DNA of 32,180 nt, from positions 1 to 32,180 of the IMG/VR virus record IMGVR_UViG_3300017751_000106. One strand, given 5' to 3'. Origin of the DNA: a virus. The position numbers and the translations under genes are program-made. Positions 1 through 32,180 of the stretch are shown one piece after another. The notes under the pieces were generated by a model. The model was not told where the DNA came from. It was given only the letters and a program-made list of their open reading frames with translations, and made no database searches. Within the stretch, counting starts at the first letter, position 1; each line of letters starts with the position of its first letter.

Positions 1-1212
1 AGGGGATTGTTACAATTTCACAGGGGTCTTCCCATCAAGAGTGATGAGGACAAGAAGTGGTTAGGAATCCACGGAGCCAACTGTTTTGGCAACGACAAGA
101 TCGCCTTCGATGATCGCCTTGCGTGGGCCGAGGGATTCACCCGTGATGCCATACGGATTGCTAACGACCCGAGGGGAAACAGGGAATGGGCAGAGGCAGA
201 CGAGCCTTGGCAAGCGTTGGCGTGGTGCTTTGAATGGGCTGACCTCCACACCAAAACCTCCAAGAACTTTCAGACATACCTTCCGTGTGCGATGGACGCG
301 ACGAACTCTGGGTTACAGTTGTTATCGTTGTTGAGCAGGGATGAACATGGATGTCACGCCACCAACGTAAGTCCTACTGATGTCCCCGAAGACATCTACC
401 GGATGGTCTCGGATCACACCTTGGGAGTCCTTCGTGGTCATGCAGCCGAGGGTCGTGACTACGCTCGCCTTTGGGTGGACTTCGGTATAGGCCGGGTCAT
501 GGCGAAGCGCCCGGTCATGTGTTATTCTTATGGTTTAACTCCCTACTCCAACAGGGATTACGTAGCTTCATGGTATGATGAGACCCGCCGGCAACGTGGC
601 ATCGAGTGTGTCTTTGGTCGCCGGCACGTTTACCCAGCCATTAAGTATCTTGGGGATCTCCTGTGGGAAAGCATTGAGACGCTCCTTACTCGCCCGAAGC
701 TGGTCATGGATTGGTTCCAGGAGGTTGCCCATATGTTAGCGGAACAGGACGAGGCACTCACATGGACAACACCGAGTGGGTTCCGAGTGAGCCAAGACTA
801 CCGCAAGCAAGTCAGTCGTAAGGTTGCCACTTGGTTACACGGATCACTCACTGCTGTTAGATTCAAAGACAGCACCGACGAACTCGACACACGCAAGCAG
901 CGCAACGGGGTAGCTCCTAATGTAGTTCATAGTCTTGACGCTGCTGGTTTGGTGTTAACTACTAACGAAGCACATCGCCGTGGTGTTTATGACTTCGCGA
1001 TGATTCACGACAGCTTCGCCACTCACAGTAATAACTGCGATGTATTAGCCTCTTCGATACGCGACTCCTTTGCCGACATGTTCTCGAAAGATATTCTTGC
1101 AAGCCTAGCCGAACAATGGCAAAACAATAGTGTCGAGCCTCTACCTCCCTTACCGGACTACGGAAACTTTGATGTTAACACCCTTCGGGACTCCAAATAC
1201 TTTTTCAGCTAA
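1..1212 (+). CDS. T7-like single-subunit DNA-directed RNA polymerase, C-terminal part (5' truncated by window)
   Basis: This enzyme transcribes phage middle and late genes from phage-specific promoters. The frame is open to the window edge, so the N-terminal domain is missing; about 400 residues of fingers and palm are visible. Motifs matching T7 and SP6 polymerase in order are IHGANCFG, a D-containing AMDATNSG (first catalytic Asp), AKRPVMCYSYG (O-helix Lys and the sugar-selecting Tyr), LLWESIE, TTPSGF before the promoter-specificity loop, GVAPNVVHSLDAAG, and the IHDSF box with the second catalytic Asp. The protein ends in an aromatic tail (YFFS; T7 ends FAFA). The stretch between the EDIY box and AKRPVM is about 24 residues shorter than in T7. 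The TTG at position 7 is not taken as a start because the alignment continues upstream of it. Family call is secure; promoter specificity is unknown. Confidence 0.97.
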   Translation, partial: RGLLQFHRGLPIKSDEDKKWLGIHGANCFGNDKIAFDDRLAWAEGFTRDAIRIANDPRGNREWAEADEPWQALAWCFEWADLHTKTSKNFQTYLPCAMDATNSGLQLLSLLSRDEHGCHATNVSPTDVPEDIYRMVSDHTLGVLRGHAAEGRDYARLWVDFGIGRVMAKRPVMCYSYGLTPYSNRDYVASWYDETRRQRGIECVFGRRHVYPAIKYLGDLLWESIETLLTRPKLVMDWFQEVAHMLAEQDEALTWTTPSGFRVSQDYRKQVSRKVATWLHGSLTAVRFKDSTDELDTRKQRNGVAPNVVHSLDAAGLVLTTNEAHRRGVYDFAMIHDSFATHSNNCDVLASSIRDSFADMFSKDILASLAEQWQNNSVEPLPPLPDYGNFDVNTLRDSKYFFS

Positions 1213-1228
1213 CAATTAAAGCTGAGAG

Positions 1229-1256
1229 AACCACAAAAAAGAAACCACAAAAAAGA
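1229..1256 (+). repeat. Perfect 14-bp tandem duplication in the ssb leader
   Basis: AACCACAAAAAAGA occurs twice back to back. The last A of the second copy is the A of the ATG of the single-strand DNA-binding protein gene. The leader has no Shine-Dalgarno motif, so this A-rich duplicated tract is all that lies before the start. It may be a translation enhancer or a replication-slippage product. Confidence 0.8.
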
Positions 1257-1861
1257 TGAAAAACCAAAATCTAAAACTAACCACCCCAGTAGGTAAAAGC
1301 GTTTACCCTAAACTCATTGAGCCTGACACCAAGTTCGATGACAATGGGGTTTTCAGTTGTCGCTTGATCCTTAGTGAAGAGGACTACAATTCCGTTCACG
1401 CTCAGGTCGGGCCTTGGCTTGATGCCGAATACGAACGCCACTGTAAAGAGGCTGATGGTAAGAAGCTCAAGCGTCATGATAGCCCACCACTTAAGCAGAA
1501 TGATGACGGTGACTACGAGTTGTATGCCAAGCAAGTAGCTCGTCGTGAAACCAATAAGGGTGTTCTGAACTTCTCGGTCGCTCTCTTTGACAGCACCGGT
1601 AAGAAGCTTAACGATCCTCCTAACATTGGCAGCGGGTCAAAGCTCCGTCTGTCCGTTGAGCCACACTCTTGGAACAGCCCGATGCTTGGCGTTGGATACA
1701 CTCTTAGACTCCGTGCTGCTCAACTCATTGAGCTTGTTGAATACAATCCTGGTGGCGGCGAAGCCTTTGGGTTTGGTTCAGAGGATGGAGGATTTGTAAG
1801 CGAAGACCTCGGTGATGCGCTCACCGATGACAACGGTTCCGATGCCAAGGTTCCGTTCTAA
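1256..1861 (+). CDS. T7 gp2.5-like single-stranded DNA-binding protein
   Basis: It coats single-stranded DNA at the fork and coordinates polymerase and primase-helicase. The 201-residue length is close to T7 gp2.5 (232). The N-terminal half (LTTPVGKSVYPKLIEPDTKF...GVFSCRLIL) looks like the OB-fold of this family. The C-terminus is strongly acidic and ends in a lone Phe (SDAKVPF), the gp2.5 signature needed for contacts with polymerase and helicase. It directly follows the RNA polymerase gene, 43 nt downstream; T7 ligase and kinase-class genes are absent here. The ATG at 1256 has an A-rich, Shine-Dalgarno-less leader. Its 3' end overlaps the endonuclease gene. Confidence 0.9.
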   Translation: MKNQNLKLTTPVGKSVYPKLIEPDTKFDDNGVFSCRLILSEEDYNSVHAQVGPWLDAEYERHCKEADGKKLKRHDSPPLKQNDDGDYELYAKQVARRETNKGVLNFSVALFDSTGKKLNDPPNIGSGSKLRLSVEPHSWNSPMLGVGYTLRLRAAQLIELVEYNPGGGEAFGFGSEDGGFVSEDLGDALTDDNGSDAKVPF

Positions 1862-2195
1862 ATTTGAAAAGAGGTTGGCCCTTGCACTAGAACGTGCGGG
1901 GGTCAGCTTCGGCTACGAGACCGAACGTATCGGCTACCTCAAGCAGCACCACTACACTCCTGACTTCGTTCTTGAGAATGGTGTTATGCTGGAGGCCAAG
2001 GGCCGGTTCCTTGCGAGCGACCGTGCCAAGCATCTGTTGGTCAAGAAGCAGCACCCAGAGATGGACATAAGGTTCGTCTTCATGCGAGCTTCTAACACCC
2101 TGACCAAACGGAGCAAGACCACCTATGGAGATTGGTGTGACAAGCACGGATTCCTTTGGTGTGAGAATAGCATTCCTCGTTCTTGGTTCGACTAG
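1815..2195 (+). CDS. T7 endonuclease I-like Holliday junction resolvase (gp3)
   Basis: It resolves branched phage DNA before packaging and helps degrade host DNA. The 126-residue product carries the whole nuclease core: SKFEKRL (equivalent of T7 Glu20), YTPDF (Asp55), LEAKG (Glu65 and Lys67), then HLLVKKQHPEMDIRFVF and TYGDWCDKHGF, all aligning with T7 gp3. It lacks roughly ten N-terminal residues of T7 gp3, which take part in domain-swapped dimerisation. Start choice is uncertain: GTG 1812, ATG 1815, ATG 1827 and ATG 1842 are in frame and none has a clear ribosome-binding site. All overlap the acidic tail of ssb, suggesting translational coupling. Confidence 0.93.
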   Translation: MRSPMTTVPMPRFRSKFEKRLALALERAGVSFGYETERIGYLKQHHYTPDFVLENGVMLEAKGRFLASDRAKHLLVKKQHPEMDIRFVFMRASNTLTKRSKTTYGDWCDKHGFLWCENSIPRSWFD

Positions 2196-2207
2196 GTAAC
2201 CACCACC

Positions 2208-3797
2208 ATGTATAAACAAACACATTTGCCGTGCGATGAGTGCGGCTCAAGCGATGCCTTGTGCATCAACGAAGATGATTCGACTTACTGCCACTCATGT
2301 GGCTCCTACAAGCGACCATCTGAAGACACAAAAATTGAAATGAAAATAAACAAACCATTACACTCTACGGATGATACGTTCCTTAATGGACGTTACTCCG
2401 ACATACCCGCCCGTCACATAACCCACGACACCTGTCGCCACATGCGTTACCACATTGGTGAATACAAAGGACGGTGTTGTCACATTGCTGACTACTATAA
2501 CGATGACCGCAAACTGGTAGGACAGAAGCTACGCTTTGAAGGCAAGCAGTTCATGATCCTCGGTAAGATTGCTGATCGATTCTATGGACAACACCTGCAC
2601 CCGATGGGGGGACGGAAGTTAGTTGTTACTGAAGGCGAGGTTGATGCCTTGAGTGTTAGCCAGATACAGGAAAACAAATATGCCGTGGTCTCCCTTCCGA
2701 CTGGATCGCAATCAGCCGCTAATGTCTTTAAGAAAAACTTGAGATGGCTTGAGAAGTGGGATGAGGTTATCCTGATGTTCGACGAGGATGAACCAGGTCG
2801 TAAAGCAGTGGAGGATGTTGTTGGTATTCTTCCAGCAGGGAAAGCCAAGGTCGCCCGTCTGCCGTTAAAGGATGCCAACGAATGCTTGGCCAACAAGAGA
2901 TCCAAGGATGTTATCCATGCGATCTTCCAAGCTAACCCATGGAGACCTGATGCAATTATTTCTGGTTCTGACATCCATGAAAGATTGGTTAACCCGAAGC
3001 ACACCGAAAGCATTCCTTACCCATTCGATGGTCTTAACAACATGACCCGAGGAATACGCAAGGGAGAGATTGTTACCTTTTGTGCGGGTAGTGGACAAGG
3101 GAAGTCACAGATCTGTCGTATCATCTGTCATCACATCCTCACCACCACTGATAAGTCCGTGGGATACATCGCCCTTGAGGAATCCATTGAGCGCACTGCG
3201 TTGGGTATCGTTGGATTGGAGATGGGCAAACAACTACACCTCGACCCTGAGTCAATCTATGAAGACCTTGAGTTTGATGAGGCTTACACCAACACTGTAG
3301 GCTCTGGAAGGATGTGGTTATATGACCATTGGGGAAGCCTCGATGCCGACCGTCTGTTGTCACATGTCATGCACATGGCGAAGGCGATGGATGTTGAGTA
3401 TGTCGTTCTTGATCATGTCAGCATTGTTGTTAGTGGTATGCAAGATGGCGACGAACGCCGCATGATTGATAACCTTATGACCAAGCTCCGTGCGTTAGTT
3501 GAGGAGTGTGGCATTGCGTTAATCCTGGTGAGCCACCTTAAGCGTCCCTCGGATGGACGAGGACATGAAGAGGGAACCAGCACCAGCCTTGCACACCTCC
3601 GAGGATCAGCAGCGATTGCCCAGCTATCAGACATGGTGGTGGGCTTGGAGCGTAACCAGCAAGACACTGAGCATAAGCACCTTACAGCAATCCGCGTTCT
3701 CAAGAACCGCTTCAGCGGTGAGACCGGAGTGTGCGACAACCTATCATTTAACCCAATCACTGGTCGCATGGCTGAGTGTAACTTTGAAGCTCTCTAA
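2208..3797 (+). CDS. Bifunctional DNA primase-helicase (T7 gp4-like)
   Basis: It unwinds DNA as a hexamer and makes primers for the lagging strand. The 529 residues show an N-terminal zinc-binding domain (Cys9, Cys12, Cys28, Cys31), a TOPRIM primase core with VVTEGEVDALS (Glu142, Asp146) and MFDEDEPGRKA, then a RecA-type DnaB helicase domain with Walker A GSGQGKS (294-300), VVLDHVSI as Walker B and LILVSHLKRP. T7 gp4A is 566 residues, so this is full length. The helicase-only start used in T7 (gp4B) was not searched for in detail. It lies 12 nt after endonuclease I and 5 nt before DNA polymerase. There is no T7 lysozyme gene (gp3.5) upstream, where T7 has one. Confidence 0.97.
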   Translation: MYKQTHLPCDECGSSDALCINEDDSTYCHSCGSYKRPSEDTKIEMKINKPLHSTDDTFLNGRYSDIPARHITHDTCRHMRYHIGEYKGRCCHIADYYNDDRKLVGQKLRFEGKQFMILGKIADRFYGQHLHPMGGRKLVVTEGEVDALSVSQIQENKYAVVSLPTGSQSAANVFKKNLRWLEKWDEVILMFDEDEPGRKAVEDVVGILPAGKAKVARLPLKDANECLANKRSKDVIHAIFQANPWRPDAIISGSDIHERLVNPKHTESIPYPFDGLNNMTRGIRKGEIVTFCAGSGQGKSQICRIICHHILTTTDKSVGYIALEESIERTALGIVGLEMGKQLHLDPESIYEDLEFDEAYTNTVGSGRMWLYDHWGSLDADRLLSHVMHMAKAMDVEYVVLDHVSIVVSGMQDGDERRMIDNLMTKLRALVEECGIALILVSHLKRPSDGRGHEEGTSTSLAHLRGSAAIAQLSDMVVGLERNQQDTEHKHLTAIRVLKNRFSGETGVCDNLSFNPITGRMAECNFEAL

Positions 3798-3802
3798 TAA
3801 TT

Positions 3803-5647
3803 ATGAAAACTAAAATGCTATTCTTCGACATCGAGACCAACGCCATTGACCATTGGCCAACCCTCGGTGGATTAACAACCCTCCACTGCATCAGTGTGTT
3901 TAACGCTGAGACCAACTCAATGCGATCCTTCAACTCCCACAAAGGGGATCTTCAAGAGGGTGTGGATTATCTTAACTCAGCGCACAACATCTGTGGTCAC
4001 AACAGTATTAACTTTGATGCGCCGGCACTCCGTAAGCTGGGCTACGAGATCAAGGCCAAGGTGGTGGACACCAAGGTCATGTCTGCTGTCATCGCTACTG
4101 ACCTCTATGAAAAGGATGTTAAGACGATGGGGGAGGAGTTCCCGAAGAACCTTAGAGGTCGCCACAGTCTCAAGGCATGGGGGCTTCGCTTAGGTAACCA
4201 GAAGTCAGACCACGGGGAGTCCGAGGACTGGACACAATGGAGCCAAGAGATGGAGGACTACTGCGAGCAAGACGTTCGTGTGACTGCCTCCCTCTTCAAA
4301 CACTTCATGGATCAGAAACCCTCGTCCGAGATGTTACACCTGGAGCATGACTTTGCGGAGTTGATGACCGTGCAAGAGATGAATGGTTGGCCCTTTGATA
4401 TGGATGCCGCCAATGCGCTCACTGAGACGCTCATGGCGCGCCGTGCAGAGATGCGTGATGAACTCCAAGATATGTTCCCTGCGACCACCGAGGAGATGAA
4501 GACACCGAAGGGATGGAGTGTTGATGTTGATGGGAAAACCTACCACGCTGCCACCAAGGGAGGCTTGAAGCTCGTCCTAAAGGAAGCGGGATTGAAACAG
4601 GTGTTAGCGGATAAAGCAGTTAAGACTGGCAACAAAACCAAGACCGTTCCATTCAACCCTAACAGCCGCGACCAGATAGCTGAACGCTTGATGAACATGG
4701 GGTGGAAGCCTAACGCCTACGAAGGGAAGCGACCGAAGATTGACGAAGCAGTTCTGCGTGGCGTTGAGACACCGGAAGCGGATATGTTGTTGGAGTATTT
4801 GTTAATCACCAAACGCTTGGGGCAAGTTGCCGAGGGTCGTAACGCTTGGTTAAAGATGGTAAAGGATGGACGCATACACGGTGAGGTTAACACCAACGGT
4901 GCAGTCTCCGGTAGATGCACTCACACCCGTCCTAATGTTGCCCAAGTGCCAGCAGTTCGTGCGACATACGGAACGGAATGTAGATCGTGCTTCACGGTTC
5001 CCGAAGGTAAGGTGTTGGTTGGTGCTGATGCCAGTGGCTTGGAGCTACGATGTCTTGCCCACTACCTTCACCCTTACGACAACGGATCATACGGAAGGAC
5101 AATCCTGGAAGGTGACATCCACACTGCTAACCAACAAGCTGCGGGGTTACCCACAAGGGACGAGGCTAAGCGATTCATCTATGCGTTCCTTTACGGAGGA
5201 GGCGATGAGTTGGTTGGAAACATTGTTGGTGGAGGAAGACGCGAAGGAAAACGAATCAAGGAAGCCTTCAAGCGTAAGACCCCAGCCGTGGCTCGCCTGT
5301 TGAAAAGCATCGAGCAAGCCCTCAAAGGGAAGACATGGTTAGGCGGTTTGGATGGTCGCAAGCTGCACTGTCGCTCTGCACACTCCGCATTGAATCTTTT
5401 GTTACAGTCAAGTGGAGCAGTTGTCATGAAGAAGGGGTTGGTTGTTTTTGCGCGTGACGCAAAGCTACCTTACGAACTTCACGGTAACATCCACGACGAG
5501 GTTCAGTTCTCCTGTCTACCGGAACACGCTGATGAACTCGGTAAGTTGTTCTGTGATTCACTCACCAAGGCCGGCGAGGAGTTGAAATTCAAATGCCGTC
5601 TTGACGGTGAATACAAGGTAGGATCTAATTGGGCTGAAACACACTAG
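3803..5647 (+). CDS. Family A DNA polymerase with 3'-5' exonuclease (T7 gp5-like)
   Basis: This is the replicative polymerase. The N-terminal exonuclease has FFDIETN (Asp9 and Glu11). The polymerase domain has motif A VGADASGLELRCLAHYL (Asp409), motif B RDEAKRFIYAFLYGGG (Lys456, Tyr460, equivalent to T7 Tyr526) and motif C HDEVQ (Asp565). GLDGRKLHCRSAHSALN and the C-terminal SNWAETH match T7 gp5 (GPNWAICH). At 614 residues it is about 90 shorter than T7. The shortfall includes the thumb region before FNPNSRDQI, which lacks the long basic loop that binds thioredoxin in T7, so processivity probably does not depend on host thioredoxin in the same way (inference). The ATG has no Shine-Dalgarno motif. 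Confidence 0.97.
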   Translation: MKTKMLFFDIETNAIDHWPTLGGLTTLHCISVFNAETNSMRSFNSHKGDLQEGVDYLNSAHNICGHNSINFDAPALRKLGYEIKAKVVDTKVMSAVIATDLYEKDVKTMGEEFPKNLRGRHSLKAWGLRLGNQKSDHGESEDWTQWSQEMEDYCEQDVRVTASLFKHFMDQKPSSEMLHLEHDFAELMTVQEMNGWPFDMDAANALTETLMARRAEMRDELQDMFPATTEEMKTPKGWSVDVDGKTYHAATKGGLKLVLKEAGLKQVLADKAVKTGNKTKTVPFNPNSRDQIAERLMNMGWKPNAYEGKRPKIDEAVLRGVETPEADMLLEYLLITKRLGQVAEGRNAWLKMVKDGRIHGEVNTNGAVSGRCTHTRPNVAQVPAVRATYGTECRSCFTVPEGKVLVGADASGLELRCLAHYLHPYDNGSYGRTILEGDIHTANQQAAGLPTRDEAKRFIYAFLYGGGDELVGNIVGGGRREGKRIKEAFKRKTPAVARLLKSIEQALKGKTWLGGLDGRKLHCRSAHSALNLLLQSSGAVVMKKGLVVFARDAKLPYELHGNIHDEVQFSCLPEHADELGKLFCDSLTKAGEELKFKCRLDGEYKVGSNWAETH

Positions 5648-5651
5648 GTTG

Positions 5652-6221
5652 ATGAAAGTCTTAATAGCTTGCGAATACAGTGGAACGGTAAGAGATGCGT
5701 TCACCGAGTTAGGACATGAAGCTATGTCGTGTGATCTTCTTCCAACTGAAAAACCAGGACACCACTATGAGGGTGATGTGCGAGATGTTCTTGATTACCC
5801 GTGGGACTTAATGATCGCTCATCCTCCTTGCACTCATCTCAGTGTATCCGGTGCGCGTCACTTTAAGGAAAAGCAATTAGACGGGAGACAACAGACAGCA
5901 GTTTCTTTCTTCATGAGTCTTGCACACGCTAACATCCCGATGATTGCTATTGAGAATCCGGTGTGTGTGATGTCCTCACTGTGGCGTAAGCCTGATCAAA
6001 TCATCCAGCCTTGGCAGTATGGGCACGGAGAAACCAAATCCACCTGCTTGTGGTTAAAAGGTCTTCCAGATCTAACACCCACGGAAATCGTGGAGGGAAG
6101 AGAAGCGAGGATACACCGACTTCCCCCAAGTGAGGAGCGTTGGAAAATACGAAGTGAAACTTATCTAGGAATAGCCAAAGCAATGGCAAGTCAGTGGGGA
6201 AACGTGCTGACGTTACGTTAA
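5652..6221 (+). CDS. Compact phage DNA cytosine-methyltransferase-like protein
   Basis: The 189-residue protein has a Rossmann-like SAM-binding start (KVLIACEYSGTVRDAF), a PPC box in IAHPPCTHLSVSGARHF that matches the catalytic-Cys motif IV of C5 methyltransferases, and IENPV matching motif VI. Classical C5 enzymes exceed 300 residues; no target-recognition domain or motifs VIII-X are visible. The C-terminal ERWKIRSETYLGIAKAMASQWG is a hallmark I recall from a phage family of this short size. Its role is unproven: DNA modification against host restriction is likely, but a nucleotide-level activity is possible. It sits between polymerase and exonuclease, where T7 has no such gene. ATG 5652 is preferred over the in-frame TTG at 5649; it lies 4 nt after the polymerase stop. 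Confidence 0.75.
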   Translation: MKVLIACEYSGTVRDAFTELGHEAMSCDLLPTEKPGHHYEGDVRDVLDYPWDLMIAHPPCTHLSVSGARHFKEKQLDGRQQTAVSFFMSLAHANIPMIAIENPVCVMSSLWRKPDQIIQPWQYGHGETKSTCLWLKGLPDLTPTEIVEGREARIHRLPPSEERWKIRSETYLGIAKAMASQWGNVLTLR

Positions 6222-6240
6222 CAAAAAAAAACAAAACATT

Positions 6241-6981
6241 ATGAGTAAGAAAATATACATCGACGGCGACATGCTTCTCTATCGGGCAGCGTTCTCAGCC
6301 GAAAAAGAAATCAAGTGGGATGATGACATCTTCACTGTTCACTCCGACTTCTCGGATCTCAAGGACTGTTTCATCATGGTCACTGACTGCATCAACGAGA
6401 TCCTTATGGTGGACGAGGAGGAAGGCGACAAGGTAACAATGGTCTTCTCGGATCGCTACACCTTCCGTCACGAGATCAACCCTCTTTACAAAGCTCACAG
6501 GCGCGAGAAGAGAACTCCACTTGGCCTCGGTGCTTTGAGGGACTGGGCTTGTGACACATGGGAAACCCAACACGAGCAACGCTTGGAAGCCGATGATGTC
6601 CTTGGGATTATTGGAAGCAGTGAACCAGGTTCTATTATTGTTAGTGGAGACAAAGACTTCGCGACAGTTCCGTGCATCTGGTATAACTTCCTTAAGGACG
6701 AATTACGCACCGTGACCTTGGAGGAAGCCGACAGACAGCACCTAGTCCAGACGCTTGCCGGCGATGCCACCGATGGATACTTTGGTGTTCCTCGGATCGG
6801 CTTGAAGACTGCTGAAAAGCTCCTTGATAAAGAGGGTGCGGAATGGCAGACTGTTGTTAATGCTTATGAGAAAGCCGGAATGGGGGAGGACGAAGCGTTG
6901 CTCAATGCACGCATGGCGTTTATCCTTCGGGACGGTTACTACGATAAAGACACAAAGGAGATAACACTATGGACACCGTAA
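6241..6981 (+). CDS. 5'-3' exonuclease (T7 gp6-like, FEN/5'-nuclease fold)
   Basis: It removes RNA primers and degrades host DNA into nucleotides. Metal-binding acids lie at the N-terminus (IYIDGDMLLYRAAF), in RLEADDVLGI and in VSGDKDF. The helix-3-turn-helix DNA-binding segment is AGDATDGYFGVPRIGLKTAEKLL, typical of the family. At 246 residues it is somewhat shorter than T7 gp6 (300). The ATG follows a 19-nt A-rich leader with no Shine-Dalgarno motif. Its last 13 nt overlap the next small gene, whose Shine-Dalgarno-like AAGGAG lies inside this gene. Confidence 0.93.
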   Translation: MSKKIYIDGDMLLYRAAFSAEKEIKWDDDIFTVHSDFSDLKDCFIMVTDCINEILMVDEEEGDKVTMVFSDRYTFRHEINPLYKAHRREKRTPLGLGALRDWACDTWETQHEQRLEADDVLGIIGSSEPGSIIVSGDKDFATVPCIWYNFLKDELRTVTLEEADRQHLVQTLAGDATDGYFGVPRIGLKTAEKLLDKEGAEWQTVVNAYEKAGMGEDEALLNARMAFILRDGYYDKDTKEITLWTP

Positions 6982-7094
6982 AAGAAACCCGCCAACAGAT
7001 ACTTAAAGAGGATATAGCCGTTCTTGATCAAGCCATTCTAAGGCTCAAAGCGAAACGCGCAAAACTCCGAAAGCTACTCAAGGATGAAGAATAA
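6969..7094 (+). CDS. Small 41-residue charged coiled-coil-like protein
   Basis: MDTVKETRQQILKEDI... is 41 residues, almost wholly helical in composition, with a regular L/I spacing (ILKEDIAVLDQAILRLKAKRAKLRKLL) and a Lys/Arg-rich second half. I do not recognise it. Support for a real gene comes from AAGGAG about 7 nt upstream of the ATG, one of the few good Shine-Dalgarno sites in the window, from overlaps with both neighbours (13 nt with the exonuclease and 11 nt with the next gene), and from filling the only gap between them. It could be a small dimerising regulator; no function is assigned. Confidence 0.65.
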   Translation: MDTVKETRQQILKEDIAVLDQAILRLKAKRAKLRKLLKDEE

Positions 7095-7395
7095 CACCAT
7101 ACACATTGAAGGAACCGCCGAGGAGCGCAAGATGATTCCCCTGTATCGGGGGTTGTTGTGTTATTTCCCAGATGCTCTTGTTGAAGTCGCCAAGCAATCC
7201 GTTAAGGGTAACATCCAGCATCACCCAGATTCCTTGGATATATGGTGGGATAAAAGCAAGTCTCAGGATGAATTAGATGCCATGTTGAGACACACCTTGG
7301 AGGGGGACTGGGCGGCAATGGCATGGCGAGCTTTGGCTCATCTTCAAAGGCAACTCGATGAACAGACCCATAATAGGACTGTTAACAATGAGTGA
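7084..7395 (+). CDS. dATP/dGTP diphosphohydrolase-like small protein (DUF5664-like)
   Basis: The 103-residue protein matches from memory the phage family annotated as dATP/dGTP diphosphohydrolase, N-terminal (DUF5664): RKMIPLYRGLLCYFPDALVEVA, then WWDKSKSQDELDAMLRH, then MAWRALAHLQRQLDE. The conserved D/E and H residues (DELDAMLRH) are present. A role in trimming deoxynucleotide pools is inferred. It sits between the exonuclease, which releases host nucleotides, and the virion genes. The start ATG overlaps the preceding gene by 11 nt, and its stop overlaps the next ATG in ATGAGTGA. A candidate phage promoter lies in its 3' end. No PurZ or DatZ gene is seen, so a 2-aminoadenine genome is not supported. 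Confidence 0.65.
   Translation: MKNNTIHIEGTAEERKMIPLYRGLLCYFPDALVEVAKQSVKGNIQHHPDSLDIWWDKSKSQDELDAMLRHTLEGDWAAMAWRALAHLQRQLDEQTHNRTVNNE
7359..7377 (+). promoter_or_regulatory. Candidate phage RNA polymerase promoter (phi6.5-like position)
   Basis: The 12-mer ACCCATAATAGG (7366-7377) recurs exactly at 30864-30875, where it runs into GGGAG. Aligned on the GG, this site shares about 10 of 17 positions with the T7 core TAATACGACTCACTATA. It lies just before the virion-gene block starting with a gp6.7-like gene, as T7 phi6.5 does. A shared 12-mer alone could arise by chance in 32 kb, so confidence is modest. Confidence 0.35.
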
Positions 7396-7588
7396 CTATA
7401 TACCGCCTGTCTCTACAGACTTGATTAAGTTCTTGGACGAACGTGTTCCAAGTAAGGATTTCTCCCCTAGCGATTCGCTTCGGGAGATTGACTTTTATGG
7501 GGGTAAGCGCGAACTCGTTAACTTTCTAAAACGTCTTCACGACGACCAGCTAGCTAACCATCTAAAACCATTCCACCCAGAAGACTAA
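7388..7588 (+). CDS. Conserved small phage protein of unknown function
   Basis: The 66-residue product starts MSDYIPPVSTDLIKFLDERVPS and ends LKPFHPED. It is acidic, with no membrane segment or motif I can name. The family resemblance is to short proteins found before the head genes of marine T7-like phages, but I cannot name it. ATG 7388 is chosen over an upstream in-frame ATG at 7358 because it overlaps the preceding stop (ATGAGTGA), typical of coupled phage genes, and has AGGA about 9 nt upstream. It is followed after 4 nt by the gp6.7-like gene. Confidence 0.7.
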   Translation: MSDYIPPVSTDLIKFLDERVPSKDFSPSDSLREIDFYGGKRELVNFLKRLHDDQLANHLKPFHPED

Positions 7589-7592
7589 AACC

Positions 7593-7790
7593 ATGTGCAT
7601 GTCTGTTAAAACTCCCGAACCACCGGAGCCTCCTGCGAGTCCTCCACCGCCTACTGCTATAGCCGAGACGGTTAAACCAAAAGATAAACCCGCCAAAGCC
7701 CAAGGGAAACCAAAGGGTGTGGCTAGCTTGGTGAAACGCCGCCCTGTCGTTGGTGGGTTAGGAATCTCAAAACAAACATCTAACTACTAA
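7593..7790 (+). CDS. T7 gp6.7-like small virion protein (Met-Cys N-terminus)
   Basis: The 65-residue product begins MCMSVKTPEPPEPP, followed by a proline run and a Lys-rich middle, and ends GGLGISKQTSNY. T7 gp6.7, a small virion protein, begins MCFSPKIKTPK, so the N-terminal block and gene position agree. The low-complexity P/K composition suits a flexible, ejected or portal-associated peptide. A second protein of the same style lies at 12452 (MCMSSNQS..., ending FNLNY). Function in this phage is inferred from position and the N-terminal motif only. Confidence 0.6.
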   Translation: MCMSVKTPEPPEPPASPPPPTAIAETVKPKDKPAKAQGKPKGVASLVKRRPVVGGLGISKQTSNY

Positions 7791-7798
7791 ATTGTATT

Positions 7799-8140
7799 AT
7801 GGCACTCGTAACAACAGACATCAACATCGACACCACCATACTCGGATCAGGAGCAGGTAGTGATACCTTTTTTGACGCTACTACAACACCCGCTGTTAAC
7901 CCCCACAATGGCAAGACCAACGCTTTCTTGGTAGCGGGTTCCTTCAGTTCCGGTAGTTCCGTGACACTACAACACAAGATCGGTGACACCTGGGTTGACG
8001 TAGGACCAGACACGACATTAACTGCCAACGGTGGTGGTTTGTTCACGAGTCCTGTTTCCAACATTCGTGTCAAAGTAAGCAACGCAGCAGGTAGTCCTAA
8101 TTTTGATGTCCAAGTGATTATCAAACCTATCATCCTTTAA
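7799..8140 (+). CDS. Small beta-rich putative structural protein
   Basis: The 113-residue product is rich in Thr, Ser, Gly and Val with alternating hydrophobic positions (NAFLVAGSFSSGSSVTLQHK; SNIRVKVSNAAGSPNFDVQV), suggesting a beta-sandwich. There is no signal peptide or membrane segment. It resembles short phage decoration or head-fibre proteins in composition, but I do not recognise a family. It sits between the gp6.7-like gene and the LamG-like protein upstream of the portal gene. ATG 7799 follows an A/T-rich leader (attgtatt). Confidence 0.6.
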   Translation: MALVTTDINIDTTILGSGAGSDTFFDATTTPAVNPHNGKTNAFLVAGSFSSGSSVTLQHKIGDTWVDVGPDTTLTANGGGLFTSPVSNIRVKVSNAAGSPNFDVQVIIKPIIL

Positions 8141-8152
8141 GAGTAGACCGGT

Positions 8153-9070
8153 ATGCGGAAGAATAGACGGACTGACGAAAAGCTCTCCCTTCGACTGGGG
8201 ACGCTTTTCCCAACACAAGGGGTAGCCCAATCTTTGACGAGATCGTTGACTACCCGCTTCTCTCAGCGTGGTCCTGATCCTAACGCATCAGCATACATTG
8301 GTTTACTTGAAGGAGATGGTGTTAGTCTTTCGTCAGCACAGAAGACCGCGATTGACACCTTCTACGTCACAGGTAAAAATGAAGGTTGGTATTCCAGCTT
8401 GAAGCGTTTCTATCTACCCATCTGGGGAGCAGCCGCGCCAAACGCTCGATGCCTTGTTAGCAGCACAAGCGGAACCTTTGAAGGTTCGTTCACGCACACC
8501 ACTGGATACGCCCACCCCTCTGCCGCCTCTTCAGCTAACCGGTTCAACACTGGATACAAGTTACTCGACGACCTAACGATTGAAGACGGATGCCTGATGG
8601 CTCTTGCGTATGATGATACAGCACCGACGACCGGAGGAATAAACGCAGCAAATAAAACGATAATCGGGTCAGGTTCAATCACTTCCACGAGTATACGAAT
8701 CAACACTGGAAATAGTTCCACCAAGCCCAAAGCAGTGTGGTTAGGAGTAAACGAAGAAACTCTTCCTATAAACAGTTCACACGGAGTATTACTCTCTAAC
8801 CGCAAGGGGGGAGATACAAGTTTAAGCAGACGAGATGGATCGGTCTTCCACGATGATTCAACTACAGGATCTTTGACCGGAACGTATAATAATAATTTCC
8901 CCATTATCGCATTCGGTTCTTCATCTTCAAGTGCAGGTGCGGGAGGTCAAGCGACCAATTCTAAAGGAGGCGCTTTTGGAATTAGCGAGGGATTAAATGC
9001 GACGAACCGCGCAGCTTACACTCTTGCTATTAAGAACCTCTGGGAGACATGCTCAGGACTGACATTATGA
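8153..9070 (+). CDS. Putative virion-associated protein with LamG/jelly-roll-like features
   Basis: The 305-residue product has a basic N-terminus, then a segment of the type common in phage structural proteins: VSLSSAQKTAIDTFYVTGKNEGWYSSLKRFYLPIWG, a HTTGYAHP-like turn, ANRFNTGY, and a C-terminal GGAFGISEGLNATNRAAYTLAIKNL helix. This arrangement resembles LamG-like domains of phage head-fibre or tail proteins that may bind surface glycans. The Gly/Ser-rich FGSSSSSAGAGG linker precedes the terminal helix. No enzyme motif is seen. It ends in a TGA overlapping the next ATG (ATGA). A role in host-surface contact is inferred only. Confidence 0.6.
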   Translation: MRKNRRTDEKLSLRLGTLFPTQGVAQSLTRSLTTRFSQRGPDPNASAYIGLLEGDGVSLSSAQKTAIDTFYVTGKNEGWYSSLKRFYLPIWGAAAPNARCLVSSTSGTFEGSFTHTTGYAHPSAASSANRFNTGYKLLDDLTIEDGCLMALAYDDTAPTTGGINAANKTIIGSGSITSTSIRINTGNSSTKPKAVWLGVNEETLPINSSHGVLLSNRKGGDTSLSRRDGSVFHDDSTTGSLTGTYNNNFPIIAFGSSSSSAGAGGQATNSKGGAFGISEGLNATNRAAYTLAIKNLWETCSGLTL

Positions 9071-9375
9071 TTGGATTTATAACAACCCCCGAAATAGCCA
9101 CCACCGTCATCGACGGGATTCGCGATGCTCAATTAGTTCGTGGTCAGCACTATTACTGGACTACAGGAGCGGAACCAATCTACAGCGGAGCAAGTGTTGG
9201 TGAGATGTTTATTCCCGCTGGCGACGAGGTTCTCGACACCCCTCTCCGCAACGGTCTGACACCCCGAGACTTTCCTGAGTTTGACCAACTGGTCATTCTC
9301 TTGGGTGGTCTAGACGCTAGGGTGGAACTTGACCCTGACTCTTTAATTAACCCAGACCTTCCTACTGAAGAATGA
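9067..9375 (+). CDS. Conserved hypothetical protein upstream of portal
   Basis: The 102-residue product begins MIGFITTPEIATTVIDGIRDAQLVRGQHYYW and has an acidic tail ending LINPDLPTEE. It has no recognised domain. ATG 9067 is chosen over an in-frame start at 9049 because it overlaps the stop of the preceding gene in ATGA. Its own stop overlaps the portal ATG the same way, so it is embedded in a coupled head-gene operon, and a head or connector role is plausible but unproven. Confidence 0.65.
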   Translation: MIGFITTPEIATTVIDGIRDAQLVRGQHYYWTTGAEPIYSGASVGEMFIPAGDEVLDTPLRNGLTPRDFPEFDQLVILLGGLDARVELDPDSLINPDLPTEE

Positions 9376-10925
9376 ACGAAACCGCCCAACAAACATACAC
9401 CCGCCTTGAGGGGGATCGTTATCAATACCTCGACCGCGCAAGGGCTTGCTCTAAGCTGACCCTTCCGTATGTCATGCCCGAGGAAGGCTTCGGTCCCCAC
9501 AGTCGCCTTGATACTCCCTTCAGTGGTGTTGGTTCCCGTGGTGTTAACAATCTTTCATCGAAGCTGCTCTTAGCTTTACTTCCCCCTAATGCTCCCTTCT
9601 TTCGCCTCCAGGCTGACCAGCGTAAGCTAGCAGAAGAGGAGACCCCACCTGAACTCTTAAGTGAGATCGAATCCTCCCTGCAAGCCTTGGAAGGTTTGGT
9701 TATGGATGAGGTAAGCCTCGGAGCCTATCGGGTAACAATCCACGAAGCTCTTAAGCATCTCATCATCACAGGTAACGCCCTCCTGTATCTACCGGACAGC
9801 GGAGGACTCCGTGTGTTCCACCTTGATAGGTTTGTTGTTGAAAGAGACCCGATGGGGAACCTCCTTAAGATCGCCACAAAGGAAACCCTTGCATTCTCTA
9901 CGCTCCCTGAAGAAGTCCAAGCGGCTCTTGTCCAAGGCGACCCCAACCTCGACACTGCCGAAAGCAAGCTCGATCTCTACACCTCATGCTGCCTGATCAA
10001 AGGATCGTGGCACATACGCCAAGACGTTAATGGTGTTAACATTCCTGGTGCTGGTGGTAAGGTTCCCAAGGATCGCAATCCGTTCATCCCCTTGCGTCTT
10101 TCGAGGATTGACGGGGAGGCTTACGGGCGTGGGTTCGTTGAGGAATACCTCGGTGACATCCAGAGTCTTGAAGCGTTGACCAGAGCGATTGTCGAAGGAT
10201 CAGCCGCAGCAGCCAAGGTGTTATTCCTTGTGAACCCCAACGGGACTACAAGGGCACGGACGCTGGCTGAAAGCCCCAACGGTGCGATTGTTCAAGGGAG
10301 TGCAGCGGATGTCAGCACCTTACAGCTTGGTAAGTTCAACGACTTCCGCACGGCTCAAGTCACAGTAGAAGCCATCAAAGACCGTCTCGGTGGAGCATTC
10401 TTGCTTACATCCGGTGTGGTTCGACAGGCTGAACGTGTTACCGCTGAGGAGATCCGAATGCTTTCACAAGAGCTAGAGACTTCCCTTGGAGGTATGTATA
10501 GCCTCCTTGCCAGTGAGATGCAGTTGCCCTTGGTGACGCGCATTATGATGGTGATGCAAAAGAAGAAGACGCTTCCTAAGCTTCCTAAAGATCTCGTGAA
10601 GCCTGTGATTGTTACAGGTGTAGAGGCTCTTGGTCGTGGTAACGATCTCTCTAAACTTGATCTCTTCCTTGCTGGTGCTGCCCAAGTGGTTGGCCCACAG
10701 GCTATCGGACAATTTGTTAATGTTGAAGACTACTTTAAAAGACGCGCTACCGCTCTCGGCATCAAGACTGACGGACTCATCAAGAGTTCCGAACAGATGC
10801 AACAGGAGCAACAGATGGCGCAAATGCAAGCTCTCAGTGAGAAGCTCGGCCCCGCTGGTATTAAAGCCTTGAACGATCAGTCGTTAGCGGGTAATATGCC
10901 GGAGGTTGAACCACCTGAACAGTAA
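9372..10925 (+). CDS. Head-tail connector / portal protein (T7 gp8-like)
   Basis: It forms the dodecameric portal through which DNA is packaged and ejected, and nucleates the procapsid with the scaffold. The 517-residue length matches T7 gp8 (536). Family features include RARACSKLTLPYVMPEEG near the N-terminus, SRGVNNLSSKLLLALLPPNAPFFRL, the long connector body, and VVRQAERVTAEEIRMLSQELE in the wing/stem region. The C-terminus is Gln/Met-rich (QMQQEQQMAQMQAL), a probable helical barrel or tail. The start overlaps the preceding stop by 4 nt, and its stop overlaps the scaffold ATG (TAATG). Confidence 0.96.
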   Translation: MNETAQQTYTRLEGDRYQYLDRARACSKLTLPYVMPEEGFGPHSRLDTPFSGVGSRGVNNLSSKLLLALLPPNAPFFRLQADQRKLAEEETPPELLSEIESSLQALEGLVMDEVSLGAYRVTIHEALKHLIITGNALLYLPDSGGLRVFHLDRFVVERDPMGNLLKIATKETLAFSTLPEEVQAALVQGDPNLDTAESKLDLYTSCCLIKGSWHIRQDVNGVNIPGAGGKVPKDRNPFIPLRLSRIDGEAYGRGFVEEYLGDIQSLEALTRAIVEGSAAAAKVLFLVNPNGTTRARTLAESPNGAIVQGSAADVSTLQLGKFNDFRTAQVTVEAIKDRLGGAFLLTSGVVRQAERVTAEEIRMLSQELETSLGGMYSLLASEMQLPLVTRIMMVMQKKKTLPKLPKDLVKPVIVTGVEALGRGNDLSKLDLFLAGAAQVVGPQAIGQFVNVEDYFKRRATALGIKTDGLIKSSEQMQQEQQMAQMQALSEKLGPAGIKALNDQSLAGNMPEVEPPEQ

Positions 10926-11707
10926 TGGAATCCGTAACATACAACGACCCAACTCCCGAGGAGAACATCTCTTTGGAGCAGCAAGCCGCAATGCAAGAGG
11001 AAGCGCAAGAACAACGCGCCCAACAGCAGCCGCCACAACAACCCGAGGAAACCCCAACGGAAACACCACCGGAACGCCCTGAGTGGCTCCCCGAGAAGTT
11101 CGATAGCCCCGAGTCTATGGCTGAAGCCTACGGACAACTGGAGCAACGCTTCCACGATAACAACAACAACGAACAGTCCGAAGACAACTCGGAGGAAGCT
11201 GAAGCGACACCCGCAATGGGTGAGGTCGTGACAGCAGCATCTGACGAATACTACGAGAATGGGACGTTATCCGACTCAGCCTACCAGAGTCTTGAAGAAG
11301 CTGGCTTAAGCAGGGATGTTGTTGACACCTATGTCCAAGGTTTCGAGGCACTTCAAACCCAACAACAAGAGTCTCTTCAAGCGGAGATTGGTGGACCAGA
11401 TAATTATGACGCTATGTCCGATTGGGCATCCACCGCTCTTACTGACCAAGAACAACAGGTCTACAACAACACCGTAGAGAGTGGAGATCGTGATGCCGCT
11501 GCGATGGCTATCCGAGGTCTCTATGCTCGCTATGTAGCTGACGGAGGAGATCCTGTAGCTCTTGTCCAAGGAGGCACTGCTGGTAACGCTCTTGCGGTTC
11601 CCTTTGGATCTAGCTACGAGATGACTCAATCTATGGCTGACCCTCGTTATGACAACGACGAAGGCTACCGTAGAAGTGTTGAAGCTCGCATTGCCGTAAC
11701 CCCTTAA
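10925..11707 (+). CDS. Capsid assembly scaffolding protein (T7 gp9-like)
   Basis: It guides capsid assembly and leaves before maturation. The 260-residue product is very acidic and rich in Gln, Glu and Pro, with an unstructured N-terminus (EEAQEQRAQQQPPQQPEE), a WLPEKFDSPESMAEAYGQLE box typical of podovirus scaffolds, and helical C-terminal segments. T7 gp9 is 307 residues. It starts in TAATG directly after the portal. In T7 the capsid gene follows at once; here about 1.9 kb of small genes intervene. Confidence 0.9.
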   Translation: MESVTYNDPTPEENISLEQQAAMQEEAQEQRAQQQPPQQPEETPTETPPERPEWLPEKFDSPESMAEAYGQLEQRFHDNNNNEQSEDNSEEAEATPAMGEVVTAASDEYYENGTLSDSAYQSLEEAGLSRDVVDTYVQGFEALQTQQQESLQAEIGGPDNYDAMSDWASTALTDQEQQVYNNTVESGDRDAAAMAIRGLYARYVADGGDPVALVQGGTAGNALAVPFGSSYEMTQSMADPRYDNDEGYRRSVEARIAVTP

Positions 11708-11720
11708 CCCCCACAACAAT

Positions 11721-11906
11721 ATGTCTAACATCATTAACTACATCCTGGAGAACTCTACAGAACTCATCGGGATCGCTACCGCCATTGTAACAGCCGCTAG
11801 TGCTATCGCTGCATTAACACCTACACCCCAAGATGACACTTGGGTTGGCAAGGCTTATCGCATCGTGGACTGGCTCGCGTTGAACATCGGGCGAGCGAAG
11901 GACTAA
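11721..11906 (+). CDS. Small membrane protein, holin-like
   Basis: The 61-residue product has one hydrophobic helix at about residues 14-32 (ELIGIATAIVTAASAIAALTP) and a C-terminal amphipathic segment (IVDWLALNIGRAKD). Similar short proteins with TPTPxDD after the helix are common in phages and are often called holins, though activity is rarely shown. It immediately precedes the spanin-like pair, which supports a lysis role. A second holin candidate is at 28109. It starts 13 nt after the scaffold stop with a CACAACA-type leader. Confidence 0.6.
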   Translation: MSNIINYILENSTELIGIATAIVTAASAIAALTPTPQDDTWVGKAYRIVDWLALNIGRAKD

Positions 11907-11917
11907 CACTTATAGCC

Positions 11918-12250
11918 GTGAAGCTGTCTCTACTACTCATAAAACTACTTATCTCATTCCCCAAAGTAGCAGAGGCACTTCGCGGTCTTTTAGACAGCTA
12001 TGAAGAAGAGTTATATCGTCGCAGGCATAGCGACATGCGTGATGTTATTGATGACTGGATGCGCTCCGACTCTTCGTCCGACAAGGCTCCCCGAGTTTTT
12101 CGAGAAGCTGGATCAACATCAGTTCAGTCTCGAAGAGAAAAGAACATTGGGGGAGATACTTCACTACATCAACGACCTAGAGAACGATGCCCAGTAAACG
12201 AAAAGGATTGTCCCTTAGAAAAGAACACAAGTCCGAAAAAGGCGGACTGA
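11918..12250 (+). CDS. Putative inner-membrane spanin (Rz-like), contains a nested gene
   Basis: From GTG 11918 the frame gives about 110 residues: a short hydrophobic start (KLSLLLIKLLISF), then a charged helical part (AEALRGLLDSYEEELYRRRHSD...DVIDDWMR), then a Ser/Arg/Lys-rich tail. The lipoprotein gene at 12000-12197 lies wholly inside it in the +1 frame, as Rz1 lies inside Rz in lambda. The hydrophobic segment is short and broken by Lys, so the membrane anchor is weak, and the tail may be only the out-of-frame image of the lipoprotein. The first 80 nt would otherwise be an empty gap in a dense operon. The last part also overlaps the 81-residue gene. Confidence 0.45.
   Translation: MKLSLLLIKLLISFPKVAEALRGLLDSYEEELYRRRHSDMRDVIDDWMRSDSSSDKAPRVFREAGSTSVQSRREKNIGGDTSLHQRPRERCPVNEKDCPLEKNTSPKKAD
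12000..12197 (+). CDS. Outer-membrane lipoprotein spanin (Rz1-like)
   Basis: The 65-residue product has a classic lipoprotein signal: MKKSYIVAGIATCVMLLMTGC, with basic start, hydrophobic core and LMTG-Cys lipobox at Cys21. Residue +2 is Ala, not Asp, favouring outer-membrane sorting. The mature part (about 45 residues) holds a charged helix (FSLEEKRTLGEILHYINDLEN). Size, signal and nesting in the +1 frame of the 11918 gene fit an o-spanin that fuses with an i-spanin to disrupt the outer membrane at lysis. This implies a Gram-negative host. Its stop overlaps the next gene by 11 nt. Confidence 0.75.
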   Translation: MKKSYIVAGIATCVMLLMTGCAPTLRPTRLPEFFEKLDQHQFSLEEKRTLGEILHYINDLENDAQ

Positions 12251-12432
12251 CTGAGAAAGGGAGAAAATACTACAACCAAAAGACAGGTAGTAATCTTAAG
12301 AGACCGCAACCAAAGGGAGGCCCACGGAAGCGGTCTTTTTGTGCGCGTATGTCAGGTGTTAAAGGACCGATGAAGGATTCTAAAGGTCGTTCCACCAGGA
12401 AAGCCCTAGCACTCAGAAGGTGGAAATGTTAA
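12187..12432 (+). CDS. Conserved basic phage protein with FCARMSGVKGP motif
   Basis: The 81-residue product is highly basic and has a conserved look I recall from many phages: MPSKRKGLSLRKEHKSEKGGLTEKGRKYYN, KTGSNLKRPQP, GGPRKRSFCARMSGVKGPMKDSKGR, ending LALRRWKC. The function of this family is unknown to me. Lys/Arg richness and location before the capsid gene suggest a DNA-associated virion protein (inference). ATG 12187 overlaps the o-spanin stop. Its coding sequence contains a terminator-like hairpin. Confidence 0.75.
   Translation: MPSKRKGLSLRKEHKSEKGGLTEKGRKYYNQKTGSNLKRPQPKGGPRKRSFCARMSGVKGPMKDSKGRSTRKALALRRWKC
12298..12340 (+). terminator. Terminator-like hairpin inside a coding gene
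   Basis: AGACCGC (12301-12307) pairs with GCGGTCT (12330-12336). The stem extends by one G-T and two A-T pairs to 10 bp and is followed by a T run (12336-12340). The loop is 22 nt, longer than usual. It lies within the conserved KRPQP to KRSF codons of the 81-residue gene, so it may be coincidental. It could attenuate transcription before the capsid gene. Confidence 0.3.
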
Positions 12433-12451
12433 TTAATAATAAATAAAAATT

Positions 12452-12691
12452 ATGTGTATGTCTAGCAATCAATCTCGGTTCGGTCTTCTTGGAGGACAAA
12501 TGGCCGAAAGTAAAAAAGTAAAACGTCTTGTTACAAAGAATTTCAATAATACCGCCATCGGTCAGGTAGTTAAGAATAATAAAAATAAGTCATCGCCTAA
12601 ACGACCTGTAAACGCGCCAGCTTCAACGAAACCCACTGATCCAGTACCTCTACGTATTAGCGGACGAAAAGGGTTTAACCTGAATTACTAA
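12452..12691 (+). CDS. Second small MC-type virion protein, gp6.7-like
   Basis: The 79-residue product begins MCMSSNQSRFGLLGGQ, has a Lys/Asn-rich middle and ends PLRISGRKGFNLNY. T7 gp6.7 combines an MCFS start with an internal SGRKGL motif; this protein has both an MCMS start and SGRKGF, so it is the closer gp6.7 relative of the two in this genome. The protein at 7593 shares the MCMS start and an NY end. It is probably a small virion or portal-vertex protein. The leader is A/T-only (aataataaataaaaatt) with no Shine-Dalgarno motif. Confidence 0.6.
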   Translation: MCMSSNQSRFGLLGGQMAESKKVKRLVTKNFNNTAIGQVVKNNKNKSSPKRPVNAPASTKPTDPVPLRISGRKGFNLNY

Positions 12692-12745
12692 AATGAGCGA
12701 TGCCGAGACTTTTTATAATTAACAACAATAACAACAACACCCAAA

Positions 12746-12856
12746 ATGCCCAAAGTAGGAAAGAAGAAATACCCGTATACCGCCGAAGGAAAGCAAGCCG
12801 CAAAGAAGGCAGCCAAACGCTCTGGCTTGAAGCTTAAGAAGACCAAGGGTGGTTGA
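12746..12856 (+). CDS. 36-residue Lys-rich peptide
   Basis: MPKVGKKKYPYTAEGKQAAKK... is 36 residues with about a third Lys and an MPKVGKKKxPYT start that recurs in small phage proteins I have seen next to head genes. Function is unknown; nucleic-acid binding or neutralising packaged DNA is a guess from charge. The leader tttttataattaacaacaataacaacaac resembles the one before the tail-tube A gene (ttttataataacaacaac). No Shine-Dalgarno motif is visible. Confidence 0.6.
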   Translation: MPKVGKKKYPYTAEGKQAAKKAAKRSGLKLKKTKGG

Positions 12857-12895
12857 AAGTAGTGTTGTTATTTAATTCAAGTTCTGAATCACACA

Positions 12896-13066
12896 ATGGC
12901 CAAGATATGCCCCAAAGGAATCGCTTGGGCTAAACGCACCTTCGACAAGTATCCGAGTGCTTACGCTAACATGGCGGCATCCAAGTATTGCAAAGACCCC
13001 AACTACGGGAAAGGCAAGAAGAAGAAGTCGAAGTTAACAATTAAAAAGAAGAAGAACCGTGGGTGA
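12896..13066 (+). CDS. 56-residue basic protein with YPSAYANMAASKYC motif
   Basis: The product starts MAKICPKGIAWAKRTFDKYPSAYAN and ends in a long Lys tail (GKKKKSKLTIKKKKNRG). Two Cys residues bracket the conserved-looking central motif, but no full zinc site is evident. Similar WAKRTFDxYPSAYAN proteins occur in phages and are uncharacterised. Its end overlaps the next gene by 8 nt. It is part of the basic micro-gene series before the capsid gene, so virion or DNA association is inferred. Confidence 0.65.
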   Translation: MAKICPKGIAWAKRTFDKYPSAYANMAASKYCKDPNYGKGKKKKSKLTIKKKKNRG

Positions 13067-13307
13067 GCTAGCTAAGTGGAGAAACCAGAATTGGGTCCGT
13101 ATTGGAACCGATGGAAAGATCAAAGGCGAATGCGGAACCTCAAAGAACAAAAAGAACCCAGACAGATGTCTTCCATTATCGAAAGCGAGATCCCTAAGCA
13201 TTCCTCAACGTGCTGCGACTGCGAAGAAGAAGAAGCGTGCTGGAGCGAAGGGGAAACAGTTTGTTGCCAACACCCCGACTGCCCGTGTGAAACGGAAGAA
13301 GTCGTAA
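13059..13307 (+). CDS. 82-residue basic protein with KWRNQNWVRIGTDGKIKGECGTSK motif
   Basis: The product begins GELAKWRNQNWVRIGTDGKIKGECG, continues NPDRCLPLSKARSLS and ends in an Ala/Lys tail (TAKKKKRAGAKGKQ...VKRKKS). I recall this W-xx-WV-xIG ... CG-S ... P-C-P layout from a phage family of unknown function. The GTG start at 13059 overlaps the previous gene. From 13166 onward the DNA is also open in the -1 frame into the following gene, giving a long dual-coding stretch. Confidence 0.65.
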   Translation: MGELAKWRNQNWVRIGTDGKIKGECGTSKNKKNPDRCLPLSKARSLSIPQRAATAKKKKRAGAKGKQFVANTPTARVKRKKS

Positions 13308-13528
13308 TTGGTGACATCGTTCAAATAGATTTTTTAGACCACGCGCAAGACAGCGAAGATGGTCCAATTTCATGCACCGTCTATGGTTGTGTTATCGACC
13401 AAGGCGATCATTACATCACAGTCGCTTCGTGGCAAACCCACATAGATGACTTTGAAGATACAACTTTCACCATTGTTACAAGCTGCATTACTAGCTTGGT
13501 GGTGTTAAAACAACAACCGTCATCATAA
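13166..13528 (+). CDS. Hypothetical protein with acidic Cys-rich head and GDIVQIDFLDHA domain
   Basis: The C-terminal 73 residues (GDIVQIDFLDHAQDSEDGP..., TVYGCVIDQGDHYITVASWQTH) look like a genuine beta-rich phage protein of unknown function. No ATG, GTG or TTG exists in frame between 13169 and the start of that domain. The nearest starts are ATG 13166 and GTG 13076, both inside the 82-residue gene. From 13166 the product is 120 residues with an acidic Cys-rich head (TCCDCEEEEACW..., VCCQHPDCPC) that is the -1 frame image of the neighbour's Ala/Lys tail. Alternatives are initiation at ATT 13307 or a -1 frameshift from the 82-residue gene, though no classic slippery site is seen. Confidence 0.5.
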   Translation: MSSIIESEIPKHSSTCCDCEEEEACWSEGETVCCQHPDCPCETEEVVIGDIVQIDFLDHAQDSEDGPISCTVYGCVIDQGDHYITVASWQTHIDDFEDTTFTIVTSCITSLVVLKQQPSS

Positions 13529-13657
13529 CGATAGACTCCGTAACGAGGCCGAAGATGAGACCCACCGAGGTGGACAATCAATAACTCTGAACCCGACCAC
13601 TGGATAAATTTGATTGAGGACACCCCAAACCAAAAACAAAAATAGAAACCATATATT
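13529..13657 (+). other. Non-coding leader of the capsid gene
   Basis: These 129 nt contain no plausible gene. A short hairpin CCAC-CGAG-GTGG lies near 13561-13572. The last 35 nt are very A-rich (accaaaaacaaaaatagaaacc) and lack a Shine-Dalgarno motif, though the capsid protein should be the most abundant product. A late promoter is expected here by analogy with T7 phi10, but I could not find a copy of the ACCCATAATAGG candidate. Confidence 0.5.
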
Positions 13658-14671
13658 ATGGCTAACGGAAATACTACTGCGTCCCGCTTGGGACAAATCA
13701 ACGCGTCCGGCGATGTCGATGCGTTGTTCTTGAAGGTGTTCTCAGGAGAAATCCTGACCACCTTTGAAGAGATGAATGTTATGAAGGGTCTTCACACGAT
13801 CCGCACCATCTCTAACGGAAAGTCTGCTCAGTTCCCTGTAACTGGAATTGCGACTGCTAAATACCACACGGCTGGAGAAAACATTGCTGACGCTGGAAAC
13901 AGCTACCTCAGTTCTGTTAAGCACGCTGAGAAGGTCATCACGATTGATGATGTTCTCCTTGCTTCCACCTTCATCTCTAACATTGATGAGCTTAAGAACC
14001 ATTACGATGTCCGTAGCATTTACGCTAAGGAACTCGGTAAGGCTCTTGCCAAGCGTTTCGATGTTGCGACCATGAAGACTCTCGTTGCTGCTGCTCGTTC
14101 TGCTACCACTATCAGTGGCGGTAAAGCTGGCATCGCTATCGACGGAGGTGAGGCTGCTGACTTCAGTGCTGCTGTCATCCAAGAGAAGCTCTTTGAGGCT
14201 GCTCAGAAGTTGGATGAGAACGACATCCCGAACGATGGACAGCGTTACGCTATCTTGAAGCCTGGTGATTACTACAAACTTCTCCAGTCTGGCGAAGAGG
14301 TAATCAACCGTGACTTCGGTGGTCGTGGTGACGTTGCTACTGGATCGCTTCCAATGGTTGCTGGTCTTCGCATCTTCAAGTCCAACCACCTTGCTGACGT
14401 TGCTGTCGCTGAGGCTTCACAGGACCAAGATGACGATACCTCTAACAACGATGTCTTCGGAGGCAGCGGAACCGGATACAACGGTGACCTCTCCAAGACC
14501 TTCATCATTGGTGGACACCCGTCTGCTGTCGGAACTGTCAAGCTTCTTGACCTTGCGACCGAGAGTGATTACAAGCTTGAGCTTCAAGGAACCCTGTTCG
14601 TTGCTAAGTATGCAATGGGCCACGGTGTTCTTCGCCCTGAAGCTTCGTTTGAAATCAAGGACGCTGATTAA
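13658..14671 (+). CDS. Major capsid protein (T7 gp10A-like, HK97 fold)
   Basis: It forms the icosahedral head. The 337-residue length is close to T7 gp10A (345). Matches to T7 include ALFLKVFSGEILT, TISNGKSAQFPVTG, AGENI, HAEKVITIDDVLLA, NHYDVRSIYAKELG, and near the end SAVGTVKLLDLA and VAKYAMGHGVLRPEA. Codons are skewed to GCT, GTT and CTT, as expected for a highly expressed gene. A strong terminator follows. A T7-style -1 frameshifted minor capsid form is not possible at the end of the gene because the -1 frame has a TGA at 14665-14667. Confidence 0.97.
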   Translation: MANGNTTASRLGQINASGDVDALFLKVFSGEILTTFEEMNVMKGLHTIRTISNGKSAQFPVTGIATAKYHTAGENIADAGNSYLSSVKHAEKVITIDDVLLASTFISNIDELKNHYDVRSIYAKELGKALAKRFDVATMKTLVAAARSATTISGGKAGIAIDGGEAADFSAAVIQEKLFEAAQKLDENDIPNDGQRYAILKPGDYYKLLQSGEEVINRDFGGRGDVATGSLPMVAGLRIFKSNHLADVAVAEASQDQDDDTSNNDVFGGSGTGYNGDLSKTFIIGGHPSAVGTVKLLDLATESDYKLELQGTLFVAKYAMGHGVLRPEASFEIKDAD

Positions 14672-14689
14672 TCCCACCCCAAGGTTTTC

Positions 14690-14747
14690 ATCCCTGTCCC
14701 CTTCGGGGGATGGGGGTGTTGCCTTCCCTTTCCTTTTTCTTTTATAA
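14690..14747 (+). terminator. Intrinsic terminator after capsid gene (T-phi position)
   Basis: A 12-bp stem (14690-14701 with 14706-14717, two G-T pairs) closes a TTCG tetraloop. It is followed by a T-rich tract at 14718-14747. T7 has its late terminator T-phi at the same place, just after gene 10, where it lowers expression of the tail genes relative to capsid. Confidence 0.85.
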
Positions 14748-14758
14748 TAACAACAACT

Positions 14759-15355
14759 ATGGCTACCCTGACTTCTGAACTTAATGCGGTTAACACCATG
14801 CTGGGATACATCGCGGAATCTCCTGTTAACTCCATTGCAGACACAACTGCCCTGCCCCCGTCAGCGGCGCTAGCTAAAGGCATTCTTGATGAAGTCTCTC
14901 GTGAGGTTCAACAAGAAGGGTGGCATTTCAATACAGCTAAAGACTACACGCTTGAGGCGAACTCATCCAACGAGATTGAGTTACCCGAGAACGTCCTTCA
15001 AGTAGATGCTGTAGACAACACACACGATGTAGTCCAACGAGGAAACAAACTGTTCAACCGTAAGGACTACACAACGACTTTCACCATTGATGAGATTAAG
15101 GTAGATGTTACCTTCCTTCTCGACTTCACCGAGCTTCCCGAACAGACTCGACGTTACATCACACTCAAAGCATCCCGTATGTTCTCCAACAGGCTTGTTG
15201 GTTCGCGTGAGATTGAAGCACTTATCTATCGGGATGAGATCATGGCTAAAGCAGCTATGGAAGAAGCCGAAGGAACCAACTCAGACCGCACCATCTTTGA
15301 CAACTACGACACCGCAAGTCGCATCGGGATTAACCGTAGAACTGACATTGCGTAA
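14759..15355 (+). CDS. Tail tubular protein A (T7 gp11-like, gatekeeper)
   Basis: It forms the adaptor ring below the portal. At 198 residues it matches T7 gp11 (196). Features include ELNAVNTMLGYIAESPVNS, SREVQQEGWHFNTAKDYTL, LPENVLQVDAV, ELPEQTRRYITLKASRMFSNRLVG and the trailing REIEALIYRDEIMAKAAM helix. It begins 12 nt after the terminator T tract, with an ataacaacaac leader and no Shine-Dalgarno motif. Tail tube B follows 8 nt later. Confidence 0.95.
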   Translation: MATLTSELNAVNTMLGYIAESPVNSIADTTALPPSAALAKGILDEVSREVQQEGWHFNTAKDYTLEANSSNEIELPENVLQVDAVDNTHDVVQRGNKLFNRKDYTTTFTIDEIKVDVTFLLDFTELPEQTRRYITLKASRMFSNRLVGSREIEALIYRDEIMAKAAMEEAEGTNSDRTIFDNYDTASRIGINRRTDIA

Positions 15356-15363
15356 TCATTAAC

Positions 15364-18177
15364 ATGGCTAACATCACCACATCCGTCCCCAACCTGATTC
15401 AAGGAGTAAGCCAACAGTCTCCTCGGGTCAGGATTCCTGGTCAATGCGAGGATCAACTTAATGCTCTTCCTACGATCACCAAGGGACTCACCAAGCGTCC
15501 ACCAGCGCGGCTTATCAAGAAGCTGACCGATGCGAACGTCTTTAACAAAGGCGACATGATTCACTTCATCGAGCGCAGTGCGACCGAACGGTATGTGGTT
15601 GTTATTGAACACAGAAGCCAAAGCGACCGACAAGGTGTTCTTAGGGCTTTCAATGTGGACACAGGAGCGGAGGCAACGATTGAGGGTGTTACTGGTGGTT
15701 ATAACATCAATAACAATTACCTCCAACTGAAAGCAACGGATGACACTCTTTTCCCTGCTTCAGACTCCCACAAGCTGCTTAAGGCTCGCACCCTTGGAGA
15801 CAGCACGTTCATCCTTAACACCACCAAGACTGTCGCCAAAGGCACGGAGAAGTCCGAAGCTCTCGACAAGTCACGCGCATTGGTGTTCATCAAGCAAGGC
15901 GACTATGGTAAGAAGTATGGTCTTAAGTTCCGTGAAGTGGGGAGTTTCGGTGGAACGGGGGCGACCTTTAGTGTTACTTGGGAAATTCACGAAGTACACG
16001 GAAGTAGTAGAGTCGGGTATCGGATTGAATATCGGATTGCGTCCATTACGTTGGTTAACGGAGGATCAGGTTACAACGTAAACGACAATCCCACATTAGA
16101 TTTTGAAGGTGTTCCTTGGAGGTCTCGACCTGAGATTGTCACAACGCTAACACTAGCAGACGATACCAATGAAGACAGCGGTGTGATTACAGCCGTTAAA
16201 TTACTTTACAAAGGAAGAACCAGAGAGATCGCCCGAGGGAAAGACTCCAGTGGTATTCCGACTTCTTACCCTACTACTGTTAGCTCGTCTGGTCCTTACA
16301 AAGAGGTCTCTATCGTGACTCATGTGTCTAATGACGGGACTGAGAAAGCTGCTGATTCCAATAACATCGCGGAGGAACTTTTCAAAGCTCTTAACAACAC
16401 TGCTCCTGATACAGCAATAGCACCCACTGCTGATAGAGTAACCAACGCAGCTATAACCGACGCTTACACAAGCACCTTCAAGGACGGATCAGTCATCATC
16501 CAACGCAATGACGGAAGGGACTTCTATGTGGAAGCCTTCGACGGTCTCAACGGATCTGGATTAGGACTCGTCCATAAAGAGGTGGATGCTCTCAGTGACC
16601 TTCCTGTTCGCGCACCTGATGGACTCCGTGTGGCAGTCCGAGGTGACTCTGATGCTAACGAGGATGACTACTACCTTAGATTTGAGAGCAACGATGGACA
16701 AGCATTTGGAGAAGGTGGATGGGTTGAAGACGTAGGCCCAGACCTTGAAGTCGCCTTTGACGCTAACACCCTTCCTTTACAGCTAGTCAACACTGCGCCT
16801 AACACTTTCACACTCAACACTACCTCATGGGGAAGACGCGAAGCTGGTGACGATGAAACCAACCCGTTCCCCTCCTTTGTCGGTAAGACAATGAACAACA
16901 TGGTCTTCTTCAAGAACCGCTTTGGGTTCATCTTCCAGGATATCATCGTGCTGTCTGAAGCTGCTGAACTATTCAACTTCTTTAGGACCACCGTAAGGAC
17001 TCTTCTGGACACCGCTCCGATTGACATAACATCTGCCACCGCTAACGTGACTGACCTCCGTAGCAGTATTGCATTCCAAGAGAATTTGTTATTGTTTGGT
17101 AACCGTGGTCAGTTCGTCTTGAAGGGCGACCCGTTGACCAACGACACGGTAACACTCAACGCTATCACGAACTACAACTCGGACACCACCGCAGACCCGC
17201 TTGCAGTAGGATCGTATGTTTACTTTCCGTATGAGCGTGGAGAGTTCCTTGGAGTCCAAGAGTATAGCCTTAACGCCACCACGGATGTCTATGACTCCGA
17301 TGAGATCACCACACAGATCCCTGCGTATATCCCTAAAGGGGATGTGTTATTTGCTGCTGGGACATCATCAGAAGAACTCTTGGCGTTCGCTACAGGAGGC
17401 AAGGACATCTACCTTTATAAATACTTTTTTAATGGACGAGAGAAAGTCCTGAGTTCATGGGGCAAGCTAACGATGTCATTCGATGTCATTGGGATGCACT
17501 TCATGAAGAGTTCGTTGTTCTGTGTGTGCGACAAGGCCGGACAGTCAGTGATCTCTGAGGTTAAGTTTGAAGAGCTACGCTTGGAGGATGACACCACAGG
17601 AGGCTTTACGATTCACCTTGATCTTCTCAAGAAGCACACCTTCACGCAGAGTGTTGTTACTGACGCAGTGGACATCACCATTGACCTCGGGTTTGTCCCA
17701 GAGAGTGGAGATGTAGTTGAGGTGTATGACTTGGATGGAAGGAAACTGAACATTGTTTCAATTAACAACAACACCGCCACCATCCAGGGCTTCTACAAGA
17801 CCTGCTTCTCTGGTCTTAAATACAACATGGAATGCACCTTGAGTGAGCCTGTGTTCAAGCAAGGGAACCCTCCGACATCCTCGGGCCTCGCTCGGTTGAT
17901 CCTTAGGAATGGCACGTTGTTCTTTTCGGATGCTTCAGCGTTCCAGCTTGAGGTAACACCACGCGCCCGTGACAAGAGAGTCTATTCGTATAGTCCCTTA
18001 AACATCAACGTAGATGCGCTGGGGTCACGAGCTTCCGAAGAAGGTAAGTTTAGGTTTTCCATCTATACAGCAGCACCTGAGTCTGTTATTAAGATTGTAA
18101 ATTCAAGTGCCTTTACCGCCAACTTCCAGTCCTGTGAATACGAAGCCAACGTCCACACCCGTTCAACTAGAATATAA
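15364..18177 (+). CDS. Tail tubular protein B (T7 gp12-like nozzle)
   Basis: It forms the hexameric tail nozzle. The start TSVPNLIQGVSQQSPRVRIPGQCEDQLNALP is the diagnostic N-terminus of the family, followed by KGLTKRPPARLI and, mid-protein, PSFVGKTMNNMVFFKNRFGFI with DIIVLSEAAELFNFF, the beta-propeller core. At 937 residues it is longer than T7 gp12 (794). The extra length appears to sit in the segment before the NNMVFFKNRF box (Thr/Ser/Gly-rich beta stretches around residues 200-400). It overlaps the next gene by 44-71 nt. Confidence 0.96.
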   Translation: MANITTSVPNLIQGVSQQSPRVRIPGQCEDQLNALPTITKGLTKRPPARLIKKLTDANVFNKGDMIHFIERSATERYVVVIEHRSQSDRQGVLRAFNVDTGAEATIEGVTGGYNINNNYLQLKATDDTLFPASDSHKLLKARTLGDSTFILNTTKTVAKGTEKSEALDKSRALVFIKQGDYGKKYGLKFREVGSFGGTGATFSVTWEIHEVHGSSRVGYRIEYRIASITLVNGGSGYNVNDNPTLDFEGVPWRSRPEIVTTLTLADDTNEDSGVITAVKLLYKGRTREIARGKDSSGIPTSYPTTVSSSGPYKEVSIVTHVSNDGTEKAADSNNIAEELFKALNNTAPDTAIAPTADRVTNAAITDAYTSTFKDGSVIIQRNDGRDFYVEAFDGLNGSGLGLVHKEVDALSDLPVRAPDGLRVAVRGDSDANEDDYYLRFESNDGQAFGEGGWVEDVGPDLEVAFDANTLPLQLVNTAPNTFTLNTTSWGRREAGDDETNPFPSFVGKTMNNMVFFKNRFGFIFQDIIVLSEAAELFNFFRTTVRTLLDTAPIDITSATANVTDLRSSIAFQENLLLFGNRGQFVLKGDPLTNDTVTLNAITNYNSDTTADPLAVGSYVYFPYERGEFLGVQEYSLNATTDVYDSDEITTQIPAYIPKGDVLFAAGTSSEELLAFATGGKDIYLYKYFFNGREKVLSSWGKLTMSFDVIGMHFMKSSLFCVCDKAGQSVISEVKFEELRLEDDTTGGFTIHLDLLKKHTFTQSVVTDAVDITIDLGFVPESGDVVEVYDLDGRKLNIVSINNNTATIQGFYKTCFSGLKYNMECTLSEPVFKQGNPPTSSGLARLILRNGTLFFSDASAFQLEVTPRARDKRVYSYSPLNINVDALGSRASEEGKFRFSIYTAAPESVIKIVNSSAFTANFQSCEYEANVHTRSTRI

Positions 18178-18634
18178 AAACGTCTACATCCGTTCTGCAC
18201 TCCCAAGTGACATCGAGGACGTAGGTGATAACATGCGGGAGATTGACAAGCTGGAGTGTTTGTTAAGCTCGGGGACTCGCCCTAGAGACGCTATACGCGC
18301 CGGCCTTGAGACTGATTTCCATACATGGTCTATCTGCTCCAACAAAACCAAGAAGCCTTTGGCTTGCTTCGGGGTCGGCCCGTTGATGCCGAATGAAACC
18401 AATTACATCTGGTTGCTTTGCACGGATGACCTAGTTAAAGAATCAGGTAGTGAGTTTGCCAAAGCGAGCAAAGCGTGGGTTAAGTTTATTGTTAACTACT
18501 ACCAACTTCCTTGTGTCAATGAAGTTCACACCGAGAACACCTTAGCTTTACGCTGGTTGAAATGGTGTGGTGCTACTGTTGAAGAGCCAAAAGAAAACGA
18601 TTTCTCCTTATTTATTATCCACCCCAACGAATAA
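18107..18634 (+). CDS. T7 gp13-like protein with GNAT acetyltransferase-like fold
   Basis: Located exactly where T7 has gp13. The C-terminal part (LVKESGSEFAKASKAWVKFIVNYY, HTENTLALRWLKWCGATVEE) parallels T7 gp13 (VWVGNTSHIRFLKTIGA) and the last helices of GNAT folds. PLMPNETNYIWLLCTDDL is the central strand pair. No acetyl-CoA pyrophosphate loop (RxxGxG) is obvious, so catalysis is doubtful; T7 gp13 is needed for virion assembly. Starts available are GTG 18107 or GTG 18134, both inside the gp12 gene. No ATG is usable before the conserved YIRSALPSDIEDV region. Confidence 0.75.
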   Translation: MPLPPTSSPVNTKPTSTPVQLEYKNVYIRSALPSDIEDVGDNMREIDKLECLLSSGTRPRDAIRAGLETDFHTWSICSNKTKKPLACFGVGPLMPNETNYIWLLCTDDLVKESGSEFAKASKAWVKFIVNYYQLPCVNEVHTENTLALRWLKWCGATVEEPKENDFSLFIIHPNE

Positions 18635-18643
18635 CATCCCTTT

Positions 18644-19147
18644 ATGTGTGAACCTATCTCTATCGGAATAGCGACCGCTGTGGCATCATATGCTGGTCAA
18701 CAAGCTGCTGCTAATGCCCAAGAAAAAGCTCAAGAACGAGCCTCTGCTGCGGAACAAATCAGAGCAGGACGAGCTAATACATCCATAAGAATCCGAGAGG
18801 CACAGGAGAATATTGCAAGATCGCAACGTAAAGAATCTGCTCAACTCCAAACCACGGAGGCTAAAGCACGAGCGCGTCTGGTTGCGTTAACCGAAGCAGG
18901 GGTCGCTGGGATGTCTCTTGACAGGGTGACAGATAAACTCTCTGCCAAAGAAGCTAGATACCGTTTATCCGAGGATCGCCAAAAGGATTTACAAACACAA
19001 CAGTCGGCATTCTCATTGGAGGAAGGCGCACTGCGATCTCACATGAACCAACTCAGAATAAACCAACCAATCAAGCAAGCGAGTCTCTTGGAGTCGGGCT
19101 TGGCGGGAGTAAAAGCTGGGTTGGCTGTAAAACAAATAAACGACTAA
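18644..19147 (+). CDS. Internal virion protein gp14-like
   Basis: It is an ejected core protein thought to form a pore in the outer membrane. The 167-residue product starts MCEPISIGIATAVASYAGQQAAANAQ, like T7 gp14 (MCW...IAISGAQAISGQNAQAK), with a short hydrophobic N-terminal segment, then long helical, Gln/Ala/Glu-rich coiled-coil-like sequence and the VALTEAGVAGMSLDRVTDKL segment that parallels T7 (GESMLEGSSMDRIKRV). T7 gp14 is 196 residues. It is followed 9 nt later by gp15-like. Confidence 0.85.
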   Translation: MCEPISIGIATAVASYAGQQAAANAQEKAQERASAAEQIRAGRANTSIRIREAQENIARSQRKESAQLQTTEAKARARLVALTEAGVAGMSLDRVTDKLSAKEARYRLSEDRQKDLQTQQSAFSLEEGALRSHMNQLRINQPIKQASLLESGLAGVKAGLAVKQIND

Positions 19148-19156
19148 ACATTCACA

Positions 19157-22100
19157 ATGACAGCAGAAGAACTTAAGGAAGCTATATCGCAAAGTCGAAG
19201 AGAGAGGGTCGATGTTAATATCGGAGAGGTATCGCTTCGTCCCACTGCTCAACCTGGAGGACAATACAATGTTCAAGTAGAGACTACACCAAAGCAGAAC
19301 GCTTTGACCGACTTTGCTAACGCACTGAGACAGTTCCCTCAAATCTACGGTCAATACGCTAACATCCAAAAAGAAGCTGGTAAAAAGGAGATTGATGAAC
19401 TTTCACCAGAGGAGTTAGAGGATCGAGCATTGAACGGTGATCAGGACGCAAAAGAAACTGTTCTAAATCGTTTTAAACTCCGAGGCATTAACGAAGCTCT
19501 CTTCAATGCTAGATACGAGACAACGATCTTTCCAAGGCTCGCAGCGCAAGAGCAGGAGTTTAAAGACATGCGACCAGACGCAGTTGAACAATTCTTTCAA
19601 GATGAAAACGGGAACCCAATCGAAGATGAAACAGACATCATTGAGAACCTCAGACTTAAGTATGCGAGTCTTATACCTGATGACGTAATTAACAACCCAA
19701 ACCAGAAGGTGATGTATAACAAACTCCTTCGACAGTTGAATGGGGTCGCGACTAAATCCTATGCGGTGTTGGAACAGAAACGACAGAAGTTTTTGGACGA
19801 GAGTGTGTTCGCTGGTGTTAACCAGAATGCAAACACCTTTAACCTAGGTCTCCCTCAAACCGCTGACGAAGGCAACTCAGAGATCGTCGATGCTGCGGGT
19901 GTTAATATTGTTAATCCCAATAGAACTATGCTTTCCGAGACACAGTCTCAGCACGGATCGATTTATGTCACGCCCGACGTGCGCACCTTCCTTAACCGCG
20001 CAACGGAACCACCAACAATTCAAGGCAACATCAGTGTCTTTTCTCCCCAAAAACCAGGAAGTAAAATTGGTAAAATGGAAGGTGGTTACAAGGCCGCTAG
20101 ACCTGGTGCTGACGGTAAAAACATCGTTAGAACTCTAGAAGACTTCCGAAAGAACCCCGATACAACGGTAGTGACCGTGGCGGGAAACCCTGAATATTAC
20201 GGTAGGAGGTATGTTGTAGACAGTCTTACTTATCAGAACGCAAAAGGGGAACAACACACGCTTACCAACGTCCCTGTCATGGTTCATGATACTGGTGGAC
20301 GTTTTAAGACTACACCGGAAGGACGCTTTGATATTCCCGCAGACCGTGACTTAGGAAACAAGAGCATGGCAGTTAACCACGGACTTCTTGAAGGAATGCA
20401 ATTCATTCGTGATAAAGCAAGTGAAAGCGGAGCGAAGGTTAAAGTGAAGAAAACCGCAAAAGAGGCAACCCAACAACGTATCGCAGACATTGGATTTAAG
20501 CAATCTACGATGGTCAACGGGGTCATTGATGAGATGAACAAAACCTACTTCAGGGGAATTAAACGAATGAACCAGGGCGCACAGGTCACACAAACCCAGC
20601 TACGCAATAGCGTCGAGGAGAACTTCCAAGAGAGACTTTTGGACGAGATCAGACAAGGGAACCATGTCCAAGTTCAAGCGTTTGTTGACGCAGCTAGTGG
20701 CATCGACCCTGATGGGAAAAAGATGGAGCCTTTGAAATTTCAAGGGGAACCGGTCTCTCCGCGTATGTTAACTACCTTGAGTAGAGCTATTGAAGCACAA
20801 GAGGACAAACTTAACAGAGAGGGTCCAAAGCGAACCGCAAAGGAGAAAGCAGCGTTGAAGAACGTTCGCATTGCTTTGAACAAGATCGCCAAGGATTCTC
20901 CTGATGTCTCCCTAGAGGAAACCAATGAGAAAAGAGAACAACTTGTGTTGAAGTTTCAAAAAGAAGTAATTGATAAAGGATACAGTCAAGATGTTCTTGA
21001 TGACTTCAGAACAGATGTAGGAAACTTTCAATCAATGCTCCCCTTGATCGGAGCAGGTAAAAATTGGAATGGCGTATATATGTCACAAGCGTTTATTGAT
21101 GACCTTGACAAACAACTAGACCCAGGTGACAAAATCATAGCAGGACTCAGCGGAGCGGAAGAGTTACTGCGTGTGGCAGAAGTAAACACGGATTTAGACT
21201 TAAGTCCTCTAAAAGAAGACGATGATCTTGCAGCACTCAGCCCGACTAAACGAACACAGTGGAGCAACCTTACAAACATGATGACCGGAACCGCTGCAAC
21301 CTCTGCTGTCAATGAGGCCAGTCGAGAGATGGCAAAGTTATTTCAAGAAGCAGGGGAAGGTGAAGGGGAAAGGGACGTAAACGCAAACCCGTTAGTCCCT
21401 GATCAAGATGAGGACGGGAACCCAATCGAAGATGAAGAAGGTAATCCGAAGATGATCAGAGCTAATGAGTTATACAGGAAACTGTTGCGTAAGCACATGA
21501 CCGCTGCTCTGACAAGAGAAGTCCTAAACACAACGAACCTTAAGAAGGCGATTGATGACGCGAGGCGCATTAAAGGACCAAAAGTCACCGCTGCTGAAGA
21601 CCCCTTAGACCGTCAAGCTGCTGCGCTAGAACTTCAGCAATCGGAGGAAGGAAGAGATGATTTCTTGGACAGCAAAGGAGAACCCACCAGAAGAACACGG
21701 GGAGGGATTTTTGCCGATGAAGACAAAGCGGCTTATCTTGATAGGTTTGTGAAAACCGCTATTGATCCAGAATCTTTAGCATTGATGGAGGCCCAAACTA
21801 AAAGACAAAAGTTAGATTCTTCCTTTTCGTATGTGGCTGGAACTGTTGACTCGTCTTATTTACTTGAGTCAGCGGAAAGAATAGCCAAAGCATATAAACC
21901 TACCACGAAGAAAAACCTCCGAGCGCGTCTGCTAAACCAACTTAAATACACAGGAATACCTATGGAAAAACATAAAGACGGAATGTTAATTGAATCTAAA
22001 GGAAAGAAAGCAAAGGTATCAGCGACTGGCCGTGTGTTTGGGAGAAATATCCCGAGAGTTCAATTAGACATAAATGTAAATGACATCTACTCCAACCCTA

Positions 22101-22285
22101 AGACTGCTAAAACACACGTTTACAACTATCAAGCAATCAGGGACACTAGAGACGGCAACTACGGTTTGCTGACTGAACTTTATAACATCCACTTCAAAGG
22201 AAAAGAAGAGAGCTATCCAAAAAAGACCTTCTTTGCTGACCAAGAGGCACTTGGAAAACAACTTAAATTTAACCCTTCAAAATAA
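19157..22285 (+). CDS. Internal virion protein gp15-like with embedded 3D/MltA-like domain
   Basis: An ejected core protein by position between gp14- and gp16-like genes. At 1042 residues it is longer than T7 gp15 (747). The N-terminal helical part (LTDFANALRQFPQIYGQYANIQKEAGKKE) is family-like. An insert at about residues 292-410 begins ISVFSPQKPGSKIGKMEGGYKAA and contains VTVAGNPEYYGRRY, then VHDTGGRFKTTPEGRFDIPADRD. The DTGG (Asp378) and FDI (Asp392) boxes resemble the DTGGaIKG...riD motif of 3D and MltA-type lytic transglycosylase barrels; the first Asp of 3D is Asn here. This may cut peptidoglycan during DNA entry, the job of the gp16 N-terminus in T7. The rest is helical. An acidic motif QDENGNPIEDE/QDEDGNPIEDE occurs twice (residues 148 and 750). 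Confidence 0.8.
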   Translation: MTAEELKEAISQSRRERVDVNIGEVSLRPTAQPGGQYNVQVETTPKQNALTDFANALRQFPQIYGQYANIQKEAGKKEIDELSPEELEDRALNGDQDAKETVLNRFKLRGINEALFNARYETTIFPRLAAQEQEFKDMRPDAVEQFFQDENGNPIEDETDIIENLRLKYASLIPDDVINNPNQKVMYNKLLRQLNGVATKSYAVLEQKRQKFLDESVFAGVNQNANTFNLGLPQTADEGNSEIVDAAGVNIVNPNRTMLSETQSQHGSIYVTPDVRTFLNRATEPPTIQGNISVFSPQKPGSKIGKMEGGYKAARPGADGKNIVRTLEDFRKNPDTTVVTVAGNPEYYGRRYVVDSLTYQNAKGEQHTLTNVPVMVHDTGGRFKTTPEGRFDIPADRDLGNKSMAVNHGLLEGMQFIRDKASESGAKVKVKKTAKEATQQRIADIGFKQSTMVNGVIDEMNKTYFRGIKRMNQGAQVTQTQLRNSVEENFQERLLDEIRQGNHVQVQAFVDAASGIDPDGKKMEPLKFQGEPVSPRMLTTLSRAIEAQEDKLNREGPKRTAKEKAALKNVRIALNKIAKDSPDVSLEETNEKREQLVLKFQKEVIDKGYSQDVLDDFRTDVGNFQSMLPLIGAGKNWNGVYMSQAFIDDLDKQLDPGDKIIAGLSGAEELLRVAEVNTDLDLSPLKEDDDLAALSPTKRTQWSNLTNMMTGTAATSAVNEASREMAKLFQEAGEGEGERDVNANPLVPDQDEDGNPIEDEEGNPKMIRANELYRKLLRKHMTAALTREVLNTTNLKKAIDDARRIKGPKVTAAEDPLDRQAAALELQQSEEGRDDFLDSKGEPTRRTRGGIFADEDKAAYLDRFVKTAIDPESLALMEAQTKRQKLDSSFSYVAGTVDSSYLLESAERIAKAYKPTTKKNLRARLLNQLKYTGIPMEKHKDGMLIESKGKKAKVSATGRVFGRNIPRVQLDINVNDIYSNPKTAKTHVYNYQAIRDTRDGNYGLLTELYNIHFKGKEESYPKKTFFADQEALGKQLKFNPSK
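19598..19630 (+). repeat. 33-bp internal repeat, copy 1
   Basis: CAAGATGAAAACGGGAACCC... matches 21404-21436 at 31 of 33 positions, in the same reading frame. It encodes QDENGNPIEDE. Near identity even at third codon positions suggests duplication or conversion rather than protein-level convergence. Confidence 0.8.
21404..21436 (+). repeat. 33-bp internal repeat, copy 2
   Basis: This is the second copy of the repeat at 19598-19630, encoding QDEDGNPIEDE, with two differences (GG for AA). Both copies encode acidic D/N/G turns that could bind a metal ion, but no full EF-hand is present. Confidence 0.8.
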
Positions 22286-22291
22286 AATAAC

Positions 22292-25200
22292 ATGAGTCTT
22301 TTTCGACCTAGCATACTCAATGGTAACCCACTTACCTCCTCAAGCGTATTTGGAGGTTCATCTAGTCCCTTCGCTGCAAACGAACCTGATGTATTTGGCA
22401 GAAGAGAATCCACGGATTCCGACTACGATCACCTTGGATTCGACGAGGATGAACAAGAGGATGACTCCGGCTTTGTAGACACCGTTACTGACATTGGTAA
22501 AGGGATAGCGTATGGTGCTTTGGAAGGAGCGCGATCAATGATGGGTTTGTTTGACATTATCACTTTTGATCTTATACCTGATGACTGGCACGATGACCCT
22601 TACCTTGAAGACCTTAAACCACAAGGAACCGGTGGTCACATCGCGTCTGGTCTAACCCAGTTCGCAACTGGTTTTTTTCCAGGGCTTGGTGTTGCCAGTA
22701 TTCTCGGTAAAGCCACTAAAGCCGCAAAGATTTTTGGAGCAAGTGAAAAGACTGCAAAGCTCGCCAAAGGTTTCACGGCTGGGGCGGTTGCTGATTTCGC
22801 AGCTTTTGATGGACATGTGATTCGTCTCAGTAACATCCTTGCTGATGATGCAGGTATTTCCAACGTGGTGACTGAATATCTTAAATCTGACGAAGACGAT
22901 AGCGAGTTAGAAGGACGCATGAAGAACGCTATTGAAGGTGCTGTAGTAGGGGGCGCTATCGTCAGTGTTATCGCCAGTATTAAACACCTTAGGGCACTTA
23001 GTAAAGGGGACGTAGTTAAAGTTGCCCAAACTAAAAAAGAATTAGACCTAGCGCACATTAAAGATGGCAACGCAACCGAAGCAGGACTTAAGGACGAAAA
23101 TCAAATCACAAAGCTAGTCGAAGGACAAGACCCAGAAGATTTAGTTGACACCTCTATACCAAAACCAAGCGCTGCTCCAGATGTCGCCCCGAAAGCCCCT
23201 AAAGGGAAAGGGAAACCTGACGTATCAAAACTTCAAGCACCTATCAGCGGTCCACAATCAATCTACCAGAACAAAAATATTGTTAACCGTCTCAGTGAGG
23301 TAGACTCCTTGGATGAGCTAGAGGATGTTATGGATGAGCTTATTCCTAGTCTCATGGCAACGGAGAAAAGAACAGTCCAAGAGATGGCAGCGCAGATGAT
23401 CCAACTAGATGAGCTTAGGGGTTTTGATTCTTCATCTATTGCTGCTGCTGTGCGTAAAGGTGCGCTCCAAACAGACAAAGATGTTGAACTTATCACCGAG
23501 CTAGCGTTACGCCAGCAAGTCGCCTTCTCCGGTTCCAGACTATCGTTTGACCGTCAGATCGCATTGGCCAAGCAGATTGAAGAAGTCACAGCACAAGCGG
23601 CACGTTCAAGCGACGAAGCCACAGGAGCGCAACTTGACGAGCTAGCATTGTTGTTGGAAGCCGAACAGAAGCGGTTTGCATTCTTCACGTTGAAACAAGC
23701 AACCATCGGAACAGGAGTGTCCGACATCTTCAGAGCAAGACAAGCAAGGAACGTAGGAGACATCCAAGACATCGTAGGTAAACAACGCCTCGAAAGACGA
23801 GCCGAAGAGATGCATGGCGAAGTAAACGCCGCTTATCTTGCAGACGTTGAAGACACAGGTCTTGATGCCTTGAATGAGGTTAGGACTAGAAGAATTGATG
23901 AAACACCGGAAGCTAGTTTAAGCGGAGACAGTCTAAAACAAAGGCAAAACGAACTGGCGCGTCTGGAGAAACAACTAGAGAGCAAAAGAAGACGCTCAGA
24001 GAAGTTATCCGATACTGACCCAGAGGAAATCAAAGGGACACCGGAAGACCCTGGTGCGCCTAAAAAGGAGTCAGCGGTTGTTGAGAAAATTAACAACGAC
24101 ATCCGAGTGGTTAAGGAGCAAATCCAACACCACAACAAAGTATTTAAAGAGGAGCGAGCAATCATTAAACTACGCGAAGAGGAACACTATATCGACACGC
24201 TGAGTGACACAGCTTACGCTGAACGTGTTGCCCAGAGAAAAGCATCCGCTGCGAAACTTAAAAAGATTAAAGAGGAGCTAGACCCTGGTAAAGCAAACTC
24301 AACTGTCAAGCAGTTGCAAGATCTTATTAAGCAGAAAGGAACAAAGAAACTCAACCGTGCTGCTGCCTCTAAGAAACTTAAGGAACTCCGTAACAAGTTG
24401 GGCGCTCTACGACAGTCTTTACTTGAAGGTGATCTCGGCCCTAAAGGTAAGTTAACACCACAAAAGATTAAACAAGACCCCGAACTGAAAGAGATCTATG
24501 AAAAGATCCAGTCAGCCCAACGGATGCTTAAAGAAGAAAGATCCATTCCTAAAGTGTTGGAGGAACTTAAAGCTCTTGGTAGGATGTCCGACGCTGAGTT
24601 TGAAGTAACACAAATCATCAACAAAGCTAACATCACAAGGAAAGGTAAAGGCGACCAAAGCGCATTGAAGAAGCTCCAAGAACTAAAATCCCGATACACG
24701 AAAGCTCGTTCCGCTTCCATTGAGGAATCCGGTAAGTCGCTTAGATCGAAAAAGGCTTATGCATCTTGGAGGGAATCAAGACCTGGAGATATTCAAAAAG
24801 GTATGAAGGACTACGTTGATCGTCTTCTTTTCGCTGCTGACCAAGAGACTCCGCTAGCCGCTTTCCAGAATGTCGATAAGCTCGCTAAAATGAGTAAGTT
24901 AAGAAAGTTTGCTAACCTCGGTTCACGGTGGTTCCAACGTAACCTTATTTCTGGTGCATCCACGTTAACAATAAACGTAGGAATACCTCAAACAATGCGA
25001 GCTTTGCAACGCTTTGAGCAGACCATAGGAGCAGGTATCAGGACAGCAATGGGTGACAAGGAGGCTAAAGCAGTTCTTTCTTCTAGTTTAATTCCGCACT
25101 CTAAGTTGGAAGATGTGGCTTTAGGATTCAAAGCGGGAGTGAAATCAGCCCGAACCAGATCCGATGTTGTTACAGGAGGGGAGGTCGCTTACGGAGAAAA

Positions 25201-27004
25201 CATGGCAGGTGCGCCGTTGAATGCAACTGATCCACGAATCTGGGGTATTGATGAAAATACTTCTGGAGGAAAGGTATACAAATGGATCGACACTTACTTT
25301 AATTGGCCTTTCGCTGCAAACGCTGGAGGTGACGGGTTTAATAAATCTCTTTCAGCCACGGCACGAATGCGTAATGAATTGGATGTTCATGTCAGAAACA
25401 GTAAGGAATGGGCTAATCAATCTCCCGAAGCGCAAAAACTGTGGAAGGAAGAGATGCTGCAAAAAGCCATCGACAAAGACGGAGCCTTGTATAGTGAAAG
25501 TCGCATCTACACTCAACTAGCAAAGAACGCCCGAGAAAACGTCACAGACATGCGGATGAACCCAGCGGCGGTTGATCAAGAGTATGAGCGTCTTATTGGT
25601 GAGTCTAAGGGCAAATTCATTCAAGATCAAAACGTCTTGGATATGATTGGACGAACCAAGGAATACGCTCAAGTGGTAACCGCCACCAATCCCATTAAGA
25701 GTGATGTTATTCAGATGATTAACAAAAAGAGAGCAGACTACCCACCCCTCACCTTGTTGCTTCCGTTTGTTAACACACCTACAAACATCTTGAAGTTTGG
25801 TCTCCAACGGACACCGTTTGGTGCGATGGCTGAGTTAGTCCCACGTTTAGCTGGGCGCGCAGCAGAAAGACGCGCAGCAGTAGCTCAGATGAGTCCGATA
25901 CAACGCGCCGAGTTTACAGGACGCATGGCGACATCCGCAGCAGGGGGAACCGCATTGCTTTACTTTGCGTATCTTAATAAAGAAAAGATCACTGGAAGCG
26001 GTCCAAGGAATGCCGAAGAACGTAGAGCATTGGAATCAACAGGTTGGAAGCCTTACTCGTTCAACCTTGGAACTCTCGATAATCCTACTTACGTCAGCTA
26101 CCAGCGTCTTGACCCTTGGGCAACAATGATTGGTATTGCGGCTGATGTAGCAACGTTTAGCTCAATGAACCCTGACCTTGAAGGTGGATCAATGGAAGCA
26201 GCAGGGGCGTTATTGTTTTCTATCTCCGAAGGAATCACCGATAAGTCTTTCCTGAGAGGTCTTAACAACACGATCAACATGGTTCAACAACCGGAGGTTT
26301 ACTTTGGAAAAGGAGTGCGCGATGTAGTCAGTGGTTTAACTGTCCCGCAGTCTCTAGCACAATTCAAAGACTTTGGAGAAACGAATTCATTGATCCGCGA
26401 ATCCCGAACAGTCGTTGACGCAGTTCTTCGTAAGGTTCCTATTGCTCAAGAAAACATCCCACCTAAGAGAACATTCCTTGGTGAACCTGTCTACAAGCAG
26501 AACCCACTTGGTGTTCTTGGAATCTTCAATCCTATTTATGTTTCCAGCAAGAAGAACGACAGCGTGGACAAAGCAGTCCTAGAGCTAGTCCACGGGTTTG
26601 GTATGCCATCGACTTACTACTTCAATCACAAGGACACGGACATGCGTAACTTCTACAACGAAGAAGGAAGACAAGCATACGACCGTTTACTTGAGTTAAG
26701 TGCTGAAACAACGATTGGTGGTAAGACTTTAAGAGAATCTTTAAAAGGTCTCGTAAACTCACGACAGTTCAAGGCTTACAGCAAGGCAGTCCAGGAAACA
26801 GGAGGAGAAAGCGAACTTATGTCTAAAGACCCGCGCATCAAGTTGATGGGACAAGTCATTAGTAAATACCGTCTAAAAGCCAAGAATCTAGTTATCCGTG
26901 AGTTTCCTGATCTTCTGGACACCTTGAACAACGTGAAGAAGCAACAGAACCAACTTAACCAACAAGCAGTAGACGCATTTAACAACCCAATCCCATCCCT
27001 TTAA
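22292..27004 (+). CDS. Large internal virion protein gp16-like
   Basis: The largest ejected core protein, 1570 residues (T7 gp16 is 1318). It has a Ser/Asp-rich N-terminus, hydrophobic helices near residues 110-145 and 212-230 (EGAVVGGAIVSVIASI), a long charged coiled-coil region at about 480-830 (LARLEKQLESKRRRSEKL, KLKELRNKLGALRQSLL), and a hydrophobic stretch near 1212-1230 followed by KITGSGPRN, STGWKPYSFNLG and YVSYQRLDPWATMIG, a block I recall from gp16-type proteins. No SLT-type transglycosylase (ESGG-like) motif is seen at the N-terminus, unlike T7. It probably spans the cytoplasmic membrane and pulls DNA in. The leader is A/T-rich, aaaataaaataac. Confidence 0.82.
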   Translation: MSLFRPSILNGNPLTSSSVFGGSSSPFAANEPDVFGRRESTDSDYDHLGFDEDEQEDDSGFVDTVTDIGKGIAYGALEGARSMMGLFDIITFDLIPDDWHDDPYLEDLKPQGTGGHIASGLTQFATGFFPGLGVASILGKATKAAKIFGASEKTAKLAKGFTAGAVADFAAFDGHVIRLSNILADDAGISNVVTEYLKSDEDDSELEGRMKNAIEGAVVGGAIVSVIASIKHLRALSKGDVVKVAQTKKELDLAHIKDGNATEAGLKDENQITKLVEGQDPEDLVDTSIPKPSAAPDVAPKAPKGKGKPDVSKLQAPISGPQSIYQNKNIVNRLSEVDSLDELEDVMDELIPSLMATEKRTVQEMAAQMIQLDELRGFDSSSIAAAVRKGALQTDKDVELITELALRQQVAFSGSRLSFDRQIALAKQIEEVTAQAARSSDEATGAQLDELALLLEAEQKRFAFFTLKQATIGTGVSDIFRARQARNVGDIQDIVGKQRLERRAEEMHGEVNAAYLADVEDTGLDALNEVRTRRIDETPEASLSGDSLKQRQNELARLEKQLESKRRRSEKLSDTDPEEIKGTPEDPGAPKKESAVVEKINNDIRVVKEQIQHHNKVFKEERAIIKLREEEHYIDTLSDTAYAERVAQRKASAAKLKKIKEELDPGKANSTVKQLQDLIKQKGTKKLNRAAASKKLKELRNKLGALRQSLLEGDLGPKGKLTPQKIKQDPELKEIYEKIQSAQRMLKEERSIPKVLEELKALGRMSDAEFEVTQIINKANITRKGKGDQSALKKLQELKSRYTKARSASIEESGKSLRSKKAYASWRESRPGDIQKGMKDYVDRLLFAADQETPLAAFQNVDKLAKMSKLRKFANLGSRWFQRNLISGASTLTINVGIPQTMRALQRFEQTIGAGIRTAMGDKEAKAVLSSSLIPHSKLEDVALGFKAGVKSARTRSDVVTGGEVAYGENMAGAPLNATDPRIWGIDENTSGGKVYKWIDTYFNWPFAANAGGDGFNKSLSATARMRNELDVHVRNSKEWANQSPEAQKLWKEEMLQKAIDKDGALYSESRIYTQLAKNARENVTDMRMNPAAVDQEYERLIGESKGKFIQDQNVLDMIGRTKEYAQVVTATNPIKSDVIQMINKKRADYPPLTLLLPFVNTPTNILKFGLQRTPFGAMAELVPRLAGRAAERRAAVAQMSPIQRAEFTGRMATSAAGGTALLYFAYLNKEKITGSGPRNAEERRALESTGWKPYSFNLGTLDNPTYVSYQRLDPWATMIGIAADVATFSSMNPDLEGGSMEAAGALLFSISEGITDKSFLRGLNNTINMVQQPEVYFGKGVRDVVSGLTVPQSLAQFKDFGETNSLIRESRTVVDAVLRKVPIAQENIPPKRTFLGEPVYKQNPLGVLGIFNPIYVSSKKNDSVDKAVLELVHGFGMPSTYYFNHKDTDMRNFYNEEGRQAYDRLLELSAETTIGGKTLRESLKGLVNSRQFKAYSKAVQETGGESELMSKDPRIKLMGQVISKYRLKAKNLVIREFPDLLDTLNNVKKQQNQLNQQAVDAFNNPIPSL

Positions 27005-27010
27005 AACATC

Positions 27011-28102
27011 ATGGCTTTAACAACAAAAACAGCACTGTCCTTTTATCAGCTAGAAAGCGCAAACCGCACCGAGTGGACTAACCCTATTAACTTCTCCCTT
27101 GAAGCCTTAAGTGCTGACGATGTGGAAGTGTGTGTTATTAACTCATCAGCGGCTGAAGGATTTCAAAAGCTGACACTTATCAAAGACACGGACTACACAC
27201 TGAACTTTGCTAATAAGACTGTCACATGCACTTCAACAAACTGGAGTGATCTCAGCAAAATCAACAACCACTCAGCGAACCAGATCCGAGTCTTCCGTGC
27301 GACCTCAACAACCGAACTCGTTGATTTCACCAATGGTGCAGTGTTGAGCGCAGACGATCTTAATCTTGCCTACAAGCAAAACTTGTTCGCAACACAAGAG
27401 ATGAATGAAGATGCTGGGCATACTAGAGGTGGAATCCAGAGTGTCAGTGAGACAGCATTAGCGGATTCCTCAGTAGCCACAGCAAAGATTCAAAACAATG
27501 CTGTGACTTCTGACAAGATTGCCACTGACGCTGTTATCGCAGCAAAGATCGCGAGCGGAGCCGTTACTACAGCAAAACTCGCAGCAGAAGCGGTCACCGA
27601 GGAAAAGATTGAGACAGAGGCGGTTACCACGAACAAGCTTGAAAACGATGCAGTCACTACCGTGAAGATAGTGGATGATGCGGTAACATACGCTAAAGTC
27701 GCTCCAGCGAGTAAAGCCGAAATGGAAGGACAAAGTGCCGCCGGCGTGGTGACTCCTGATGTGCTTAAGAATAGCCCGTTCTCTCCAAGAGCTTATGGTG
27801 TTATTCAGTATGACGCAACAGGAGCGGATAGCTTGGAGGCTGGATCATATAATGTAGACGTTACCGCAACCGAAGCGGAGTCCAACGCAACTAGAACTCG
27901 AAAGATTTATTTTGATACAGACCTAGCAAATACTAACTACACAGTTGTAACGACAATGCAAGGAGCCAGCGGGATGGACGGACGTAACTTCATTAAAGAA
28001 AAGAATGTCGGATATTTTGTAGTCGAGTCCGACGATGTGGCTCACGCAGCAAACCGTAAGATTAACTTCGTGGTCTTCGGAAGCACCTACCCGAATCCTT
28101 AA
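27011..28102 (+). CDS. Tail fibre with T7 gp17-like N-terminal tail-attachment domain
   Basis: Residues 1-140 match the T7 gp17 N-terminal domain that docks on the tail (TALSFYQLESANRTEW, DTDYTLNFANKTVT, IRVFRATSTTELVDFTNGAVLSADDLNLA). Residues 162-231 are seven decapeptide repeats (A-V-T-x-x-K-I-x...), likely a triple-stranded shaft. The last ~120 residues (FSPRAYGVIQYDATG ... NRKINFVVFGSTYPNP) form a compact beta-rich tip that should bind the receptor. At 363 residues it is much shorter than T7 gp17 (553). The LamG-like protein at 8153 may add host contacts. It lies 6 nt after gp16-like and 6 nt before the holin. Confidence 0.9.
   Translation: MALTTKTALSFYQLESANRTEWTNPINFSLEALSADDVEVCVINSSAAEGFQKLTLIKDTDYTLNFANKTVTCTSTNWSDLSKINNHSANQIRVFRATSTTELVDFTNGAVLSADDLNLAYKQNLFATQEMNEDAGHTRGGIQSVSETALADSSVATAKIQNNAVTSDKIATDAVIAAKIASGAVTTAKLAAEAVTEEKIETEAVTTNKLENDAVTTVKIVDDAVTYAKVAPASKAEMEGQSAAGVVTPDVLKNSPFSPRAYGVIQYDATGADSLEAGSYNVDVTATEAESNATRTRKIYFDTDLANTNYTVVTTMQGASGMDGRNFIKEKNVGYFVVESDDVAHAANRKINFVVFGSTYPNP
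27494..27703 (+). repeat. Seven 30-bp coding repeats in the tail fibre shaft
   Basis: The 210 bp encode exactly seven 10-residue units with pattern xxAV[TI]xxK[ILV]x, e.g. NNAVTSDKIA, TDAVIAAKIA, SGAVTTAKLA, AEAVTEEKIE. The DNA copies have diverged while the protein spacing is exact. Such repeats usually make trimeric fibre shafts and can gain or lose copies. Confidence 0.9.
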
Positions 28103-28108
28103 TAACCA

Positions 28109-28264
28109 ATGAACCCAAATCTTAACACACCTATGATCGGGATCACCGGATTGATTGCTAACATAACCCTTGAACAAGTGAACACATCAGTCGCTATAGC
28201 CGTAGGATTAACAACCTTAACATACATGGTCATTAAGATCTACCACGCCCTAACCAAACGATGA
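28109..28264 (+). CDS. Holin (T7 gp17.5-like position)
   Basis: The 51-residue product has one clear membrane helix at about residues 25-43 (NTSVAIAVGLTTLTYMVIKIY), a short hydrophobic N-terminal patch and a basic C-terminus (HALTKR), as in class II small holins. T7 has its holin gp17.5 in the same place, between fibre and small terminase. Its TGA overlaps the terminase start in ATGA. It would release the amidase encoded at 30152, since that enzyme has no evident signal peptide. Function is inferred from position and topology. Confidence 0.7.
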   Translation: MNPNLNTPMIGITGLIANITLEQVNTSVAIAVGLTTLTYMVIKIYHALTKR

Positions 28265-28491
28265 AAGACGAATCCCGTAGCATTAAAATGGAGGGTCTCC
28301 AGGATCTCTTGATTGACACCTTCATTGATCGTATCCAAAGTGGAGATGACACCCCTGCTCTCTTAAACGCTGCCCGACAGCTACTTAAGGACAATAACAT
28401 CAGTGCAGCAGTCACCAAAGGATCACCCTTGGATAGCCTAGTGAACATCCTTCCCTTTGATGATCCGACTGATCAAGTAGTCAACGAATGA
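28261..28491 (+). CDS. Small terminase subunit (T7 gp18-like)
   Basis: It recognises phage DNA and regulates the packaging motor. The 76-residue product is helical (SIKMEGLQDLLIDTFIDRIQSGDDTPALLNAARQLLKDNNIS) with the trailing LDSLVNILPFDD segment common to gp18-like proteins. T7 gp18 is 89 residues. It overlaps both neighbours by 4 nt (ATGA), directly before the large subunit. Assignment rests on position plus the PALLNAARQLLKDN block. Confidence 0.85.
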   Translation: MKDESRSIKMEGLQDLLIDTFIDRIQSGDDTPALLNAARQLLKDNNISAAVTKGSPLDSLVNILPFDDPTDQVVNE

Positions 28492-30161
28492 GCGACCTTC
28501 CTAAACAACTCCAAGACTTCCGCAACTTCCTTTGGATGACGTGGAACCACTTGTCACTTCCGGCTCCCACTCCTATCCAATACGAGATAGCCGAGTGGAT
28601 GCAACACGGACCACGCCGAGGTGTTATCCAAGGGTTCCGAGGCGTAGGTAAGTCATGGATTTGTTCAGCCTTCGTCGTTCACCAACTACTCCTTGATCCA
28701 CAGAAGAACATCCTGGTGGTCTCCGCATCCAAGAACCGCGCCGATGACTTCTCGACGTTCACCCTCCGTATCATTCACGAGATGGAGATCCTTGGACACC
28801 TAAAGCCCACCGACAAGCAACGCTTCTCCAAGATCTCCTTTGACGTTGGCCCTGCTCAAGCCTCACACGCACCCAGCGTCAAGTCCCTCGGTATAACATC
28901 CCAGCTTACCGGTAGCCGTGCGGACATCATTGTGGCTGATGACGTAGAGGTTCCCAACAACTCCGCAACCCAATCCATGCGGGACAAGCTCTCGGAACAG
29001 GTCAAGGAGTTTGAAGCTATCCTTAAGCCCAACGATGGCAGTCGCATTCTGTTCCTTGGGACTCCACAGTGCGAGGACAGCATCTACAACAAAATGCTCG
29101 AAAGGGACTACGAGACTCGCATTTGGCCGGCGAAGAAGATCGGTGTGGAGAAGTCCGAGAAGATCTACCAAGGTAACATTGCCGCCTCGTGCATCGATGA
29201 TGACTTCATCGGAAGCCCTACAGAACCCACACGATTCTCCGAGATCGACCTAGCAGAGCGTGAAGCATCCTACGGTAAGTCAGGGTTCGCCATGCAGTTC
29301 ATGCTGGACCCCAAGCTGTCCGACTTGGATCGTTATCCCTTGAAGATCAATGACTTAATCGTCATGGACATTGATGACACTACGGCTCCCGAGAAGCTGG
29401 TCTGGGCACAATCCCCTGAGAACGCTTGGGATGCCACAGTGCCGAACGTAGGGTTCACAGGGGACCGCTTCTTTCGCCCCATGAAGGTCATCGGTGATAA
29501 CATCCCATTCACTGGTAGTGTGTTAGCCATTGACCCATCGGGACGAGGCAAGGACGAAACCTCGTGGGCTGTCGTAAAGATGCTCAACGGGTATCTCTAT
29601 GTGACGGATGCCGGCGGTATGCAAGGGGGATACGATGATACCGTCTTAAAGGTTCTCACGATGAAGGCCAAGATGAACAACGTGAATGTTATTGTTGTCG
29701 AAAGCAACTTCGGTGACGGCATGTTCGTAGAGATCCTAAAGCCCTATCTATCAAAGATTTATCCGGTAACCGTAGAAGAGGTTCGTCATAACATCCAGAA
29801 GGAGAAGCGCATCGTGGACACCCTGGAACCCGTGATGAACCAACACAAGCTGGTCATCGACCCCAAGGTCATTAGGAACGACTACGATACCGCCCAGAAG
29901 TATCCCATCGAGTCCCAACTAAGATACCAGTTGATGTTCCAGATGTCTCGCCTGACACGCGAAAAGGGAGCCTTAACACATGATGACAGGCTTGACGCAC
30001 TATCAATGGGAGTGGCATACTGGGTAGAGCAGATGGCACAGGATGCCGACATTAAGATCTCCGAACGAAAAGAGGAGGACATCCAAAGACAGCTTCAGAA
30101 GTTCACGGATTCCTACTACAAGATCAATGCTAGCAAAGCCCCCTCAACCACATGGATATAA
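28488..30161 (+). CDS. Large terminase subunit, ATPase/nuclease (T7 gp19-like)
   Basis: This is the DNA-packaging motor. The 557 residues (T7 586) show Walker A GFRGVGKS (49-56), Walker B ADIIVADDVEV, SRILFLGTPQ (coupling motif), and a RNase-H-type nuclease domain with LAIDPSGRGKDETSW (Asp349), VVESNFGDGMF and a late HDDRLDALSMGVAYW. All catalytic motifs are intact. T7-type terminases cut concatemers to leave direct terminal repeats. Its C-terminus overlaps the endolysin start by 10 nt. Confidence 0.97.
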   Translation: MSDLPKQLQDFRNFLWMTWNHLSLPAPTPIQYEIAEWMQHGPRRGVIQGFRGVGKSWICSAFVVHQLLLDPQKNILVVSASKNRADDFSTFTLRIIHEMEILGHLKPTDKQRFSKISFDVGPAQASHAPSVKSLGITSQLTGSRADIIVADDVEVPNNSATQSMRDKLSEQVKEFEAILKPNDGSRILFLGTPQCEDSIYNKMLERDYETRIWPAKKIGVEKSEKIYQGNIAASCIDDDFIGSPTEPTRFSEIDLAEREASYGKSGFAMQFMLDPKLSDLDRYPLKINDLIVMDIDDTTAPEKLVWAQSPENAWDATVPNVGFTGDRFFRPMKVIGDNIPFTGSVLAIDPSGRGKDETSWAVVKMLNGYLYVTDAGGMQGGYDDTVLKVLTMKAKMNNVNVIVVESNFGDGMFVEILKPYLSKIYPVTVEEVRHNIQKEKRIVDTLEPVMNQHKLVIDPKVIRNDYDTAQKYPIESQLRYQLMFQMSRLTREKGALTHDDRLDALSMGVAYWVEQMAQDADIKISERKEEDIQRQLQKFTDSYYKINASKAPSTTWI

Positions 30162-30862
30162 AAGACGAACTCAATGAGGCAATCAGGATTCTTGAAGGAT
30201 TACGCTCTAGGATCGATTCTGAGAGCCTTGGGGATAATTCTGGAGGTCACACTAGAGAAATCTCTAAAAACGCACAGGAGCGCATCCTCGTGCTTGCAGT
30301 GGGGCACTCTAGGGAGCTTGATGCGGGTGCAGTGGCTTATGACGGAGAAACCTACGAGTGGCACTACAACACAACGCTCGCCCACAAGATCAAGGAATAC
30401 CTTCCAAGCCACATCAATACAACCATCATCAACCACTACGAAGGGGATTCCTACACCGAGTCAATGCGATGGCTTAAAAGAACCGTTGACCCTCTCAATG
30501 CTGACCTAGTGTGTGAACTCCACTTCAATAGCTTCAGCAACCCCAACGTGAAAGGACACGAGATGCTTCACTGGAACTCCTCATCGAAGGGACGCAATGC
30601 CGCATCCTATATCAACGATGCCATGAACGAGGACTTTCCAGGGAACACCGACCGAGGAGTCAAAAAAGTAACACACGGTGAACGCGGTGCTGGCTTCCTG
30701 CATGGCCCCAAAGCTCCCTGCGTGATCATTGAGCCGTTCTTTGGGTCAAACCCCGATGAATGGGAGGCTTTTGGGGAGACCGAATACACCTTCAACGCCC
30801 TTGCAAAAACCTTAGCACGGGGAATCTCTATAACACTCTCTTACTCAACGCCTAATAAATAA
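30152..30862 (+). CDS. N-acetylmuramoyl-L-alanine amidase endolysin (Amidase_3)
   Basis: It cuts the amide bond between MurNAc and L-Ala in peptidoglycan at lysis. The 236-residue product has an N-terminal ~45-residue helical charged segment, then a zinc amidase domain: LAVGHSREL (His52), YEWHYN (Glu69 is the likely second ligand), VCELHFNSFSN (third ligand His) and CVIIEPFFGSNPDEW (catalytic Glu). RGVKKVTHGERGAGFLHGP is the typical substrate-side loop. T7 uses a different amidase family (gp3.5), encoded early; here the enzyme is late, after the terminase. There is no signal peptide, so holin release is expected. Confidence 0.9.
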   Translation: MDIKDELNEAIRILEGLRSRIDSESLGDNSGGHTREISKNAQERILVLAVGHSRELDAGAVAYDGETYEWHYNTTLAHKIKEYLPSHINTTIINHYEGDSYTESMRWLKRTVDPLNADLVCELHFNSFSNPNVKGHEMLHWNSSSKGRNAASYINDAMNEDFPGNTDRGVKKVTHGERGAGFLHGPKAPCVIIEPFFGSNPDEWEAFGETEYTFNALAKTLARGISITLSYSTPNK

Positions 30863-30878
30863 CACCCATAATAGGGAG
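30857..30878 (+). promoter_or_regulatory. Candidate phage RNA polymerase promoter (phi-OR-like position)
   Basis: The 17 nt before GGGAG (30857-30873) match 11 of 17 positions of the T7 core TAATACGACTCACTATA and run into GGGAG, the T7 initiation sequence. The 12-mer ACCCATAATAGG is shared with 7366-7377. It lies after the last late gene, as T7 phi-OR does near the right end. The match is by eye, and this phage polymerase may have a different specificity. Confidence 0.4.
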
Positions 30879-30887
30879 GAAAGAAAG

Positions 30888-31040
30888 CCTCTCTTTAAGA
30901 TTTCTCTGAGATAGGAGGAGAAGGGGATAAAAATAACAATCCTCTCTTAAAGATAGCTCTGAGATTTATTTATTATTTTTTATCCTTATTATTATCCAAT
31001 CTTAGAGATGTCTCTAAGAGATCTTAAAGAAGGAGGAGAA
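30888..31040 (+). repeat. Phased short-repeat array between late and early regions
   Basis: Three 21-bp direct repeats start at 30892 (TCTTTAAGATTTCTCTGAGAT), 30945 (TCTTAAAGATAGCTCTGAGAT) and 31000 (TCTTAGAGATGTCTCTAAGAG), spaced 53 and 55 bp, about five helical turns. The third contains a perfect 9-bp inverted repeat with a 2-nt spacer (31000-31019). A partial copy CTTAAAG follows at 31023-31029. AGGAGGAGAA occurs at 30913 and 31031. No gene fits the 204-nt gap 30863-31066. The array resembles the CCTAAAG arrays flanking T7 terminal repeats. Confidence 0.8.
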
Positions 31041-31066
31041 AGAGAGAGACACCTTTGTAGTGTTCA

Positions 31067-31360
31067 ATGCAACGTAACTCCAACATCCCAGAGTCAGCCC
31101 AAGACCGCCTTAAGCTAGCCTTAAGTATCCTTACCGAACACTTCGATGATGTCCTGGTGGCTGTGAATCACAGGGAGACTAGTAACATCCATGTGGAGTC
31201 CCCAACGCCTTATGCCGCCCTCGGGATGCTTCCGACTGTCCAAGGGAAGCTAAGGGAGTCTGTAGGACGCAACGAGTTGGCTCAGAGCATGCGTGAAGAG
31301 GGAGGTGATTATGGATTGTTATTTGATGAAGAAGACCTCGGTGATGAGGAGCCGGAATAG
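31067..31360 (+). CDS. Hypothetical protein, acidic C-terminus
   Basis: The 97-residue product begins MQRNSNIPESAQDRLKLALSIL and ends with an acidic tail (LLFDEEDLGDEEPE). The first half is helical (TEHFDDVLVAVNH). I do not recognise a family and see no membrane segment. Two CCTTAAG motifs lie in its 5' coding part (31108, 31119), echoing the upstream repeats. An AAGGAGG at 31030 is about 30 nt from the ATG, too far to act as its ribosome-binding site. It could be the last late gene or the first early one. Confidence 0.6.
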   Translation: MQRNSNIPESAQDRLKLALSILTEHFDDVLVAVNHRETSNIHVESPTPYAALGMLPTVQGKLRESVGRNELAQSMREEGGDYGLLFDEEDLGDEEPE

Positions 31361-31534
31361 TTTTGTTACAAAAATCTGAAGGGGTATATGTAAGGCGGCA
31401 GCGCGACAGCTCCCCCTTGGGGCATCGGTATTCACTCAGTAGATACAGAATTCATCTAAATTAGAGAGGGGGAGGGGTGTTTTCTAGGCTGAGTAAATGT
31501 AACACTTTGAACGCTTTGATTTTGTAGAGACACT
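31361..31534 (+). promoter_or_regulatory. Non-coding region with candidate host-type promoter
   Basis: No gene fits these 174 nt. TTGTTA (31363-31368) and TATATG (31385-31390) are separated by 16 nt and could be a sigma70-type promoter for the early genes. A GC-rich patch with CCCC-CTT-GGGG lies near 31412-31424, without a following T run. A purine tract (gagagggggagggg) occurs near 31464-31477. Genome ends may lie in or near this region. Confidence 0.35.
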
Positions 31535-31777
31535 ATGAATGTTCTTTCATCAATTAAATGCCGTGAGGGTAGTGTTATTTACCAAGGGGAACCCACAATC
31601 GAAATTGTTGAATCTCCCTCCTGGTTTTCATTTCCGCTTGTTTTTGTCGTGTCACCCCTTTTGCACTTTTCTTCCAACGATAACACACTTAAAGCCAACA
31701 CTTTAAGCCTACCTGTCATACATCTCATGCAAAAACATATCGCCAACCTCATGTTTTTCGTTAGTGTTCACTCATGA
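31535..31777 (+). CDS. Hypothetical small protein of probable early class with hydrophobic centre
   Basis: The 80-residue product has a hydrophobic central run (WFSFPLVFVVSPLLHF) that could sit in a membrane, and no family I recognise. Composition is unusual for this genome (rich in Ser, Phe and Leu), so it could be a chance frame across regulatory DNA. Its TGA overlaps the next ATG (ATGA), which supports a real, coupled gene. By T7 analogy, genes here would be host-takeover functions, but nothing in the sequence shows that. Confidence 0.4.
   Translation: MNVLSSIKCREGSVIYQGEPTIEIVESPSWFSFPLVFVVSPLLHFSSNDNTLKANTLSLPVIHLMQKHIANLMFFVSVHS
31688..31707. repeat. CTTAAAG / CTTTAAG inverted repeat
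   Basis: Seven-base arms (31688-31694 and 31701-31707) flank CCAACA. The arms repeat the core of the short repeats at 30.9-31.03 kb. It lies inside the doubtful 80-residue reading frame, so it may be another element of the same array rather than coding sequence. Confidence 0.45.
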
Positions 31778-32034
31778 CAGCAAACCAAGCAATACAAGTC
31801 CTTCCCGCAGTAAACAAGATTTATGGCTGGGGAAACGCTAAAGATCAGCAAATCGCCATTAAAGAAGATCGATGCGGAAAAGTTATTTCCTTCACAGTTA
31901 CCCAGCCGGAGATTGAGTCGGCCGGATATGAGCTAACACTCACAAGGATCGCCGGAAGTGACAACCTTTGGAGCATGGAAGCGACAAGTTACAATGGCGG
32001 GGAAGTTTACTTGATTGATACAGAAGACAAATAA
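31774..32034 (+). CDS. Hypothetical small protein of probable early class, beta-rich
   Basis: The 86-residue product has alternating strands (GKVISFTVTQPEIESAGYELTLTRI, NGGEVYLIDTEDK) and an acidic end. There is no membrane segment and no recognised family. The ATG overlaps the preceding stop. It is followed by a 27-nt A-rich spacer and another small gene, giving the look of an early operon of small accessory genes. Confidence 0.6.
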   Translation: MTANQAIQVLPAVNKIYGWGNAKDQQIAIKEDRCGKVISFTVTQPEIESAGYELTLTRIAGSDNLWSMEATSYNGGEVYLIDTEDK

Positions 32035-32061
32035 TCACCACTAACAGAACAAAACAGAACA

Positions 32062-32180
32062 ATGAAAACACGAAAAGAAATCAACAATTTTTATGATGCT
32101 CTGGAAATCCACAACAAGATGAAAACAGAAACAACATTCAGCAAAGTCGCCATCAAGGTTAACACTGGCATAAATACCGG
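32062..32180 (+). CDS. Hypothetical gene, 3' truncated by window
   Basis: ATG 32062 follows an A-rich leader (cagaacaaaacagaaca). The first 39 residues begin MKTRKEINNFYDALEIHNKM and stay open to the window edge. They are charged and helical, with no recognisable domain. The gene is likely a further member of the early operon. Confidence 0.55.
   Translation, partial: MKTRKEINNFYDALEIHNKMKTETTFSKVAIKVNTGINT

Follow-up and report, generated by a model that had tools for sequence, protein, structure and literature searches.

To build their ejection tunnel, podophages have to breach the peptidoglycan, and the gp16 of the marine T7-like relatives has no recognisable enzyme of this kind. It is already known that tail hubs can carry MltA-like domains and that a gp15 homologue can have lysozyme activity, as does gp35 of the phages K1E and K1-5 (PMC8954989), and K1E gp35 is a precedent for a wall-cutting activity on a gp15 homologue. 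The purified hub domain of the cyanophage A-1(L) lysed host cells, and point mutants of it were weaker (PMC10966104). In MltA and YuiC, the last of the three motif Asps is the catalytic carboxylate and the middle one binds the N-acetyl group of the -2 sugar (PMC4499186).

The gp15-like protein of a marine T7-like phage contains a domain at residues 290-427 that is predicted to fold into an MltA/3D-type barwin-like double-psi barrel and most likely is a virion lytic transglycosylase that opens the peptidoglycan at entry, to which reading we assign a probability of roughly 0.8. The domain is a concrete and testable candidate for the wall-opening enzyme. The domain itself, the prediction of its fold, the conserved Asps, the partner domains and the mobility were computed directly.

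The source phage and the carrier protein

The window, which is the whole stretch of DNA that was analysed, comprises 32,180 bases of an IMG/VR virus record. Its gene order is T7-like, with genes for RNA polymerase, primase/helicase, DNA polymerase, portal, scaffold, major head protein and tail proteins, followed by gp13/14/15/16-like internal proteins, tail fibre, large terminase, and an Amidase_3 endolysin. The relevant genes are:

18107..18634, + strand: gp13-like internal virion protein (phrog_308, E 7.4e-28)
18644..19147, + strand: gp14-like internal virion protein (PF24072, E 1.5e-20)
19157..22285, + strand: gp15-like internal virion (ejection) protein of 1042 aa, the carrier of the domain (open reading frame between the gp14-like and gp16-like genes)
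22292..27004, + strand: gp16-like internal virion protein of 1570 aa (phrog_6651 in the C-terminal part)
30152..30862, + strand: separate endolysin, Amidase_3 (PF01520, E 7.4e-21; phrog_435)

The separate endolysin presumably serves lysis. The N-terminal part of the gp15-like protein (residues 15-151) resembles gp15-like proteins without the domain in the IMG/VR contigs L018 and L023. Pfam hits to HTH_16 and Methyltransf_2 were set aside as chance. Searches of the gp16-like protein with Pfam (no hit at E 5) and PHROGs revealed neither an SLT domain nor any other wall hydrolase, in agreement with a preliminary description of the sequence, which had seen no transglycosylase motif there.

Conserved residues of the domain

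A degenerate DNA pattern for DTGxxFxxxxEGxFD was run on IMG/VR, followed by a profile scan. The pattern matched 15 stretches, and as 14 of them hold the same domain of about 130 residues, the motif is beyond chance; the remaining match, in L231, sits in an 88-aa open reading frame and was discarded as chance. Pattern and profile scan together recovered the domain from 49 IMG/VR virus contigs, and 36 domain homologues form the alignment A8, on which the following assignments are based:

20024..20437, + strand: predicted MltA/3D-like domain, residues 290-427 (36-member alignment A8, AlphaFold model, MltA/YuiC as best fold matches)
20033..20047, + strand: [S/T]-x-[Y/F]-[S/A]-P strand, residues 293-297 (S293 V F295 S P; column counts)
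20078..20080, + strand: E308 of MEGGY, Glu in 36/36 members (column counts)
20171..20212, + strand: VTVAGNPEYYGRRY, residues 339-352, with N344 at the putative place of the first 3D Asp, MltA D261 (column counts; hhalign register)
20288..20290, + strand: D378 of HDTG, putative counterpart of MltA D297 / YuiC D151 (36/36 invariant; hhalign register)
20330..20332, + strand: D392 of RFDI, putative counterpart of the catalytic MltA D308 / YuiC D162 (36/36 invariant; hhalign register)

All motifs of the preliminary description are present inside the gp15-like protein, among them VHDTGGRFK at residues 376-384 and EGRFDIPADRD at residues 388-398, and the Asps that it named are exactly D378 and D392. 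The domain that it placed at about residues 292-410 is real, with 290-427 as the better bounds, and of its DTGG core the first three residues hold: D378, T379 and G380 are invariant across the 36 aligned members, like F383 and D392, while the second G is variable (G in 18, S in 15, D in 3). In the N344 column, which lines up with the first Asp of 3D, 11 members have D, 17 have N and 8 have S. A Thr or Ser that orients the catalytic Asp (T99 in MltA) is a criterion of the MltA/3D superfamily, and in the column of S293 all 36 members have either Ser or Thr; judged by sequence, the strand S293-P297 may be the counterpart of MltA T99-G-Y-Y-T-P, with a register that is one residue off. Residue 295 (20039-20041) is Phe in the source phage, whereas all 35 remaining members have Tyr, even L001, the nearest neighbour with 97% identity within the domain. 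F295 may be a substitution that affects function, or it may be a variant that arose in sequencing or assembly.

The close IMG/VR relatives L001, L002, L003, L005, L006 and L240 retain HDTG...FD[IV]P. The domain is much better conserved than the remaining gp15, which also speaks for the transglycosylase: identity to L003 and L240 is 65-70% in the domain and 28-36% in the remainder. In comparison with L001, dN/dS has a value of 0.28 for the domain and 0.47 for the parts outside it.

In a sister clade, comprising Ayaqvirus S45C18 (GenBank AP013544) and IMG/VR contigs such as L013-L016 and L043, the region is still recognisable (VSVAGNP...NVPIKVE...KTTPEGVF) and both Asps are lost, and therefore the domain can persist without them; the copy of this clade is possibly a dead enzyme that is retained for structure. 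The gp15 domains at L008:6856-7254, L013:1920-2318, L014:1926-2324 and L015:6853-7257 lack the two Asps and also the MEGG motif. A Pfam scan of gp15 from L008 and L015 and of the gp16-like protein encoded on the sister contig L041 detected no wall hydrolase.

Such copies without the two Asps are what one would expect if the domain, despite an MltA/3D fold, only bound peptidoglycan or were a structural part of gp15, with the Asps as remnants or ligand-binding residues, and N344 and F295 of the source phage deviate from the MltA/family pattern. Pure structure does not explain, however, why both Asps, the HDTG and the additional Glu are invariant in 36 members across unrelated proteins, and the domains that accompany this one are catalytic wall hydrolases, which is why a merely binding or structural role is considered unlikely and a transglycosylase is preferred.

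Predicted fold and profile comparisons

In sequence libraries the domain is almost invisible. Neither the whole gp15-like protein nor the domain had a match to 3D, MltA or another hydrolase in Pfam and PHROGs, and PDB sequence searches with the single sequence or shallow profiles gave chance matches only. Pfam 3D (PF06725, gathering score 23.8 bits) matched neither the source protein nor other members nor anything in the whole record. Of the three-Asp feature of Pfam 3D (D261, D297 and D308 in MltA; PMC4499186), two are present here at the places N344, D378 and D392. As the three-Asp feature is incomplete and the profile threshold is not reached, the domain is classed as a variant outside PF06725 that would work like MltA/3D. 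The lack of a sequence match for the domain in Pfam, PHROGs or PDB, the Asn at the first of the three 3D Asps, and the Phe in place of the Tyr of 35/36 members count against the transglycosylase.

With 13 sequences of the gp15 family alone, AlphaFold reached a pLDDT of 40, which is too low to use; with the 36 homologues of A8 the pLDDT is 87.6 and the pTM 0.85. The best 12 matches of the latter model in a Foldseek search of the PDB are all MltA-type transglycosylases, with a best E of 4e-4 and probabilities of 0.9-1.0 among the leading 10. A grass-pollen expansin comes next, and a Cel45A ranks further down. In VIA-align, gonococcal MltA (Z 7.4, 97 aligned) and YuiC (Z 7.1, 80 aligned, rmsd 2.4) are ahead of LtgG and E. 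coli MltA, after which come expansins, kiwellins and GH45 enzymes. A Z near 7 is middling by itself and too low to establish a fold match unaided; the case for the MltA-type fold is made by the agreement of all top matches on one family, together with the probabilities from Foldseek and the register of the active site. The best match in BFVD is an uncharacterised protein of an 'uncultured marine virus' with 68% identity, and the next is the Ayaqvirus protein.

The profile comparison points in the same direction. With hhalign, A8 scored about 26-29 against an MltA/3D alignment of 31 MltA C-terminal sequences, and as the probability is 24-46%, depending on the setting, this is support and falls short of proof. 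None of 40 column shuffles reached 26.3 (maximum 18.8), and gp15 blocks outside the domain score 8-12. An alignment of six sequences gave a probability of only 2.5%, with 1/60 shuffles reaching the score. The register pairs N344 with D261, D378 with D297 and D392 with D308 of MltA; the spacings are 34 in comparison to 36 in MltA (N344-D378) and 14 in comparison to 11 (D378-D392). Based on this register, D378 and D392 are regarded as the probable counterparts of MltA D297 and D308 at the level of the superfamily active site, and the model places residues 290-427 as a predicted barwin-like double-psi barrel in the MltA/3D superfamily. The RlpA-like DPBB_1 (PF03330) had no Pfam match, its hhalign score with A8 (13.6) was reached by 5/40 shuffles, and it was weak for the divergent subset. 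The barrel of the 3D/MltA type that had been proposed from the motifs is supported by the AlphaFold model with MltA and YuiC as best matches, by the profile-profile scores and by the peptidoglycan-hydrolase partners, and the predicted fold is not one unrelated to double-psi barrels.

As the fold search also lists expansins and GH45 endoglucanases at lower ranks, and as the cyanophage A-1(L) hub domain was called 'endoglucanase' by DALI, although it lysed host cells (PMC10966104), one may think of a glycosidase or an expansin-like enzyme with the same barrel that acts on another glycan, such as capsule or exopolysaccharide. MltA and YuiC outrank the expansins and GH45 enzymes, the DTG...FD register is the 3D register, and the partners cleave peptides or amides of peptidoglycan, which makes a substrate other than peptidoglycan very improbable. 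The Ayaqvirus sequence KTTPEGVF resembles the 'TPtGtf' strand of YkuD, and the motifs could in principle recall the N-terminal region (T-P-x-G-x-F) of YkuD L,D-transpeptidases and the domain be a fragment of that fold, but hhalign scores with YkuD (PF03734) are at or below those of shuffles and the fold search gives MltA, which leaves practically no room for this idea. The identification as YkuD was also dropped since its catalytic HG...S-x-G-C motif is absent from the aligned domain sequences. The MltA/3D-type transglycosylase therefore remains the preferred reading.

A mobile module in virion proteins

The domain is a mobile module that has been put into differing virion proteins of many unrelated uncultured phages, often beside a peptide- or amide-cleaving wall hydrolase. 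It is internal in the gp15-like proteins of the family of the source phage and also in L266, C-terminal in other ejection proteins (L250-L262, L263 and L269), and present in other virion proteins as well. In L250, the gene of the domain protein has gp13-, gp14- and gp16-like neighbours. When the domain was masked, the source gp15 had no significant similarity to proteins of L250, L263, L269, L247, L264, L265, L272 and L273. Wall hydrolases in the same chain are CHAP (L265), VanY (L247, L269), M15 (L264) and Amidase_2 (L272, L273), and a glycan cutter is the natural complement to such a peptide- or amide-cutting domain. No homologue of the domain was found in one genome_contigs scan, in plasmids, or in 398 Pseudomonadota genomes (two profile searches, run without a positive control).

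Several individual architectures were seen. At L238:1-2217 (- strand) and L253:5891-8611, hubs of the T4 gp5 type combine Gp5_OB and M15 (M15_3 in L238) with the MltA-like domain, which is located where T4 gp5 carries its lysozyme. A virion protein of 1519 aa (L273:5702-10258) has Amidase_2, the MltA-like domain and a weak match to an ADP-ribosyltransferase (ART-PolyVal). In the 62 kb phage L254, the domain is a stand-alone protein of 221 aa (6821-7483), upstream of a large DarB-like antirestriction protein (9008-14374). A divergent group, L274-L288, has the domain near the N-terminus of proteins of about 600-720 aa, with the motifs DTGSAFxGRPDKLD and AGDP that are nearer to the classic three-Asp 3D motif; in L285 of this group, the domain protein adjoins baseplate-wedge and tail-fibre genes.

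The preliminary description had further supposed that the enzyme moved to gp15 from gp16. This is unproven, and Pfam finds no SLT in the gp16-like proteins of HTVC011P and other scanned domain-bearing phages either; a mobile module that gp15 acquired is the more fitting description. In L272, the alignment of a gp16-like protein (8260-13068) to phrog_342, the profile called 'internal virion protein with endolysin domain', does not begin until profile position 262, and shortly upstream of its gene a protein with Amidase_2 and the MltA-like domain is encoded (5810-7381). L272 is an independent candidate for an enzyme relocation and fits relocation better.

Proposed function

After adsorption, gp15 would be expelled and would build a tunnel across the periplasm, and in this way the enzyme would reach the peptidoglycan as a part of gp15. 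The domain would then cut the glycan strands around the tunnel, which would let the tunnel cross the peptidoglycan. Catalysis, bond specificity, timing and ejection are what we infer, and it is in analogy to T7 that gp15 of the source phage may be ejected and that the domain may act at that time. The invariant Glu (E308) could contribute to a two-carboxylate mechanism, as has been considered for YuiC E98.

It is possible, but on the whole doubtful, that all this amounts to an undescribed family of virion lytic transglycosylases with an MltA-like fold and a signature of the invariant MEGG Glu and two Asps, which would have passed as a cassette between the ejection proteins of podophages, hubs of the T4 type and further virion proteins, would have gone largely unseen as it occurs almost only in uncultured phages, and would have become a catalytically dead part of gp15 in Ayaqvirus. 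No description of this mobile MltA-like family was found in the literature searched, Pfam or PHROGs, and the family appears to be undescribed. Because neither Pfam nor PHROGs contains the domain, and because a search of the annotated phage collection matched the degenerate copy of Ayaqvirus and nothing else, a profile built from A8 could give an annotation to many virion proteins of uncultured phages that are now 'hypothetical'.

Comparison with known systems

The closest relatives in structure are the MltA enzymes of E. coli (2ae0/2pi8) and N. gonorrhoeae (2g6g), which share the barwin-like barrel, give the best fold matches, have D297 and D308 aligned to D378 and D392, and space the three motif positions similarly. 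In contrast to MltA, which is a lipoprotein, the phage domain is part of a virion protein, lacks the second domain of about 138 residues, and has N344 in place of D261. YuiC of B. subtilis (3D/Sps domain; 4wlk, 4wjt) is likewise comparable as the minimal catalytic form of the MltA barrel, whereas the phage domain is not detected by PF06725, has two instead of three motif Asps, and has a longer hairpin before the DTG.

Among the contractile and phage systems, the hub-hydrolase CD1368 of diffocin, a contractile bacteriocin (PMC10996793), also has an MltA-like transglycosylase domain beside a peptidoglycan endopeptidase in a tail hub, but it has Gram-positive targets, is not an ejected core protein, and is likened here by domain type and not by sequence. 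The 'endoglucanase' domain of the cyanophage A-1(L) hub gp15 (8kea, PMC10966104) is likewise a barrel in a phage virion and belongs to the same class of fold (Z 5.0 in VIA-align, chain 291-392), although in this case the structural match is weaker and the carrier is a myophage hub and not a podophage ejection protein. Like the N-terminal SLT domain of T7 gp16, the gp15 domain would place a wall-cutting activity on an ejected core protein, but T7 gp16 uses a lysozyme/SLT fold with a catalytic Glu (E37), whereas here an MltA-like barrel with Asps is predicted. The wall-cutting enzyme of the entry machine can thus vary in its fold and in the protein that carries it.
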